64,000 nt of DNA from NCBI RefSeq assembly GCF_900129725.1, contig NZ_FQWQ01000002.1:868001-932000 (forward strand), given 5' to 3'. Numbering within the stretch: position 1 is the stretch's first letter; every line of letters begins with the position of its first letter. A program made the translations under genes and the position numbers. The DNA is from Chryseolinea serpens. Its GTDB lineage: Bacteria > Bacteroidota > Bacteroidia > Cytophagales > Cyclobacteriaceae. The notes under the pieces are model-generated. The model ran no database searches and was not told the DNA's origin. It saw only the letters and a list, made by a program, of their open reading frames with translations. Shown piece by piece: positions 1 to 64,000 of this stretch.

Positions 1-386
1 TGATCAAAACAAACTTTATTTCCCTTATCGTTATCCAGGCCCCAAAAGTTCAATTTTAAATCGATTTCTTCTTTAATAGGTAACCCGCCTTCGCTAAAGC
101 TACGGCGGGCAAGCCCGCCACAGGTATGCGCCGAAATTTCAACGAGGCACAGATGTCACCCGGTGCCTTGCCCGCCGTCTTGCCCGCCGTAGCTTTAGCG
201 AAGGTGGGAGCTTTAGCGAAGGTGGGAGCTTTAAGCGAAGACGGGATTTCCTGCCGGGTCTGTTACACCTGAGAATGTTTTTTTGCCATATTTGCGCCCA
301 CCAAGGCGTATGCTGGTTGAACGTTTGAGACCGTGCACGTATTGCCTTGCGCTCTCCCAGCAATCATTTTCAACAACCCGATAACA
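1..386. other. Left-edge intergenic region, no supported gene
   Basis: No reading frame with a credible start lies between the window edge and ettA. The stretch holds the repeat cluster at 84-245 (separate entry) and about 140 bases of AT-richer leader before ettA. A start-less open frame on the minus strand from about 155 to 1 exists but is built partly from the repeat, so it is not called as a gene. Confidence 0.6.
84..245. repeat. Inverted and tandem copies of the GCTAAAGC(T)/GGCGGG repeat
   Basis: Positions 84-109 hold one copy running from CCCGCC through TTCGCTAAAGC to GGCGGG. Positions 183-208 hold the same unit in reverse complement with one base changed. The 18-base core AGCTTTAGCGAAGGTGGG is then repeated in tandem (191-208, 209-226, and a degenerate third copy 227-245). 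Related units occur at about 15.73-15.80 kb, 36.66 kb and 38.20 kb, so this is a dispersed family. Function is unknown; folding of the inverted pair into a hairpin is possible. Confidence 0.8.
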
Positions 387-2069
387 ATGGCCGACGAAAA
401 AATTATCTTTTCTATGGCGGGGGTCAACAAGATCTATCCGCCCAGTAAACAAGTACTTAAGAACATTTACCTCTCTTTTTTCTATGGCGCCAAGATCGGC
501 GTGCTGGGCTTGAACGGCTCCGGTAAGTCGTCGTTGCTGCGGATCATCGCGGGTATCGACAAGGAATTCCAGGGCGAAGTGGTGTCCGACCTCAGCTTTA
601 GCGTGGGGCTGCTCGAACAGGAGCCACTGCTCGACAAGACCAAGACCGTGAAAGAGATCGTGGAAGAAGGCGTGAAAGAGGTGGTGGCGTTGCTGAAGGA
701 ATTCGAAGCCATCAACGAAAAATTTGCCGACCCTGCTGTCATGGACGATCCCGACGCCATGGACAAGCTCATCACCAAACAAGGCGAGATCCAGGAAAAG
801 CTCGACGCCGCCAACGCCTGGGAACTGGACAACAAACTGGAGCGCGCCATGGACGCTCTCCGTTGCCCGCCGCCGGATTCGAAAGTGGAATTTCTTTCAG
901 GTGGTGAAAAACGCCGCGTAGCCCTGTGCCGCCTGTTGCTGCAGGAACCCGACGTGCTCCTCCTCGACGAACCCACCAACCACCTGGACGCCGAATCGGT
1001 CTACTGGCTGGAACAACACTTGAAACAATACAAAGGCACCGTCATCGCCGTGACCCACGACCGCTATTTCCTCGACAACGTGGCCGGCTGGATCCTTGAA
1101 CTGGACCGCGGCGAAGGCATTCCCTGGAAAGGAAATTACTCCTCGTGGCTCGAGCAAAAACAGAAGCGCCTCGCCCAGGAAGAAAAATCGGAGTCTAAAC
1201 GCCAAAAAGCGTTGGAACGCGAGTTGGAATGGGTGCGCATGAACCCGAAAGGACGGCAAGCCAAAGGAAAGGCCCGCCTCAGCGCCTACGAAAAATTATT
1301 GAGCCAGGAAACCCGCGAGAAAGAAGAGAAACTCGAACTCTTCATTCCGCCCGGACCCCGCCTGGGCAACAAAGTGATCGAAGCCAACGGAGTGGCCAAA
1401 GGCTATGGCGACAAGTTGCTCTACGAAAACCTCACCTTCTCGCTTCCCCCGGCCGGCATTGTGGGTATCATCGGCCCCAACGGTGCGGGTAAGACCACCT
1501 TGTTCAAGATGATTATCGGCAAGGAACAACCGGATGCCGGTTCGTTCACGGTGGGCGAAACCGTGAAGATCGCCTATGTGGACCAGGAGCACGACGACTT
1601 GAAACCGGACGACACCGTTTGGCAGGCCATCACCGGCGGCAACGAGTTGATGGAACTTGGCGGCAAACAAACGAACTCCCGCGCCTACGTGGGTAAGTTC
1701 AACTTCAACGGCACGGATCAGCAGAAGAAGGTGAAGGAACTTTCAGGAGGTATGCGCAACCGCGTGCACCTGGCCATTGCGTTGAAGCAAGGCGGCAACC
1801 TGCTGTTGTTGGATGAGCCCACCAACGACCTCGACGTGAACACGCTGCGTGCATTGGAAGAAGCGTTGGACAACTTTGGCGGCTGTGCGGTGATCATTTC
1901 TCACGACCGGTGGTTTTTGGATCGCGTTTGTACGCACATCCTGGCGTTCGAGGGCGATTCTCAGGTCTTCTGGTTTGAGGGTGGGTTCAGTGAGTATGAA
2001 GAGAATAAGCGGAAGCGGCTTGGTGATGAGCAGCCGCACCGGATTAAGTATAAGAAGCTGGTAAAGTAA
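387..2069 (+). CDS. ettA: Energy-dependent translational throttle protein EttA (ABC-F ATPase)
   Basis: A soluble ABC-F protein with two ABC ATPase domains and no membrane segments. In E. coli, EttA binds the ribosomal E site and gates the first elongation steps according to ADP/ATP ratio. Domain 1 has Walker A GLNGSGKSS at residues 41-49, signature LSGGEKRR and Walker B LLLDEPTNHLD; domain 2 has GPNGAGKTT, LSGGMRNR and LLLDEPTNDLD. The inter-domain P-site tRNA interaction motif (around ELEWVRMNPKGRQAKGKARL) is present. At 560 residues it matches E. coli EttA (555) nearly end to end, including the FIPPGPRLG linker and the RIKYKKL end. The ATG at 387 starts MADEKIIF, where the family starts; the in-frame codons upstream do not resemble it. 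Confidence 0.96.
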   Translation: MADEKIIFSMAGVNKIYPPSKQVLKNIYLSFFYGAKIGVLGLNGSGKSSLLRIIAGIDKEFQGEVVSDLSFSVGLLEQEPLLDKTKTVKEIVEEGVKEVVALLKEFEAINEKFADPAVMDDPDAMDKLITKQGEIQEKLDAANAWELDNKLERAMDALRCPPPDSKVEFLSGGEKRRVALCRLLLQEPDVLLLDEPTNHLDAESVYWLEQHLKQYKGTVIAVTHDRYFLDNVAGWILELDRGEGIPWKGNYSSWLEQKQKRLAQEEKSESKRQKALERELEWVRMNPKGRQAKGKARLSAYEKLLSQETREKEEKLELFIPPGPRLGNKVIEANGVAKGYGDKLLYENLTFSLPPAGIVGIIGPNGAGKTTLFKMIIGKEQPDAGSFTVGETVKIAYVDQEHDDLKPDDTVWQAITGGNELMELGGKQTNSRAYVGKFNFNGTDQQKKVKELSGGMRNRVHLAIALKQGGNLLLLDEPTNDLDVNTLRALEEALDNFGGCAVIISHDRWFLDRVCTHILAFEGDSQVFWFEGGFSEYEENKRKRLGDEQPHRIKYKKLVK

Positions 2070-2075
2070 TTTTTC

Positions 2076-2140
2076 ACCGCAGAGTCGCAAAGAGCGCAAA
2101 GTTAAGTACAGGTTCTTTGCGCTCTTTGCGTCTTTGCGGT
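2076..2140. terminator. Inverted repeat of the CGCAGAG/CGCAAAG family, possible terminator
   Basis: Arms of 26 bases (2076-2101 and 2115-2140) pair with two mismatches around a 13-base loop directly after the ettA stop. There is no clear T-run, so termination is an inference. Sequence-related inverted repeats lie at 12230-12287 and 59060-59145, with a half element near 38.24-38.27 kb, marking a dispersed family. Confidence 0.6.
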
Positions 2141-2155
2141 TCAATATGATTTCGT

Positions 2156-2524
2156 ATGCGAAGTGTTTACACCATTATCCTCCTCGTTCTCTCCAACACG
2201 TTTATGACGTTAGCCTGGTATGGTCACCTGAAATTTAAGGAGATGAAATGGAGTCAGCATCTGCCGATCATCACGGTGATCCTCATCAGCTGGGGCATCG
2301 CGTTTTTTGAGTACATGCTGCAGGTGCCGGCGAACCGGCTGGGGTTCAAGGAATATGGCGGGCCGTTCACGTTGTTGCAACTCAAGATCATCCAGGAGGT
2401 GATCACGCTGGTGGTGTTTGTAGCCTTTTCGTTGTTGTTGTTTAAAACGGAGACCTTCCGACTCAATCACCTCATCGGGTTTGTGTTCCTGATCCTGGCG
2501 GTGTATTTTATTTTCAAGAAGTGA
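2156..2524 (+). CDS. DMT-family small membrane protein (DUF486)
   Basis: A 122-residue protein with four predicted hydrophobic helices (about residues 4-20, 38-56, 78-97 and 103-119), matching the length and opening of the DUF486 group of the drug/metabolite transporter superfamily (MRSVYTIILLVLSNTFMTLAWYGHLKF-type start, then W...HLP). These are half-size relatives of EamA carriers and are thought to act as dimers; the substrate is unknown. It lies 86 bases behind ettA on the same strand, with the inverted repeat between them, so independent transcription is likely. Confidence 0.85.
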   Translation: MRSVYTIILLVLSNTFMTLAWYGHLKFKEMKWSQHLPIITVILISWGIAFFEYMLQVPANRLGFKEYGGPFTLLQLKIIQEVITLVVFVAFSLLLFKTETFRLNHLIGFVFLILAVYFIFKK

Positions 2525-2545
2525 CCGGTTGCATCAACCGATCCA

Positions 2546-3469
2546 TCAGGCAATTTCTTCTCCCGGTTTTGTTTTCCACCGCTCGTGCATCCACACCCAC
2601 TGGTCGGGATGTTTGCGTATGGTGGCCTCGATAAAGTTGGTGAGCACCTGGGTGTTGTAGACCATGTCCACTTCGTCGTCGCCGGTGATGACCATGGGGA
2701 CTTCCGGGAGGATGTGCATGTGTTGTAATTTGTCGTCGCCCAGGTAGACGTAGGTGGGCACCACGGCCGCCCCTGTCTTTAGCGCCAGCACGGTGGCGCC
2801 TACCGGGGTGGCTGCCGGTTTTCCAAAGAAATTCACAAAGCGGCTTTTCACTTTTGTGTCCTGATCGATCAGCAGGGCCACAGAACCACCGGACTTTAAA
2901 ACTTTGATGAGGCGAAAGGTTTCCCGTCCTCTTTCAATGGCGATGGCGCCGTATTTATTGCGATAGTCCCACAACAGGGCATTGAGTCGTTCGTCTTTGA
3001 GCGGTGTGCCGATGATGTTCGGATTGAGGCCGCGCAGGGCCATGTTGCTCACCTGGAGGTCGAAAGCACCCATGTGGAGAGTGAGAAAGATGACGCCTTT
3101 TCCTTTTTTGATGGCTTTTTCATAGTTCTCCAGACCATCCGTTTTTAAGAATTCTTCCAATCCGGCCAGATCTTTCACCTGGGTAGCGCGGAGCATTTCG
3201 CCCGTATTGGTGCCCAGCATCTTAAAAACCTTCCACGACATCTTCTTTACCTCTTTCGGGGTCATCTCGGAGCCGTAGGCGAACGCCAGGTGGTCCAGTA
3301 CCTGGTTCCGGGTTTTGGTGGCGAATACGCGGGCCAGTTTCCCCAGGCCGCCGCAGAATGCCAGCCACCAGGTGCGGGGCATGGCCCGGGAGAGGGAAAT
3401 CAAAAACTTAACAAATCGGTAAACAACGGCGTACCGGATTTTCCTTCTTATTTCTTTAGCATTCGCCAT
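2546..3469 (-). CDS. Lipid A biosynthesis acyltransferase, LpxL/HtrB family
   Basis: A 307-residue inner-membrane acyltransferase expected to add a secondary acyl chain to Kdo-lipid A or a related lipid. The catalytic HxxxxD motif is His132-Asp137 (HMGAFD). Further family features are the GKGVIFLTLH lead-in, the block IDQDTKVKSRFVNFFGKPAATP, and the C-terminal QWVWMHERWK motif. The N-terminus is basic with a short membrane-associated helix (about residues 13-28). It is transcribed divergently from the SixA-like gene with a 46-base shared upstream region. Bacteroidota often have several LpxL paralogues, so the exact acceptor cannot be assigned. Confidence 0.9.
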   Translation of the reverse strand: MANAKEIRRKIRYAVVYRFVKFLISLSRAMPRTWWLAFCGGLGKLARVFATKTRNQVLDHLAFAYGSEMTPKEVKKMSWKVFKMLGTNTGEMLRATQVKDLAGLEEFLKTDGLENYEKAIKKGKGVIFLTLHMGAFDLQVSNMALRGLNPNIIGTPLKDERLNALLWDYRNKYGAIAIERGRETFRLIKVLKSGGSVALLIDQDTKVKSRFVNFFGKPAATPVGATVLALKTGAAVVPTYVYLGDDKLQHMHILPEVPMVITGDDEVDMVYNTQVLTNFIEATIRKHPDQWVWMHERWKTKPGEEIA

Positions 3470-3515
3470 GAAGCCGCTAAGATAAGATTAAGATTTTTGG
3501 AAGTAAATTTACCCG

Positions 3516-4019
3516 GTGAAAACACTGTACATAATCCGTCATGCCAAGTCCAGCTGGGAAAACCCGACGATGAGCGACCTGGACCGCCCGCTGAACGAGC
3601 GCGGCAAACGCGATGCGCCCCGCATGGGTAAACGCCTCAAAGAAAAAGCCATCCAACCCAGCGTCATGATCTCCAGCCCCGCTAAACGCGCTTTCGGCAC
3701 CGCCAAGCGCATCGCCGAAGTGCTGGGCTATCCAAAGGAAAAGATCAAAAAGGAGAAATCGCTTTACCATGGCGACGAGGTGGGCATGCTCTCGGCCGTG
3801 CAAGACATCAACGACAAACACGATGTGGCGATCCTGTTTGGTCACAACCCGGGCCTCACCGATTTTGTGAACTCCCTCATGGATGGCGAGATGGACATCG
3901 ACAACGTGCCCACGTGTGGTGTGGTGGCCTTTGAACTCAACCTGGAACATTGGAAAGACGCCGCCTGGGGAAAGGGCAAGATGCTTTTCTTTGATTATCC
4001 CAAAAGCAAGGAAGACTAG
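3516..4019 (+). CDS. Histidine phosphatase, SixA type
   Basis: A 167-residue cytoplasmic member of the histidine phosphatase (phosphoglycerate-mutase-like) superfamily. The phospho-acceptor motif is RHA at residues 8-10 (IIRHAKSSW), followed by DRPLNERGKRDA and the second conserved histidine in FGHNPGLTDF. SixA of E. coli removes phosphate from HPt-domain or NPr histidines; this shorter form is the usual Bacteroidota homologue. The start is GTG at 3516, which gives exactly the family N-terminus MKTLYIIRHA. It converges on the DUF4421 gene with only three bases between stop codons. Confidence 0.88.
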   Translation: MKTLYIIRHAKSSWENPTMSDLDRPLNERGKRDAPRMGKRLKEKAIQPSVMISSPAKRAFGTAKRIAEVLGYPKEKIKKEKSLYHGDEVGMLSAVQDINDKHDVAILFGHNPGLTDFVNSLMDGEMDIDNVPTCGVVAFELNLEHWKDAAWGKGKMLFFDYPKSKED

Positions 4020-4022
4020 TTC

Positions 4023-5090
4023 CTAGCTGCCCAGCCCAAGCGCCCGGGGCAGATCGCGCACGCGCTTCTTTAAAATGCCGAATTCCTTGAAGCGGTAGCC
4101 AAAAAGAATTTTGAACGTACCCGTAGAGCTCGTCAGCTTCACGTGATCGAACTGCGCGGTGCTGTTTTGTGTCACAAAGCTAAGGCCTCCAAAGAACCGA
4201 TCGCCGCTGTAGCCCATGGCGATGCGCCCCACGATGAAAGCCGAGAACTTGATGTCGTTCAATGTGCCGCCGTTTTCCAGGCGGTAGTACAGCCAGTTGT
4301 GTGCCGGCCCCACCGCCAGCGTTCCATTCAAAAAGAAACCGCGTTGAATAAGGCTGTAGGTATAGCCCGGTGCGATAGCAAACGTGGTGGACTTGATCTG
4401 CTCGATACCGGAGTCGCCGCCAAATTCAGACTGGTAGTGTTTCCCGAGAATGGCCGAGTCGCCTTGCGCTTTGAACGAACTGATGGAGGTGAACAACAGG
4501 AACGATCCCGCACTGCGCAATTGCCGGTCGGCAAAGTTGTAGGCTGAGCGAAAGGAAAATTTCTTGTTGTTGAAAACGTAGTTCCCCGTAAAGCCGAGAT
4601 TGTGTGTAGTGATATCGGGACGTTGTGGGTAAGGCTTGCCGGCGGGTACTTTCGCCGAAGGATCATCGATGTAGAAGCCCTGGTATTTCTGGGAGTAGAC
4701 ATCCAATCCCCATTGTTTGCCCAGCATGTTCAGTTGCAGGTCGCGGGCTTTTGATTCGCCGTAAAGATCTTTTTGTTTTTCGTCTACCGGGATGGAGAAG
4801 GTCAGTTCGGCCGCCACTTCAAAAAGATAAACGCCCAGCCCAAACCCGTAGGGCCGGTTGGAGCGGTATGCAATTTTCCGGTCGCGTGCCGGCAGATCTT
4901 CCATCTCGAAATCGAGGCGGCGTTGCTTGATCACGGGCCATACAAAAAAATGGTCGGGATAGGGTTTGATGTTGATCGCCCGGATGGAATCGTATTTGCG
5001 CTGGGGTGGCACGACGGAAACTTCTGCGTCGGTCTGCGCAGCGGCGCCGTAGGCCAGGCAACAAAACCATATTCCCACCCAAAATTTCAT
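4023..5090 (-). CDS. DUF4421 family outer-membrane-type protein
   Basis: A 355-residue exported protein of unknown function found in Bacteroidota. A Sec signal peptide ends near AYGAAAQ (about residues 1-19). The body is rich in alternating aromatic/hydrophobic strands and ends in a basic, non-aromatic tail; it probably forms an outer-membrane beta-barrel. The ATG at 5090 is chosen because it begins the signal peptide (MKFWVGIWFCCLAYG); the longer frame upstream adds 22 residues that would block it. It follows hslU by 81 bases on the same strand. Confidence 0.75.
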   Translation of the reverse strand: MKFWVGIWFCCLAYGAAAQTDAEVSVVPPQRKYDSIRAINIKPYPDHFFVWPVIKQRRLDFEMEDLPARDRKIAYRSNRPYGFGLGVYLFEVAAELTFSIPVDEKQKDLYGESKARDLQLNMLGKQWGLDVYSQKYQGFYIDDPSAKVPAGKPYPQRPDITTHNLGFTGNYVFNNKKFSFRSAYNFADRQLRSAGSFLLFTSISSFKAQGDSAILGKHYQSEFGGDSGIEQIKSTTFAIAPGYTYSLIQRGFFLNGTLAVGPAHNWLYYRLENGGTLNDIKFSAFIVGRIAMGYSGDRFFGGLSFVTQNSTAQFDHVKLTSSTGTFKILFGYRFKEFGILKKRVRDLPRALGLGS

Positions 5091-5171
5091 CCGCAGGCCA
5101 GGCTTTCGTTCAGAATAGAAAAAAGCTTCCTGCAGCGAACATCCAGAAGGGAACAAGCGGCAATCATGACA

Positions 5172-6578
5172 TCAGAGAATATATTGGCTCAGGTCTTTAT
5201 TTTTCACCAGGTCGTTCAACTTGGCGCGCACCATTTCGGCGTTGACGCTGATGTGTGCATTGGTGGAAATTTTGTCCGGCACATCGAAGAGGAATTCGTT
5301 CAGCAATTTGCTCATCACGGTGTGCAGTCTTCGGGCGCCGATGTTCTCCATTTCCGTGTTGATGGCAAACGCAGTGCTCGCAATCTCGTCGATGGCGTCG
5401 TCGGTGAAGGTGATGTCCACCTCTTCGGCGGCAAAGAGCGCCTGGTATTGTTTGGTCAGCGCATTGCGGGGTTCTTTCAGGATGCGGACGAAGTCTTCCT
5501 TGGTCAGGTTGCTCAATTCCACGCGGATGGGGAAACGTCCCTGCAACTCGGGGATGAGGTCCGATGGTTTTGAAATGTGAAAGGCTCCCGCGGCAATGAA
5601 CAGCACGTGGTCGGTTTTGATGACGCCGTGTTTGGTGTTCACGGTGCTGCCTTCCACGATGGGTAGCAGGTCGCGTTGCACGCCTTCGCGGCTCACATCG
5701 GGTCCGCCGCCGCCACCTTTTTTGCCGGAAGCGATCTTGTCGATCTCGTCGATGAAAATGATGCCGGCATCCTCCGCGCGTTGAATGGCTTCCTCTTTCA
5801 CTTCGTCCATGTCGATGAGCTTGGCTGCTTCTTCCTCCAGCAGGATGCGGCGGGCTTCGGCCACGGTCACTTTCCGTTTCTTGCTTTTCTTGGGCATCAT
5901 GCCGTTGATCATCTCCTGCAAGTTCATCATCGACACTTCGTCTACCATGCCGCCACCCACCATGCCGATGTTGGGACCGGAAGCGCCCTTGATGTTGATG
6001 TCGATCTTGCGTTCTTCCAACTCACCGTTCCTGATCTTCTCCCGGAAATGCTGACGCGTGCGCTCGTTCAACTCCACATCGCTGGTCGGCTCGCCGTCGG
6101 TCACCTCGTGATTGCCCGTGGCAAATCCGGCCGACTTCGACGTTGTTGAACGCATCGGTGGGATCAGTGCATCCAGTATGATCTCTTCGACGGCGCTGGC
6201 CGCCTTTTCTTTTACTTCTTCTTTTTTCTTGGCTTTCACCAGGTTCACGGACTGCTCCACCAGGTCGCGCACCATGCTTTCGACGTCGCGGCCCACGTAG
6301 CCCACTTCTGTAAATTTCGAGGCCTCCACTTTCACAAACGGTGCATCGGCGATCTTGGCCAGGCGGCGGGCAATTTCGGTTTTACCCACGCCGGTGGCGC
6401 CGATCATGAGAATGTTATTGGGAACAATTTCACCCTGGATGTCGCTCTTCACGTTCATGCGGCGCCAGCGGTTGCGCAGCGCGATGGCCACGTTCCGTTT
6501 GGCTTCGTATTGGCCGATGATATATTTATCAAGTTCCTCTACGATCTGTTTCGGTGTTAAATACTTCGGATCCATCAT
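5172..6578 (-). CDS. hslU: ATP-dependent protease ATPase subunit HslU
   Basis: The AAA+ unfoldase of the HslUV (ClpYQ) protease. The 468-residue protein has the family opening LTPKQIVEELDKYIIGQ, Walker A GATGVGKT at residues 60-67, the central pore loop GYVG at 93-96, Walker B IIFIDEIDKIA, a long charged I-domain (about residues 110-250), and a C-terminal end LSQYIL like the tails that insert into HslV. No hslV lies in this window, so the peptidase must be encoded elsewhere. The start codon overlaps the porQ stop by four bases (ATGA), which suggests translational coupling; a second ATG immediately follows and may be used instead. Confidence 0.97.
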   Translation of the reverse strand: MMDPKYLTPKQIVEELDKYIIGQYEAKRNVAIALRNRWRRMNVKSDIQGEIVPNNILMIGATGVGKTEIARRLAKIADAPFVKVEASKFTEVGYVGRDVESMVRDLVEQSVNLVKAKKKEEVKEKAASAVEEIILDALIPPMRSTTSKSAGFATGNHEVTDGEPTSDVELNERTRQHFREKIRNGELEERKIDINIKGASGPNIGMVGGGMVDEVSMMNLQEMINGMMPKKSKKRKVTVAEARRILLEEEAAKLIDMDEVKEEAIQRAEDAGIIFIDEIDKIASGKKGGGGGPDVSREGVQRDLLPIVEGSTVNTKHGVIKTDHVLFIAAGAFHISKPSDLIPELQGRFPIRVELSNLTKEDFVRILKEPRNALTKQYQALFAAEEVDITFTDDAIDEIASTAFAINTEMENIGARRLHTVMSKLLNEFLFDVPDKISTNAHISVNAEMVRAKLNDLVKNKDLSQYIL

Positions 6579-7579
6579 AGCTGTCTTCGCTTCATCAGTG
6601 TATCGATATTTTTGGAAAGGGTAAACGTGTACCCTGCATTGCCCACCACATAGCCGCCACGGCTAAATACAAATTCAAACGACTTTATGCGGGCGGAAAA
6701 GCCGAACGTTATCCCCGCGCCTCCGCCGGCATTGGCCAGCTTCAGTTCCTGGTGGACGAGATAATTATATCCCACGAGCACATTCACATTCCGGTGCAGC
6801 AGCACCTCGGCCCCAAAGGTAAGACGCCGCATGACCTTATCAAATGCGCCGGGTGCAGGATCGGGAGGAGCGGCGTAGTCAACGTTTGTACGGGCCAGGT
6901 TGTAGCCGGTGATGGAAAAACGCAACGGCATGTGCTCGGGTTTGAACGTTACACCCAACTGCACATCGAAGGGAAGTTTCGCGCGGCTGGTTTCCGTGTA
7001 TTGCGACAACACGGCGCCAAGATTCTTCACCACCATGCCCACGCGCAGATCCTGCGTGGGGTGAACAAACAATCCACCGATATCGACCATCAGCGCGCTG
7101 GCGCGATAGCCGGCGATGTTGGAGAACGCCATTTTCAGGTTCACACCAATTCTGAAATGCGACACCTGGTGACTTTTGCTCACGGCCAACACCGTCTCGC
7201 CCGATTTAAAATCCTGTGTAGGCTGCCCGGTGGCGTCATAGCCCTTGATGGTGCCGTAACTGAGGTGCTGCAGACCAAACGTCAGCGTTCCCCATTTTTT
7301 GAATTGGTGCGAATAGGCTGCCGAGGCCTGTCCAATGCTGGCCACGTAAAACTGGTAGGAAGCCGAAGCCATTCCCGCCAGCGAGTCGCTGTTCAAGGCT
7401 GGGTTGCTGAAAAAGAAATTGACATCGCGATCGGCCAGGGATGTATTGACACCACCTAAACCACCCAACCGGGCATGGCCGGGCATGTTGAGAAATTCAA
7501 AGGATTGTCGAACACCGTTCTGCGCGAAGGCCGTTGCGGGAACGGCCATCAGGAAATAAAGCAAAAGTTTTCTCCGCAC
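6575..7579 (-). CDS. porQ: Type IX secretion system protein PorQ
   Basis: A 334-residue outer-membrane protein with a signal peptide ending at TAFAQ (about residue 20). The N-terminal motif FEFLNMPGHARLGGLGGVNTS and the following beta-barrel strands identify PorQ, a partner of PorU/PorV/PorZ in the attachment complex that processes type IX cargo. Its stop overlaps the hslU start. lon lies upstream on the same strand, 56 bases away. Confidence 0.9.
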   Translation of the reverse strand: MRRKLLLYFLMAVPATAFAQNGVRQSFEFLNMPGHARLGGLGGVNTSLADRDVNFFFSNPALNSDSLAGMASASYQFYVASIGQASAAYSHQFKKWGTLTFGLQHLSYGTIKGYDATGQPTQDFKSGETVLAVSKSHQVSHFRIGVNLKMAFSNIAGYRASALMVDIGGLFVHPTQDLRVGMVVKNLGAVLSQYTETSRAKLPFDVQLGVTFKPEHMPLRFSITGYNLARTNVDYAAPPDPAPGAFDKVMRRLTFGAEVLLHRNVNVLVGYNYLVHQELKLANAGGGAGITFGFSARIKSFEFVFSRGGYVVGNAGYTFTLSKNIDTLMKRRQL

Positions 7580-7635
7580 GGGTATGCCTTGATTTTACGA
7601 TGAGTGAGGGGTTATCACCTTCAAAAATAGGCATT

Positions 7636-10095
7636 TCAGGCGTGAATCTTTTGCTCGGCAAAAACAAACTTCATGGGCTTGTCCACCTGGTCTTTCAGCA
7701 GCGCGATCTTCATCACTTCTTCCACGGAATCGACGTAGTGGAACACCAATCCCTTCAGATAGTGCTTTTCGATTTCGTCGATGTCGCGTCGGTTCTTGGA
7801 GCTCAGCACCAATTCTTTTATGCCACTGCGTTTGGCCGCCAGTATTTTCTCCTTGATGCCGCCCACTGGCAGCACTTTTCCGCGGAGTGTGATTTCACCC
7901 GTCATGGCCAGCTTGGCTTTTACTTTCCGCTGCGTGTAGATGGAGGCCAGCGACGTGAACATGGTGATGCCTGCCGAAGGTCCGTCTTTGGGAACGGCAC
8001 CGGCCGGCACGTGAATGTGGAGGTCGTATTGTTGAAAGACACGGTGATCGATGTTCAAGGCGTCGGCATTGGACTTGAGATAGGAAAGCGCCGCCATGGC
8101 CGATTCTTTCATCACATCACCCAACTGTCCGGAGATGGTGAGACCGCCTTTGCCTTTGCTGAGGCTCGATTCCACGAACAGGATCTCGCCGCCCACTTGC
8201 GTCCAGGCAAGACCCGTCACAACACCGGCGATGTCGTTGCCTTGATATAATTCTTCGTCAAAAATTTCGACGCCTAGCACTTTCGTTACGGTCTCTTCCG
8301 TCACCATTTTGTCGAACGGCTCTTCCATGGCCACCGATTTGGCGATGCTTCTCACCAAGGTGCCGATCTTGCGTTCGAGGTTGCGTACGCCCGACTCGCG
8401 CGTGTAGCTGTTCACCACCTTCGCGATGGCGGCACGCGATATTTTTACGTCGGAAGTTTTCAGACCGTGCTCTTTAAGTTGTTTGGGAACAAGGTGCTTG
8501 GCCGCGATCTCTACTTTTTCTTCCAGCGTATAGCCCGACACCTCAATCACTTCCATGCGATCGCGCAAGGCGGAATGGATGGTGTCGAGTGCGTTGGCGG
8601 TGGCGATGAACAACACTTTCGAGAGGTCGTATTCCACTTCGAGGTAGTTGTCGCCGAAGGTGTTGTTTTGTTCAGGGTCCAGTACTTCCAGCATGGCCGA
8701 AGAGGGATCGCCGCGGAAATCGGCTTTCACCTTGTCGATCTCGTCCAGGATGAATACGGGATTCGAGGATTGTGCTTTCTTCAGGTTCTGAAGAATTTTA
8801 CCCGGCATGGCACCCACATACGTTTTGCGATGACCGCGGATCTCCGCTTCATCGTGCACGCCGCCCAGCGACATGCGCACGTATTTGCGCTGTAGCGCCT
8901 TGGCAATGGAACGTCCCAAAGAAGTTTTACCTACGCCGGGAGGGCCGTAGAGACACAAGATGGGGCCGCGCATGTCTTGTTTCAATTTCAGCACGGCCAA
9001 ATATTCCAGGATGCGCGTCTTCACTTTTTCCAAACCGAAATGATCCTGGTCCAGAATTTTCTTGGCGCGTTTCAAATCAAAATCATCCAACGTATACTCA
9101 CCCCACGGCAGGTCGAGCATGAACTCTACATAGTTCATGGCCACGGGATATTCGGCAGCCATCGGGTTGATGCGCAAAAGTTTGTCGAGCTCTTTGCTGA
9201 AGTGGTCGGCCACGGGTTGCGGCCAGCTTTTGTTCTCGGCACGCTTGCGCAGTTTTTCTACTTCTTTATCGGGACCGTCATAGCCTAACTCGTCTTGCAA
9301 CACTTTGATCTGCTGACGCAGGAAATAGTCGCGTTGCTGTTGGTCGATGTCGGTGTGTACTTTCTTTTGGATCTCGTGCTTGATCTCCAGCATCTGAATG
9401 TCTTTCAGCATGTACTGCAACAGCAGTGTGCCGCGATCGACGAGGTTTTGTGTCTCCAGGATCTTTTGCTTCTCGGCCACCTCCACGTTGAGGTTCGATG
9501 CCAGGAAGTGGACCAGGAAGGCCATGCTGGAAATGTTGTCCAGCGCCACCTGGGCTTCGATGGGAATTTCGGGATTGAGTTTTAATATTTTTGTGGCCGC
9601 ATCCTTCAGCGACTGCACCAACGCTTTGGTCTCCTTGCCGTTGGCGTTGAGCTTAGGTTCGGATTGAAGCTGAATGTGGGCCGTCAGGTACGGTTCTTCC
9701 TGTACGAACTCTTTGATGGCAAAACGGTTCTTTCCCTGGATGATGATGGTGGTATTTCCATCGGGAAGAACCAGCATTTTGATGATGCGGGCTACGGTGC
9801 CGGCGCGGTAAAGATCTTCCACGGTCGGTTCTTCAGCCTGGGAATTCTTTTGGGCCACCACACCGATGATCCGGCTACCCTGGTAGGCCTTTTTCACCAG
9901 CTTGATGGATTTCTGACGCCCTACGGTGATGGGAATGACTACACCGGGAAATAATACGGTGTTTTTGATGGGCAGTATGGAAAGTTCTTCGGGCAGGTCC
10001 TCGGGTTTCAGGTCCGATTCCTGTTCCGGATTGATCATTTGAATAAGGTCGTCCGATTCTTCTTGTACGAGTTGTATGGGCAAACTTTTAAACAT
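7636..10095 (-). CDS. lon: ATP-dependent Lon protease
   Basis: An 819-residue cytoplasmic AAA+ serine protease. Domains in order: N-terminal substrate-binding LON domain (about residues 38-235, [15 protein letters not shown]), coiled-coil linker, ATPase with Walker A GPPGVGKT at 384-391 and Walker [11 protein letters not shown], and C-terminal protease with catalytic Ser707 (DGPSAG) and Lys750 (GGIKEK). The 43-residue spacing of the dyad equals that of E. coli Lon. The first about 35 residues are acidic and extra, as usual in Bacteroidota. It is transcribed away from the OmpA-like gene at 10254. Confidence 0.97.
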
Positions 10096-10253
10096 GGTCT
10101 CCTTCTTATGTCAAACTGACGCAACTTACACGGGGCTGCCGGGTGTTTGACAGGCGTGGGTAAAGGACAATAGTAGTGCCAACAGAGTTGTAAAAGAAGC
10201 AAAATTGTCTCAACTTTATCCGGTTGGCGTGATTTTTTACCAAACGAGGTTAC

Positions 10254-12224
10254 GTGAAAACCTACTTTTTGATCTTTGTCACAGCCTTTTGGCTGTTGGC
10301 GCACGCCCCCCTAATGGCCCAAAAGCCAAAGAAAAAATTCAAAAAGGGCGGGGTTGTTCAGTTGGAGGATAGCCTGACAAGCTACAGCCAATCTGACATC
10401 TTCCTATTCCCCAATCTCAATACCGTCAGATACTACAAAAACGACGAGAAGTTACAGCGCATCAAGCAATTAGCCGCCGTGGGCGCCTATGAAGAAGAGT
10501 ACGCCGAATTAAAGGCCTTTGTCCGGAATTTCGGCCCCGACAATTTTTCCCGCGACGCCCAATTGATCTGGGACCTGGCCCGTCTCTCCCAGAAACTGGG
10601 TCCTGCCGGCGAATCGGTACTGCTCTACAAACTGGTGCTCAAACACCTCCCCCAAACCCTCGATGGCAAGGAGGTGAAAAGGGAATTTGACACGCTCACG
10701 CGAAATGAGACGGATCTTTACGTACCACTCAAAGAATATTATGAGCTTGTAGCGTATCGCAAAGAGATCGACACGTTGCGACCACCACAGGGTGTGCTGC
10801 TCAACATGGGTGAAGCGATCAATTCCGACAAGGAAGATTACGGGCCCACCATTGGCAACGTAGACAACGTGTTGCTGTTCACGTCCAAGCGCAACAAAAA
10901 CGCCGACCCGATGAACAAATCTTACAACGAAGACTTGTTCTACACCATTAAGGCCGACAGCACCTGGGGATTTTCCGAACCCTTTACGGGTGTGAACACT
11001 CCCTACAATGAGGGGTCCGCTTGTCTCAGCCAGGACGGGAAGCTGCTCTACTTTGCCCGCTGCAATTCGCCTGATTCCTATGGCAGCTGCGATCTGTTTG
11101 TCGCCGTGCTCCGGCCCGACAGCACGTGGGGCAATGTGAGAAATCTCGGGGCCGCCATCAACAGCAACGCCTGGGATTCGCAACCGTCGCTTTCACATAG
11201 CGGAGACACGCTGTATTTTGCCTCCGACCGCATCGGCGGCTTTGGCTATTCGGACATTTATTTCTCTGTAAAAGATAAAAAAACGGGGGTGTGGCAAAAG
11301 GCCGAAAATCTCGGGCCGATCGTCAACACGCGCGGCTTTGAAGTGAGCCCCTTCTATCACCACGCCTTCAATGTGCTCTACTTCAGCTCTAATGGCCAGC
11401 CCCTCACGTTCGGTGACTTCGACATCTACAAATCCCGCAAGATGCCGCACGCGTGGGAAGAACCCAAAAACATCGGGCCGCTGGTGAACGGACCCGGCAG
11501 CGAATATTATTTCACGATCGACTCTCAGTCGCACTATCTCTACTATGCCCGGTCGTCTGAAGAGGCCATCAACAACCTGGACCTCCACTCCTTTCCCGTG
11601 CCCATGGAAGCACAGCCAAATGCTACGGCGCACTTGAAAGGTTCGCTCATCAACTCGGAGACCAAGAAGCCTTTCAAGGGCATCGTGTCGGTGATCGACC
11701 TGGACAAGGGTGTGGAAGTGGCGCCGAAGTTTTTGCGCGAAGACGGGTCGTTTGATTTTAACCTGATCAACAAACGGAATTATTTGCTCATCATCCAGGG
11801 CGATGATTTTTTCCGGATCGAGGAATTGTTCTTTATGGATGGCGACACGGAGATGAACCGGGAAGCCGACCCTATCGAGAGCAGGATCGCCTTCAAGTCG
11901 TTGGAGTTTGAGAATGGGAAGGCGGATATTCTGCCTGGCATGCACCAGGATCTTGATAAGCTGGCAAACTTCATGATCGACCATCCTAAATTCAAGCTCG
12001 ATATTTCGGGGCACACCGACTCCCAGGGAAAAGAAGAGGCCAACCTCCGTCTATCGCAGGCCCGCGCCGATGCGATCAAGGCTTACCTGATCTATCAATT
12101 CAAAATAGAAGCTGCGCGGATCGAGGCACATGGCTATGGCAGCTCCAAACCCATTGTAAACGAAAAAGACGATGACGACCGAAAGGTGAATCGTCGCGTT
12201 GAATTCGGCATCTCCCGGGATTAA
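10254..12224 (+). CDS. OmpA-family protein with PD40 beta-propeller (PorE-like architecture)
   Basis: A 656-residue exported protein starting at GTG. Domains in order: signal peptide to about residue 22 (LMAQ), a helical TPR-like stretch (about 60-140), PD40/WD40-like propeller repeats with LYFASDR and LYFSSNG motifs (about 190-450), a carboxypeptidase-regulatory-like beta-sandwich (about 460-530), and an OmpA peptidoglycan-binding domain (about 545-655) with ISGHTDS, NLRLSQARADAIKAYL and DDRKVNRRVE. This order matches PorE of type IX secretion, but Bacteroidota carry several paralogues with the same layout, so PorE is only a possibility. It likely tethers an outer-membrane complex to peptidoglycan. 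Confidence 0.8.
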   Translation: MKTYFLIFVTAFWLLAHAPLMAQKPKKKFKKGGVVQLEDSLTSYSQSDIFLFPNLNTVRYYKNDEKLQRIKQLAAVGAYEEEYAELKAFVRNFGPDNFSRDAQLIWDLARLSQKLGPAGESVLLYKLVLKHLPQTLDGKEVKREFDTLTRNETDLYVPLKEYYELVAYRKEIDTLRPPQGVLLNMGEAINSDKEDYGPTIGNVDNVLLFTSKRNKNADPMNKSYNEDLFYTIKADSTWGFSEPFTGVNTPYNEGSACLSQDGKLLYFARCNSPDSYGSCDLFVAVLRPDSTWGNVRNLGAAINSNAWDSQPSLSHSGDTLYFASDRIGGFGYSDIYFSVKDKKTGVWQKAENLGPIVNTRGFEVSPFYHHAFNVLYFSSNGQPLTFGDFDIYKSRKMPHAWEEPKNIGPLVNGPGSEYYFTIDSQSHYLYYARSSEEAINNLDLHSFPVPMEAQPNATAHLKGSLINSETKKPFKGIVSVIDLDKGVEVAPKFLREDGSFDFNLINKRNYLLIIQGDDFFRIEELFFMDGDTEMNREADPIESRIAFKSLEFENGKADILPGMHQDLDKLANFMIDHPKFKLDISGHTDSQGKEEANLRLSQARADAIKAYLIYQFKIEAARIEAHGYGSSKPIVNEKDDDDRKVNRRVEFGISRD

Positions 12225-12229
12225 AACGA

Positions 12230-12287
12230 CTTTGCGCCTCTGCGGCTTGCGGTGGATGTTGAACCGCGGAGACGCAGAGGCGCAAAG
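12230..12287. terminator. Perfect 15-bp inverted repeat between convergent genes
   Basis: CTTTGCGCCTCTGCG at 12230-12244 pairs perfectly with 12273-12287 around a 28-base loop. It sits between the convergent OmpA-like and DUF4097 genes, so it may act as a bidirectional terminator; a T-rich tract follows at 12299-12307. It belongs to the CGCAGAG/CGCAAAG repeat family also seen at 2076-2140 and 59060-59145. Confidence 0.65.
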
Positions 12288-12303
12288 CTTGAGGCACTGT
12301 TTT

Positions 12304-13134
12304 TTATTTCCGGCGGACGTAAATGTCGCCGTTGTAGTTTTTCATGGTGATCTCGGGGCCGCCGCCATTCACGTCGCCGCGTTTCCATTCGTCGACGATC
12401 ACTTTGTAGACACCCGACTTGGTGTCACTCTTCTGGACCGGTCCGGTGCTTTTGAAATCCACTTCGAAGTTGGAGTAGATGTCGCCTTGCTCGGTTTTCA
12501 TTTTCAAGGTGGCTTTCAGCGTGGCGGGGAACGTCAGGTCGATGTTACCATTGTAGGTGGAGTATGACATCGGCGTGCCGTCCGTCACTTTGTCGAAGGT
12601 CACTTTAACGTCGCCGTTGTAGGTGGTGGCCACCACGGAACCCGAGATGTTCAGGGCGGTGATCTCGCCGTTGTAGTTGGTGAGTTCCAATTCGCCCTGC
12701 ACGTTGGTGACCATGAGGTCGCCGTCGTTGTAGGTTTTCACTTCCAGGTCCATGTTGGAGGGGATTTCGATCTCGAGGTTCAGTTTGTTGTTCCAGGAGT
12801 CGGAGCCTACTTTCACGGTGTTGCCGCTCACCGACACTTCCAGGTCCATGCCCCCGCCACCGATGCGGCGCATGCCGTCTTTCGTGGAGGTCTTCTTGTC
12901 CTGCTCCTCGTTGTTGGGGGCGGTGTATTTCACCAGGATGTCTTTTCGCGCGGTGCCCTTCACCGAGATGGAGCCAAAGTTGATCTGGGCTTTCAGCTTT
13001 CCTTTTTTACCCGGCTCGCCCAGCGGCACCGTGAACTCGTTCGATGCTGCGGTTTGGGCCGACGTGATCGATGTGGTGATGAGCAGGAGGCCAAGACTTA
13101 CGAGGGTGATCGCGATTATCAATTGCTTTTTCAT
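12304..13134 (-). CDS. DUF4097 family exported beta-strand protein
   Basis: A 276-residue exported protein with a signal peptide to about residue 27 (TSITSAQ). The rest is a run of short beta-strand repeats with recurrent N-G-D/E turns (TYNDGDLMV, NYNGEITAL, TYNGDVKV, TYNGNIDL, NYNGDIYV), the pattern of DUF4097 right-handed beta-solenoid-like proteins. No catalytic motif is visible. It is the last gene of the sigma operon that starts at 15595 and is separated by 178 bases from the second DUF4097 gene. A structural or adhesive envelope role is an inference. Confidence 0.85.
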   Translation of the reverse strand: MKKQLIIAITLVSLGLLLITTSITSAQTAASNEFTVPLGEPGKKGKLKAQINFGSISVKGTARKDILVKYTAPNNEEQDKKTSTKDGMRRIGGGGMDLEVSVSGNTVKVGSDSWNNKLNLEIEIPSNMDLEVKTYNDGDLMVTNVQGELELTNYNGEITALNISGSVVATTYNGDVKVTFDKVTDGTPMSYSTYNGNIDLTFPATLKATLKMKTEQGDIYSNFEVDFKSTGPVQKSDTKSGVYKVIVDEWKRGDVNGGGPEITMKNYNGDIYVRRK

Positions 13135-13189
13135 AGTACGTTCTATCTTAAAAATGTTGTCGTTTCTTTACCAGTGTCCTCTTTGTCTC

Positions 13190-13287
13190 TGATCCGCCGA
13201 AGGGCGAAAGACAAGCGAGGTCATGTTTTTGTTTTAAAAATATTTTTTGATGTGTGCTTCCTGTCTTTTCATCCGCCGAAAGGCGAG
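13190..13287. repeat. Two copies of a short CCGCCGAA(A/G)GGCGA repeat
   Basis: Near-identical units at 13191-13207 and 13270-13287 (ATCCGCCGAA then A/GGGCGA) lie between the two DUF4097 genes, about 80 bases apart, each preceded by a TGTCT-containing T-rich tract. Each can form a small CGCC/GGCG hairpin. They look like degenerate relatives of the GCTAAAGC/GGCGGG dispersed family. They may separate expression of the two DUF4097 genes, which is an inference. Confidence 0.55.
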
Positions 13288-13312
13288 CATGAACGGAGAC
13301 ACGTTGATCCAA

Positions 13313-14200
13313 TCAATTTGTTTTTTCCTTCAGGTACACGTTGCCGTTAAACGTTTCGAAGTCCAGCAGGGCACCGCCTGCGCCTACTTTGAAGCGATTG
13401 TCGTTCACTTTGTATTTCATGCCTTTGTTGGAATCTTTCTTCTCCACCGTCACGGGCATCGACTCCAGTTTATCGATGTTGGTGTAGAAGCTGCCATTGA
13501 AACTCTCAAAGCTCAGGTTGGCGGCGAGACCTTTTTGAAACCAGGCGTTGATGTCGCCGTTCAGTGTATAGAAGCGGCAATCCTGCGGGGGATTTTTGGC
13601 GTACTCGATGTCCACGTCACCGTTGATGGTGCTGGCTTCGGTTCCGCGCACCAGGTTCTTCATGCGGATGCTGCCGTTCACGTTGTTGGCGATGACTGTG
13701 CCGTTCACGTTCTCCACCTGAACATCGCCATCGTTCACCGTGCTCACCGTCAGGTTCACGCCGTTGGGGATCTTCACGGTGAAATCCATTTTGTAGCTGT
13801 ATTCCTGGTGACAATCCTGGCAGCCGTTGTTCCAGCTATAGCCCCAGTACTTTCGGTTGTGGTGGCCGTTGCGGGAAACTTGTTTTGTAAAATTTCCACA
13901 CTCGCCGCTCACATAGAGGATCAGTGAATCGGCCAGGTCGATCACGCCAAGCTGGATGTCGGTCTTTCCCTTCTCCAGTCGGGCCGGTGTTTTTGCGGTT
14001 ATGGTTTTGGTCACTTCCACCATGATCTTGTCGCCGTCGTAGCCTTGCACGGAGATGTTGCCGTTGATGTTGGCGATCATCAGTGCATTGTCGGCACTTT
14101 TCTTTTCGAACGTAAAGTCTCTTACGATCTTTTCCGAGAAACTCTGTGCGACCAGCTGTGCTGCGACGAACAGGAAGGCGATGGTCAAATATTTTTTCAT
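13313..14200 (-). CDS. DUF4097 family exported beta-strand protein
   Basis: A 295-residue paralogue of the downstream DUF4097 gene, with a signal peptide to about residue 18 (AAQLVAQ). It shows the same strand-turn repeats (NINGNISVQGY, TVNDGDVQVENV, NNVNGSIRMKNL, TINGDVDIEY, TLNGDINAWF, TFNGNVYL). A basic, aromatic, Cys-containing insertion near residues 92-120 (with C...NNGCQDCH) is absent from the neighbour; the CQDCH could bind a metal or form a disulphide, but this is speculative. It follows the HEAT-repeat gene by 31 bases, so it is co-transcribed with the sigma factor. Confidence 0.85.
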   Translation of the reverse strand: MKKYLTIAFLFVAAQLVAQSFSEKIVRDFTFEKKSADNALMIANINGNISVQGYDGDKIMVEVTKTITAKTPARLEKGKTDIQLGVIDLADSLILYVSGECGNFTKQVSRNGHHNRKYWGYSWNNGCQDCHQEYSYKMDFTVKIPNGVNLTVSTVNDGDVQVENVNGTVIANNVNGSIRMKNLVRGTEASTINGDVDIEYAKNPPQDCRFYTLNGDINAWFQKGLAANLSFESFNGSFYTNIDKLESMPVTVEKKDSNKGMKYKVNDNRFKVGAGGALLDFETFNGNVYLKEKTN

Positions 14201-14231
14201 TTTCTTTCTGGTTTACGTTTTAAAGCCATTA

Positions 14232-15023
14232 CTATATGATCACCGCTATGCTTTCGCGGATCTTCTTCTTCACATCGGTCGGTGTGTTTTCGTTGTGAAG
14301 GATTTTTTCCAATTCTTTCACGGATGACTTCGCCTGCATTTCGACCATCAGTTCAGCCAGCGAGATTTGCACGAGGGGCGAATCCTGTTTGCTGATGGAC
14401 CGGATCAATTCTTCGCGCACCTTGCTGTCTTTGCTGTAGGGCTTCAAGGCATCGAGGGCGGCGAGACGGACGTTTACGTTGTCGTCGTGGTTAAGCGTTT
14501 GCAGCAAGGCGCTGGTCACTTTCTGGCTGGCCTGACCCATGTCTTCGCTCAGGCTCACAGCCTTGAGACGATCGGTGGCCGATTCTTTTTCCAGAAGCGA
14601 CAACATCATCATCTCTTTGAGGTCGCTCACTTCTTTTGTCAGCACTCCGATCTCCTGGTCCTTTTGTGGTTGAGGAGCGCGCAGAAAAAATCCGGCGGTC
14701 AATCCCAGCAGCAAGGTCACTGATGCAAAGGCAAGTCTTGGCGCAAATTCCGGCCAGGCGAAGAAAGCCTTCCACGAAAAACCACGGCCCTTTCTTTTTT
14801 CTTCTGCCAGCATGTGGTAGAAGGTGTCGTCCAGTTTCAGGGAGGGCTGGGGAGGGTCCATGCGCACCAGCTGATCTTCCATTTCCTGCAACCCCTGCAA
14901 CTCGGCGATGTCGATGAGTCCTTCTTCGATGAGCTTTTCGATGAGCTTCATCTCGGTGGGGTCGGCCTGTTGGGCGTTGTATTTTTCGATCAGTTCCTGT
15001 ATTTTTTCCGTACTCATAGTCAC
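14232..15023 (-). CDS. Putative anti-sigma factor with periplasmic HEAT-like repeats
   Basis: A 263-residue single-pass membrane protein. Residues 1-60 form a short acidic helical region in the position of an anti-sigma domain (IEKYNAQQADPTEMKLIEKL); a transmembrane helix lies at about 97-114. A coiled coil then leads into HEAT-like helical repeats (about 170-262, NVRLAALDALKPYS and LVQISLAELMVEM). Its GTG start at 15023 overlaps the sigma-factor stop by four bases; an ATG two codons later is an alternative. The overlap and topology suggest it restrains that sigma factor. No zinc-finger cysteines are present. The role is inferred from context. Confidence 0.7.
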   Translation of the reverse strand: MTMSTEKIQELIEKYNAQQADPTEMKLIEKLIEEGLIDIAELQGLQEMEDQLVRMDPPQPSLKLDDTFYHMLAEEKRKGRGFSWKAFFAWPEFAPRLAFASVTLLLGLTAGFFLRAPQPQKDQEIGVLTKEVSDLKEMMMLSLLEKESATDRLKAVSLSEDMGQASQKVTSALLQTLNHDDNVNVRLAALDALKPYSKDSKVREELIRSISKQDSPLVQISLAELMVEMQAKSSVKELEKILHNENTPTDVKKKIRESIAVII

Positions 15024-15595
15024 ATGTGTTTTTCCAGTTCTTTATAGACCGCCTTCAGATCCTGCAGGGCCCTGAAGACCTTTACTTTGACGGCGCCCTC
15101 AGAACAACCGAGGATCTCGCCGATCTCTTTGTACTTCTTATCCTGAAACTTGCTGAGCAGCAAGATCTCCCGTTTGTCGTCCGGCAATCTGTCCATGGCC
15201 ATGGAGAGAAGTTGCAATTCTTCATCTTTCTGATACTCGGTCGACCGGTTCTCGTCGCTGCCCAGCCGTTCCTGCCATTGTTCCAGGGAATCCTTTGCCT
15301 TCAGTTTGTTTTTGCGGAAGTGGTCGTGATTCACATTGCGCGCGATGTGATACATCCACGTTCTGAAGTCGCCCTCTCCGCGAAAGAGGTAACGGTACTT
15401 GAGAATCCGCAGGAAAACGTTCTGCACGAGGTCCTCGCTGAGGTCGGCATCTTTGTTCATGCCATAAAAAAAACCGTATAAAGGTCTCTTATAGCGCTCA
15501 AAAAGCAGTCCCAGCTTGTCGAGGTCGTTGTCCTTGACCTTGAGCATCAAGGCGTTGTCGGTCAGTGCTTCCAATTCCGGAGGTAAAGTTTTCAA
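15020..15595 (-). CDS. RNA polymerase sigma factor, ECF (sigma-70) family
   Basis: A 191-residue sigma factor with region 2 (about residues 22-90, YGFFYGMNKDADLSEDLVQNVFLRIL then FRTWMYHIARNVNHDHFRK) and region 4 (about 130-180, RLPDDKREILLLSKFQDKKYKEIGEILGCSEGAVKVKVFRAL, a helix-turn-helix). The size and lack of region 3 fit an ECF factor. It heads an operon with a putative membrane anti-sigma factor and two DUF4097 exported proteins, so it probably governs an envelope response. Autoregulation is likely, but I cannot identify a matching promoter. Confidence 0.93.
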   Translation of the reverse strand: MKTLPPELEALTDNALMLKVKDNDLDKLGLLFERYKRPLYGFFYGMNKDADLSEDLVQNVFLRILKYRYLFRGEGDFRTWMYHIARNVNHDHFRKNKLKAKDSLEQWQERLGSDENRSTEYQKDEELQLLSMAMDRLPDDKREILLLSKFQDKKYKEIGEILGCSEGAVKVKVFRALQDLKAVYKELEKHM

Positions 15596-15974
15596 GATGG
15601 GAAACTTCGGGTTTTTGAGATGGTTACAGGATAAAGGTAAGGTTTCCTGAAATTCTGTGGGGAAGGGTTGTTTTGGCTGCTTTTTTGAGCGTGACGTGCC
15701 CCGGAGAGAGTTTTTAAATCGCCGCTTTTCGCTAAATCTCCGACGGACGCCCTCCCTATGCTAAAGCTTCGGCGGGCCCTCCTTCGCTAAAGCTTCGGCG
15801 GGCAAAGCAAAGTTGGCGCGAAGAAATACCAAGAACATGGGCGTAACCTGCGGGATGTAGGTTTATCGGGTAAAACCAGGAAACCACCCATCCCAGACCA
15901 GCCCTTCAGGAAACGGCACGGTTTTGTAGTATGGGGTCTGTAAATTTCTTAACTTAATAAATAGAGCCCATTGT
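15596..15974. other. Divergent intergenic region, 379 bases, with repeats
   Basis: The gap separates the divergent sigma-factor operon and histidine kinase gene and must hold both promoters. Its middle (15729-15802) is occupied by repeat copies described separately. No further gene, RNA or riboswitch is visible. Confidence 0.6.
15729..15802. repeat. Cluster of three GCTAAAGCTTCGGCGGG repeat copies
   Basis: Two close copies, 15757-15776 (TATGCTAAAGCTTCGGCGGG) and 15781-15802 (CCTTCGCTAAAGCTTCGGCG plus GG), follow a degenerate copy at about 15729-15750 (TCGCTAAATCTCCGACGG). They belong to the family at 84-245 and 38204-38227. They lie between divergent genes and are oriented head to tail. Confidence 0.75.
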
Positions 15975-17894
15975 ATGAAAACGCCGCATCGTGTTGCCAA
16001 CTATTTGGTGGTGTCGATCCTGCTCACCCTGGTGAGTGGCGCGATCAAGTACTATAATGTGTCGGAGAAAAAAGAGACGACCGACCTGCTGACCCACGAG
16101 CAGAACATCATCCGCGAATCCTATTCTTTGCTCACCAGCATGCTCGACGCCGAGACCGGGCAGCGCGGTTTTATCCTTACCAGCGATTCGGCCTACTTGC
16201 ATCCGTATCAAAATTCCATTGCCGTCGTCGGCCAAAAACTGAATGCGCTCACGCGGCTGGCGTCCGACAATGCCTCTCAACGCGCATTACTGAAGGATAG
16301 GATCGCTCCTGTAGTCAATCAAAAATTGGAGGAATTAAAGCAATCGCTCGAGATCTACACCGACCAAGGCCAGGTAGCAGCGATCGCCTTTATCAAAAAA
16401 GACGCCGGTCGTTTGAGCATGGAGAACTTGCGCCATCTGCTGGAACAATTCCGTCAATACCACGACACGTTGCTGCAAGAACGCAACAGCAGGTTGCAAA
16501 CCATCTACATGATCAATGATACGATCCACTATATAAGCTTCCTCCTGATCTGTCTCGTGTCGGGTTATGCATTGTATGTATTGCTCCAACAAAGTAAACG
16601 AAACGACGAACTGGTGACCAGCCTGCAGGACGCCAACCAAACCCTCGAACAAAAAGTACAAGAACGCACGCTGGAATTGGAACGAAAAACTCAACAGACC
16701 GAGAAACTGAATCAGGACCTGCAAGATAATTTTGAAGAGCTACAGTCTTTCTACGACGTGCTCCAAACCACCAGCAACAGCGCCGAAGAAGCGCTCCTGG
16801 AGATCCGCGACCTCTACGACAATGCACCGTGTGGTTATCACTCCGTTGCCCCCGACACCACCATCACCCGCATCAACTCCACCGAGCTGCGCTGGTTGGG
16901 CTACACGCGCGAGGAAGTGGTGGGCAAGTTGAAAGTCGGCGACATCATTGGCGCGCAAAGTGTCGGCATTTTCGCGGAGAACTTTCCCTTGTTTAAAAAG
17001 ACGGGCCAATTGCAAAACCTGGAATTTGAAATGAAACGCAAAGACGGCACCACCTTTCCCGCGTTGCTCAACTCCACGGCCATCTATGACGCGCAGGGAA
17101 CATTCGTGTCAAGCCGCAGCATCGTCGTCGACAACAGCGAGCGAAAAGCGCTGGAGCAACAACTGCGCGATGTCAATGCGCGACTCGTTCACCTCAACGA
17201 AGAGAAGAATCACTTCCTGGGCATCGCCACCCATGACCTGAAAAGTCCGCTCAACGGTGTGCTGGGATTGGTCAACCTGATGAAGCTGCAACACACGAAC
17301 CTCACCACCGACCAGTTGCAATACCTCAACCTCATGGAGGGCTCGTGCGTGAACATGCACATGCTGATCCAAAATCTGTTGGATGTGACCCGCATCGAGC
17401 AGGGCAAAAACGGCATTAATAAAGAATACATCGCCATCAACAGCCTGCTGAAAAAACAGTATCACGTGTTCAAGCAAACCGCGGAGAAGAAAAATATTTC
17501 TTTGATCCTGGAAGACCACGTGCCCGATTTCCACTTCCATACCGACCCGGAAATGTTGAACCGCATTTTGGAGAACCTGATCTCGAATGCCATCAAATTT
17601 TCGCCGGCCCACAAGGAGGTCGCCATCAACGTGGTGCGCACGGAGACGCACATCCGCATTGAAGTGCTGGACCAGGGTCCCGGCCTTTCGACGGTCGACA
17701 AACAAAAACTGTTTGGGAAATTTCAACGGCTCAGCGCCCGTCCCACCGGTGGCGAAACGTCGTCGGGGCTGGGCTTGTCCATTGTAAAAGAAATGGTGCT
17801 CGCGCTAAACGGCAGCATTGTGGTGGAAAGTGAGGAAAACAAAGGCGCCAAATTCATTGTCCAGCTCCCGCTCCAGGAACAAGAACAAGACTAG
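15975..17894 (+). CDS. Sensor histidine kinase with CHASE3 and PAS domains
   Basis: A 639-residue membrane kinase. Order: N-terminal membrane helix (about 10-25), extracytoplasmic CHASE3 domain (about 35-178, with MLDAETGQRGFILTSD), second helix (about 187-205), coiled coil (about 208-265), PAS (about 278-390), HisKA with phospho-acceptor His420 (ATHDLKSPL), and HATPase_c (about 515-635) with N box ENLISNAIKFSP, G1 DQGPGL and G2 GLGLSIVK. All motifs for autophosphorylation are intact. No response regulator is adjacent, so the partner is encoded elsewhere. It converges on the next gene with a 23-base gap. Confidence 0.94.
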   Translation: MKTPHRVANYLVVSILLTLVSGAIKYYNVSEKKETTDLLTHEQNIIRESYSLLTSMLDAETGQRGFILTSDSAYLHPYQNSIAVVGQKLNALTRLASDNASQRALLKDRIAPVVNQKLEELKQSLEIYTDQGQVAAIAFIKKDAGRLSMENLRHLLEQFRQYHDTLLQERNSRLQTIYMINDTIHYISFLLICLVSGYALYVLLQQSKRNDELVTSLQDANQTLEQKVQERTLELERKTQQTEKLNQDLQDNFEELQSFYDVLQTTSNSAEEALLEIRDLYDNAPCGYHSVAPDTTITRINSTELRWLGYTREEVVGKLKVGDIIGAQSVGIFAENFPLFKKTGQLQNLEFEMKRKDGTTFPALLNSTAIYDAQGTFVSSRSIVVDNSERKALEQQLRDVNARLVHLNEEKNHFLGIATHDLKSPLNGVLGLVNLMKLQHTNLTTDQLQYLNLMEGSCVNMHMLIQNLLDVTRIEQGKNGINKEYIAINSLLKKQYHVFKQTAEKKNISLILEDHVPDFHFHTDPEMLNRILENLISNAIKFSPAHKEVAINVVRTETHIRIEVLDQGPGLSTVDKQKLFGKFQRLSARPTGGETSSGLGLSIVKEMVLALNGSIVVESEENKGAKFIVQLPLQEQEQD

Positions 17895-17917
17895 CATTCA
17901 GACTGGGTATTGGCAGA

Positions 17918-18517
17918 TCAGGAATGGCGCATGGACGCGAGCTTGTTCCGCTCGTCCTGCAATTCGCGCGAAAGCTTGGTTTGCTTGTCCATGGCGCGGT
18001 GTTTATACTCCTCGAATTCGTTGGTGAGGGCACTCACGGCCAGGTTTCGCTCGCTCAGCGACTTGCTTTGCAGCTGCATGCGACCAAAGATAACCGCCAC
18101 GAAGGCGATCAGTCCGCCCAGCAAACAGGCCATCACGGTCAGGAACACGCCTTTTGTGAAGCTGATGCCCAGCACGGTGATGTGGGTGCTGGCGTACAGA
18201 ATGTCGGTCATGGACTTTTCCTTGGCTTTCAGGGCTTCCTCGGTTTTGGCGAGTTGGCCTTTCAGACCATTGATATTGGCTTGGGCTCCCCGGATCGCGG
18301 CATTTTTGGCGTTCAGGGAGTCATTGATAATTTTCCATACTCCATCCAAAACCGTCTCCTTGATCACTTTATAGTCATTATAGGACTGCGATTTGGTCTT
18401 CATCAGTTGGAAGCGATCCCTCAGGGTATAGTTTCCCTGGACGGCTTCTGCGGCTTGCTGTGCGAAGGTTATGGAGGAGGCCAGCAAGCATACCCACAAC
18501 ACCAATGACTTTTTCAT
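17918..18517 (-). CDS. Membrane protein with coiled coils, unknown function
   Basis: A 199-residue protein with a signal peptide (to about residue 19, SSITFAQ), a helical segment with heptad-like pattern (about 68-103, NAAIRGAQANINGLKGQLAK), one clear membrane helix (about 122-144, GVFLTVMACLLGGLIAFVAVIF), and a second charged coiled coil (about 150-195). No catalytic motif is seen. Proteins of this layout are widespread and uncharacterised in Bacteroidota. Its convergence with the kinase gene offers no functional clue. Confidence 0.7.
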   Translation of the reverse strand: MKKSLVLWVCLLASSITFAQQAAEAVQGNYTLRDRFQLMKTKSQSYNDYKVIKETVLDGVWKIINDSLNAKNAAIRGAQANINGLKGQLAKTEEALKAKEKSMTDILYASTHITVLGISFTKGVFLTVMACLLGGLIAFVAVIFGRMQLQSKSLSERNLAVSALTNEFEEYKHRAMDKQTKLSRELQDERNKLASMRHS

Positions 18518-18649
18518 AGCTGAGCGTTTATACGTAAGTTAACAATATATCAAAGGTAAGGCAAGCCCTTGGGAAAGGTCTACCATTCCTATATTAATCT
18601 CAAAATTATTCGGTTAACGCCCGTTTGCGGGGATTAAAGGCAAAACCCT

Positions 18650-20611
18650 CTAGGTCTTTTTCTTAAACACGAGATCAGTCTTCTGGACGGCCACCACCCG
18701 GTCGTAGAGTTCTCTCAAATAATGATACTCCAGCGAAGTGAACACGGTCTTGTTGATGGTGAACGAACTGTTTATGGTCAGTGTATGGCCCACGTTCTGG
18801 ACGGTATACATGTAGCGGCCGCCGGCGTCCGGCAATACTAGTCCAACCTTGGCCGGGATTTCTGCGATTTCATAAGCTTCGGGGTACTCCAGGATGACCA
18901 CCATGGTTTCTTCCAGGGGTGCCCCGAAATCTACCGGGTAAGACCGCTCCAGCGATTTGAAGGGGTTTTTCTTCCATTGATCCATGAAGAAGGGGTTGAA
19001 CAGGAAATTGTCGGCCGTGGCTTGATCAAACAGCTCGGTTTCCGCCTCGAATTTTATATTCAATGGCTTTTTAAGATCGTCCAGGTTCTCAATGCGCTGT
19101 TGGGCCAGGGTCACAGTCGGATATTGACCGCTCAAATATTTTTTCTCATCCCCTTCATCGGCCAGGCTCTTGCGCTCGTCAAAGGCGCTGTAGCCAAAGT
19201 GGGTGACCTGCACGGTGCCCGTCAGGAGTCCTTCCGGGCTGAGCTTCAAATTGAAAATGGAAACCTTGCGGTCCTTATCTGAAGGCTTGAGGTCGTACCA
19301 GAACGATTGTTTCTCGCCCAACACCCGGCCCTTGCCATTGAGACAACGCTCGGGGAGCAGACCAAAAGACAAGTAGGGATCCGTAGCGTCCAGCAGATAA
19401 ACTTTGTCCTTTATCGCCAGGTAGACCGCCACATAGTCAAATTCGCTGATGACAGGAAAGAGTTCGTTCACCAGTCCGTTGCCCCGTGTGGAGAGCAGGA
19501 TGGGATCTGCATTGAGACCTGCATATTTCAACGCAGCCACGAGCGACAAATTGATGTCGCCCACGTTCCCCGTTTTGGCATCGAAGGCTTTCTTTATGCC
19601 CAGGTCGCTCACGAAGCCGTAGATCTTGTTCCAGCGGTACCAGCCTTTTATAAAATCGTAGATCTTTCGTGCCTTGGCGAGTTCGTCGGTTTCTCCGGCA
19701 ATAATTTGCTTCACGTTCTGGTCGACAATATCCTCTCCTCTCCGGAGCTGCACACCGAAATCGGCTTCTTTCCGCATATCCTCCTCCACGTCCTTCCATT
19801 CTTTTGTATACTTGGTCTTTTGCCCATCGAATTGTTGAAGCTCCGAAAGTTCAAAGTACACGGCGGACAGAAAGTTGGTGCGCGCGGTCATGTACTCTTC
19901 TTCCTTAAAAGCGGGAACATCTTTCATGAGAAAATCCATCACGAGGCAATCGGCCGATTCGCCACCCGGTCGAAAGCAATCGCGTTCGATCTTGCTTTTA
20001 TTTTCCGTCAGTTTAAGATAGCCACGCAGGGAAATGTTGTATTTATAATTTCCCGGTATCGTCGCCCGGTAGAAGCTGGAAATTTTTGGGATGTCCGACT
20101 GAAATTCCCATGTACGAAAAGTGAATCTGAAGGGCGACTCCAAGGTGTATTCCACTTCAATCACGCTTCCCACGCGCACATTGGGCACGGCGAATTTCCG
20201 GTAGTCGGCAAACTTGTTTGCATTTTCGGTAAACTGGTCTTTGGGATTGAGTTTGGTTTCCTTCATCGTTCCGTTCTCAATATTGAAGGAGGAAGCTGTC
20301 ACCGAACGCATCGCCTCTTTTCGTATTCCCTCTCCCTTGCCCAACCGGATCACAAAATCGGCCAGCTCCTGACCGGCTTTTTTCAAGACCTTGATTTTAA
20401 CGTGATAGTGATAGATGAGATAATTCGGATCGCTGTCTTCAATGTGGGCATCGCCCTCCTCTCGCAGCACCACGGCAACGGCGGAGGTGTCCTTGTCGTA
20501 GGTCTTCATGTCCAATTCCCGGTACGTAACCTGGCCGAAAGGAAATGAGTTGGATTGGGCCGTGGCAAGAAAGGATGTGGCAACCAGGACGATCAGGAAA
20601 ACGGTTCGCAT
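18650..20611 (-). CDS. DUF3857 protein with inactive transglutaminase-like domain (copy 2)
   Basis: A 653-residue exported protein with a signal peptide (to about residue 18, FLATAQ). It carries an N-terminal DUF3857 beta-rich domain (about residues 50-240) and a transglutaminase-like core (about 290-420). At the place of the catalytic Cys the sequence reads GNVGDIN, and at the His position FDYVAVYL, so two of the three catalytic residues are missing while the Asp (LLDATD) remains. A DUF3858-like C-terminal domain follows. The ATG at 20611 gives the same MRTVF signal peptide as its upstream paralogue; an ATG four codons earlier is less likely. It is 24 bases downstream of that paralogue. Confidence 0.85.
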   Translation of the reverse strand: MRTVFLIVLVATSFLATAQSNSFPFGQVTYRELDMKTYDKDTSAVAVVLREEGDAHIEDSDPNYLIYHYHVKIKVLKKAGQELADFVIRLGKGEGIRKEAMRSVTASSFNIENGTMKETKLNPKDQFTENANKFADYRKFAVPNVRVGSVIEVEYTLESPFRFTFRTWEFQSDIPKISSFYRATIPGNYKYNISLRGYLKLTENKSKIERDCFRPGGESADCLVMDFLMKDVPAFKEEEYMTARTNFLSAVYFELSELQQFDGQKTKYTKEWKDVEEDMRKEADFGVQLRRGEDIVDQNVKQIIAGETDELAKARKIYDFIKGWYRWNKIYGFVSDLGIKKAFDAKTGNVGDINLSLVAALKYAGLNADPILLSTRGNGLVNELFPVISEFDYVAVYLAIKDKVYLLDATDPYLSFGLLPERCLNGKGRVLGEKQSFWYDLKPSDKDRKVSIFNLKLSPEGLLTGTVQVTHFGYSAFDERKSLADEGDEKKYLSGQYPTVTLAQQRIENLDDLKKPLNIKFEAETELFDQATADNFLFNPFFMDQWKKNPFKSLERSYPVDFGAPLEETMVVILEYPEAYEIAEIPAKVGLVLPDAGGRYMYTVQNVGHTLTINSSFTINKTVFTSLEYHYLRELYDRVVAVQKTDLVFKKKT

Positions 20612-20635
20612 GGGGGAATACATTAGATATAAGCG

Positions 20636-22612
20636 TTATGCCTTCTTTTTAAAAACGAGGTCGGTCTTTTGCACGGCTACTACCCGGTCGAAGAGTTCTT
20701 TCAGGAAAAAATATTCTTTTGAGCTGTACACCGGCCGGTTGATCACGAAGTTGCTGTTCATCATCACGGTGTTGCCGCTGCTTTTCACATCGTAAATATA
20801 CCGGCCACCTTCTGTGGGCAACGCAAGGGCAAGCGGTTCCGGTATTTCAGCGAGCTCATACGTAGCGGGACATTCGAGATTAAAAACAATGACTTGCTCG
20901 ATCGGCACGCCAAAATCAACAGGATAAAGACGCACAGCGGAACGAAACGGGTTGTTCTGCCAATACAGCGTTATAAACGGATTGAAATAAAATTGACCTG
21001 CCGTAAGATCGTCCACGCGTTCCAGCTCCAGTTCGAATTTCATGATCAAGGGCTTGGTCAGGTCGTCTACATTCGTGAAGCTTTGTTTGACGAGGGTAGC
21101 ATTGTGCAGATTGTTCGCCATCTTTTCGGCATAGAATTTTTCTTCACCCGACTGCGCGAGCATTTTCCGATACCGGTAGGCGCTATAGCCAAAATGAGTG
21201 TTCTCCACCGTGCCCACCCATTTGCCTTCTTGGGTAAGTTTCAGGCTGATCATGCTCACCTGTCTGTCCTTTTCAGCCGGCTTGGTGTCGTACCAATACG
21301 ATTCCTTTCCGGTCATTACCCGGCCCTTGCCGTTGAGGCACCGGTCGGGGATCAATCCAAACGACAACAAATCGTCGGTGGCATCCAGTAGGTATACTTT
21401 GTCGCCCACGTTGAGTTTCGCGATCACGTAGTTAAAATCCGAAAGTACTGGATACACGGAGGTGACCAGTCCATTTTCGCGTGTGGACAAGATCATGGGA
21501 TCGGCCGAGAGCCCGGCATACTGCAAAGCCGCTACAAGCGACAGGTTGATGTCTGCGGCATCACCCGTCTTTGCTTCAAATGCTTTTTTGATCCCGTCCT
21601 GGCTGGTGAAGTTATTCTTCTCGTTCCAGCGATACCAGTTCTTTATAAAATCATAGATCTTTTGCGCCTTGGTCAAATCGTCGGTCGCACCGGCAATACA
21701 CTGGTCCACTTCCCGGTCGAGTACGCCTTTTCCTCTTTTGATCTGAACACCGAAACCGTTGTCCAATCGCAGCTCGTCGTCCACATCTTTCCATTCCTTG
21801 GTGAACTTGTCTTTGCGCCCATCGAATTGTAAAAGCTCGGCCAACTCAAAATTGAGACAGGAAACATAATTGGATTTGGCGGTCATGTATTCCTCCTCGA
21901 TAAACGCCGGAATATCGGCCATGCCGAATTTTGTCAGGATGCAATCTGCCAGGCGGCCGCCTCCCGGGGAATACCAATTCCGCTTGAGTTCACTTTCATT
22001 TTTTGACAACTTCAGAAAACCACGAAGCGACGTGTGGTATTTATAGTTTGCGGGAATCAGCGCCCAATACTCGCTGGCGATTTTCGGGATCTCCGATTGG
22101 AAAGGCCACGACCGGAAGTTGAATTTGAAAGGCGACTCGATCTTGTAGTCCACCTCGATCACGCTGCCGACGCGCACATCGAGCAATGCAAATTTCCGGG
22201 CATCGTGCGTCGGGTCGATTTCCTCGTTAATCTGCGATCGTTGCGGAAGCTTGATCTCCCGTATCGATCCATTCTCAACGTTGAAGGTGGAGGCTTTCGC
22301 GCTTCGCATCGTCTCCTTGCCCGTGCTGTTTTTATATAAGTAGATAACAAAATTGGCGTAGTCCAATCCTTCTTTTTTCAGGATCTTTATTTTGGCATGA
22401 TACCGGAACACGAGGTTATGCGCATTCTCGTTGTCCATGAAAGCTTCTCCGAATTCGTCCAGCACTACCGCAGCAGCGGCGGTATCTTTTTCATAGACCT
22501 TCATGTCCAGGTCAGCATGTGTGACCTTGCCGAAAGGAAATCCATGATCTTCATACTGGGCGCTGGCAAGAGAATGAATAGCGACAAGAGCTATCACAAA
22601 AACGGTTCGCAT
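20636..22612 (-). CDS. DUF3857 protein with inactive transglutaminase-like domain (copy 1)
   Basis: A 658-residue tandem paralogue of the next gene, with the same signal peptide start (MRTVFVIALV), DUF3857 domain, degenerate transglutaminase core and ending (VVAVQKTDLVFKKK). The expected catalytic Cys lies in GDAADIN and is replaced by Ala; the His position reads FNYVIAKL. Both copies keep NLSLVAAL, GL.ADP..LSTR and LLDATD, so the fold is probably kept for binding rather than catalysis. The pair forms a two-gene operon from a tandem duplication. Confidence 0.85.
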   Translation of the reverse strand: MRTVFVIALVAIHSLASAQYEDHGFPFGKVTHADLDMKVYEKDTAAAAVVLDEFGEAFMDNENAHNLVFRYHAKIKILKKEGLDYANFVIYLYKNSTGKETMRSAKASTFNVENGSIREIKLPQRSQINEEIDPTHDARKFALLDVRVGSVIEVDYKIESPFKFNFRSWPFQSEIPKIASEYWALIPANYKYHTSLRGFLKLSKNESELKRNWYSPGGGRLADCILTKFGMADIPAFIEEEYMTAKSNYVSCLNFELAELLQFDGRKDKFTKEWKDVDDELRLDNGFGVQIKRGKGVLDREVDQCIAGATDDLTKAQKIYDFIKNWYRWNEKNNFTSQDGIKKAFEAKTGDAADINLSLVAALQYAGLSADPMILSTRENGLVTSVYPVLSDFNYVIAKLNVGDKVYLLDATDDLLSFGLIPDRCLNGKGRVMTGKESYWYDTKPAEKDRQVSMISLKLTQEGKWVGTVENTHFGYSAYRYRKMLAQSGEEKFYAEKMANNLHNATLVKQSFTNVDDLTKPLIMKFELELERVDDLTAGQFYFNPFITLYWQNNPFRSAVRLYPVDFGVPIEQVIVFNLECPATYELAEIPEPLALALPTEGGRYIYDVKSSGNTVMMNSNFVINRPVYSSKEYFFLKELFDRVVAVQKTDLVFKKKA

Positions 22613-22754
22613 GGGGAGAGTAAAATTACGGCATCAAATGTAGGCAAAAATCGCCGGATCCAGAAATCATCGCCCACGCCGCCACGGCCACAACACGTCC
22701 TCGTGTCGCACATATTCTGTGCTTGTTTCCGTTTTAAGGTTTCAACACATAATT

Positions 22755-23831
22755 TTATACCGGCATCTTAAACCACCGCACAGCATTGTCGTGGAAGATC
22801 TTGTTCACGACGGTGCGGGGCAGTTTCATTCCCTTGAACTCGCCGTTCACTTCGGGCGAGGTCATCGTTTCGTCGGTCACAAAATATTTCCAGTCGTGCA
22901 GCCAGGTTTCGTGCACGTGTTTTCGTATGGCCTCTGCATCGTAGCTGTCTTTTATTTCAGAGTCCGTGGCGTAGATGAGGCGGTCCTGATACTTGATGAT
23001 AAAGTTGCGCACTTTGTCATAGTCGGTGAGCGACTGGTGTTGCAGGTGCGAAATGCGTTCGGCCATGTCGACGGCCATGTTGGGAAATTTGTCGAGACGT
23101 TTTGCAAGTTCATCCACGCTCCATTCCAGGCTCCCCAGGTGAGCGCCGACAAAACGCATGTCGGGGTGTTTTTCGATGAAGTGGTCGCGGGCGTTGATCT
23201 GATCTTCGTATGAGGGATATTCCGGATGGAGGAACATGTGGTATTCCGGGTGTTCTTTGAAGTAATGACGGTCGTTGTTGACCGTCATTTGATCGATGGG
23301 GAGCCAGCAGTTTTTGGGTTCGCCCAGGTGGCCCATGATGGTCTTGTCCTGGTCGATGATGTATTGAACAACGGAATCGAATTTGGGATCGTCCACCATG
23401 ATGAAACGACCGCTCGCGTCTTTGTAGGTCATGCCGATGTTCTTCCAGATCTTGATGCCGAGCGCGCCCTGGTCGAATCCTTCCTTCAGCCAGGGAATGG
23501 TGCGTTTTGTCCATGCCGAATCCCAGCCTTGCAACGTGAAGGCCGTAAGAAAGCTCACCGTGTTGGGCACGGATTTGATTTGATGCAGCGCAAAGCTGCG
23601 TTGCTCTTGCAGGGTGGGATAGTCGGGCACATCCACGTTCACGGCCAGCAACGTGAAATTGTCGGCTTTGGCTTGCTCGCTGATGGCGGTGTTGTTGGCA
23701 TTGAGGTGGGTGTGGGTGTCGATCTTTTTTACCGAAGCAAAATCATCGACGCTGTAGTATTCTTTTTCGCAGGCTGTCATGGCCAGGGCGATAGCGAACG
23801 CGGCGCACCACGTAGCAGGATGTTTTCTCAT
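22755..23831 (-). CDS. Amidohydrolase-family lipoprotein
   Basis: A 358-residue lipoprotein; the lipobox LAMTAC places the lipidated Cys at residue 21. The mature part is an amidohydrolase (TIM-barrel metal-dependent hydrolase) domain with DTHTHLN (metal-binding HxH), GHLGE, GAHLGS and the terminal Asp in YATDSE. These are the usual metal ligands, so it is probably active; relatives include decarboxylases and lactonases, and the substrate cannot be told. Export to the periplasm or outer membrane is unusual for the family but common in Bacteroidota. It lies 71 bases downstream of the VCBS gene on the same strand. Confidence 0.85.
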   Translation of the reverse strand: MRKHPATWCAAFAIALAMTACEKEYYSVDDFASVKKIDTHTHLNANNTAISEQAKADNFTLLAVNVDVPDYPTLQEQRSFALHQIKSVPNTVSFLTAFTLQGWDSAWTKRTIPWLKEGFDQGALGIKIWKNIGMTYKDASGRFIMVDDPKFDSVVQYIIDQDKTIMGHLGEPKNCWLPIDQMTVNNDRHYFKEHPEYHMFLHPEYPSYEDQINARDHFIEKHPDMRFVGAHLGSLEWSVDELAKRLDKFPNMAVDMAERISHLQHQSLTDYDKVRNFIIKYQDRLIYATDSEIKDSYDAEAIRKHVHETWLHDWKYFVTDETMTSPEVNGEFKGMKLPRTVVNKIFHDNAVRWFKMPV

Positions 23832-23902
23832 GATCCGATTTTTTTTATAAATGAATGTCTTTCAAGCCATTTACTCTCCAGAGCCCGAAACCTCACCCCA
23901 CC

Positions 23903-26900
23903 TCATCGCTTTTCACCGCGGAATGTATAAACTTCTATATGTTCGGCATTCCCGGTGTATGAGAGGACACGCGACGACTGCGAGAGGTAGGTCGAGCCAT
24001 AGTAAAACTCGTGTTTGTATTTCCGGCCGTCTTTCAACGTGACGATGGCATAGGCGTCGTCGGCGCGGGGCTGGTAGCGTTTGTTTTGTTTTATGGCGAA
24101 GGCTTTTAGCGGCGCGGCATTGTTGGCCACGATCATCAACGCATTGCCCGAAGGTTGCTGGATCAGCGCTGCGCCTTTGGCGTCACCATCAGCATAGAAG
24201 CCGCTTTCGCGGGCGTTCATGGGGTTGAAATTTCCATGCCCATCGCCGCGAAGAAAAACACCGACCGAGGCGTCATAGCGGCCGCTGGAGACTTCAGCGG
24301 AAAACATGTTGCCGGTCATCAGCACATCCAAAAACCCGTCGCCATCTATGTCGGCGACGGTCATGCCATAGGTGGGGGCGAACTGTGCATCCAGGGGAAG
24401 GGCCTTGACGGTGAATTTTCCGTTGCCTTGGTTTTCGATGTAGCTGGTCTGAAAATTTTCGGCACACACCGTATAGGCATTGTCTGTTTCCGATTTCAAG
24501 AAGGAATCATCAAACGTGGCCTCCGAATATTCGGCATAGTGGACGAACCGGTGGCGCATGGCGGGGATCTGGCTGATGAGTTCATCGCGTGTGTGCACGA
24601 TGTATTTCGTGCCCTGCAGATAGTAGGTCATCACTGGGTCGATGGAGCCATTTTTATCGTAGTCATTGGCATAGATGCAAAGCGGCTCTTGCGGGGTTCC
24701 GTGATAGCGCGAGTTGAGGCCGAGATTTCCCGCGATGTAATCCATGTCGCCGTCCTGGTCGAAGTCGGCGGCCACCAGGCTGTTCCACCAGCCGCTGGTG
24801 TGTTGGAAAGCATCGGTGGCATAGGGTGTGAACGATTTTCCATCTTTATTCTTCAGGCACGTGATGGGCATGAACTCCCCGGCGATGAGCAGGTCGGGCC
24901 AGCCATCATTGTCCACGTCAGTCCATAGCGCGGAGGTGACCAGGCCGGCTTTTAACAGGCCGGGGGCCAGTGCTTGTGTGACATCGGCAAAACGACATTC
25001 ACCCGGTTTTGAATCGTTCCGGAAAATATAGCTGGCCGCCGGCGTGGGATATTCTCCCGGCACAATCCGTCCACCCACAAACAGGTCGAGATCGCCATCG
25101 CGGTCGTAGTCGGAGGCGATCACGCTGGAACCGCTTTGAAGATGCTCGGGCAAGGCATCTTTCGCGAGATTGAATTTTCCTTTGCCATCGTTCACGTACA
25201 AATAGTCTTTGTAGGCCGGAGAATCTTTTGGTTTCTCCGACCCTCCGGTGGCGATGTATAGATCGTTGTCGTTGTCTCCATCGGCATCAAAAAACAAAAC
25301 CCCCAGTTCTTCACCCAAACTATCAATGGCCGGAATTTCCCGTTTGAATTTTCCACCTTTCCCTTGCACGAAAAGTGCGCCGGCATGATTGGAGGCTCCT
25401 CCTACATAAAAATCTTCCAGCCCATCGCCATTCACATCTGCCACAGCAACGCCCGGGCCGTTTCGCGAATGCATGTGAGGTAACAGCGGTTGCACTTTGA
25501 AATCGATGAAGTCATTCTCCTTGTGTGTAAAATCAATTCCCAGCGCATGCGACACTTCATTGAACAAGGTTGCTTTCTTTGCCCGGGATTGCTCTATGGT
25601 TTGTGTTTTTGCAGAAACATAGTCCAGCGTGAGCAATTGATTGGCTTTTACATGGGTTAAAATTTCTTGTTTTCCATCGGGCCAGATCACCTTCAACGAA
25701 TCCACAACTTCTGCCGTATCCAGTCCCACGTGCATGGTTCCATCCACCGTGGACTCATAGCCCCGGTTCAGGAAGTTTTCCAGGTATTGTTCCTGCCCTT
25801 CGCTAAATACCCAAACCTTGGCGCCGATGCCTTCTTTATTTTTTTCGCTGCCGCGGAATTTTATCCGGAGATAGTTTCGGTGAAAGAGCGCATCACTGTG
25901 GTTGCGATACACACGCGCTTCTTCGTTCATCGTATTGACGATCAGGTCGAGGTCGCCGTCGTTGTCCAGGTCGGCGTAGGCCGCGCCGTGCGAAAAGCCT
26001 TCTTCCTGCAAGCCCCAGGCTTGGGTTTGGTTGGTGAAGGTGAGGTCGCCGTTGTTGGAGTAGATATAATTTTTTAATGCCGCACCTTTCAACGCTTTGA
26101 TGGCCTCCAGCTTTTTATCGGTCTTCGCCTGCACGGTCCCTAGTGGCGTGTTGTAAATGTTTTGGTAGGTGATGTAGTCCATGTTGCCCAGGTCGCGGAG
26201 GAAACCGTTGGTGGCAAAAAGGTCTTTGTCGCCGTCGTTGTCATAGTCGGCCAACAGCGGGCTCCAGCTCCAGTCGGTGCTGCTCACACCCGAGAGGAAA
26301 CTGATCTCACTAAAGGTGTTGTTGCCCCGATTGAGCTGCAACGTGTTTCGTGTGAACTGCGGGAGATATCCCAGGCGGAGCGACAGTTGGTATTTGTCGT
26401 AGCCGGTGGGTGGAATGATGAGCTTTAACCGTTTGTTGTCTTCCGGGCGCATGTCCAGCTCCACGATGTCCACCAGGCCGTCGTTGTTCAAATCGGCCAC
26501 GTCGTTGCCCATGCCGGCGAAGCTGGTGTGTTTCAGGTATTCGGCGGCACGATCCGTGAAGGTGCCGTTTTGATTGTTGATGTAGAGGATGTCGCTGCCG
26601 ATGAAGTCGTTGGAGACATAAATGTCGGGCCAGCCGTCGTTGTTGATGTCGCTGATGGCGAGGCCGAGGCTATAGCCTTCCACCAGGATGCCCGCTTCTT
26701 TGGAAACATCGGTGAACGTGTGGTCGCCGTTGTTTCGGTACAGCACATCCGTGCTCACGCCCGTGCCGTCGAGCTTGCGGGGTTGAATGTGGTTCACCAT
26801 GTTCTCGTAGGACGCCGGGTTGGTGATGATAAAGACATCGAGATCCCCATCGCCGTCATAGTCAAAAAAAGAAGCGTGCATGGCCTGCCGCTTATCGCCC

Positions 26901-27385
26901 AGCCCGTAGGACTGGGATGATTCGGTGAAGCTGTTGTTTTGGTTGTTGATGAACAGCAGGTTTCCCCGGTCTGTTTCGGGTCCACCACCGGAGACGCATT
27001 GGTAAATATCCAGCCAGCCGTCGTTGTTCACATCGGCCATCACCGCACCGGTAGCCCACCGGTGGTTGAGCACGCCCGACGATTCCGTAATGTCCTCGAA
27101 AACGAGGTCGCCCTTGTTCAGGTACAACCGGCTGCTGGTTGTGTTTCCGCTAAAGAACAAGTCGGTGAGCCCATCGTTGTTGATGTCTCCTGCCGCCACG
27201 CCTGCGCCGGTGTAGATGTTCATGTAGTTGTTCACGTTCACCTGCTCGTCCTCCTCCAACACATTGTTGAAATCGATGCCCGTATGACGCGACGACATGC
27301 TTTCAAACACCGCGTCGGCTTTGCGTCCGCAGGAGCAAACGATCATGAAAACTAAAACTCCAACTATCGCATCACAGCGCTTCAT
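23903..27385 (-). CDS. VCBS/FG-GAP repeat lipoprotein with UnbV domain
   Basis: An 1160-residue surface lipoprotein (probable lipidated Cys19 in VCSC). It has two long sets of FG-GAP/VCBS repeats, each with the calcium-binding pattern D-x-D/N-x-D-G (GDINNDGLTDLFF, DVNNDGWLDIYQ, DYDGDGDLDVFI, DYDRDGDLDLFVG), separated by an ASPIC/UnbV domain at about residues 525-600 (GYESTVDGTMHVGL and VIWPDGKQEIL). Such proteins probably bind glycans or partners at the cell surface. The ATG at 27385 starts the signal peptide; the upstream extension starts with TTG and is disfavoured. It follows SusC/SusD on the same strand beyond a strong hairpin. Confidence 0.88.
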   Translation of the reverse strand: MKRCDAIVGVLVFMIVCSCGRKADAVFESMSSRHTGIDFNNVLEEDEQVNVNNYMNIYTGAGVAAGDINNDGLTDLFFSGNTTSSRLYLNKGDLVFEDITESSGVLNHRWATGAVMADVNNDGWLDIYQCVSGGGPETDRGNLLFINNQNNSFTESSQSYGLGDKRQAMHASFFDYDGDGDLDVFIITNPASYENMVNHIQPRKLDGTGVSTDVLYRNNGDHTFTDVSKEAGILVEGYSLGLAISDINNDGWPDIYVSNDFIGSDILYINNQNGTFTDRAAEYLKHTSFAGMGNDVADLNNDGLVDIVELDMRPEDNKRLKLIIPPTGYDKYQLSLRLGYLPQFTRNTLQLNRGNNTFSEISFLSGVSSTDWSWSPLLADYDNDGDKDLFATNGFLRDLGNMDYITYQNIYNTPLGTVQAKTDKKLEAIKALKGAALKNYIYSNNGDLTFTNQTQAWGLQEEGFSHGAAYADLDNDGDLDLIVNTMNEEARVYRNHSDALFHRNYLRIKFRGSEKNKEGIGAKVWVFSEGQEQYLENFLNRGYESTVDGTMHVGLDTAEVVDSLKVIWPDGKQEILTHVKANQLLTLDYVSAKTQTIEQSRAKKATLFNEVSHALGIDFTHKENDFIDFKVQPLLPHMHSRNGPGVAVADVNGDGLEDFYVGGASNHAGALFVQGKGGKFKREIPAIDSLGEELGVLFFDADGDNDNDLYIATGGSEKPKDSPAYKDYLYVNDGKGKFNLAKDALPEHLQSGSSVIASDYDRDGDLDLFVGGRIVPGEYPTPAASYIFRNDSKPGECRFADVTQALAPGLLKAGLVTSALWTDVDNDGWPDLLIAGEFMPITCLKNKDGKSFTPYATDAFQHTSGWWNSLVAADFDQDGDMDYIAGNLGLNSRYHGTPQEPLCIYANDYDKNGSIDPVMTYYLQGTKYIVHTRDELISQIPAMRHRFVHYAEYSEATFDDSFLKSETDNAYTVCAENFQTSYIENQGNGKFTVKALPLDAQFAPTYGMTVADIDGDGFLDVLMTGNMFSAEVSSGRYDASVGVFLRGDGHGNFNPMNARESGFYADGDAKGAALIQQPSGNALMIVANNAAPLKAFAIKQNKRYQPRADDAYAIVTLKDGRKYKHEFYYGSTYLSQSSRVLSYTGNAEHIEVYTFRGEKR

Positions 27386-27540
27386 GAGAACTTTCGGTTT
27401 ATCGCAGAAACTATACAAACAAAAAAATGAATGCCTGCATCATCCGCGGGCATTTTACTTTCAGGGCCAGGTCACGTGGGATTGTGCTGGTCACGATCGC
27501 TTTGCCTTTGAGCAAGGTAATGGATAACCCTGAAAATAAA

Positions 27541-27571
27541 CAGCGAAGGGTGATGGCCCTTCGCTGTTTTT
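27541..27571. terminator. Rho-independent-type bidirectional terminator after susD
   Basis: A perfect 10-bp stem (CAGCGAAGGG at 27541-27550 with 27557-27566) has a 6-base loop. It is flanked by AAAATAAA on the left and TTTTTATTT on the right, so a U-run follows the hairpin in either direction. It lies 25 bases after the susD stop and likely ends most SusC/SusD transcripts before the VCBS gene. Confidence 0.85.
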
Positions 27572-27595
27572 ATTTCACTATAGACACCGGGTATC

Positions 27596-29170
27596 CTAGT
27601 AGTTGGGATTTTGCTTGATCTCGCCGGCGGTTCCCTTGGTGCGGTCGATTTCGCTTTGCGGGAACGGATAGACGTTAAACTTATCGTCCCAGTCGGTCGG
27701 GAAGATCGTGGGACCGAGGCCCCAGCGCACGAGGTCATACCAGCGATGTCCTTCGAAGCAAAGCTCCACACGTTTCTCGTGTTGCAGGTCTGCCAGGGTT
27801 GCCACACCAGGCAGGGGTCCAAGGCCCGCGCGATCGCGGATGTCGTTGATCTGGGTGGTAGCTTCCGGGGCACGACCTTGAGCCAGCAAGGCTTCCGCGT
27901 AGAGCAGCTTCAATTCGGAGAAGCGGAACGTGCGCTCGTTGTTGAAGTTACCCTGGTTGTTGCCTGAGAAATCGCCGCCCACGGAGTTGCGTTGGCCGGC
28001 ATATTTCTTCACCACATAACCGGTTTCCGACCACAGCGGATCGTAGGGCAGCGATTCTACGCCGCTGTTCCAGATGTAGTAGGTGTCGCCAGCCTGGTAG
28101 ATGAATGCATTGAGTCGCGCATCGTTGGCTTCAAATTGGTCCACCAGGTCTTGCGTGGGCACCCACCATCCGTTCTTTCCGCCGGGAGCGGTTTCCGTGG
28201 CTTCGAAGTTGCTGGCATCCCAATACATGGAGCGTCCGGTTCCTTGCGATGCCTTGAAGCTTTCGGAGTGCGTGTCGTCAAACACCCACACGTTGTCGTC
28301 GGAGTGGGGTCCGCCAAACTGGACTTCAAAGATCGATTCCTTGTTGTTCTCGTTGTCGAACGCAAAAACATCCTCCAGGTCTTTCGCAGGATTGTCGGTG
28401 TCGATCAATCCATACTTGCCGGCATGGCCTACGCCGTTGTTGATCACATCTTCAAAAGCGGTGATGGCGGCGGGCATGTCGCCTTTCCAGATGTTCACTT
28501 TGCCGATGTAGGCCATCGCCGCCCATTTGGTGGCACGGCCGGTGTTTTCATCGCCCCATACTTCGGGAAGGTTGGCAAACGCATCGTTGAAATCGCCGAG
28601 GATCTGTGCAAACAGTTGGTCCTTGGTGGCGTTGGGTACCGAAAGTTGTGTGAGGTCCTTGAACGTTTTGGTCACAATCGGCGGTGTGCCGAAAAGTTTC
28701 AACGCTTCAAAGTGAAAGAAGGCCCGCAGGAATTTTGCTTCGCTGGTATAGAGCTTCTTCTCATCGGCGGTCAGCTCGTTCTCCATATCGATGTGTTCCA
28801 GCACCGTGTTGGTGCGATAGATGCCTTCGTACAACTGCGTGTAGATCGCGGCGAAGGGTTTGTCGCTGGCGCGGATGTTGAGGTGATCGGCATCCTTGGA
28901 AATGTTGTCGGCACCGGGTTGGGCCGACACGTCGTCGGTCACCACGTCGGTGATCTTCCAGAATTCGCCCGACTCACCGAGGGTTTCCGTACTCGTTCCC
29001 CAGAAGTCCTGGATCGAAGAGTAGGCAGCAAACATGGCGCCATCAAACTCGGCCGCCGTCTTGTAGTAGGCATCGGCCGTCAATTTGTCGAGGGGCTTCA
29101 AGTCCAGATTGTTACAGGAGTTACAAATCAGGAAAGCGGCCACCAGGTATAGTATTTTAATTGGTTTCAT
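27596..29170 (-). CDS. SusD/RagB-family nutrient-binding outer-membrane lipoprotein
   Basis: A 524-residue lipoprotein (Cys19 in CNSC) that would cap the SusC transporter and bind glycan or peptide at the surface. The SusD N-terminal pattern LDLKPLDKLTADAYYKTAAEFDGAMFAAYSSI, the helical TPR-like body (RTNTVLEHIDM, AKFLRAFFHFEALKLFG), and the C-terminal RAGL and HEKRVELCFEGHRWYDLVRWG blocks are all present. Its length is typical. It is 18 bases downstream of susC in one operon. Confidence 0.95.
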   Translation of the reverse strand: MKPIKILYLVAAFLICNSCNNLDLKPLDKLTADAYYKTAAEFDGAMFAAYSSIQDFWGTSTETLGESGEFWKITDVVTDDVSAQPGADNISKDADHLNIRASDKPFAAIYTQLYEGIYRTNTVLEHIDMENELTADEKKLYTSEAKFLRAFFHFEALKLFGTPPIVTKTFKDLTQLSVPNATKDQLFAQILGDFNDAFANLPEVWGDENTGRATKWAAMAYIGKVNIWKGDMPAAITAFEDVINNGVGHAGKYGLIDTDNPAKDLEDVFAFDNENNKESIFEVQFGGPHSDDNVWVFDDTHSESFKASQGTGRSMYWDASNFEATETAPGGKNGWWVPTQDLVDQFEANDARLNAFIYQAGDTYYIWNSGVESLPYDPLWSETGYVVKKYAGQRNSVGGDFSGNNQGNFNNERTFRFSELKLLYAEALLAQGRAPEATTQINDIRDRAGLGPLPGVATLADLQHEKRVELCFEGHRWYDLVRWGLGPTIFPTDWDDKFNVYPFPQSEIDRTKGTAGEIKQNPNY

Positions 29171-29188
29171 AATTTTTTCATTACGAGG

Positions 29189-32100
29189 TTAGAACGATAC
29201 CTGCCATCCGAATTGTATGATGCGAGGTTGGGGTGAGCTACCACCGTCTTGTCCGGTAGCCAACGGTGTTTCACCTTTCTGGAAGCTTTGACCACGGGTC
29301 ACTTCAGGATCGAAGCCCGAGTACTTCGTGAAAGTATACAAGTTCTGCGCGGCAACGTAGACGCGGAAACGCGTGATCAAACCGCCCGTCCAGTTCTTCA
29401 GTTGCGTGGACGGAATGGCATAGCCGAGCTGGATGTTGCGGATGCGCATAAAGCTTCCGCTTTCGATCCAACGATCGGAGTACCGGTTGTTCTGGTTGTC
29501 GTCGTCGATGGTCAGGCGTGGCATGGAGTTGCTGGTGCCTTCTCCCGTCCAGTGACCCAACGTCGATGCGTAGAAGTTGGTGGCACTGCGCAAATCTTCG
29601 CCCTGGGATCTTGCCTGGTTGTATACTTTTTGTCCGGATACGCCGGCCAGCAACAACGAGAAGTCGAAGTTGTGGAAGCGCGCCGAGGCGTTGATACCGT
29701 AATAGAATTTCGGTATGTAGCTACCCAGGTTGGTGCGGTCGTTGGCGTCGATCTGGCCGTCGCCATTCACGTCCTTAAAGCGGATGTCGCCAGGTTTCCG
29801 GCCCGAGGAAATTCTGTCGGGAACCGCTGCATCGATCTCGGCCTGGTTTTGGAAAATGCCGTCGGTCTTGTAGCCGTAGAAGCTACCGATGGGGTCGCCC
29901 ACTTTGGTGCGGTGCGTGGAAGCTCCACCCACACCGCTGATGATCTCGGGGATGGTTCCCAGGTCGAGCACTTCGTTGTGCACCGTCGTGATGTTACCAC
30001 CCACGCTATACTTCACCTGACCGACCTGACCGTTGTAGGTCAATGCCATTTCGATGCCTCGGTTCACCATCTTGCCGATGTTGTTGTCGGTGGGGAGGAA
30101 GAAACCGGAGGTATACGGCAGCGGGAATCCCAGCAAGATGCCGTTGGATGTTTTATTGTAGTAGTCGAACGTGAAGTCTATTTTACCACTCAGCAAGGCG
30201 ATGTCGGTACCAATATCGAATTGTGTACCGGTTTCCCATTTCACATCGGGGTTGGCGAGGTTGATCGGGGCCGGGCCGCGCACGACGGTCTGATTTCCTG
30301 TTCCCACTACATAAAAGATCGTGGGTTGCAGGGTGGTGAGATAGGGGAAGTTGGTTCCGGTGAATTGGTTACCGGATTGTCCCCAACCGGCACGGATCTT
30401 CACATCATCGAATATGCCGCCTTTCGGGAAGAAGTTTTCCTGGCTGATGCGCCATCCTGCCGAGAACGAAGGGAAGGCTTGTGAACGCTTGTTTTCTGCA
30501 AAACGGGAAGAGAAATCTTTCCGGATGTTGAAAGTGAACAAGTATTTATCAGCGTAGGCATAGTTGATCCGTCCCAGATAGCCGCGCAACGCCCAATGGT
30601 CTGCTTCGTTGGCACCCGCCACCTGCACGCCGGTCGATGCAAACTTGATCGCCGTGTTAAAGAGGTCGTTGCCTTGCAAACGCAATTTGTCATAACGGAA
30701 GTTGGTCTCTTCATGACCCACCAGCACGGTGAGATCGTGTTTACCAAAATTCTTTATATACGTCAGCGTGTTGTTGAAGTTGGTGGTCATTTCGATGGGC
30801 CGCTCCTGCACGAGCAGCGATGACTTGGGCAAGCCGTTGAAGCCCACATCGCCCTGGAAGAAGTTACCATCGCCCACGTTATAGTCCACACCACCGCTGA
30901 TGCGGTATTTCAGTCCTTTGATGATCTCGAGTTCACCGTATACGTTGGCCAGCACCTTGCGGCTCAACACCGTGGTGTAGCTGTAGTTGGGATCGGTGCG
31001 CATCACGTAGTTGTTGCTGTTCCCTGCCGAGCCGCGATTCTCCACCGTTTCGGCATTGTAGCCGCCGGGTCCGTTGGGATCGTATACTTTAAAGAACGGT
31101 TGGTTCAGGGCCGAGTTGAAGGCTGCATAGATCGCGTCTTCGGATTGGATCATGCGATCAACCGAACTCAACAATAAGGACTCCCCTATTTTAATACGGT
31201 CGCCCACCTTCACATCGGTGTTGGCTTTAATAGAGTAGCGTTTGAAGCCCTGGCCCAATTCAAGACCTTGTTGGTTCATGTAGCCCACGCCCACAAAATA
31301 GTTGGCGTTGGGTGTGCCGCCGCTCACGCCGATGTTGTGGCTCTGCACCTTCGAGGTGCGAAACACCTGGTCTTGCCAGTTCACATCGGGCTGTCCTTTG
31401 AATTTGCTAAAGTCGCGATTGACGGGGTCCAGCTGCGCTTGCATGTCGATGTACTGATTCGTGTTGAGCACATCGAGTTTTTTCCAAGGTGTGCCCGCAC
31501 CGGTATAACCATCATACGTTAATGTGGCCTTGCCGTCTTTACCGCGTTTTGTAGTAACGATGATCACACCGTTGGCAGCGCGCGCACCGTAGATGGCGGC
31601 GGCGGATGCATCCTTCAACACGTCGATGGACTCAATGTCGGCGGGGTTGATCCCGGCCAGCGGGTTGGATTCGGTTGTGGAGGATGTGTTTACGGTGATG
31701 TTAGACGTTTGCACGATGGGTACGCCGTCGATCACCCAAAGGGGTGAGTTCACACCGGCTGTGCCGACGCCGCGGATGCGCACATCGATCGGGGCACCCG
31801 GGTCACCGCTGCGGTTGGTGATTTGCACCCCCGCTACACGTCCAGCCAAAAGCTGGTCGGGGCTGGTGATGGGTTTCGATCCAATGTCAATGTCGGACGC
31901 GCGTAACGATCCCACCGCACCGGTGAGGTCAACTTTGCGTTGGGTTCCATAACCAACCACAACCACTTCTTCCAGCGCTTTTGTGTCCGAACCCAGGGCG
32001 GGATTGATAACGGTTTGCGTTCCGACCGGCATTTCAAGAGTTTGAAAGCCGATGAAGCTGAAGACGAGCACGGCATCATTGCCGGGTACTGCAAGCGAAT

Positions 32101-32287
32101 ACTTTCCGTCGGCATCAGCAGTCGTGCCGACAGAGCTTCCCTTGATCACAATGTTTACGCCGGGTAGAGCATCTCCCGTGTCAGCATCGGTAACTTTTCC
32201 AGTGATGGTTTTTTCCTGTGCATACACACCGGTAGCCACCACCATAAAAAATAGCCAAAGCCATTTTTGAGGGGTAAAATGTTTCAT
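29189..32287 (-). CDS. SusC/RagA-family TonB-linked outer-membrane transporter
   Basis: A 1032-residue TonB-dependent transporter. Order: signal peptide (to about residue 23, VATGVYAQ), carboxypeptidase-regulatory-like domain (about 26-100, ITGKVTDADTGDALPGVNI), plug domain (about 105-235) with EEVVVVGYGTQRK and the SusC hallmark DVLKDASAAAIYGARAANGV, and a 22-strand barrel ending in an aromatic residue (FGWQVSF). It imports a ligand captured by the SusD partner. An operator-like 17-mer lies 116 bases upstream, shared with the divergent DUF5009 gene, suggesting control by the LacI-family regulator at 40060. Confidence 0.97.
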   Translation of the reverse strand: MKHFTPQKWLWLFFMVVATGVYAQEKTITGKVTDADTGDALPGVNIVIKGSSVGTTADADGKYSLAVPGNDAVLVFSFIGFQTLEMPVGTQTVINPALGSDTKALEEVVVVGYGTQRKVDLTGAVGSLRASDIDIGSKPITSPDQLLAGRVAGVQITNRSGDPGAPIDVRIRGVGTAGVNSPLWVIDGVPIVQTSNITVNTSSTTESNPLAGINPADIESIDVLKDASAAAIYGARAANGVIIVTTKRGKDGKATLTYDGYTGAGTPWKKLDVLNTNQYIDMQAQLDPVNRDFSKFKGQPDVNWQDQVFRTSKVQSHNIGVSGGTPNANYFVGVGYMNQQGLELGQGFKRYSIKANTDVKVGDRIKIGESLLLSSVDRMIQSEDAIYAAFNSALNQPFFKVYDPNGPGGYNAETVENRGSAGNSNNYVMRTDPNYSYTTVLSRKVLANVYGELEIIKGLKYRISGGVDYNVGDGNFFQGDVGFNGLPKSSLLVQERPIEMTTNFNNTLTYIKNFGKHDLTVLVGHEETNFRYDKLRLQGNDLFNTAIKFASTGVQVAGANEADHWALRGYLGRINYAYADKYLFTFNIRKDFSSRFAENKRSQAFPSFSAGWRISQENFFPKGGIFDDVKIRAGWGQSGNQFTGTNFPYLTTLQPTIFYVVGTGNQTVVRGPAPINLANPDVKWETGTQFDIGTDIALLSGKIDFTFDYYNKTSNGILLGFPLPYTSGFFLPTDNNIGKMVNRGIEMALTYNGQVGQVKYSVGGNITTVHNEVLDLGTIPEIISGVGGASTHRTKVGDPIGSFYGYKTDGIFQNQAEIDAAVPDRISSGRKPGDIRFKDVNGDGQIDANDRTNLGSYIPKFYYGINASARFHNFDFSLLLAGVSGQKVYNQARSQGEDLRSATNFYASTLGHWTGEGTSNSMPRLTIDDDNQNNRYSDRWIESGSFMRIRNIQLGYAIPSTQLKNWTGGLITRFRVYVAAQNLYTFTKYSGFDPEVTRGQSFQKGETPLATGQDGGSSPQPRIIQFGWQVSF

Positions 32288-32402
32288 TAAAATGAGGGTT
32301 AGAGTGATTCAAAATGAGGAACTTTTATTTTCGATCAATTGAAGTTAGGTAAAGATCAGCGCGAACATCGAAATCAATCGATCTATTTATCCACAAAATG
32401 CA

Positions 32403-32419
32403 GTGCAAACGTTTCGCCA
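32403..32419. promoter_or_regulatory. Putative LacI-family operator in the susC/DUF5009 divergent promoter region
   Basis: GTGCAAACGTTTCGCCA, with the 8-bp palindromic core AAACGTTT and central CG typical of LacI/GalR operators. The same 17 bases recur at 39746-39762 before the GH109-like gene. The site is 116 bases from the susC start and 64 bases from the DUF5009 start, so it could act on either promoter. Binding by the regulator at 40060-41076 is inferred. Confidence 0.7.
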
Positions 32420-32483
32420 ACAGGCGCAGGATTTGTTGAAGCTTATACTTCTGCTTACCATCGTACTCTAAACATCCCGTAAA

Positions 32484-33587
32484 ATGACCTTGCCCCAGAC
32501 ACCTTCCCGCTTGCTTTCGCTCGACTTCATGCGCGGTTTGATCATGATTTTCCTTATGGGGGAAAGCATCGGCCTCTATGAACATTTGTTCGAAGCCACC
32601 GAGGGCACCGTACTGTCGCACGTGTTCATACAATTCTTCCACCACCCCTGGAACGGCCTGCGCTTCTGGGACCTCATACAACCCGGTTTCATGTTCATGG
32701 CCGGCACAGCATTGGCCTATTCGCTGCACCGTCAGCAGCAACAAGGCATGGCGTGGAGCGAATCGTTCAAAAAAGCATTGAAACGGTCAGCATGGCTTTT
32801 CTTTTGGGGTGTCCTGGACTATGCTGTACGCAGAGACGGATTGGCGTTTGAGCTTTGGGATGTGCTCACGCAACTGTCGTTCACTACACTAGTGGCGTTT
32901 TTAATTTTTAGATGGTCGATGTCGGCACAACTGGTGTTCAGTTTCGGATTGTTGTTGCTCACGGAGATCCTCTATCGCTATACCCACGTGCCCAATTTCG
33001 ACCAACCGTTCACTGACCAACACAACTTCGGCAACTATGTCGACCTCTTGCTGATGAACAAAATAAACGATGGCGGCTGGGTAGCCATCAACTGCTTGCC
33101 CACAGCTGCCCACACCATCTGGGGCGCCATCGCAGGAAAATTATTGCTTTCGGAAAAAACGAATGAACAAAAATTGAAGTGGCTTGTTACCGCAGGCGCT
33201 GTTGCGCTCGTGCTGGGATTTGCCATGGACTTCACCATCACCCCCATCATCAAGCGCATCGCCACCAGTTCTTTCGTGCTCGCCTCCGGCGGCTGGTGCC
33301 TGCTAGCGCTGGCGTTGTTCTATTGGTGGATCGACATCAAAGGCCATCGCAACCACTTACAGTTCTTCACCATCGTGGGCATGAACTCCCTCTTCATCTA
33401 CCTCTTCATGGAAATCGTCGCCAGCCGCTGGTTCAACGGCTACATCGGCGCCATCACCAACGGACTCCTGGGCTTTGTGAACACGCCAGCGCTGCTGATG
33501 GGATTCATCACGTCGGCGGTGTTGTTTGCTTTGGATTGGGGGTTGTGTTACTTTTTGTATAGGAAGAAGATATTTTTTAAGGTGTAG
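32484..33587 (+). CDS. DUF5009 membrane protein related to HGSNAT/NagX
   Basis: A 367-residue multi-pass protein (roughly ten hydrophobic helices) of the acyltransferase group that includes human heparan-alpha-glucosaminide N-acetyltransferase and bacterial NagX. Typical signs are LLSLDFMRGLIMIFLM at the N-terminus, WDLIQPGFMFMAGTALAYS, and FFTIVGMNSLFIYLF near the end. In human HGSNAT a histidine carries the acetyl group; I cannot place it here with certainty (HHPWNGLRFWDLI near residues 53-65 is a candidate). It is divergent from susC with the operator-like site between them, so a role in amino-sugar metabolism fits. Confidence 0.8.
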   Translation: MTLPQTPSRLLSLDFMRGLIMIFLMGESIGLYEHLFEATEGTVLSHVFIQFFHHPWNGLRFWDLIQPGFMFMAGTALAYSLHRQQQQGMAWSESFKKALKRSAWLFFWGVLDYAVRRDGLAFELWDVLTQLSFTTLVAFLIFRWSMSAQLVFSFGLLLLTEILYRYTHVPNFDQPFTDQHNFGNYVDLLLMNKINDGGWVAINCLPTAAHTIWGAIAGKLLLSEKTNEQKLKWLVTAGAVALVLGFAMDFTITPIIKRIATSSFVLASGGWCLLALALFYWWIDIKGHRNHLQFFTIVGMNSLFIYLFMEIVASRWFNGYIGAITNGLLGFVNTPALLMGFITSAVLFALDWGLCYFLYRKKIFFKV

Positions 33588-33739
33588 GCTGATAAGCTTT
33601 CAAAACAGAAACACAAGGATCACGTTCGAACTCCATATTTTAACATCTTTTTGTAACTTTTAGACGTCATAGGTTTCTGGTTTGTCCATCTGGAGCATTA
33701 CTCTCCCGGTTTATTGTAACGCCAATAAAAGCGCAACCT

Positions 33740-34186
33740 ATGAACAGCTATCGTCAAATTATCTATCACATTGTTTTTCTTACAAAAAACCGAACGCCCG
33801 GCATTGAGGACCGTTATTGCCATGATCTGTATCGCTATATCGGTGGGGTCATAAAAAAAAGAAACTCGATCTACTATGAAATCAACGGAGTTGCCGATCA
33901 CATTCACATCCTCTCCGACTTACATCCCAGCATCGCCCTCGCTGATCTCATAAAAGAAATAAAAGTCGCCAGCAGCAGTTGGCTGAAACAAAGTGGCAAG
34001 TTCCCGCACTTCGATGGATGGCAAGAAGGCTACGCGGCCTTCACCTACTCCATCAAAGAAAAGCCCAACCTGGTTCGCTACGTCCAAAATCAAAAAATCC
34101 ATCACCATACCGAAACCCTGGAAGCAGAATACAAACGACTATTAAAGGAGCATGAAATAAAATATGACGAACGATATCTGCTCTGA
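33740..34186 (+). CDS. IS200/REP-type Y1 transposase (RAYT-like)
   Basis: A 148-residue HUH single-strand transposase of the TnpA_REP/IS200 group. It has the opening YRQIIYHIVFLTKNR, the HUH pair in DHIHILSDL, the probable catalytic Tyr in LVRYVQNQ, and the C-terminal HEIKYDERYLL common in Bacteroidota homologues. It is intact. No tnpB or clear insertion-sequence ends flank it. Instead, composite palindromic elements begin 76 bases downstream, which fits a REP-associated, possibly domesticated, transposase. Confidence 0.88.
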   Translation: MNSYRQIIYHIVFLTKNRTPGIEDRYCHDLYRYIGGVIKKRNSIYYEINGVADHIHILSDLHPSIALADLIKEIKVASSSWLKQSGKFPHFDGWQEGYAAFTYSIKEKPNLVRYVQNQKIHHHTETLEAEYKRLLKEHEIKYDERYLL

Positions 34187-34261
34187 ACTCCACAGCACAA
34201 CGAAACACCTGGGCATAACGTCTTCCTTACCCGAACATTAATAGACAAATCAACTGCACCT

Positions 34262-34346
34262 AAGCCCGTAGGGCTTCCCCATCATAACGCCCGGTGCAAC
34301 CGGGCGAGCGGAACCCTCCGGAGTACAACCCTGTAAGGGTTACCCC
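34262..34346 (+). repeat. Three-hairpin composite palindromic element, copy A
   Basis: Hairpin 1 is AAGCCC-GTA-GGGCTT (34262-34276). The conserved CCCCATCATAA follows, then hairpin 2 CGCCCGGT-GCA-ACCGGGCG (34288-34306, 8-bp arms, 3-base loop), a 20-base spacer, hairpin 3 AACCCT-GTA-AGGGTT (34327-34341) and a trailing ACCCC. Copies B, C and D share the layout, with hairpin arms changed in pairs. Confidence 0.9.
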
Positions 34347-34518
34347 ATTTGGAATCCTCTCCCATCGATCGACTCGCATTATGTTGCGCGCAACCATTCG
34401 GAGTGAAATTGCCGTCACTATCCATCATGCCGAATCTCCAAAAATTAACTCTCTTACCCAGATATCTTTTGAGCATCTCTCACTAAAATAGAGACTAAGC
34501 TTGCGTATAAGATTCCCC

Positions 34519-34607
34519 CCTAAAGGGTAACCCCGCTGGGGTTGAATTGATTTCTGGTCCTGCCCCCAGCTTCGCTGGGGGTTATGATGGGGAAGCCCTA
34601 CGGGCTT
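34519..34607 (-). repeat. Three-hairpin composite palindromic element, copy B
   Basis: Inverted relative to copy A. On the plus strand: hairpin 3 AACCCC-GCT-GGGGTT (34529-34543), spacer, hairpin 2 CCCCCAGC-TTC-GCTGGGGG (34563-34581), the conserved block TTATGATGGGG, and hairpin 1 AAGCCC-TAC-GGGCTT (34593-34607). Hairpin 2 differs from copy A at most positions yet pairs perfectly. Confidence 0.9.
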
Positions 34608-34729
34608 GTTGAACTTTTCGCAATCTAAGGCTTCAGTTTAATTTTAACCTTTTCTTAAAAACTTATCCGCTCTGTTTACGGTTTGTTCTCATACCTTAAT
34701 GTTTCATTTTTTAACAAAACACTACCTCC

Positions 34730-35377
34730 ATGACCCTAAAAAAAATCGGCATCCTTGGCTCTGGCGAAGTGGCGCAGTCTCTTGGCGAGGGATTTTTAAA
34801 ACACGGCTTTCAGGTTACGCTGGGAACGCGCGACGCGAAAAAATTGGCGGATTTTAAGCGTGAGCATGCCGCTGTTCACGTGGGAAGTTTTGAAGACGCT
34901 GCCAAGTTTGGCGAGTTGATCGTGCTGGCCGTGAAGGGCACCGCCGCCGAAGCGTTGGTGAAATCTGTGGCGCAGGCGCTGAGCGGCAAAACTGTGTTGG
35001 ATACTACCAATCCCATTGCCGACGCTCCGCCTGTGAATGGCGTGTTGAAGTGCTTCACTACGTTGGATGAGTCCCTGATGGAGCGGTTGCAAAGACTTGC
35101 CCCTGCAGCAAATTTCGTGAAGGCATTCAACACCGTGGGCAATACGTTGATGGTGAATCCTGTGTTGCCGGGTGGCAAGCCTTCCATGTTCATTGCGGGG
35201 AATAGTGAGAAAGCAAAAAAGGAGGCCAAAGAAATCCTGGACTTGTTTGGTTGGGAGACGGTGGACATGGGTGCCATTGAAGGCTCGCGGGCAATTGAAC
35301 CGTTGTGTGTGCTGTGGTGCATTCCCGGGTTCTTGCGGAATGAGTGGTCGCATGCGTTCAAGCTGGTGAAGGCCTAA
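34730..35377 (+). CDS. NADP oxidoreductase, coenzyme F420-dependent-like (NPD family)
   Basis: A 215-residue Rossmann-fold protein with the dinucleotide motif GILGSGEVAQSLGEGF (residues 7-22), TLGTRD after strand 2 (the Arg suggests NADP), VLDTTNPI and the FVKAFNTVGN segment. It resembles F420:NADP oxidoreductases and the related single-domain reductases common in bacteria that lack F420. The substrate is unknown. It has its own upstream region and faces the hypothetical gene at 35406 convergently. Confidence 0.82.
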   Translation: MTLKKIGILGSGEVAQSLGEGFLKHGFQVTLGTRDAKKLADFKREHAAVHVGSFEDAAKFGELIVLAVKGTAAEALVKSVAQALSGKTVLDTTNPIADAPPVNGVLKCFTTLDESLMERLQRLAPAANFVKAFNTVGNTLMVNPVLPGGKPSMFIAGNSEKAKKEAKEILDLFGWETVDMGAIEGSRAIEPLCVLWCIPGFLRNEWSHAFKLVKA

Positions 35378-35405
35378 AAAGGTCATATCGCGCGACGGGC
35401 ATCTC

Positions 35406-35957
35406 TCAAGGTAAATATTTATAGCAAATGACTTCATTTGAATCTTCGTGAACGACGACCCTTTCAATGACAGGGCTCTGGCCTGGCGCGAAGTTTTGAA
35501 CACGTTCCCGTATGTAGGCCCCGGCGTCTTCGTAGTTTGCTTTTGAGATCGTGTTGGGTTCGCGGCGAGCGGGAATTCTCGCGCCGAAGTCGTAGTAATT
35601 TTTTATGGACTCAATGATGCGCGCTTTGTCGGCCTGGGATATTTCTATTTCAAACATTTGATAGGCTCCCCAAAAACCATCATCATCGGTTTTCACGATT
35701 TGGAAATCGTCGTACAGCATGATGTTTTGGTTGGCGAGGAACTTTTCGACATCGGATTTGGTGTAGAATTGGTCATGGAAAAAACCATACGCGATCAGCA
35801 AGATCAGACCTCCGAACAGGGTTGAGGAAAGGATGATCGCGGCTTTTTTGTTACCCCTTCTTTTCGGGATCCAATAACACAAAAAAATTAGACCGGCCAC
35901 GGCCAGGATGAACACGAAGGCAATGATTCCCCAAAACGCTACTAAATCCATGTCCAT
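35406..35957 (-). CDS. Hypothetical membrane-anchored protein behind the TIR gene
   Basis: A 183-residue protein with two N-terminal membrane helices (about residues 6-28 and 38-58, with the basic turn PKRRGNKK between) and a soluble C-terminal domain of about 120 residues, with no recognised motif. It begins three bases after the stop of the gene at 35961 and is probably co-transcribed with it and with the TIR gene further upstream. An alternative start lies two codons in. Confidence 0.65.
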   Translation of the reverse strand: MDMDLVAFWGIIAFVFILAVAGLIFLCYWIPKRRGNKKAAIILSSTLFGGLILLIAYGFFHDQFYTKSDVEKFLANQNIMLYDDFQIVKTDDDGFWGAYQMFEIEISQADKARIIESIKNYYDFGARIPARREPNTISKANYEDAGAYIRERVQNFAPGQSPVIERVVVHEDSNEVICYKYLP

Positions 35958-35960
35958 AGA

Positions 35961-36503
35961 TCACACTTTCTCTTCATGGGTTACATGGTCTTTCATCATG
36001 AAATGCAGATCGCGTTCAAGGTCATATTTTGTTGCGCGCATGCTCCGCTTCATACGGCGATAGGAGCCTCCGAACATGAAGACGGCATGAATCGATATAA
36101 CGAGCAATGCAATACCACGCGCGTCTTCGGCAATGTCTCCGAACAAAAAGAAGCTCAGAGCAGAAAGATAAACGACGGTCATAATAATGTAGGGCGGGAT
36201 CATCCATCCGCTAAAGCCATTCAACTCAACATCAATGATCAGTTTGTTCCCGGCCTGTTGGAGTGTTCCGCTGATCGATGGCGACGTTGTTTTATGGTCG
36301 TATTTTCGTTTCCGTCTTATTTTGAATTCATCGTTTTTCATCGTGCCCTTGTAGACCCTGTTGTTCGCGGAGAACTCTTCAAAAAAGTCGGGGCCTGGGT
36401 CGTCCAGGTTGGCGATCAGGATTTTTGCAAAATCGGATTTATTCATGGACAGCTCGATTTGAAAACTATCGAGCAGGCCGATTTTTCTAAGAAATTCGTT
36501 CAT
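35961..36503 (-). CDS. Hypothetical protein with two membrane helices behind the TIR gene
   Basis: A 180-residue protein. The N-terminal about 95 residues are soluble (FQIELSMNKSDFAKILIANL, later GTLQQAGNKLIIDVEL) and are followed by two hydrophobic helices (about 99-115 and 125-145) and a basic tail. The ATG at 36503 is chosen because the upstream extension holds low-quality sequence. No family is recognised. It lies 168 bases downstream of the TIR gene, same strand, and abuts the next small membrane gene. Confidence 0.65.
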   Translation of the reverse strand: MNEFLRKIGLLDSFQIELSMNKSDFAKILIANLDDPGPDFFEEFSANNRVYKGTMKNDEFKIRRKRKYDHKTTSPSISGTLQQAGNKLIIDVELNGFSGWMIPPYIIMTVVYLSALSFFLFGDIAEDARGIALLVISIHAVFMFGGSYRRMKRSMRATKYDLERDLHFMMKDHVTHEEKV

Positions 36504-36663
36504 GTTGAGATTGATGGAATGCCGCACAACGCTGTTAGGGCTCGCCCGCAAAATATAAACAATTATGAAAAAAAGGTATGGTGCGTCAAAAAAGTAAGAA
36601 AGGTAGGGCTGGGTTCTAGCGTCTTTGTTGTCGCTCGAAATCATGTTAAACCGAAAAGTCGCC

Positions 36664-36683
36664 ATCCTTCGCTAAAGCGTAGC
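36664..36683. repeat. Repeat copy overlapping the 3' end of the TIR gene
   Basis: CCTTCGCTAAAGCGTAGC at about 36666-36683 matches the start of the GCTAAAGC dispersed family. The TIR stop codon (TAG, 36672-36674 on the minus strand) and the last two or three codons lie inside it, so the repeat appears to have supplied or reshaped the end of that gene. Confidence 0.5.
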
Positions 36684-37931
36684 AATGACCTTTTTCAAAC
36701 CATCAACTACGTCGAGCCAGGCCTTGTCGCGCGATGTCCAATCGGATATGGGTTTTAAGTTTTTTGGAAGCGCTGCAAATTTCTGCAAGGGCAGGCTTTT
36801 GAAATCGCAGGGACGGATAATAATGGGGATGATGATCGCATCGCCTTCTTTGTTCCTCTCCAGTGCGCGCTTGATCTCCACTTCATTTATATAGTTGGAA
36901 TTCATGAACGTAGAGCTCACCAGGAAAAGAATAATTTTGGATTCCTCCAGTACCTGGCAGATGGCGTCATTCCAAACATCGCCGGCCAACAATTCCTTGT
37001 CCGTCCAGTCTTCAATGATCTTATTGTTTCGCAAACCACTCAAATGCTCCGCGAGCGCGTCCTTGAACTTTTCGTCCTTGCGGGCATATGAAATAAATAT
37101 CTTTATGCCGGCTGAACTCTTTGGTTTGGGAGCGGGGGCCACTGGTTTCGGTTTATACACTGGAGTTGTCAAACCGCCGGTGTGAGAATATAGCTTCTTA
37201 CCCGCCGATGGGCCTGTGAGCACAATGTAATAGTCATACCCATCAAGCTCGATCTCGCTCGGCTCTGTCGTCGTTCTAATGGTGATGGGATTGCTCACGG
37301 AAACCAGTTCGCCTTCCTTGTCTAAGTATAGTATGGCCGTGGTCCCTTTATCGAAGCGAACAGGATCCAATATAAATCGTTCTCCGGTTGGACTTCTTTC
37401 GTATTGCTTTGCAATTGTTTGCATTAAAATATAACCGAATTCATCGAGGTTGCTCAATGCGCGCGTTACCATAAAATTTGAATATTCCAGGAGGCCTTGA
37501 GTAGGAATATTCCACCGATCGTCATCTGACAAGCTCTTGTAGACAACTTCAAACAACTCGCCAGACGCTGCACTGGCCCGTTGCTGCATCTTCCAAAGAA
37601 CGGCATCCATCTTCACCCGGATTTCCGAACTATACTCTCGTCGCTGGATATTCGAAGGTTTGACCCAACCCTTGTGAGACCCATTACTTACCTCTATAAT
37701 ATGATCGGTTTCTCCATTCGAATACGGCAAGGTAAAACCGACGATGGTCACCTCTTCGCCGGGTTTGAAATTTCCGGGAACATATCCCCTCGAATCGCCG
37801 ACAAGTTTAACCGTCATGCCTTTGTGAAGCTCCATGACCAGGTCTCCTTTGAGGGCGACGATTTCGTCGTATTCCTGTTCAATCCTATTGTATCCAAAAA
37901 GATTGTGCTTGAGGTTTATATCTTCGCTCAT
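36672..37931 (-). CDS. TIR-domain protein with N-terminal SH3-like region
   Basis: A 419-residue cytoplasmic protein. Residues about 37-97 look SH3-like (GMTVKLVGDSRGYVPG, ending GSHKGWVKPSNIQ). A helical region (about 100-180) and a beta-rich region follow, then a Pro-rich linker (258-272) and a TIR domain (about 276-410: IKIFISYARKDEKF, then LEESKIILFLVSSTFMNSNY). Glu350 or Glu352 in YINEVEIKRAL sits where the NADase glutamate of bacterial TIR domains lies, so activity is possible but unproven. The ATG at 37931 is chosen because the upstream frame encodes unlike, Cys-rich sequence. Two small membrane genes follow; a defence role is an inference. Confidence 0.85.
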   Translation of the reverse strand: MSEDINLKHNLFGYNRIEQEYDEIVALKGDLVMELHKGMTVKLVGDSRGYVPGNFKPGEEVTIVGFTLPYSNGETDHIIEVSNGSHKGWVKPSNIQRREYSSEIRVKMDAVLWKMQQRASAASGELFEVVYKSLSDDDRWNIPTQGLLEYSNFMVTRALSNLDEFGYILMQTIAKQYERSPTGERFILDPVRFDKGTTAILYLDKEGELVSVSNPITIRTTTEPSEIELDGYDYYIVLTGPSAGKKLYSHTGGLTTPVYKPKPVAPAPKPKSSAGIKIFISYARKDEKFKDALAEHLSGLRNNKIIEDWTDKELLAGDVWNDAICQVLEESKIILFLVSSTFMNSNYINEVEIKRALERNKEGDAIIIPIIIRPCDFKSLPLQKFAALPKNLKPISDWTSRDKAWLDVVDGLKKVIATL

Positions 37932-38292
37932 AGTGTGATAAAAGAAAATTTGAAACTTCGCTTTGAGGAATACTCCGGCGCACTTACCACTATGAAGAAG
38001 GCAAATAAAAAAATGACAGACTACAAATGACCGAACAGGTAAGCGAGAGGGAATTAATCCTAAAATACCAAATTGTATGCGAAGCATCAATAGCCTAAGT
38101 GGTCATCACTAAAAAAAGGGATGCTAGCGCATGAATCCGCGGCTGTAAAAAATTGGAAGTTTAAACGTTGCAAGGATCGGAATACTTCAAGGCTAAACCG
38201 CTTCGCCTACGCTAAAGCTTCGGCGGGCAGGCAAAAAAAAAACGCAAAGAAGTTGAATCTCCTCTGCGTCTCCCTGGCGTGAAATGTATTTG
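37932..38292. other. Intergenic region, 361 bases, with repeat fragments
   Basis: This gap lies between the TIR start and the GH109 stop. It holds one GCTAAAGCTTCGGCGGG repeat (38204-38227) and, after an A-run, a half element of the CGCAGAG/CGCAAAG family (about 38238-38273). The right part may act as terminator for the GH109 gene; the left part should hold the TIR promoter. No gene is supported. Confidence 0.6.
38204..38227. repeat. GCTAAAGCTTCGGCGGG repeat copy
   Basis: The unit starts CGCCTACGCTAAAGC and ends TTCGGCGGG; the outer CGCC/GGCG can pair. It is the closest match in the window to the copies at 15757-15802. Confidence 0.7.
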
Positions 38293-40059
<1,767 letters not shown>

Positions 40060-41076
40060 ATGAAGAAGGCCCCCACCATCAAGGAAATTGCCCGGATGTT
40101 AAACTTATCCATCTCGACGGTGTCGCGAGCTTTACACAACAGCGAAGACATTAGTCCGGCCACCACCAAACGCGTGAAGGAGGTAGCCGACGAGCTCGGC
40201 TATGAGCCCAACCAAACAGCCCTCTTCCTGAAATCGGGAAAAACCCTGACGCTGGGCGTGATCCTCCCCCACTTGTCGGAAGCCTTTTTCTCGGAAGCCA
40301 TCAGCGGCATCGAAGACTTTGCCAGCGAGCACAACTACAACGTGCTCATGGGCCAGAGCCACGACGACACCGAACGCGAAAAAAAGATCGTGGAAGCCAT
40401 GAAGAACCACCGCGTAGACGGCATCCTGGTCTCCATCGCCAAGAACACAAAAGACTTTACGCATTTCGATAACCTGAAAAAATACGACATCCCCGTCGTG
40501 TTCTTCGACCGCGTGCCCGACCGCAAGGAAGCCAACACGGTGACCTGTAAAATGGAAGCGGCCATGCAGGAAGCTGTAGAGTTCCTGGTCAAGAACGGCC
40601 ACACCCGCATCGCCTTCATCAACGGTCCCAAAGATCTGCTGGCTACCCGCGAACGATTGCGCGGCTATGAAAACGCACTCAAGAGTTTGCACGTGGCCAT
40701 GAACAACCAGTTTGTGGTGCACAGCGACCTGTCGCCCGACGCCACCTACCGCGCCATGCAACACCTGCTCACACTCAAGCCCGGCCCCAGCGCCGTGATC
40801 GCCTTCAACGACTATGTGGCACTCGACGCGATGCAGTATGCAAGAAAAATGAATATTAAAATAAACAAAGACATTAGCTTTGTGAGCTTTGCCAACCTGC
40901 CCGTGTGGAGCTATATGGAAAACCCGCCGCTGGCATCGGTGGAACAGTTTCCCTACCGGCAGGGGCAGCGCGCCACAGAGATGATCCTCGACATCCTGAA
41001 CGCGCCCCGCACAGCAAAACAGCATGAGAAGTTCAACAAGATAATTTTAGAACCCCGGCTTTTTATACATACATGA
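40060..41076 (+). CDS. LacI-family transcriptional regulator
   Basis: A 338-residue DNA-binding regulator. The helix-turn-helix and hinge lie at residues 1-60 (TIKEIARMLNLSISTVSRAL and DELGYEPNQTA); a periplasmic-binding-protein-like sensor domain follows (LGVILPHLSEAFFSEAISGI, VFFDRVPD, AFINGPKD, AVIAFND). The ATG at 40060 is chosen because it starts exactly at the family N-terminus MKKAPTIKEIA; the upstream extension is poor. It is the first gene of an operon with a sugar-kinase-like gene and galM. The two identical AAACGTTT-core sites in this window are its likely targets; the effector is probably a hexosamine or its phosphate. Confidence 0.95.
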   Translation: MKKAPTIKEIARMLNLSISTVSRALHNSEDISPATTKRVKEVADELGYEPNQTALFLKSGKTLTLGVILPHLSEAFFSEAISGIEDFASEHNYNVLMGQSHDDTEREKKIVEAMKNHRVDGILVSIAKNTKDFTHFDNLKKYDIPVVFFDRVPDRKEANTVTCKMEAAMQEAVEFLVKNGHTRIAFINGPKDLLATRERLRGYENALKSLHVAMNNQFVVHSDLSPDATYRAMQHLLTLKPGPSAVIAFNDYVALDAMQYARKMNIKINKDISFVSFANLPVWSYMENPPLASVEQFPYRQGQRATEMILDILNAPRTAKQHEKFNKIILEPRLFIHT

Positions 41077-41104
41077 ACACGTTAAAGTTTCGGCAGCAAA
41101 CAAC

Positions 41105-42187
41105 ATGATCCATTCCATCCTGAAAGCCTATGGCATTGCCGATGAGCAAAGTGTGGTGGAACCTCTCGTGAGCGGACTCATCAACAAGACCTGGAAGGTG
41201 ACCAGCGCGGGGCAGGATTATATCCTGCAGCGCATCAATCATTTTGTTTTCAAGAAGCCCTATGAAGTGGCCACCAACATTCGCCTCGTAGACGAATACC
41301 TGGCCCAGCACCATCCCGACTATTTGTTTGTGGCGCCCGTGAAGACGCTCAGCAACGAGGACATGGTCTACAACAAAGACGACGGCTACTTCCGCATGTT
41401 CCCCTACATCAAAGGGTCGCATACCATCAACGTGGTGTCCAGCCCAGACCAAGCCTATGAGGCCGCGTTGCAATTCGGAACGTTTGCGCGCCTGCTGTCG
41501 AACTTCGACGCCGAAAAGCTGCACGACACCATCCCCGACTTCCACAACCTGACGCTGCGCTACTACCAATTTGACGACTCGTCAAAATATGGCAACGCCA
41601 AACGCATCAAACGCGCCAAGGCCATCATCGAAGATGCCCGTAAACACCTGCACATCGTGGAACAGTTCGAGACCGTGCGCCTGAACAAGCGCATCAAACG
41701 CCGCGTGATGCACCACGACACCAAGATCAGCAACGTGTTGTTCGACGAAAAAGGGAAAGGCCTCTGCATCATCGACCTCGACACGGTGATGCCCGGCTAT
41801 TTCATCAGCGACGTGGGCGACATGATGCGCACTTACCTCTCGCCCGCCAACGAAGAGGAAACCGACTTCAGCAAAATTGAAGTGCGCGACGACTTCTTCC
41901 GCGCCATTGTGCACGGCTATGTGAGCAGCATGGGCAACGAACTGATGCCCGAAGAACGCGACCTCATTCTCTACAGCGGCTGGTTCCTCATCTACATGCA
42001 GGCCATCCGTTTCCTGGCCGACTATTGCAACAACGACGCCTACTACGGCGCCAAATATGAAGACCACAACTTTGTGCGCGCCAGCAACCAACTGATCCTG
42101 TTGAAACGCCTCGAAGAAAAAACCGACGTGTTCGAAAAGATCATCGCCGACGAACTGAAACGCAACAACCTCTTCACCCTTTCATGA
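41105..42187 (+). CDS. Phosphotransferase related to N-acetylhexosamine 1-kinase (NahK-like)
   Basis: A 360-residue kinase of the aminoglycoside-phosphotransferase fold. The catalytic motif is HHDTKISN (residues 203-210: Asp205 as base, Asn210 as metal ligand), followed by CIIDLDTVMPGYFISDVGDMMR. This second block closely resembles NahK of bifidobacteria, which phosphorylates GalNAc and GlcNAc at C1. Its place between the LacI regulator (28 bases) and galM (4-base ATGA overlap) fits sugar catabolism. Other APH-fold kinases remain possible, so substrate is inferred. Confidence 0.8.
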   Translation: MIHSILKAYGIADEQSVVEPLVSGLINKTWKVTSAGQDYILQRINHFVFKKPYEVATNIRLVDEYLAQHHPDYLFVAPVKTLSNEDMVYNKDDGYFRMFPYIKGSHTINVVSSPDQAYEAALQFGTFARLLSNFDAEKLHDTIPDFHNLTLRYYQFDDSSKYGNAKRIKRAKAIIEDARKHLHIVEQFETVRLNKRIKRRVMHHDTKISNVLFDEKGKGLCIIDLDTVMPGYFISDVGDMMRTYLSPANEEETDFSKIEVRDDFFRAIVHGYVSSMGNELMPEERDLILYSGWFLIYMQAIRFLADYCNNDAYYGAKYEDHNFVRASNQLILLKRLEEKTDVFEKIIADELKRNNLFTLS

Positions 42188-43275
42188 GCGCCACCGCAGC
42201 CATTCCCACGCAACGACACACGATCGAAAAAAGTTATTGGGGCGACGTAGGCGGCAAAGCCATCTGGCTCTACAAACTTTCGCTCGCCGGCGGCTTCCAG
42301 GTGTGGGTGACAAACTATGGCGCCATCATCCAATCCCTGCTCGTGCCCCGACCCAACGGCACCACCGTGGACGTTGTGCTGGGCTACGACACACTGCAAG
42401 AATATATCGACGACATATCCTACATAGGTTGCGTGGTGGGCCGCGTGGCCAATCGCATCGAGACAGGGAAAGTTTCTATTGAAGGAAGGACGTGTCAACT
42501 GGCCGAGACAGCGGAAGGGTTTCACATCCATGGGGGCCACATCGGGTTTGGCAAGAAAGTGTGGGATGCCGAAACGTTTGGAACGACCACGACTGTGGGA
42601 ATAAGCCTGCTGTACACCAGCGCCCATTTGGAGGAAGGCTTCCCTGGCAACCTGACCACGCGCGTGAAATACACGCTACATCCCGGCAACCGCCTTAGCG
42701 TTGAGTACTTCGCCACGACGGATCGCGCCACCTTAGTGAACCTGACACAACACAGCTACTTTAACCTCGGCGGCCACGATCATGGAAACATCGGCGGCCA
42801 TTTATTGCAAACACACGCCGACTGGTATCTGCCCGAAACGAATAAGCTCGTTCCAACTGGCGAGATCGCGCCCGTGCGCGGCACGCCATTCGACTTTAGA
42901 GAGGCCCGGTTTATCGATGAGCAAATTGACGCCGACCATAGTCAGCTTCGGGCTTCCGGCGGCTACGATCATTTCCTGGTGCTGGAACAGAAACACACCA
43001 AAGCATTGAAACCCGCCGCGACCCTCATCGAGCCCCGCTCGCGGATGCGCATGGATGTTGACACAACGGAGCCGGGATTTCATTTTTATGCGGGGAATTT
43101 TTTGGCAGAGACGTTTGAAGGGAAGAATAAGAAGCGATACCATCATCGTGGTGGGGTGTGCCTGGAGACGCATCATTTTCCGGATACACCGAATCATGCG
43201 CATTTTCCGAGCATTACTTTAAGTCCCGGAGAAGAATTTAATAGCCGAACGGATTTTAGTTTTAAAGAAGCCTGA
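42184..43275 (+). CDS. galM: Aldose 1-epimerase (mutarotase)
   Basis: A 363-residue mutarotase that interconverts alpha and beta anomers of hexoses. Conserved residues are the FHIHGG histidine (about His114-116), the catalytic His190 in TQHSYFNLGG, GYDHFLVL, and the catalytic Glu328 in CLETHHFPDTPNH. No clear signal peptide is seen, so it is probably cytoplasmic. The start overlaps the kinase stop (ATGA), implying translational coupling. An upstream exo-glycosidase releasing one anomer explains why a mutarotase is paired with the kinase. Confidence 0.94.
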   Translation: MSATAAIPTQRHTIEKSYWGDVGGKAIWLYKLSLAGGFQVWVTNYGAIIQSLLVPRPNGTTVDVVLGYDTLQEYIDDISYIGCVVGRVANRIETGKVSIEGRTCQLAETAEGFHIHGGHIGFGKKVWDAETFGTTTTVGISLLYTSAHLEEGFPGNLTTRVKYTLHPGNRLSVEYFATTDRATLVNLTQHSYFNLGGHDHGNIGGHLLQTHADWYLPETNKLVPTGEIAPVRGTPFDFREARFIDEQIDADHSQLRASGGYDHFLVLEQKHTKALKPAATLIEPRSRMRMDVDTTEPGFHFYAGNFLAETFEGKNKKRYHHRGGVCLETHHFPDTPNHAHFPSITLSPGEEFNSRTDFSFKEA

Positions 43276-43373
43276 CGAGTTTTACTCGTGTCTGAGCAGC
43301 GTCGGGTCAATATTTTTACGATGGACCTTGCGTGGATCGTTTAATCTCCCTATGATTAGCAAAGATTTTTGTT

Positions 43374-43784
43374 ATGCCACCTGAACTGACAATCCTTTTC
43401 ATCTCGGCCGGTTTTCTTATTCTGGGGGTCTACTTCTGGCAAAAGGGAAATCATTTACTGAAAAATGGAAAGAAGGCCGAGGCCATCGTTTTTTCAAATA
43501 ATTTCGAGGCCAGTCACAATGGTGGCGGTGTCTACTATCCCGTGGTCCGTTTCCTCACCGACAAACAAGAATGGATCACGCAAGAGCTTAGCGTAGGGAC
43601 TAGCCCCAAAAAACGTGAAGGGACAAAGCTCCAGGTGATCTATGACCCCGAAAATCCAACCGATGTCCAAATCAACTCTACTTTTGTACTCGAAATACTC
43701 CCCCGAATTTTCACTGCCCTTGGGGTGATGGGTGCGGTGTTCGTTACGCTCGAGATTTTAGATGTCATCAATATTCTGCCGTAA
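43374..43784 (+). CDS. DUF3592 membrane protein
   Basis: A 136-residue protein with an N-terminal membrane helix (about 5-22), a small extracytoplasmic beta domain with YYPVVRF and GTKLQVIYDPENPTDVQIN typical of DUF3592, and a C-terminal helix (about 108-130). Function is unknown. It has its own upstream region about 100 bases after galM and is followed by other small membrane genes. Confidence 0.8.
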   Translation: MPPELTILFISAGFLILGVYFWQKGNHLLKNGKKAEAIVFSNNFEASHNGGGVYYPVVRFLTDKQEWITQELSVGTSPKKREGTKLQVIYDPENPTDVQINSTFVLEILPRIFTALGVMGAVFVTLEILDVINILP

Positions 43785-43838
43785 GTTGACGGCTAAAATA
43801 TTCCCCAAAAATTTAACCGTTAAAACCATTCAGCACAC

Positions 43839-44432
43839 ATGGCCACTGAACAAGCTTCTTTGTTGTCCAAAGAAATTTATGCCGGTTTCTGGATCAGGTT
43901 CGGTGCCTTCTGCATCGATACCCTGATCGTTACCCCTCTGTTCGCTCCCCTGATATTTATGGACGGCATGAGCAAAACGATGTACTACACACTGCTTGTA
44001 CCGAACATCATCTGTGGCCTCTTTTTGAGCATCTACTGCGTGAAGAAATGGGGAGGAACGCCGGGAAAGCTGGCGCTAGGTCTGAAGATCGTGATGGAGA
44101 ACGGCGAGGATGTGGATTGGCCGGCGGTCTTCTGGAGGCCGTCCGTCATATACTTCCACTATTTCGTGTCCGAGACTGTAAAGTTGCTCTCCATGCAACA
44201 AATTCCAGACGATGTTTTTGTGTCCCTCACTCACCTCGAACGAACCCAGGCACTTTCCGCAGTCTATCCAAAACTGTCTCTTCAACTTTTGATCTTGGGA
44301 AATATCTGGCTTCTTGAATCCCTCTTCTTACTGCTCAACAAGAAAAGAAAGGCGATACATGATTTTATGGCCGGAACGGTGGTGATCAGACGGAAGGATC
44401 AGGCGCGGCTACAGGCCGGGGAGGATTTCTAA
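43839..44432 (+). CDS. RDD family membrane protein
   Basis: A 197-residue protein with the RDD signature: the N-terminal Arg-Asp helix (GFWIRFGAFCIDTLIV), GGTPGKLALGLKIV between helices, and a last helix followed by a basic tail with DFMAGTVVIRR. RDD proteins are small multi-pass membrane proteins; some act as cation/proton antiporters but most are uncharacterised. It follows the DUF3592 gene by 54 bases on the same strand. Confidence 0.85.
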   Translation: MATEQASLLSKEIYAGFWIRFGAFCIDTLIVTPLFAPLIFMDGMSKTMYYTLLVPNIICGLFLSIYCVKKWGGTPGKLALGLKIVMENGEDVDWPAVFWRPSVIYFHYFVSETVKLLSMQQIPDDVFVSLTHLERTQALSAVYPKLSLQLLILGNIWLLESLFLLLNKKRKAIHDFMAGTVVIRRKDQARLQAGEDF

Positions 44433-44495
44433 ATAGCGTGATAATTTCCCTTCAAGGAAAGCTTAACATCCCATTATTATTCTAAACTTACGGGA

Positions 44496-45041
44496 ATGGA
44501 AGACGCTATCTGCCTGGTAAACCAGTTCATCGTTCTGGACCTTTTCATAGGATATGGGGTGTACTCTCTCCTGGTGTTTCCCTTTTTCAAACGAAGCCAA
44601 TGGATCGGCAAATTAGACGATGCCGCAAACAAAGTCATCGCCGGATGCGGGCTGATCTATCTGGCCAGTTTCTTCATCATGGTCAATCTCACACCGCCGC
44701 CACAAGTGTCTGACGCACGCTACTGGTGGGCCTTGTGGATCCAGCCGATCCTCTGGCTATTCGCCACACAACTCGTTCGGATCGACAGCGTAAAACGTTC
44801 TATCCTCGCGCGGATCGCTATATCGCTCGTGTTGATCTTTTCGTTCGAGCGATTTGTGATTATTGTGACGTCCTTCCACAGGGACTATGTGCCTAGCGGG
44901 TGGGCAAGCTCTGCGGGTTCGGATATGATACCGGCAATTGTGCTGGGGCTGACCCTTAAGGGAATGATTTTTTGCGCCGTGGCTTATGGATACCGCTACC
45001 TGGAGCGCAAATTGAAGAGACCTGATCCGGTCAACCCGTAA
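44496..45041 (+). CDS. Multi-pass membrane protein, unknown function
   Basis: A 181-residue protein with about five hydrophobic helices (near residues 13-30, 46-64, 78-94, 104-122 and 143-165) and a basic C-terminus (RYLERKLKRPDP). No motif or family is recognised. It may be a compact relative of the neighbouring membrane genes' functional set, but nothing in the sequence shows it. Confidence 0.6.
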   Translation: MEDAICLVNQFIVLDLFIGYGVYSLLVFPFFKRSQWIGKLDDAANKVIAGCGLIYLASFFIMVNLTPPPQVSDARYWWALWIQPILWLFATQLVRIDSVKRSILARIAISLVLIFSFERFVIIVTSFHRDYVPSGWASSAGSDMIPAIVLGLTLKGMIFCAVAYGYRYLERKLKRPDPVNP

Positions 45042-45221
45042 GTAGAGACTTGGCCTGGCGCTCTGCGTGCTCGATCCTGACCTAACGCAAAGCGTGGTAA
45101 AACGAGTCACGCCCTTCAAACAGGCAAGTTGACCAAGAACAAACATTCATTTCCGCCGTTTTGAATTTATACCGGCTTTATCAAAAAGCATATAAATACC
45201 ATACTTCAACACTTAAAAAAA

Positions 45222-45518
45222 ATGGCAGTATACATTGTAAACGCATACGATATTAACGACTTCGAAATGTTCAGTAAATATCCACCTCAAGTCGGGCCAT
45301 TGCTCGAAAAACATGGTGCAAAACTGTTGGCTATGGAGACCAATCCAAAAGCATTAGAGGGAGTGCCGAGAACCATGAACGCCATAGTTGAATTTCCGTC
45401 GGAGAATGCTGTGTATAATTTCTATAATGACCCCGCGTACCAGGCGTTTATTGATTTGAGGTTTAAGTCAACGTCGAATTGCACGATGGTGATGCTTCAT
45501 CAGTTTGAGAGGAAGTGA
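45222..45518 (+). CDS. DUF1330 family protein
   Basis: A 98-residue ferredoxin-like (dimeric alpha-beta barrel) protein. The pattern AVYIVNAYDINDFEMFSKYPPQVGPLLEKHGAKLLA, the strand AIVEFPSENAVYNFYNDPAYQ and the final strand agree with DUF1330. Members are small cytoplasmic proteins of unknown role, some near catabolic genes. It stands alone, 180 bases after the membrane gene before it. Confidence 0.85.
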   Translation: MAVYIVNAYDINDFEMFSKYPPQVGPLLEKHGAKLLAMETNPKALEGVPRTMNAIVEFPSENAVYNFYNDPAYQAFIDLRFKSTSNCTMVMLHQFERK

Positions 45519-45601
45519 TTTTCGTTTCTAACCTTTAATACAACGCCACATGGTCTCGAAATCCAGTCGACAAAAAAGCTATCGCCCAGTAGGAGCGTGC
45601 C

Positions 45602-46144
45602 TCACACCTGTGCGTTGGATGATTTGATGCATGACCTTATTTTTGGATATTTCGCCATAACATCAAGAAAATATTTCTCATCGTAGATTATCTTTTCCCC
45701 TTTGATCCTTTTGAATTCATTGAAGATGATCAGCAAGGTCGCATCGTCCCAGTTCCAGGAGCAATTGATGTCGACCGTTTGGCCATCGGACAGTATCCTA
45801 AAAAAGCAGTCTTCCCTACCCGATCGATTACCTTTTGCTTTAATGTGGATGGTCGATCTGCTGATATCGAATTGCTTCTCCCACCGGGTATTGAAGTGAC
45901 ATCCCTGCACCATCAAGGTGCCCTCGGAAAAACGCACGCCATAAACAAACGTCCGTGCCTTCACCACCGCATAGATTCCATACAGCACACCAATGCCGGT
46001 AATGACCAAGCCCGCCATTCCAAGGTTGGCTTGTGGTCTTAAGAAATGATTACCTAGTATGATTGCCGTCCACAGCAAGAAGCCTGGGAGGAATATCTTT
46101 CGAAGCCTTGTTGCGAAGGTTAGATATTCGGTTGTTAGTGTCAT
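45602..46144 (-). CDS. Hypothetical protein with two membrane helices
   Basis: A 180-residue protein with an N-terminal helical hairpin in the membrane (about residues 17-34 and 42-60) followed by a beta-rich cytoplasmic domain (TFVYGVRFSEGTLMVQG, then WEKQFDISRSTIHIKAKG) that resembles a PH-like domain in strand order. That resemblance is weak. It lies 17 bases downstream of the lipoprotein gene on the same strand. Confidence 0.6.
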   Translation of the reverse strand: MTLTTEYLTFATRLRKIFLPGFLLWTAIILGNHFLRPQANLGMAGLVITGIGVLYGIYAVVKARTFVYGVRFSEGTLMVQGCHFNTRWEKQFDISRSTIHIKAKGNRSGREDCFFRILSDGQTVDINCSWNWDDATLLIIFNEFKRIKGEKIIYDEKYFLDVMAKYPKIRSCIKSSNAQV

Positions 46145-46161
46145 AAATACAATGGCGCAAT

Positions 46162-46614
46162 TTAATTCAGGCGGATCGGTTTTTTCGAGTAGCCCAACGT
46201 TATTTTATCAAATTCGGCCTCGATAATCAAATACCTCCCATGGGCTAAATCAAAAAGAGTGTCTAATTCGATCTTCCTTATGGCAGGTTCAGCGCGGTCA
46301 TTTGCATGCATGATGTCACCTTCAAAAGTTACTTTTATTCGGATTTGGCTTTTGACCGATCGAAGATTGATCCAATTTTTCGGGTCAATCCCCAAACTTC
46401 TATCGGTAACGATCTTTCGATTTAAAAAATATACAGAGTCATTTATGATGAGGTTGCAGACTTCTTCATCCAAAACAGACCGGATCTGAATTGATCCGCT
46501 TTCGACTCCTTGGGGTTTCTGCACCGTAGCGCACGACGCAACTAAAATGAATATATACATACAAAGTCCGTTCTTAAAAACGGATTGCGGCACTCGATTT
46601 TGCATCCTAAACAT
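46162..46614 (-). CDS. Small lipoprotein, unknown function
   Basis: A 150-residue protein with a lipobox (LVASC, lipidated Cys about residue 28) after a hydrophobic stretch. The mature part has beta-strand character (GSIQIRSVLDEEVCNLIIND, SQIRIKVTFEGDIM) and a basic end. The start at 46614 is chosen to give a normal lipoprotein signal; an ATG three codons later is equally possible, and the longer upstream frame is not. Function unknown. Confidence 0.6.
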   Translation of the reverse strand: MFRMQNRVPQSVFKNGLCMYIFILVASCATVQKPQGVESGSIQIRSVLDEEVCNLIINDSVYFLNRKIVTDRSLGIDPKNWINLRSVKSQIRIKVTFEGDIMHANDRAEPAIRKIELDTLFDLAHGRYLIIEAEFDKITLGYSKKPIRLN

Positions 46615-46972
46615 GATTATTTTAAACTTCGTTACGCAAAATATTGAAAATATCTCGCTCGAATCCGAAATATCTGCCGGCCTGGAGACAGCTATTTCAC
46701 CGAATTTCGTCGATGAGAAAAAAACAACCCGGCATTTTTCCAAAGCCACGCGCACAATGCATACATCGCTAAAAAAATGACCTCAAAAACTGGCACGAAT
46801 AGAAAATTTACTAAATTTATTCATCTCCACGCCTAAATACCAAAAGGCACACGTTTCCCTCGCTTTTTGGATTTTAGTTTTTGATCGAAAACATGCAGGC
46901 ACGCCGTTGTCGGGCTAACCAACGGCATTGCCGTTATATCAGATCACCATTACCTTAACAAATACCCGTTAT
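46615..46972. other. Intergenic region, 358 bases, with overlapping hairpins
   Basis: The gap separates the divergent lipoprotein gene and the tiny membrane pair. It is AT-rich and without a gene. At its right end GCCGTTG (46903-46909) can pair with CAACGGC (46920-46926), while AACGGC-ATT-GCCGTT (46921-46935) forms a second, overlapping hairpin, so only one can exist at a time. An attenuator role for the genes at 46973 is speculative. Confidence 0.5.
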
Positions 46973-47194
46973 ATGGAAGAGAAAGAAATAGACTATTTAC
47001 TAACGCTTGGTAACATTTGTACCACCTTTGCCTTGGCAGTCGGGGCCTCAGCTTACTTTGACTACCAGCAATTGGGTCACGTGATAAAACCCATGACGTT
47101 CTGGGGGGCGGTTTCAGTCACGACGGCCTCGGCGAGCACGGCATGTTATCTTTTTACTATCGCAAGCCAATTAATTCAAGAAGGAAAAAAATGA
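46973..47194 (+). CDS. Tiny membrane protein, unknown function
   Basis: A 73-residue protein with two hydrophobic helices (about residues 10-28 and 43-64) linked by YFDYQQLGHVIKPM. The ATG at 46973 is preferred to a TTG 15 codons upstream. Its stop overlaps the start of the next small membrane gene (ATGA), so the two are probably made together. No family is recognised. Confidence 0.55.
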   Translation: MEEKEIDYLLTLGNICTTFALAVGASAYFDYQQLGHVIKPMTFWGAVSVTTASASTACYLFTIASQLIQEGKK

Positions 47195-47385
47195 ACGCTA
47201 ATTATTTACTCCTGTTTCCCGTCATCTACGCGGCAATGTGTGTCTACTTGGCCATCCTGGTGGCTGTTACTCAGCGAAGAGCTGCGAAAAGAAAAGGTTC
47301 AAATGTCGCCAAATCGAAAAGGGAAACATCTTCGCACGTGGGGTCTGCATCGGACTCCAAGCGCTTTGGCGTCGAGGGGCATTAA
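47191..47385 (+). CDS. Tiny single-pass membrane protein, unknown function
   Basis: A 64-residue protein with one N-terminal membrane helix (about residues 4-27) and a basic, Ser/Lys-rich cytoplasmic tail (RRAAKRKGS...). Its ATG overlaps the preceding stop by four bases, which supports this start. The helix-plus-basic-tail layout is common and gives no function. Confidence 0.55.
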   Translation: MNANYLLLFPVIYAAMCVYLAILVAVTQRRAAKRKGSNVAKSKRETSSHVGSASDSKRFGVEGH

Positions 47386-47449
47386 ACTGATCTTCCTGTG
47401 ACTTTCGGCATCGTGTTGCATTCCACAGTAAGGAACACCTTTGCCCAGC

Positions 47450-48142
47450 ATGTCCATAAAACCAAACCTAATCACCGCTCATTGTTTGATCGGTCTTTGT
47501 GCATTAATATGTCTCGCTGCTTGCCAGACCGAAAAACCAAAGAAACAGCCCGCCACCTTCTACGACGCCGTCCTTGGTCAGATCATTTACGACCGGCATT
47601 ATCACTGTCTCTACGTATTCGATGAAGACAAGAACCTGAAGAAAATGGATTCCGCCTATCGGAATAGAGCCGTTTCTGAAGCAACTTTCTTCAGACTGGT
47701 GGATGCTGTTAAAAAGAAGCGAATGAACATGGCCCCAAAATATGCGATCACGTTCCATCCCGACCTGGGTCTCTATTATAAAGAACACGCCATACCCGAC
47801 GAAGAAAAAAAAGACCTGCTGCTGGCACTACTATCAGACTCCGTGTTTCGGCAAACCTTCCCGGCCACCTGGAAACTCGATCCCCTATTTACTCCCTGCG
47901 GCCTTCACGCCGCCGACTTTCATATTGATTTTCTTCAAATCGATCCACCGCCCCCAAAATGGAATCCAGTGTGGGGCTCGATCAGTCTTTCCAAGCCTCT
48001 CTTCAATGCCAGCAAAACCCGAGCGGTGGTTTATTGTGAATATCATTATGAAAGCCCTTCTGCGGAAGGCGTTTTTGTGTTTGTCGAAAAGCAAGATGAT
48101 GGTTGGAAAGTCTACAAATACCTGCTCATCTGGCAAAGCTAG
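47450..48142 (+). CDS. Lipoprotein, unknown function
   Basis: A 230-residue protein with a lipobox (CLAAC, lipidated Cys25). The mature part is a mixed alpha/beta domain (ATFYDAVLGQIIYDRHYHCLYV, then TRAVVYCEYHYESPSAEGVFVFVEKQDDGWKV) whose last strands resemble NTF2-like or stress-response lipoproteins, but this is not firm. The ATG at 47450 is preferred to the TTG three codons upstream. Confidence 0.65.
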   Translation: MSIKPNLITAHCLIGLCALICLAACQTEKPKKQPATFYDAVLGQIIYDRHYHCLYVFDEDKNLKKMDSAYRNRAVSEATFFRLVDAVKKKRMNMAPKYAITFHPDLGLYYKEHAIPDEEKKDLLLALLSDSVFRQTFPATWKLDPLFTPCGLHAADFHIDFLQIDPPPPKWNPVWGSISLSKPLFNASKTRAVVYCEYHYESPSAEGVFVFVEKQDDGWKVYKYLLIWQS

Positions 48143-48158
48143 TCCTTTCCGCCCCCAC

Positions 48159-48245
48159 AAGCCCGAAGGGCTTCCCTATCATAGCCCCCAGCGAAGCTGG
48201 GGGAAGCAGTGGAAATGATTTCAACCTCGAAGAGGTTACCCCTTT
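48159..48245 (+). repeat. Three-hairpin composite palindromic element, copy C
   Basis: Hairpin 1 AAGCCC-GAA-GGGCTT (48159-48173), conserved CCCTATCATAG, hairpin 2 CCCCCAGC-GAA-GCTGGGGG (48185-48203), spacer, hairpin 3 AACCTC-GAA-GAGGTT (48223-48237), then ACCCCTTT. Same orientation as copy A. Confidence 0.9.
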
Positions 48246-48365
48246 AGGTCGTGGCTTAATTTTACAACTGAGGGCCTATTCGAGTTGAAGTATTTTAAAG
48301 CATCCATGGGGGGTTAAAAGGGAGGCTCAATCATAAAATATAATGTGGTTTCGATTCGGGGTAGC

Positions 48366-48459
48366 CCTCAAAAAAGGGTAACCCTTACAGGGTTGAAATG
48401 CATAAACACGCATTCGCCCGGTTGCACCGGGCGCTATGATAGGGAAGCCCTACGGGCTT
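48366..48459 (-). repeat. Three-hairpin composite palindromic element, copy D
   Basis: Inverted relative to copy C. Plus-strand order: hairpin 3 AACCCT-TAC-AGGGTT (48380-48394), spacer, hairpin 2 CGCCCGGT-TGC-ACCGGGCG (48415-48433), CTATGATAGGG, and hairpin 1 AAGCCC-TAC-GGGCTT (48445-48459). Hairpin 2 has the copy A sequence type, while its partner copy C has the copy B type. Confidence 0.9.
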
Positions 48460-48631
48460 GGCATGCGGCTTGAGTTTTTTTTACAAGTAGTGGTAGTTTT
48501 ATTTCGGGGATGACAAGATTTCTTTTTGGGGAGTTTTCCGTGGCGCTATGGTGCGCCGAATTTTGTCGCAAAACAGAGACAGCTAAAAATGCAAAACTTT
48601 ATGGGTATCTTAGTTTCAACCCACCGCCCCT

Positions 48632-51622
48632 ATGAAACCTGTTTTGCCTGCACTCATTTTTCTCCTCTTCAGTTGCCAGAACGATAAAACCAATTCAGGC
48701 CTCTCCCCCCAAGACGCACTCAAAACCTTCACCCTGGCCGATGGCTTCACCATCGAACTGGTCGCCTCCGAACCCATGGTCGCGGACCCCGTGGCTATGG
48801 ACGTTGACGAACACGGCAACCTCTATGTCGCCGAGATGCACGGCTACCCGCTCGACACCCACGGCTCGGGCGTCATCAAACTATTGACCGACACCAACGG
48901 CGACGGCTTCCCCGACAAAAGCACCGTGTATGCCGACAGCCTCGTGCTGCCCATGGGCGTGATGTGCTGGAAGAAGGGCATCATCGTGGTGGATTCGCCC
49001 GACGTGATCTACCTGGAAGATACCGACGGCGATGGCAAAGCCGACCACAAACAAATTCTCCTCACGGGCTTCGCCTTGTCCAACCCACAACACAACGCCA
49101 ACACACCGGTGTTTGGTCTCGACAATTGGATCTACATCGCTCACCAGGGGGAGGTGACACCCAAAGTGTATATAAAAGAATTTGGCGACCTGGGAACGCC
49201 CATCCATTTCTCACAATTTCCTGACGCACCCACACTGCCACAGAACGCCAATGGGAGAAGCATCCGGTTCAAACCCGATGCAAAGGAGATCGAAATGCTG
49301 TCGGGCGAATCGCAATATGGACAAGCATTTGATCCTTGGGGACATCTGCTGGGCACTGCCAATGCCAATCATTTGTTTCACGAGGTGATCGCTGCCCGTT
49401 ATCTAAATCGCAACCCCAACTTACGCCCGGCGACTTCCCTTCAGATGCTTCCCGATCATGGCGACGCCTGCGAAGTTTTTCCCACGACGCTGAATCCTGA
49501 ACATCAGTTGCTCACCGATGTGGGTGTGATCACGTCGTCGTGCGGCGTAACCTGGTATGAAGGAGGATTATTTCCCAAACCGTTCGACGAGATAACCTTC
49601 ATTGCTGAGCCGGTTCACAACCTGGTGCACATCGACAAGCTTGCCGACAAAGGCGCCACCTTCACGGCAAGCCGTGTTTATGAAAGGAAAGAATTTCTTA
49701 CCTCCACCGATGCCTGGTGCCGGCCCGTGAATTTTTATACAGGGCCCGATGGCGCGCTCTACATCATCGACTACTACCGGCAGATCATCGAGCATCCCGA
49801 ATGGATGAGCGAGGAAGTGGCCGCGTCCGGGAAATTATATGAGGGTTCTGATAAAGGAAGGATCTATCGCGTGACGCCGACCGGAACGTCGCCACTCAAT
49901 TGGTGCGGTCAAATTAAATTGGGAGATGCGTCGTCCCTGGAACTGGTCAAGCAACTGGCGAATCACAACATCTGGTGGCGAAGAACGGCCCAGCGATTAT
50001 TGATGGATCGGCACGACGCGTCGGCTGTTCCTTTTCTGAAACAACTCATAGACACCACCACGTTTGCTCCGGCTGTCGTTCATGCCTTGTGGACCTTGGA
50101 TGGTCTTGCTGCGACGGATGCGGGCTATTTGCAAAAAGCATTGAAGCATTCCGTTGCCGGTGTTCGTGAAAATGCTATCCGGATTGCAGAGCTGCATTTG
50201 AATGAAATTCCCACGCTTGAAAATGATCTGCTCGCGCTTCAGGACGATCCGGATGCCAAAGTAAGATTCCAACTCCTCTGCACGCTCGGATACCTGGCCA
50301 CCAACCCAGCGGCCAGCGCACGCCAAGAGATCTTGCGTCGCGACATCGAAGATGAATGGGTGCAAGTGGCGGCCCTCAGCGCGACTCGTGGACATGAATG
50401 GGAAATGCTCGCGAATGCCATCAAAGACCTCGGCGACAAAGAAACGCCGGGCAGGAGATCCTTCATCCAGCAGTGTGCGTCGGTGGTGGCACTTTCCAAC
50501 GATCAAGACAACATCACAAAAATTATTTCGCTGGCCACCAAAAACCAAGGCGCTGCCGATCCGTGGTGGCAAGCCGCCATGCTCCAGGGGCTGGGCAACG
50601 TAGGGAAAGAAGTTGCTTTTCCTACGACAGCGTTGGCTACTTCATTGCTGGCATCGTTCAAAAACCCCGTAGCCTCCGAACGCAGAAAGGCCGAGGTTGC
50701 ACTGCTGTGCAGAAAAGGAATTGATGATCACACCCTGGAAACAAAGATCATCCAGGCGGCCCGCAACATCGCGCCCGACGAAACAAAAGACATTTCGCTT
50801 CGTGAAGATGCGCTCAGCATGCTCATCCTCGATGCCAGCGCTGACCCGCTTTTATATCAAAACATCATCTCCCCCACTTCTCCTGAAAATCTCCAGACGA
50901 TTGCCGTCAGGGTCTATGCAAAATTTAATGCCACCGCCGCAGGAAAGTATTTGGTGGCCAACTGGAAGACGTTGACACCGGGAATTCGCGACGTAGCCAT
51001 GGACGCTTTTCTTTCCTCTTCACAAAGTGCGGCCATTTTGTTGGATGCTATTCAGAGCAAACAAATTCAACCGGCCACCATCGGCTGGCCGCGTATGGTC
51101 GAGTTGATGAACAACGACGATGCAGACATCAAAAAACGCGCGCGTGCATTGCTGGCCCATGAGCAAGCCGACCGAAATGAAATTTTTAAAAAATACGAGC
51201 CCGCGCTTTCACTAAAAGGCGACGCCGTGAAAGGAGCTATCGTCTTTAAAAATGTTTGTTCCCTATGTCACCAGATCAACGGCGCAAACGGCCGGGCCTT
51301 CGGTCCGGACCTGGCCACGATCAGAAACCGCGACAAACAATTTATCATGGCCGACATTCTCGATCCCAACCGGTCCATCGCCGACGGATACGAACTTTGG
51401 AAAATCGAGCGCACAAACGGTGAGAGCCTGACCGGAATTATATCTTCCGAGACATCGGCCACCCTCACCGTGCGGTTTGCCAGCGGGCATGAGACCACCG
51501 TTCCGCGCAACGACATCGCCAAACTCGAAGCCATCGAAACCTCCGCCATGCCCCGGGGTCTGGAGAGCGCCGTTTCGATGGAGGAGATGGCGGATCTTAT
51601 GGCGTTTATCAAGAGCAATTGA
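48632..51622 (+). CDS. PVC-type dehydrogenase-like lipoprotein with C-terminal cytochrome c (CxxCH)
   Basis: A 996-residue lipoprotein (lipidated Cys15 in LLFSC). Order: an N-terminal beta-propeller related to membrane-bound (glucose/sorbosone-type) dehydrogenases (about 30-420, with VAMDVDEHGNLYVAEMHGYP and GPDGALYIIDYYR), HEAT-like repeats (about 430-850), and a small cytochrome c domain with heme site CSLCHQ at residues 876-881, followed by FGPDLATI and ILDPNRSIADGYE. These proteins are common in Planctomycetes and Bacteroidota and are presumed sugar dehydrogenases; the substrate is unknown. It ends 28 bases before the SIR2-TPR gene. Confidence 0.9.
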   Translation: MKPVLPALIFLLFSCQNDKTNSGLSPQDALKTFTLADGFTIELVASEPMVADPVAMDVDEHGNLYVAEMHGYPLDTHGSGVIKLLTDTNGDGFPDKSTVYADSLVLPMGVMCWKKGIIVVDSPDVIYLEDTDGDGKADHKQILLTGFALSNPQHNANTPVFGLDNWIYIAHQGEVTPKVYIKEFGDLGTPIHFSQFPDAPTLPQNANGRSIRFKPDAKEIEMLSGESQYGQAFDPWGHLLGTANANHLFHEVIAARYLNRNPNLRPATSLQMLPDHGDACEVFPTTLNPEHQLLTDVGVITSSCGVTWYEGGLFPKPFDEITFIAEPVHNLVHIDKLADKGATFTASRVYERKEFLTSTDAWCRPVNFYTGPDGALYIIDYYRQIIEHPEWMSEEVAASGKLYEGSDKGRIYRVTPTGTSPLNWCGQIKLGDASSLELVKQLANHNIWWRRTAQRLLMDRHDASAVPFLKQLIDTTTFAPAVVHALWTLDGLAATDAGYLQKALKHSVAGVRENAIRIAELHLNEIPTLENDLLALQDDPDAKVRFQLLCTLGYLATNPAASARQEILRRDIEDEWVQVAALSATRGHEWEMLANAIKDLGDKETPGRRSFIQQCASVVALSNDQDNITKIISLATKNQGAADPWWQAAMLQGLGNVGKEVAFPTTALATSLLASFKNPVASERRKAEVALLCRKGIDDHTLETKIIQAARNIAPDETKDISLREDALSMLILDASADPLLYQNIISPTSPENLQTIAVRVYAKFNATAAGKYLVANWKTLTPGIRDVAMDAFLSSSQSAAILLDAIQSKQIQPATIGWPRMVELMNNDDADIKKRARALLAHEQADRNEIFKKYEPALSLKGDAVKGAIVFKNVCSLCHQINGANGRAFGPDLATIRNRDKQFIMADILDPNRSIADGYELWKIERTNGESLTGIISSETSATLTVRFASGHETTVPRNDIAKLEAIETSAMPRGLESAVSMEEMADLMAFIKSN

Positions 51623-51650
51623 ATCGGTATCATTTCCCATTCCATCTCTT

Positions 51651-53633
51651 ATGAATGAACAACAAATACCCGCAGAAATTAAGGAAGCCATCCGGCACAA
51701 TGCCCTCATTCCTTTTATCGGCAGCGGCTATTCAAAAAACATAGCGCTGCCGACCTGGCTCGAACTGGCTCAAAAATTTGTGGACGACTTGCTGGAAAAA
51801 GACCCTTCGCTCGCGGCCCTGCAAGCCGAAGCCCGCGAGGCCGATGCCAATCCTTTGAAAATACTGAACGCTTTGTCGCGGTGGGGATACAAAGATGTTT
51901 GCAAGGACATGTTAAAGAGCGCCATCGACATCGATCTGTCAAAACACAACCTGCAAAACCAGGAAAAAATCTGGAGACTCTCGCAAAAAGTTATCACTAC
52001 CAACTATGACCAAGCCCTGGAAGGCGCCATGACCGACGACTTGAAAGCGGAAGTCGACACCTTCACACCGGCCGACAACCTGTTTGGTCTCTCCTCCTTA
52101 AAAGATTTGCCGTACCTGTTCAAAATCCATGGCACCATAACGCGTCCCGAAGGTTGCGTCCTTTTTCAGGAAGATTATGATAGCTTGTACAAATACAACC
52201 ATCGTTTCCTCGGCGAGCTGAAAGGAATGTGTGCAAATGCCACCATACTTTTTATCGGCTATAGCATTGCCGACATCGAAATACAGCAAATACTCCGAAA
52301 CATCCATGGCATCTTTCTCACCGGCACACGGCACTTCATTTTGAGCCCCGGCAAAACCAGGTTCGAAAACCTGGGTATCAAAACGATCAGCCTGGAAAGC
52401 TACGACCAACTGGTCCCTTATCTCGACAACCTGGTGGCCTACCGGGAGAAAATCAACAGCGCGTTCCGTGACATCGTCGAAGGTGTGAACTTGAAATACG
52501 CCGGAAAAAAAAATCTGCTCGACCAATTTGGGAAGGAGAGCGACATCCGCGAAAAAAAAGAAAAGTATCTCGACATCGAAGACAAAAAGGATATCCTCCA
52601 ACTCGAATCGCTCGACTCGCGCGACGCTGAAACTAACAAACAAGCCATCACGGCGCTCATCGATGCCGGCAAAGAAGAACTGCTAAAAGCCTATCTGCTA
52701 CAAAAAAGCAAAGCCCGAAAATGGAGCAACGAGGCTTTCTTCCAAAAACTGGAAGAGAAAGATTATGACATCACCACAAAAGTATCGTTGGAGGAATATG
52801 AAAAAGCTTTAGACCTTGCGAAGGATCTATTCGGAACGGCTGACCTGGAAATCGTCAACCTATACAATGCGATCGGCAACTGCCACCTCGACCTGGGTCA
52901 CGGCGCGGAAGCTGAACACCATTACCAGGAGGGTCTGAAAATAACGTCAAACACAAACACGCCCGCTTATCAATCCTACACCGCCATGCTCTACAACAAT
53001 CTTGGGAACTTTGAGAGCGCTGGCGACAACCATTCGGAAGCATTAGCATACTACCAAAAGGCGCTAAAGATCGTGCAGGGGTTGGGCGAACCCACATATG
53101 ATCAAATGCGGAACGTCGCCACTACGTTAATGCATCTAAAGCGATACCCGGAAGCCATAGAAATATGGCAAGAAGTGACGCATCAAAACAAAGGATCGTT
53201 CCTGTTCCGGGCCTTGGACTACAAAGCATTGGGCTTGGCCTATCACCGGGTAAATCAAAATGCGGAAGCGATCAAATACTACCGGCGCGCCATCGCCCTG
53301 TTTTTTTATTACTACGGAAAGGAGAACAAGGAGTTCCTCATGTTCTATAACGACATCGGCTATTTCTATAGCTTGTCTAAAGCCTATGAAAAAGCAATCG
53401 TCTTCTATCAGAAAGTGATCGCCCTGGAGACGAACCATGAACACATTTTTATTGCCATGAATAACATGGGCGAAGCTTACTTCAACGCCGGCAACTTTAA
53501 GATGGCAAAGGAAACTTTTGAACGCAGTTTCGAATTCCTGAAGTCAAAAATAGGTGAAAAGGACTATCCAGCCGCATACGCCTATTGCGCCAATCAAATA
53601 AAGCTGGCAACGGAAAAATTGCGAGGGGGTTGA
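51651..53633 (+). CDS. SIR2-like protein with C-terminal TPR repeats
   Basis: A 660-residue cytoplasmic protein. The SIR2_2-type Rossmann domain (about 1-265) keeps the NAD site: FIGSGYS (22-28), TTNYD (116-120, catalytic Asn118), FKIHG (His160) and FIGYSIAD (201-208). A charged linker (about 280-390) leads to some six TPR repeats (about 400-635, for example NLYNAIGNCHLDLGHGAEAE). SIR2 domains of this class deplete NAD+ in Thoeris, DSR and SIR2-Argonaute defence; TPRs serve as sensors or scaffolds in related proteins. The ATG at 51651 is chosen because the upstream frame runs inside the preceding gene. No other known defence gene adjoins it, so the role is inferred. Confidence 0.87.
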   Translation: MNEQQIPAEIKEAIRHNALIPFIGSGYSKNIALPTWLELAQKFVDDLLEKDPSLAALQAEAREADANPLKILNALSRWGYKDVCKDMLKSAIDIDLSKHNLQNQEKIWRLSQKVITTNYDQALEGAMTDDLKAEVDTFTPADNLFGLSSLKDLPYLFKIHGTITRPEGCVLFQEDYDSLYKYNHRFLGELKGMCANATILFIGYSIADIEIQQILRNIHGIFLTGTRHFILSPGKTRFENLGIKTISLESYDQLVPYLDNLVAYREKINSAFRDIVEGVNLKYAGKKNLLDQFGKESDIREKKEKYLDIEDKKDILQLESLDSRDAETNKQAITALIDAGKEELLKAYLLQKSKARKWSNEAFFQKLEEKDYDITTKVSLEEYEKALDLAKDLFGTADLEIVNLYNAIGNCHLDLGHGAEAEHHYQEGLKITSNTNTPAYQSYTAMLYNNLGNFESAGDNHSEALAYYQKALKIVQGLGEPTYDQMRNVATTLMHLKRYPEAIEIWQEVTHQNKGSFLFRALDYKALGLAYHRVNQNAEAIKYYRRAIALFFYYYGKENKEFLMFYNDIGYFYSLSKAYEKAIVFYQKVIALETNHEHIFIAMNNMGEAYFNAGNFKMAKETFERSFEFLKSKIGEKDYPAAYAYCANQIKLATEKLRGG

Positions 53634-53754
53634 GTGCAAATCAACGCTCTGTACAATCAGGATGTACGGCAGGGGTATGTGTCATTTAAAGATCTTTTGA
53701 AATGTTTTTGAAATCACTATCTTTAGAATACTGGCCCTTACCCCTTTGCCCATC

Positions 53755-54987
53755 ATGAAACTGTTGTCGCTACTCCTGTTGAGCCTTGTCTCCACTGCGC
53801 TCTACTCCCAGGATTTCAGAAAAGGATTTATCATCACCCCGCAAAACGATACCCTCAAAGGATACGTCAGCTACCGCGAAGGACTTCGGGCGCATAAAGT
53901 GTGTAGCTACAAACCCTCGCCAAACCAGGACGTAGTGAAATATGACCCCACACAACTGAAGGGATATGGCTTTGAGAACAATGCCTATTTTACTTCCAAG
54001 CTGGCGGAAGTGCGCGATAGCGTCTACGAGCAAGCCTTCCTGGAAGTGCTGGTGAAAGGAAAAGTAACGCTCTATAAATACGACTACTTTTATTTCCTGG
54101 AGAAAGACAACGACGGCGTGCTGCGTAAAATGGTGATCAAAGATATTGAGCGAAAGCGCGACGGGATCACCTACATGGGACGATCGACCCGTCATATCGG
54201 GATTCTCAAAGTCATGCTCGGCGACTGTGAAGCACTCCGTCCCAAACTTGAAAAATTTCAACTGAACGAAAGGTCACTGGCCCGCCTGGTGGAAAGCTAT
54301 AACCTGTGTGGCGGCGGCACGTCGGTGGTGTACAAGGAACGAAAGCCCTGGTTCAAAACGGAGGTCGGAATTCTTGGAGGCGTCAACCAGTCTACCGTGG
54401 AGATGAGCTCAGGCTATGATTGGAACGCGTATTTAACGAGCTCCTACCAGAAGGCGACGTCGCCGGTGGGTGGCATCTCCTTGCTGTTCTCGTCGCCTCG
54501 ACTCAACGAGCGGTTTGGTTTTTTGGGGGAAGCTCAGTTTGTTAAATCATCATACTATTCCTATAGCGAGATAGTGTCCGGATCCAGCATACTGCGGAGC
54601 TACATTTCGATCACGCTCACACAAGTGCGCGTACCCATCGCGATACGCTACACCTTCACCGGAAAAAAACTGACACCCTTTCTCGACGCAGGGGTTTCCA
54701 CGATATTCAACACAAGTTCCAGTGGCTCGTCAAGAAGCGAGTTGTATTCGCAATATCAGCATACGGTGCTCATGTCGGAGCCGGTTTCCCTGCAGCTTCG
54801 AAGTCATCAGACCGGCGTGTGGGGAGGCGTGGGCATGGTCTTTCCGATCCATCCGCGGTTGAATGGCTTTGTCGAATTTCGGTACGAAAAAGCCAATAGT
54901 ATTGTCGAGGGCGACATCAGGATCCCCGGCGACCTAACGTCGAGCGTCACCAATCTGCAACTCATTCTAGGCCTAAGAACAAAGTAA
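53755..54987 (+). CDS. Outer-membrane beta-barrel protein, PorT-like fold
   Basis: A 410-residue exported protein with a signal peptide (to about residue 18, STALYSQ). The N-terminal about 180 residues form a soluble domain (FRKGFIITPQNDTLKGYVSY, SYKPSPNQDVVKYDPTQLKGYGF) seen in many Bacteroidota proteins; the C-terminal half has amphipathic strands of an eight-stranded barrel (KTEVGILGGVNQSTVEM through LQLILGLRTK). The ATG at 53755 replaces a TTG three codons upstream. It is two bases from the next gene, so both are co-expressed. Confidence 0.78.
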   Translation: MKLLSLLLLSLVSTALYSQDFRKGFIITPQNDTLKGYVSYREGLRAHKVCSYKPSPNQDVVKYDPTQLKGYGFENNAYFTSKLAEVRDSVYEQAFLEVLVKGKVTLYKYDYFYFLEKDNDGVLRKMVIKDIERKRDGITYMGRSTRHIGILKVMLGDCEALRPKLEKFQLNERSLARLVESYNLCGGGTSVVYKERKPWFKTEVGILGGVNQSTVEMSSGYDWNAYLTSSYQKATSPVGGISLLFSSPRLNERFGFLGEAQFVKSSYYSYSEIVSGSSILRSYISITLTQVRVPIAIRYTFTGKKLTPFLDAGVSTIFNTSSSGSSRSELYSQYQHTVLMSEPVSLQLRSHQTGVWGGVGMVFPIHPRLNGFVEFRYEKANSIVEGDIRIPGDLTSSVTNLQLILGLRTK

Positions 54988-54989
54988 AG

Positions 54990-56948
54990 ATGAACACGTT
55001 TTCCCGTACCACCCTCATTGTTCTGGTCCTGTCGCTACTCGCACAATGCGACGGCTATGAATTTCCCAAACCGCCCTATCCCACCGTGGCCACAAACGCC
55101 GTGACAAACATTTCGGCATCCGGTGCAACGTTGCAAGGAACGATCCTGGCCGTGAACGACGAACCCATCATCGATCACGGTTTTGTCTGGTCCTTTAGCG
55201 ACTTCAACACCATCGCGTCCTTCAAAGGTTCTCTTGGCGCGACCGAAGGCGCGGGCCCGTTCAGCTTCGATCTCGCGGCCGGACTGTTTGCCGATTCCAC
55301 CTACTACGTGAAAGCGTACGTCTCCACAAAGACCTACACCACCTATGGCACAGTGGTCTCTTTCCGCAGCCAGGGAAGCAACGCACCGCACATCGAAAGC
55401 TTTTCTCCTTCCGAAGGAACGCCGGGCGACACCGTGGTGATCAAAGGAAACTATTTCACCACCGTCACCAAATACGTGCGTGTGAAGTTTGGCAGTTTCG
55501 ATGCCCAGGTGGTGCGCAGCGACGAGCATACCGTTGTCTGCATTGTACCCAAAGACATTCCCGACCCCACAGCAGTGATCACGGTGGCGGTAACGGACAA
55601 AACCGGAACGTCGCCGACGCCTTTCAAATTAAGGTTCCTTGCCCTCGACAGTTTCTCGCCAACCGTGGGAACGTTTGGTGATGTGATCACCTTGCAAGGC
55701 GGAAATTTCAATACGGATCCATCGAAAAACATCGTCACCTTTGGCGATAAGGTGGCCACCGTGGTGGAGGGCACCGCCACCACATTGAAGGTGATCGTTC
55801 CCACCACCGTACGAACAAAAGAAAACAAACTGACGGTAATCAACGGTGTGCAGAAGTCTGCGTTCAACGAAAGTTTTACCATCACGGCGCCTATCATTTC
55901 CGCGCTGTCGACGGTTAGCGACTACACCGGCGCGATCGTCGAGATCACCGGCGACAATTTCAATCCCGACAAGACGGGCGACCTGGTGAGGGTCCTCTCC
56001 CAAAAGACGGTGGGGAGCTATCGAGACGTCGAGGTGGTGAGCGCGACCCGCACCACGTTGTCGTTCCGCATTCCCAGCGAACTCGGCTACCGATCGTTCA
56101 AGGTCGAACTGAAGGTGGCCGAACAAAGCGCGTTTAGTCAACAGACGTTCACACTGAAAGATGCCTGGCTGCTCATCGGCGTCCTGGCCGAAAGCGACCT
56201 CCGCTATGGCGTAACAGGCTTCACCCTGAATGGAAAAGGCTATCAAGGTCTCGGCAATCCGAATAATGAAAAACAAATTTCTGAGTTCGACGCCGCAAAC
56301 AATTCATGGACTCAAATCGCCGCCATTCCTGGCATACCCCGAACAGCGCCGGTTAGTTTTGCAGTGGGTAACCTGGGTTATGTGGGCTTGGGTGGCGACA
56401 AAGATTTTTATGCCTACTCTCCACAAACCGACAGCTGGACATCGATCGCAACCTTCCCCCAACTCCCCGCAGTACCTGGAGCCCAGCCCCTACCCGCCGG
56501 CGCATCGGCCGGAGGCAAAGGTTATGTGGCCACCTTTACCCCGCACGACAACTTCCTGGAGTACGATCCACAAACCGATGCCTGGACAAAGAAAGCAGAG
56601 CTGCCCGCTTCAAGCTCACTGGGCTGGACGTTCACCATTCAGGATCAGTTATATGTAGCACTACCCACGAAGCTCTATCAATACGACGCTACAAACGACA
56701 CCTGGATCGAGAAAACCGGGACGAGCATATCCGCGGCCTACACCATTGGCTACACGCTAAATGACAAGGGCTACATCCGGGGTTCGGAAAACATATACGA
56801 ATACAACCCAACGACCGACGCCTGGCGAATCATTCCCGATAACAAGCATGCTCCATCCGGGCCTATCCCCTTTGTGATCGACGGCCGTCTTTATTTGGGC
56901 AGCACGATGCAAGGAGACCTCTGGGAATTTGATCCTGCGTTTGAATAA
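54990..56948 (+). CDS. Surface lipoprotein with IPT/TIG and Kelch-type repeats
   Basis: A 652-residue lipoprotein (lipidated Cys20 in LAQC). It has an Ig-like domain (about 25-130), three IPT/TIG domains (about 135-380: IESFSPSEGTPGDTVVIKG, LDSFSPTVGTFGDVITLQGG, ALSTVSDYTGAIVEITG) and a Kelch-like beta-propeller (about 390-650) with repeats such as EFDAANNSWTQIAAIPG and EYNPTTDAWRIIPDN. It probably sits on the cell surface with the barrel protein encoded two bases upstream and binds a polysaccharide or protein; the ligand is unknown. Confidence 0.85.
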   Translation: MNTFSRTTLIVLVLSLLAQCDGYEFPKPPYPTVATNAVTNISASGATLQGTILAVNDEPIIDHGFVWSFSDFNTIASFKGSLGATEGAGPFSFDLAAGLFADSTYYVKAYVSTKTYTTYGTVVSFRSQGSNAPHIESFSPSEGTPGDTVVIKGNYFTTVTKYVRVKFGSFDAQVVRSDEHTVVCIVPKDIPDPTAVITVAVTDKTGTSPTPFKLRFLALDSFSPTVGTFGDVITLQGGNFNTDPSKNIVTFGDKVATVVEGTATTLKVIVPTTVRTKENKLTVINGVQKSAFNESFTITAPIISALSTVSDYTGAIVEITGDNFNPDKTGDLVRVLSQKTVGSYRDVEVVSATRTTLSFRIPSELGYRSFKVELKVAEQSAFSQQTFTLKDAWLLIGVLAESDLRYGVTGFTLNGKGYQGLGNPNNEKQISEFDAANNSWTQIAAIPGIPRTAPVSFAVGNLGYVGLGGDKDFYAYSPQTDSWTSIATFPQLPAVPGAQPLPAGASAGGKGYVATFTPHDNFLEYDPQTDAWTKKAELPASSSLGWTFTIQDQLYVALPTKLYQYDATNDTWIEKTGTSISAAYTIGYTLNDKGYIRGSENIYEYNPTTDAWRIIPDNKHAPSGPIPFVIDGRLYLGSTMQGDLWEFDPAFE

Positions 56949-57111
56949 CATGGAGTGATCGATATTATTTCTTTCGCCAAGCCCACACCTACTAAAAAAT
57001 AGAAAACCCCACATAAAAACCGTCCTGTTTCCCAGGCATTCATCAAACTGCAAAGCCATTGCAGTGGGGAGGATTATATTCAACTATAGCCCCTCACCAA
57101 ACCCAACGGCC

Positions 57112-57429
57112 ATGCTACCCTACATCATCCTATTCTCCTGCCTCATCCCGATCGGCATCTGGCTTCGCTTCTTCACGCCTCGCCGCGGATTTTGGTTTGG
57201 CCACCGCTCCGATCGAACGCCGCACCATGACGAGGATTGGAAAATGGTCAATAAACTTATTGGCATTTGTTGCCTCTATTCGGGTTTGGTGCTCACCGCC
57301 TCATCGATCTGCGCCATGTTCTTTCCCGAGCTCCGGCTTACATACATCATTCTGATGCTGATCGCCTTCACCACGGCATCTATTTTTATCATAGAATATT
57401 TTATCGATTCAAACATCCACTCCGAATAA
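57112..57429 (+). CDS. SdpI-like small membrane protein
   Basis: A 105-residue protein with three hydrophobic helices (about 2-18, 50-70 and 76-97). Between the first two, GHRSDRTPHHDEDWKMVNKL recalls the G-x-R-T...W...N motif of the SdpI/YhfL family, in which SdpI gives immunity to the SdpC toxin; most homologues have unknown roles. The ATG at 57112 removes a non-membrane extension. Confidence 0.55.
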   Translation: MLPYIILFSCLIPIGIWLRFFTPRRGFWFGHRSDRTPHHDEDWKMVNKLIGICCLYSGLVLTASSICAMFFPELRLTYIILMLIAFTTASIFIIEYFIDSNIHSE

Positions 57430-57556
57430 CCTCCCCTCCTCCAAATTGTGTCACGTGGTCTTTCAATGACTCAATCACCCCTCCATAAAGTCGGAATAAC
57501 ACCCCAAAAAAGTACGAGAGGTCGCCTACGTTTGTCTGAAACAACCAAGCGATCTT

Positions 57557-58135
57557 ATGCGAAAATTAACACTGCAGGTACAGATTTCAATCGACGGCTA
57601 CATCGCCCCCACAAAAAATACGGGCCACTGGCTGGTTTGGGGTTGGGGACCGGAGTGGACCTGGGATGAGGCCCTCCGCACCCGCTTCAACAATCTGCAT
57701 ACATCCATCGACACGGTGCTCCTCAGCAAAAACATGGCGGAAGAAGGTTTCATCAACCATTGGGCTACCGTATCGTCAAACCCGGACGATCCACAATACC
57801 CTTTTGCAAAAAGTATCACGGATGCCGCCAAGGTCGTGTTCACAAAAACCATAAAGAAATCAGCATGGCCCAACACCACGTTGGCTAAAGGCGACCTGGC
57901 GACCGAAGTGAACAAACTGAAAAACACACCCGGAAAAGATCTGATCGTCTATGGCGGAGCGTCATTTGTTTCCGCACTCATCCAGGCAAATCTCATCGAC
58001 GAGTTCCTGCTCTTCGTAAATCCTGTGACACTTGGCGAAGGGCTTCCCATCTTTCACGAGCGTCGCGATTTGCGGCTCGTCAGCAGCCAGGGGTATGCCT
58101 GTGGCGTAACCGTTATGCACTATGCCGCAAAATAA
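57557..58135 (+). CDS. Dihydrofolate-reductase-like protein (RibD C-terminal family)
   Basis: A 192-residue NADPH-binding reductase of the RibD-C/DHFR superfamily: N-terminal strand LTLQVQISIDGYIA, central KSITDAAKVVFTKT, and GKDLIVYGGASFVSALIQANLIDEFLLFVNPVTLGEG with the Gly-Gly dinucleotide motif. Members of this subgroup are stand-alone reductases of unknown substrate, distinct from FolA. It is convergent with the AraC-family gene. Confidence 0.88.
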   Translation: MRKLTLQVQISIDGYIAPTKNTGHWLVWGWGPEWTWDEALRTRFNNLHTSIDTVLLSKNMAEEGFINHWATVSSNPDDPQYPFAKSITDAAKVVFTKTIKKSAWPNTTLAKGDLATEVNKLKNTPGKDLIVYGGASFVSALIQANLIDEFLLFVNPVTLGEGLPIFHERRDLRLVSSQGYACGVTVMHYAAK

Positions 58136-58150
58136 AATGGAAACAAATCA

Positions 58151-58167
58151 CGCGGGGTAATCCCGCG
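58151..58167. terminator. Short GC-rich hairpin between convergent genes
   Basis: CGCGGG (58151-58156) pairs with CCCGCG (58162-58167) over a 5-base loop. It lies between the stops of the reductase and AraC genes. No U-run follows, so its strength as a terminator is doubtful. Confidence 0.4.
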
Positions 58168-58192
58168 GATAACACTCATCCTAAACCAAAAC

Positions 58193-59041
58193 TCAATTCG
58201 CCAGGGCCGCATTAACGGCCACCGGGCTCGGCTCGCTGGCCACCTTTGACGGTGCCACGCCGAAAGCTTTCTTGAAGGCGAACGAAAAGTGTGAGAGATC
58301 TTTGAAGCCCACGTCCAGGTAGACGTCGCTCACGCGGTGTCCTTTTTCCTTGATGAGGTAGTAGGCGTCCTTAAGGCGCTGTTGTTGCAGCCAGCGGTTG
58401 GGTGAGGTGTGGAAAATGCGTTCGAAGTCGCGCTTAAAGGTGGCGAGGCTGCGGCCGGTGAGATAGGCAAAGCGACTGAGGTCGACGTTGAATTTATAAT
58501 GCTGGTGCATGTAGGCCTCGAGGTCCACTTTGCCCGGCGCAGAAAAGTCGAACAGGGCGTCTTTCAACTCCGGGTACGTTTGCAGCAGGAGCATGACAGC
58601 TTCCTTCACTTTCAATTCGGTGATGCTCTTGCTCAGATCGCTTGTTGCATTCAGATACGGCGTCAGCGAGTCGATAAAGTTTTTAAGGAGCAGACTGGGT
58701 TCCAGCTTCAGCACGTTCTCGCCTTCGTAGGGTTTGCTGGCGTGCAGGTTGTGTTCCATGCTGATGGCGCGCAGGGTCTCCTGGTCGATGGCGATCGAGA
58801 TCGACCGGTATTCGCCACCGGTCGGGGGGCGTTTCGTGTATTTGGCCAGTTGGTTCCGTCTCAGGAACCTGAAGTCGCCTTCGTTAAAATGATACGTCTT
58901 TCCTTCCTGGTGCAGATCCGAGCTTCCCGACAAAGTGTAGCCGAAAATGTGGTCGGGTACAAATTGTTCGCCTTCACTGCTTTTGTGGGAGTAGCACGAG
59001 TAGAGGATGTGGGGGAGCGATGTTGAATTTTTTTGAGCCAT
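58193..59041 (-). CDS. AraC-family transcriptional regulator
   Basis: A 282-residue regulator with an N-terminal cupin-like sensing domain (about 25-130, GYTLSGSSDLHQEGKTYHFNEGDFRFL) and a C-terminal AraC-type double helix-turn-helix (about 170-265: LSRFAYLTGRSLATFKRDFERIFHTSPNRWL and VSDVYLDVGFKDLSHFSFAFKKAFGVAPS). It lies 106 bases downstream of the SDR gene on the same strand; AraC/SDR pairs of this type are common, so it probably controls the SDR or another oxidative or aldehyde response gene. The effector is unknown. Confidence 0.93.
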   Translation of the reverse strand: MAQKNSTSLPHILYSCYSHKSSEGEQFVPDHIFGYTLSGSSDLHQEGKTYHFNEGDFRFLRRNQLAKYTKRPPTGGEYRSISIAIDQETLRAISMEHNLHASKPYEGENVLKLEPSLLLKNFIDSLTPYLNATSDLSKSITELKVKEAVMLLLQTYPELKDALFDFSAPGKVDLEAYMHQHYKFNVDLSRFAYLTGRSLATFKRDFERIFHTSPNRWLQQQRLKDAYYLIKEKGHRVSDVYLDVGFKDLSHFSFAFKKAFGVAPSKVASEPSPVAVNAALAN

Positions 59042-59059
59042 GGGTCTTCAATCGGTTTT

Positions 59060-59145
59060 GAACCGCAAAGGCGCTGAGGGCGAAAAGTCGACGCAACGTT
59101 CATTGCGTTTTCCTTGCGATCTTGGCGCCTCTGCGGGTTTAAAGT
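59060..59145. repeat. Imperfect inverted repeat of the CGCAGAG/CGCAAAG family
   Basis: The left arm (about 59061-59086, AACCGCAAAGGCGCTGAGGG) pairs imperfectly with the right arm (about 59112-59143, ending GGCGCCTCTGCGGGTTT). It sits between the SDR stop and the AraC start on the minus strand and may weaken read-through from SDR into AraC. It is the least perfect family member in this window. Confidence 0.55.
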
Positions 59146-59147
59146 CT

Positions 59148-60044
59148 CTAACGTTTATCGATAGCCTTTAAGTTCATCAACGTCTTACCAGCTTCTGTTT
59201 GCAGGAAGTTCACGGCGTCGTCGGCATCGGTGGAAACGGTTACGGGCAGCCATTTTTCGAATTCGGCCTTACGTAAATCATCTCCCATTTTTACAATGCC
59301 GGCGGCTTCACTGCCCAGCACCAGGTGCACCGGAGGCTCGGGATGATCAACGAGGTCGATCATGGCCTGGGCGGCTTTGTCGGGGTCGCCCATGGGTACA
59401 AAGCTGCCGCTGGTCAAAAAGCTACGTGCCCGGTCGACGGTGTCTTCATAGCCTTCCAGTGGTGGGGCAAAGGTCATGGAGGGTCCAGCCCAGTCCGTCC
59501 GGAAGCCACCGGGCTCCACGCTGGTCACGCGGATGCCGAGCGGCGCCACTTCTTTTGCCAGCGCCTCGCTGAATCCTCCTAAACCAAACTTGGCGGCCTG
59601 GTACATGCTCAGACCCGAACCGGCCACGCGTCCGCCAACCGAACTGATCTGCAAAATCCTTCCGGAACGTTGCTTCCGCATATAGGGCAGCACGGCGCGC
59701 GATACTTCGATGGGTGCATATAAATTTATATCCAGCTGACTGTGCACCTGCTCGTCGGTAAAGGCTTCGGCTGCACCAACAATGCCCACGCCGGCATTGT
59801 TCACCAGCACATCGATCCTTCCAAAGCGGGCGATCGTTTCGGATACTGCGTTACGGATCTCTTCGTTGCTGGTCACGTCCAGCTTTATGGCGAGGATCTT
59901 TCCCGGATATTTTTCTACCAGGTCGCTCAACTGCTTCGGGTCCCTGGCGGTGGCGGCCACTTTGTCGCCGTGGGCCAATACGGCTGTTGTCAGGCTGCGT
60001 CCCAATCCGCGGGAGCTGCCGGTGATAAACCAAACTTTTGTCAT
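59148..60044 (-). CDS. Short-chain dehydrogenase/reductase (SDR)
   Basis: A 298-residue classical SDR. It has TGSSRGLG (residues 8-15, cofactor), ATARDP (Arg favours NADP), NNAGVG, catalytic Ser in ISSVGG and the YQAAK catalytic pair. The C-terminal extension of about 60 residues is typical of the SDR group often paired with AraC regulators. The substrate cannot be told from sequence. It is divergent from the phosphoesterase gene. Confidence 0.94.
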   Translation of the reverse strand: MTKVWFITGSSRGLGRSLTTAVLAHGDKVAATARDPKQLSDLVEKYPGKILAIKLDVTSNEEIRNAVSETIARFGRIDVLVNNAGVGIVGAAEAFTDEQVHSQLDINLYAPIEVSRAVLPYMRKQRSGRILQISSVGGRVAGSGLSMYQAAKFGLGGFSEALAKEVAPLGIRVTSVEPGGFRTDWAGPSMTFAPPLEGYEDTVDRARSFLTSGSFVPMGDPDKAAQAMIDLVDHPEPPVHLVLGSEAAGIVKMGDDLRKAEFEKWLPVTVSTDADDAVNFLQTEAGKTLMNLKAIDKR

Positions 60045-60199
60045 GATGTTGTTTTTTTTGTTGAGACAAAGGTATGGGAGGGGCCAGGCCCGTTGTTTTG
60101 TTGATCAGCTCAAGTTGCTTTGTTAAAAAGATCATGTCGGGGCATCAAAGGCCACGCACGTCACTGCGGCATTTATCCGGCAAATATTATTTTAGCGTC

Positions 60200-60709
60200 A
60201 TGAAAATCGGTCTGCTGTCGGACACACACAATTATCTCGACCCCAAGGTCTTTTCGTATTTCAAGGATTGTGACGAGGTGTGGCATGCCGGCGACATCGG
60301 CGATCGCTCCGTGATCGAGCAACTGGAAGCCTTCAAACCCGTGCGCGCCGTTTTCGGCAACGTCGACGACAAAGTGCTGCAAACCGACTATCCCGAGGAT
60401 GTGCGCACCACCATCGAGGGCGTCAAGATATGGATGACGCACATCGGCGGTGCACCGCCAAATTATAATCCACGCATCAAGAAATTTCTGAATATCGATC
60501 CGCCCGATGTTTTTATCTGCGGCCACTCCCACATCCTGCGCATCAAGCGCGATCCGAAATACAACAACATGCTTTATGTCAACCCGGGGGCTGCGGGCCA
60601 ACATGGGTTTCATTTGGTGAAGACCATTGTGCGGTTTGAGATCACGGCCGGGAAAGTTCAGAATATGGAAGTGATCGAGTTGGGCAAACGTGGGGCTATC
60701 GTTGCATAG
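60200..60709 (+). CDS. YfcE/MJ0936-family metallophosphoesterase
   Basis: A 169-residue calcineurin-like phosphodiesterase. Metal-binding blocks are in order: SDTHNY (residues 8-13), HAGDIGD, FGNVDD, THIGG and CGHSHILR with NPGAAG, as in YfcE and MJ0936. The substrate in vivo is unknown; family members hydrolyse phosphodiester model substrates. The ATG at 60200 gives the exact family start MKIGLLSDTH; an upstream in-frame start adds 42 unrelated residues. Confidence 0.9.
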   Translation: MKIGLLSDTHNYLDPKVFSYFKDCDEVWHAGDIGDRSVIEQLEAFKPVRAVFGNVDDKVLQTDYPEDVRTTIEGVKIWMTHIGGAPPNYNPRIKKFLNIDPPDVFICGHSHILRIKRDPKYNNMLYVNPGAAGQHGFHLVKTIVRFEITAGKVQNMEVIELGKRGAIVA

Positions 60710-60778
60710 CGAGACGCGCGTCGTGCGTTCCGACGAGCGTTTACAGCGAGATCAAATGTCTTAGATCAACAAGACGTA

Positions 60779-61249
60779 CTAGAATCGATACGTCAATCCC
60801 ACCCCATTCTGGGTAAAGTTAAACGCAGTCTGCGTTTCGAGGTAGCGTTGGTATTTCTTGTTTCCTTTGGTCCAGAGAATGATGCCGGGAACCGTGAGAC
60901 CCACTCCCGCCACCACGCCGAGCACTCCCATGGCTTGATCCATTTCGCCGTCGGTGTAGGTTGAGCCGTTGTTGGTGTTCACATGCGTCTGACCCGAGGT
61001 AGGATCCGCCGTGGAAGCGATGATCGCTCCGGCGATGATCAGGCCGCTGCCGCAAATGGTCATGATCGTACCCGCACCACGCATGCGCAATCCCGGAGGC
61101 TTGCTGGCCTCATAGGCAATGCGCATCGTCTTTTTTTGGATCACGGGACTCACTACCGCTGTGCTCCCGGCTGCGCCGAGCGCGCGGTACTGGGCATGTC
61201 CGGTAGCCCATACGCTGAGCAGGACAATCAAAGCCAGGCAACGTTTCAT
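60779..61249 (-). CDS. Exported membrane protein, unknown function
   Basis: A 156-residue protein with a signal peptide (to about residue 19, ATGHAQ) and two hydrophobic segments (about 58-80, GAGTIMTICGSGLIIAGAIIAS, and 108-128). It ends in GVGLTYRF with a terminal Phe, as in outer-membrane proteins, but the body looks like an inner-membrane hairpin. Function unknown. It lies 24 bases downstream of dnaN on the same strand. Confidence 0.6.
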   Translation of the reverse strand: MKRCLALIVLLSVWATGHAQYRALGAAGSTAVVSPVIQKKTMRIAYEASKPPGLRMRGAGTIMTICGSGLIIAGAIIASTADPTSGQTHVNTNNGSTYTDGEMDQAMGVLGVVAGVGLTVPGIILWTKGNKKYQRYLETQTAFNFTQNGVGLTYRF

Positions 61250-61273
61250 AACTATAACAAGCTGGTTAAGCGC

Positions 61274-62398
61274 TTATACGTACTGGTTCAGCATCACCGG
61301 CATCACCAGCATGAGGATGTCTTCGGCGTCGTCTTTTTCGGCCGGAAGGATCACCCCTGCTTTGTTGGGGGCCGACATGGTCAGTTTGATCTTGTCGGAA
61401 TCCATATTGGTGAGCATTTCGATGAGGAACTTGGCATTGAAACCGATCTCGATGTCTTCGCCTTCATGCTCGCAGCTGAGGCGCTCGTTGGCTTCGTTGG
61501 AGAAATCCAGATCTTCTGCGGAGATCTGCAATTCGCTGCCAGTGATTTTCAAACGCACCTGGTGCGTGGTCTTGTTGGCGTAGATGGAAATACGTTTCAG
61601 GGCACCCAACAGGTCGCTGCGCTCGATGGTCATCTTGATGTTGTTCACCGTAGGGATCACGTTGTCGTAGTCCGGGAAACGCTCGTCGATGAGGCGGCAG
61701 ATCATTTTGATGTTGCCAAACTTGAAGTAGGCGTTCGACATGTTGAAGTTGAGGCTCACTTCGGTGTTCTCCGAAGGCAAGGTCGCTTTCAACAAGTTCA
61801 GTGCTTTACGGGGAATGATGATGGAGTTGCCGTTCTCGGATTTCACATCCGATCTTCTGTAGCGCACCAGGCGGTGGCCGTCGGTGGCAACGAAGGTTGT
61901 ATTCTTATCGCCGAGGTTCACATACACGCCGGTCATGGCGGGGCGAAGCTCGTCGTTGCTGGTAGCAAAGATGGTGTTGTTCACGGCGCGGGCCAGCACT
62001 TCGGTGCTGATCTCGGCGGTGAAGTCGTTCGATACCGACGGCACTTTGGGGAAGTCGGTAGCGTTTTCGCCGGAAAGTTTATAGCGGCCGTTGTCGGAGA
62101 TGATCTCTACGCTGTAGGTAGATTCGTCGATCGAGAACGTAACGGGCTGTTCGGGAAGGTTTTTGAGGGTATCCAGCAAGATGCGGGCGGGCACGGCGAT
62201 GCTGCCTTTTTCTTTGGATTCAACCTGAAGTTCGGTGATCATAGACGTCTGCAGGTCCGAAGCCGTCACCGTCAGGCCGCCTTTCTCCAGCTCGAAAAGG
62301 AAATTTTCAAGGATCGGCACTACGGGGTTGGTGGTGATCACGCCGTTAATATTGGAGAGTTGCTTAAGCAGGTAAGCAGAGTTTACAATAAACTTCAT
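61274..62398 (-). CDS. dnaN: DNA polymerase III subunit beta (sliding clamp)
   Basis: A 374-residue clamp with the usual three domains: LKQLSNINGVITTNPVVPILENFLFEL in domain 1, GVYVNLGDKNTTFVATDGHRLVRYR in domain 2, and KAGVILPAEKDDAEDILMLVMPVML at the C-terminus. It dimerises into the ring that tethers the replicative polymerase. It is not next to dnaA as in many bacteria; it follows a DUF4340 gene and gldG, an order found in other Bacteroidota. Confidence 0.97.
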   Translation of the reverse strand: MKFIVNSAYLLKQLSNINGVITTNPVVPILENFLFELEKGGLTVTASDLQTSMITELQVESKEKGSIAVPARILLDTLKNLPEQPVTFSIDESTYSVEIISDNGRYKLSGENATDFPKVPSVSNDFTAEISTEVLARAVNNTIFATSNDELRPAMTGVYVNLGDKNTTFVATDGHRLVRYRRSDVKSENGNSIIIPRKALNLLKATLPSENTEVSLNFNMSNAYFKFGNIKMICRLIDERFPDYDNVIPTVNNIKMTIERSDLLGALKRISIYANKTTHQVRLKITGSELQISAEDLDFSNEANERLSCEHEGEDIEIGFNAKFLIEMLTNMDSDKIKLTMSAPNKAGVILPAEKDDAEDILMLVMPVMLNQYV

Positions 62399-62462
62399 TC
62401 GAAAGAGTGGTTGGTTTTTAAAGCGGGGTAAAGTTAGAAAGAAAACCGAAAAATAAAACCGC

Positions 62463-62480
62463 CCTTTTTGGTCAAAAAGG
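62463..62480. terminator. Hairpin between DUF4340 and dnaN, possible terminator
   Basis: CCTTTTTG (62463-62470) pairs perfectly with CAAAAAGG (62473-62480), with a realistic loop of about four bases. On the minus strand it follows the DUF4340 stop by 17 bases and is trailed by GCGGTTTTATTTTTC. It could end transcripts from gldG-DUF4340 before dnaN. Confidence 0.6.
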
Positions 62481-62496
62481 TGCTTCTGATCCGGTC

Positions 62497-63426
62497 CTAT
62501 TTTCCAAAGAAATGGCGGGGCCGCAGAATGGGAATCACCTTATCCTCAGCGATTAACGCCCACTGTTCTCCATCGATCAACCCCTGGAACGGCCCGTGCA
62601 CTGCACGTGGCGCATAGAGGCTCAAAACGTATTCTTTCTTGCCAATGTCCTTCACCCGCACGGTCATCACCGCAGGCGTTTGCGAAAGACTGTCCAGAAC
62701 GCCGCTGGCGGGCACAAACTCGTCGACTGTCAAAAGTGAAACGGCATCCAGGTAGTCGTTCAGTTTCGTGGTGTCGGCCTGCGAAAGGCCCTGGACGGTA
62801 AAAAAGCGGTCTTGCAAGGCCACGGCAAAATTATCGGAAGGCTTCGAAGGAAACTCCGTCTCCAAGCGTTGGAAATTGCGCCAGTTAAAGCCAAACACAA
62901 GTTTGTTGCGCCAGCCGCTTTCGGGCAATTCAAAAATTCCCGCCACATAAACGCGATAACCGGGAATGGTCACCAAATAGGGCTCGCCGTTTTCTTTGCT
63001 GAAATACGTTTGATTTTTTGCCTGGATCCCCCCGGAATAAAACGTTTCCACCGGTTTTCCCCCGGCCTGCAACACGATCTTCACACCGCGATCTTTCACC
63101 AAAGCACTCACCGAATCTTTCAAAGCTGCTGCCACGGGTCGTTTGGGTTCTGCTTGCAACAGGGTGGCCAGCAGCACTTCGATCATGTTGCGGTCGGCGT
63201 CGTAGCGGTCGTTCACTTTCCAGCGGCTGCCGTTGTATTTTAGTTGCACGCTGCCGGTTTTGGACGTTAGCGTCACCGCTTCGATGGTTTTCAGGTCGTA
63301 GCCTTTGAAAAGATTCTTGTCCACCTCGAACGTGCGCTCTTCGCGGGTCAGCCATGCGGTGGCGACGGTGGCCACCACGAGCACCACCAACAGGATCAAC
63401 AGCCGTTTATTTCTTTTTTCCTGCAT
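62497..63426 (-). CDS. DUF4340 protein linked to GldG
   Basis: A 309-residue protein with an N-terminal membrane helix (about residues 8-24, LLILLVVLVVATVATAW) and a large extracytoplasmic beta-rich region with DUF4340 signs (LKTIEAVTLTSKTGSVQLKY, SRWKVNDRYDADRNMIEVLL). DUF4340 proteins accompany GldF/GldG-type ABC transporters, so it probably serves the same transport complex. The ATG at 63426 is two bases after the gldG stop; the longer upstream frame lies within gldG. Confidence 0.85.
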   Translation of the reverse strand: MQEKRNKRLLILLVVLVVATVATAWLTREERTFEVDKNLFKGYDLKTIEAVTLTSKTGSVQLKYNGSRWKVNDRYDADRNMIEVLLATLLQAEPKRPVAAALKDSVSALVKDRGVKIVLQAGGKPVETFYSGGIQAKNQTYFSKENGEPYLVTIPGYRVYVAGIFELPESGWRNKLVFGFNWRNFQRLETEFPSKPSDNFAVALQDRFFTVQGLSQADTTKLNDYLDAVSLLTVDEFVPASGVLDSLSQTPAVMTVRVKDIGKKEYVLSLYAPRAVHGPFQGLIDGEQWALIAEDKVIPILRPRHFFGK

Positions 63427-63428
63427 CG

Positions 63429-64000
63429 CTAGAACTTGGCAAATTTTTTCTTCCTCCAATACGCACGAAAAACGCCATAGGCGATCAAAAGCAAAATGGG
63501 AACCACCAGGTTTATCACTTGCCACTTTGTGCGCTCTGCGGTCACCTTCGTTTTATCCAGGGGCCGGATCGTCACCCGCTTGTTGCGGGCTTGGATCAGG
63601 CCATCGTCCTCGGCCAGGTAGGTCACGGCGTTCACCAGGAAATCGCGGTTGGCAAAGGTCTGGTTTGTGAACGGATCAAATCCCAGTGCCTGGATCTGGC
63701 GCGTGCGTGGGTTGATGTCGTTGCGCGCCAGGTCGCCGTCGCCAATCACCACGAGTTTCGTGGCCACGCCATCCGCTTTGAATCCTTGTTCGGGGGCGCC
63801 ATCGGGCAACAAGCGATTTTTGTAAAGGGATGTGAATTTCCCTTCCAGCAAATAGCCCACAGCAACATCACCCTGTGAAAAATCTTCCGGCCTCACATTC
63901 TTTCGCAGTTCGTTCACACTCACTTTCACGGGGGCGGCAAACTTTCGCGAATACGGCGAGGTGGTCATCAACGGGGTCTTCCGGATGCCAGCCGCCTTCA
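63429..64000 (-). CDS. gldG: Gliding motility ABC transporter component GldG (C-terminal part)
   Basis: The frame is open to the window edge and encodes the last about 190 residues of a GldG-type protein, so the 5' end is missing. Visible features are FAAPVKVSVNELRKN, KLVVIGDGDLARND, FANRDFLVNAVTYLAEDDGLIQARNKRVTIRPLDK and a final membrane helix (VVPILLLIAYGVFRAYWRKK). GldG works with the ABC proteins GldA and GldF in gliding bacteria. It continues into DUF4340 with a 2-base gap. Confidence 0.88.
   Translation of the reverse strand, partial: KAAGIRKTPLMTTSPYSRKFAAPVKVSVNELRKNVRPEDFSQGDVAVGYLLEGKFTSLYKNRLLPDGAPEQGFKADGVATKLVVIGDGDLARNDINPRTRQIQALGFDPFTNQTFANRDFLVNAVTYLAEDDGLIQARNKRVTIRPLDKTKVTAERTKWQVINLVVPILLLIAYGVFRAYWRKKKFAKF

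Follow-up and report, generated by a model that had tools for sequence, protein, structure and literature searches.

The four three-hairpin copies in the 64-kb window (the whole stretch of Chryseolinea serpens DNA analysed here, 64,000 nucleotides) are probably composite REP-like elements arranged in REPIN-like pairs; their cognate protein would be the HUH/Y1 enzyme whose gene adjoins the first pair, and the whole would make up a REPtron of TnpA_Y1 subclass 1.2. The sequence-only reading took the copies for more than a simple REP, and hence for something else, and left out both the adjoining tnpA gene and the association of the two across species. These, together with a central hairpin and TAR foot that closely resemble a classical REP, speak against that conclusion.

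Anatomy of the units and the adjoining tnpA gene

Each copy has the coordinates and layout originally described: a 6-3-6 hairpin (H1), an 11-nt linker CCCYATCATAR, an 8-3-8 hairpin (H2), a spacer, another 6-3-6 hairpin (H3) and TACCC. Unit A occupies 34262-34346 on the + strand (H1 34262-34276, linker 34277-34287, H2 34288-34306, H3 34327-34341, TACCC next), and unit B lies inverted on the - strand at 34519-34607 (H1 34593-34607, linker 34582-34592, H2 34563-34581, H3 34529-34543). The other pair is formed by unit C on the + strand at 48159-48245 (H1 48159-48173, linker 48174-48184, H2 48185-48203, H3 48223-48237) and unit D, inverted on the - strand, at 48366-48459 (H1 48445-48459, linker 48434-48444, H2 48415-48433, H3 48380-48394); C and D have an orthologous pair in the congener G292. 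The copies thus make two head-to-head pairs, as had been claimed, whose members are 172 and 120 nt apart, and the foot 5' of H2 is ATAA in A and B and ATAG in C and D.

A covariance model built from other species only, with the C. serpens genome left out (R2), recovered A, B, C and D at 37.5, 40.5, 46.3 and 38.7 bits (E 2.1e-9 to 4.7e-12), and besides these no match below E 0.15 was found in the 64-kb window. The resemblance among the four is greater than chance. The core pattern CCCNATCATA was rejected as a family marker because it was too unspecific, occurring at 51 places vs 21 in a reversed control.

The tnpA gene (33740-34186, + strand) has its stop 75 nt before unit A and encodes a 148-aa IS200-like HUH/Y1 protein that matches PF01797 (E 1.9e-21). 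The product has the HUH fold, and its catalytic H, H and Y are invariant in 38 homologues. Judged by motifs, it belongs to subclass 1.2, which is marked by DH[IV]H, WQ, Y---Q--HH, a length of ~148 aa and a C-terminal extension: it has DHIH, WQ, YVQNQKIHH and 148 aa. Y---Q--HH recurred in 104 of 107 clean homologues, and stands in the window protein where TnpA_REP class 2 has the signature Y---NP. In its available text, the survey of Quentin et al. 2018 (PMC6006769) lists subclass 1.2 with "no" REPs and describes a motif search that relied on a GT[AG]G foot. The absence of repeats is a reported property of the subclass and not a defining motif. Searches of open-licence PMC papers turned up this one description of subclass 1.2 and no account of repeats for it.

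A genome-wide family with covarying arms

A search of the genome placed the family at no fewer than 62 sites at E<2e-3, and 20 of 23 neighbouring pairs were in +/- orientation, the over-represented inverted doublets expected of REPINs. Seven full pairs with common flanks past H1 form a recent subfamily. Two generalizations from the window held locally and not beyond it. H1 arms are fixed among the window copies, but ATGCCC/GGGCAT and AATCCGC/GCGGATT exist elsewhere in the genome; one member of each H2 type occurs in both window pairs, but in only 6 of the 13 readable genome pairs (the window's two counted), the other 7 having the same type on both sides.

Pairing was assessed in 27 genome copies chosen solely for a match to H1+CCC with 0-1 mismatch. 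H2 cells paired in 201 of 216 cases and all eight pairs were intact in 23 copies, vs pairing in 2856 of 4048 cells when the 5' and 3' arms were taken from two copies that differ in the 5' arm. The four imperfect copies comprised two with indel shifts, one with a mismatch and one (L025) in which no H2 could be recognised. Two other pair counts took units preselected for H1 and H2 pairing, so we place weight on the 27-copy test. At the two pairs common to the window and G292, 156 of 160 stem positions were identical, and the four changed positions were two compensated pairs in H3 of unit A, whereas only 47 of 76 aligned positions were kept in the H2-H3 spacers and 132 of 181 in the pair centres. 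Because arms covary in copies picked without regard to H2, and stems outlast spacers and pair centres, the proposal of selection on structure is upheld. The sequence-only reading was to fall if these four copies were the only ones or if others carried unpaired arm changes. The first is contradicted by the number of sites; the second is true of some copies with broken stems. These grounds for rejection mostly fail.

Association of the unit with tnpA across species

For scanning other genomes, the composite unit was defined as a hairpin, an 8-14-nt linker ending in TAR, and a second hairpin. Of 113 related tnpA genes, 79 had such a unit no more than 600 nt away, while 4 of 583 control windows, mostly coding, had one. 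This contradicts the reported absence of repeats for subclass 1.2. In a protein tree, 72 of the 90 genes on the side that includes the window's tnpA had the unit nearby, vs 2 of 17 on the opposite side; the scan was negative at 34 of the 113 genes, 18 of them among the 90. R2 matched in all 27 genomes with a tnpA at E<=1e-35 vs 33 of 264 other genomes, and at a plain 1e-8 cut for tnpA in 52 of 140 genomes with the gene vs 8 of 151 without it. Within the genus, the genome with a 73% identical tnpA held 28 R1 places and four others held none. Many hairpin repeats beside a Y1 tnpA, as in REPtrons, are therefore present here.

In 106 of 215 units the loops of H1 and H2 were exactly 29 nt apart. 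As a strict selection kept only 6 units, selection was redone by loop distance, and 57 of the resulting 74 units were aligned (alignment A4). Of the 17 that were not aligned, three were in a swapped register (L165:4807, L181:5510, L185:4608), six were judged odd by eye (two in L176, one each in L184 and L195, two in L208) and eight were second units of one locus or of a near-identical locus. Feet in the 57 units were ATAG (21), ATAA (16), GTAG (8) and others (12), mostly ATAR instead of the GT[AG]G hairpin foot of REPs, and the H2 loop was mostly GNA.

Synteny and alternative explanations

Nearest upstream units pointed forward in 49 of 61 cases and nearest downstream units back in 42 of 59, indicating that tnpA is usually bracketed by a head-to-head pair. 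This bracketing would also suit a genuine IS200/IS605-type insertion sequence, with the flanking units as its ends, tnpA as cargo, and tnpA-less pairs as MITE-like internal-deletion derivatives moved whole. The recent subfamily with its common flanks fits such an element, and the protein passes the NCBIfam IS200/IS605 transposase equivalog NF033573 (57.5 bits vs a cut-off of 55). We nevertheless regard it as unlikely. A mobile unit containing tnpA should be multi-copy, yet the genome has one close tnpA copy vs at least 62 unit places, and in both the window and G292 tnpA lies outside the pair, at the same place, next to a neighbour gene that is 93% identical; in G292, 7 nt separate its stop from the pair downstream. 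Moreover, IS200/IS605 ends are not known to be inverted pairs. IS608 and ISDra2 share the HUH/Y1 fold, the Y....Q signature and subterminal hairpins with the system described here, which differs in the inverted pairing of its units, many of them lacking tnpA, and in having a single tnpA in the genome.

At syntenic sites of a congener, two pairs were missing and one was a shrunken remnant. At the two empty sites the genomes differ by blocks of 495 and 927 bp, which are larger than the pair and have no clean borders, and no target-site duplication was seen there. In G291 and G293, divergence at the places matching the window pairs was too great for these to be used as empty sites. This presence and absence, like the recent amplified subfamily, argues against a host takeover of the pairs for some chromosomal role (e.g. 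protein binding or supercoiling), in which tnpA would be kept for that role and not for spreading. Fixed sites and nearly unchanged stems of A/B and C/D, invariant catalytic residues, and eight genomes with R2 places but no tnpA match at E<=1e-8 favour such a takeover, which we consider highly improbable. Equally improbable are host RNA-level hairpins without mobility (terminators, attenuators or mRNA stabilisers): the window units are intergenic and form strong local hairpins, but no T-run was seen 3' of the hairpins in the window copies, an Rfam search of 34000-49000 gave no match at E<=1, and the units, found in either orientation, follow a transposase group in their distribution. A MITE of a DDE transposon was set aside in view of the conserved pairing of the hairpins and the family's association with a Y1 gene.

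Proposed mechanism and relation to known systems

If the units and tnpA form a REPtron, TnpA would bind the unit in single-stranded form; H2, together with the NTAR foot on its 5' side, would act as REP core and guide, and H1 (~29 nt away loop to loop, nearly fixed) and H3 (~20 nt beyond H2) would provide extra contacts. Cutting near the unit via a tyrosine-DNA link could then allow inverted pairs to spread in trans upon exposure of the strand, e.g. on the lagging strand, with tnpA itself remaining low-copy. A broader reading, to which we give even chances, is that subclass 1.2 TnpA is no orphan, having a multi-part single-strand site. One large subclass 1.2 group, in Bacteroidota, Verrucomicrobiota and several other phyla, would have this site, two hairpins ~29 nt apart (loop to loop) with an NTAR guide between them, read together by a TnpA dimer. 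The head-to-head pair would be the replicating unit, on a separate Y1-transposase route to repeats between IS200/IS605 and classical REPtrons.

If true, a transposase group reported to have no repeat partner gains one, and with it a testable substrate for subclass 1.2 TnpA. REP/REPIN biology would take in class 1 Y1 proteins besides those of class 2, and would reach into phyla where a GTAG-foot search misses most such repeats. The units also offer a natural series of covarying hairpins for studying how an HUH enzyme reads several hairpins and chooses its cut.

As far as the available descriptions go, REPs and REPINs with TnpA_REP (RAYT) are similar in their footed hairpin repeats, inverted doublets and low-copy HUH/Y1 gene alongside; the system here differs in its mostly ATAG/ATAA feet, in its two extra hairpins (H1 and H3), and in its class 1 protein (Y---Q--HH vs Y---NP in class 2). 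The Stenotrophomonas maltophilia REP is described as a perfect stem of 8 bp closed by a 3-nt loop in which the first G is important (REPtron Sm; PMC8266576, PMC3116915), and H2 is likewise 8-3-8 with a mostly GNA loop, with the GTAG foot in 8 of 57 units. Subclass 1.2, as characterised in the available text of PMC6006769, agrees in DH[IV]H, WQ, Y---Q--HH, a length of 148 aa, low copy number and occurrence in Bacteroidetes, and differs in its "no" for repeats, which one large group of homologues has here. The "atypical secondary structures" given there for subclass 2.6 and class 3 tnpA are also non-GTAG hairpins beside tnpA with copies elsewhere; we separate them by the protein motifs given in that description, which are different. 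TIRtrons, RAYT-like genes with long terminal inverted repeats (PMC3733652), have proteins of other groups and no multi-hairpin structure in the description available, and share with the present arrangement inverted repeats on either side of the gene.

A structured repeat family in Chryseolinea serpens

The palindromic elements in the window belong to an element family that is real, structured and widespread. The four composite units A (34262-34346, +), B (34519-34607, -), C (48159-48245, +) and D (48366-48459, -) lie where the sequence-only reading placed them, and each has the layout it described: hairpin H1 (6-3-6), an 11-nt linker CCCYATCATAR, hairpin H2 (8-3-8), a 19-20 nt spacer, hairpin H3 (6-3-6) and TACCC. 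The inverted pairing was likewise borne out, with A/B and C/D both head-to-head and H1 outermost. A covariance model trained on 27 copies from the same genome (R1), which matches its training copies by construction, went well beyond these four copies: with 150 first-pass candidates scored across 8.36 Mb, it gave at least 70 places at E<=1, at least 37 of them above 70 bits. At E<2e-3 R1 gave 62 places; of the 23 neighbouring pairs among them, 20 were +/- (one each was ++, -- and -+), +/- members were separated by 58-349 nt, and 16 places were single. In a recent subfamily, seven complete pairs and two partial copies have flanks in common beyond H1. Another palindromic repeat family (GGCCTAAAGGCC, CTTTAGGCCAGGG, TGTGCATAGAC) nests around recent pair copies at loci L010, L017, L020 and L027, lying outside the pairs themselves, for example at about 1160-1490 and 1900-2040 of L017.

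Selection on structure, originally proposed from divergent arms that still paired in four copies, held in two further comparisons. When 27 copies in this genome were picked by H1+CCC alone (0-1 mismatch), H2 showed six intact arm types and was paired in 201 of 216 cells, versus 2856 of 4048 when arms were taken from different types. A/B and C/D also have orthologues at syntenic places in the congener G292, where 156 of 160 stem positions are identical and the remaining four differences are two compensated changes in H3 of copy A (AACCCT.GTA.AGGGTT in the window, AACTCC.GAA.GGAGTT in G292). Fewer positions were kept in the linker (34/44), the H2-H3 spacer (47 of 76 aligned) and the pair centre (132 of 181 aligned, 292 in all). 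Across 400 kb of G292, with syntenic parts mostly 75-92% identical, pairs were found both present and absent at orthologous sites. Those at C8:935152 and C8:1131095 are absent in G292 (495 and 927 bp versus 9 nt), and two pairs at C8:1104 kb correspond to a shrunken remnant; because the missing blocks exceed the pairs, gain and loss are indistinguishable at the absent pairs.

The neighbouring transposase gene

The ORF at 33740-34186 (+), here tnpA, ends 75 nt before copy A and encodes a 148-aa Y1 HUH protein whose sequence matches the transposases of IS608 and ISDra2. Its predicted fold (pLDDT 91.2) matches the same transposases with TM-scores of about 0.6 and rmsd mostly 5-9 A, and E. coli TnpA_REP (4er8) ranks 30 among the fold matches. 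The motifs DHIH, WQ and Y---Q--HH are common to tnpA and TnpA_Y1 subclass 1.2 (Quentin et al. 2018, PMC6006769). The repeat family is a candidate REP-like partner of this subclass, which is reported in PMC6006769 to lack one; the automatic REP search described there relied on a GT[AG]G foot and would miss ATAR feet. PF01797 has two places in the genome, tnpA being the stronger. The other Y1 gene (L040, G000:C7:1097532-1097741, - strand, about 189 codons) carries YIHNNP, a motif like that of subclass 2.6, and has perfect 10-12 bp hairpins on its flanks, with no composite unit seen beside it.

Co-occurrence of repeats and tnpA

G292 has a 73% identical tnpA, whose stop is followed 7 nt downstream by an inverted pair, and 28 R1 places at E<=1e-3. 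Four other species of the genus had no R1 places; one lacks a tnpA relative and the best relatives in three are 34-40% identical. Across the order, R1 places at E<=1e-4 occurred in 28 of 291 genomes, comprising 18 of 27 with tnpA at E<=1e-35, a cut-off picked after the tables had been inspected, versus 10 of 264 others. When the nine R1-negative genomes of the 27 were re-searched with laxer filters and cut-off, two gained R1 places and seven still had none, as expected if the sequences diverge.

A second model (R2), built from 57 aligned units, none from the window's genome or G292, recovered A-D in the window, where no other match fell below E 0.15. At most 20 places were scored per genome, and at E<=1e-3 R2 was positive in 60 of 291 genomes, namely every one of the 27 with tnpA at E<=1e-35 and 33 of the 264 others. 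Ten of the 27 had contributed a unit to R2; the remaining 17 were all positive, and a named record of one such species could be among the R2 rows. Just one or two places were found in five of the 27 (G035, G100, G176, G233, G274). Tallied over the 291 genomes at a tnpA cut-off of E<=1e-8, 52 of 140 with tnpA were R2-positive versus 8 of 151 without; these eight, with 1-16 places each, are taken for relics, assembly gaps or cases of a tnpA too distant to score.

Conserved anatomy across species

Neighbouring hairpins near tnpA are most often separated by 11 nt (65 gaps, versus 3 in a control containing double the number of bases), with a second, broad peak at 17-24 nt; the two peaks are the H1-H2 and H2-H3 steps. 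From loop to loop, H1 and H2 stand exactly 29 nt apart in 106 of 215 units, 28.5-29.5 nt apart in 152, and 28 nt apart in the window units. Gapless alignment of 57 units gave AAnCCC.GAA.GGGnTT, nAATATGAATAR and CCnCGGGT.GAA.ACCnGnGG, the four bases 5' of H2 being ATAG in 21, ATAA in 16, GTAG in 8 and others in 12. TAR was a built-in criterion of the composite-unit scan; in a scan free of it, 133 of 197 links of 8-14 nt ended in TAA/TAG or started with TTA/CTA, and the 11-nt peak also came from a TAR-free scan.

The related genes numbered 113, made up of the one in the window, 79 taken from named records and 33 more. A composite unit lay within 600 nt of 79 of these genes, versus 4 of 583 control windows from the same loci, >1.5 kb away and mostly coding. 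Counted per 400 nt, stems of >=7 bp numbered 2.61 upstream (76 loci) and 2.27 downstream (77), versus 0.25 in 930 control windows. By name, hosts with a unit include Bacteroidota, Verrucomicrobia, Lentisphaerae, Phycisphaerae, Zixibacteriota, Cloacimonadales and Calditrichia, individual names being uncertain because many records are metagenome bins. The unit scan was negative for three Neomarinimicrobiota genes, three from Ignavibacteria/Ignavibacteriales, Balneola and Gracilimonas, most with hairpins nearby.

In a quick tree built from 107 clean proteins (few columns, midpoint root), a branch supported at 99 splits the 90 rows on the window's side, 72 of which have a unit, from a smaller side of 17 rows, 2 of which do (Fisher p 1.2e-7, uncorrected for relatedness). 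The smaller side includes the long row L132 and is a fair control because its genes match the others in kind and in hosts. Homologues in this tree from genomes of the same family as the window's are identical or almost identical to Belliella proteins (L088/L209, L084/L203), making that family probably Cyclobacteriaceae. On the unit-poor side, the gene at L097 (G124:C233) stands beside a tandem array of a short hairpin, CGTTCC.GCT.GGAACG, in repeats of about 35 nt, perhaps another kind of partner repeat.

Relation to REP systems and arrangement around tnpA

The TnpA_REP proteins of E. coli and S. maltophilia act on folded single strands, using a foot tetranucleotide and cutting at CT beside the hairpin (PMC8266576), and REPINs are inverted REP doublets (PMC3116915). 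H2 and its foot, with an 8-bp stem and a 3-nt loop that mostly begins with G, are shaped like the S. maltophilia REP described in PMC8266576; to this the composite unit adds H1, at a nearly constant distance, and H3. By analogy with TnpA_REP biochemistry, the tnpA protein would act on the folded single-stranded unit, and H2 plus foot would serve like the REP hairpin and foot tetranucleotide.

Of the 61 genes with an upstream unit, the nearest such unit points forward in 49; of the 59 with a downstream unit, the nearest points backward in 42; 41 genes have units on both sides. Thus tnpA is often bracketed by the head-to-head pair type that elsewhere stands empty. The window's genome and G292 differ in that the pair follows tnpA on its downstream side. 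At L078 (G199:C25), about 2064-2940, units stand beside tnpA in a tandem array of period 143 nt, with seven GAAGCCTT hairpins consecutively.
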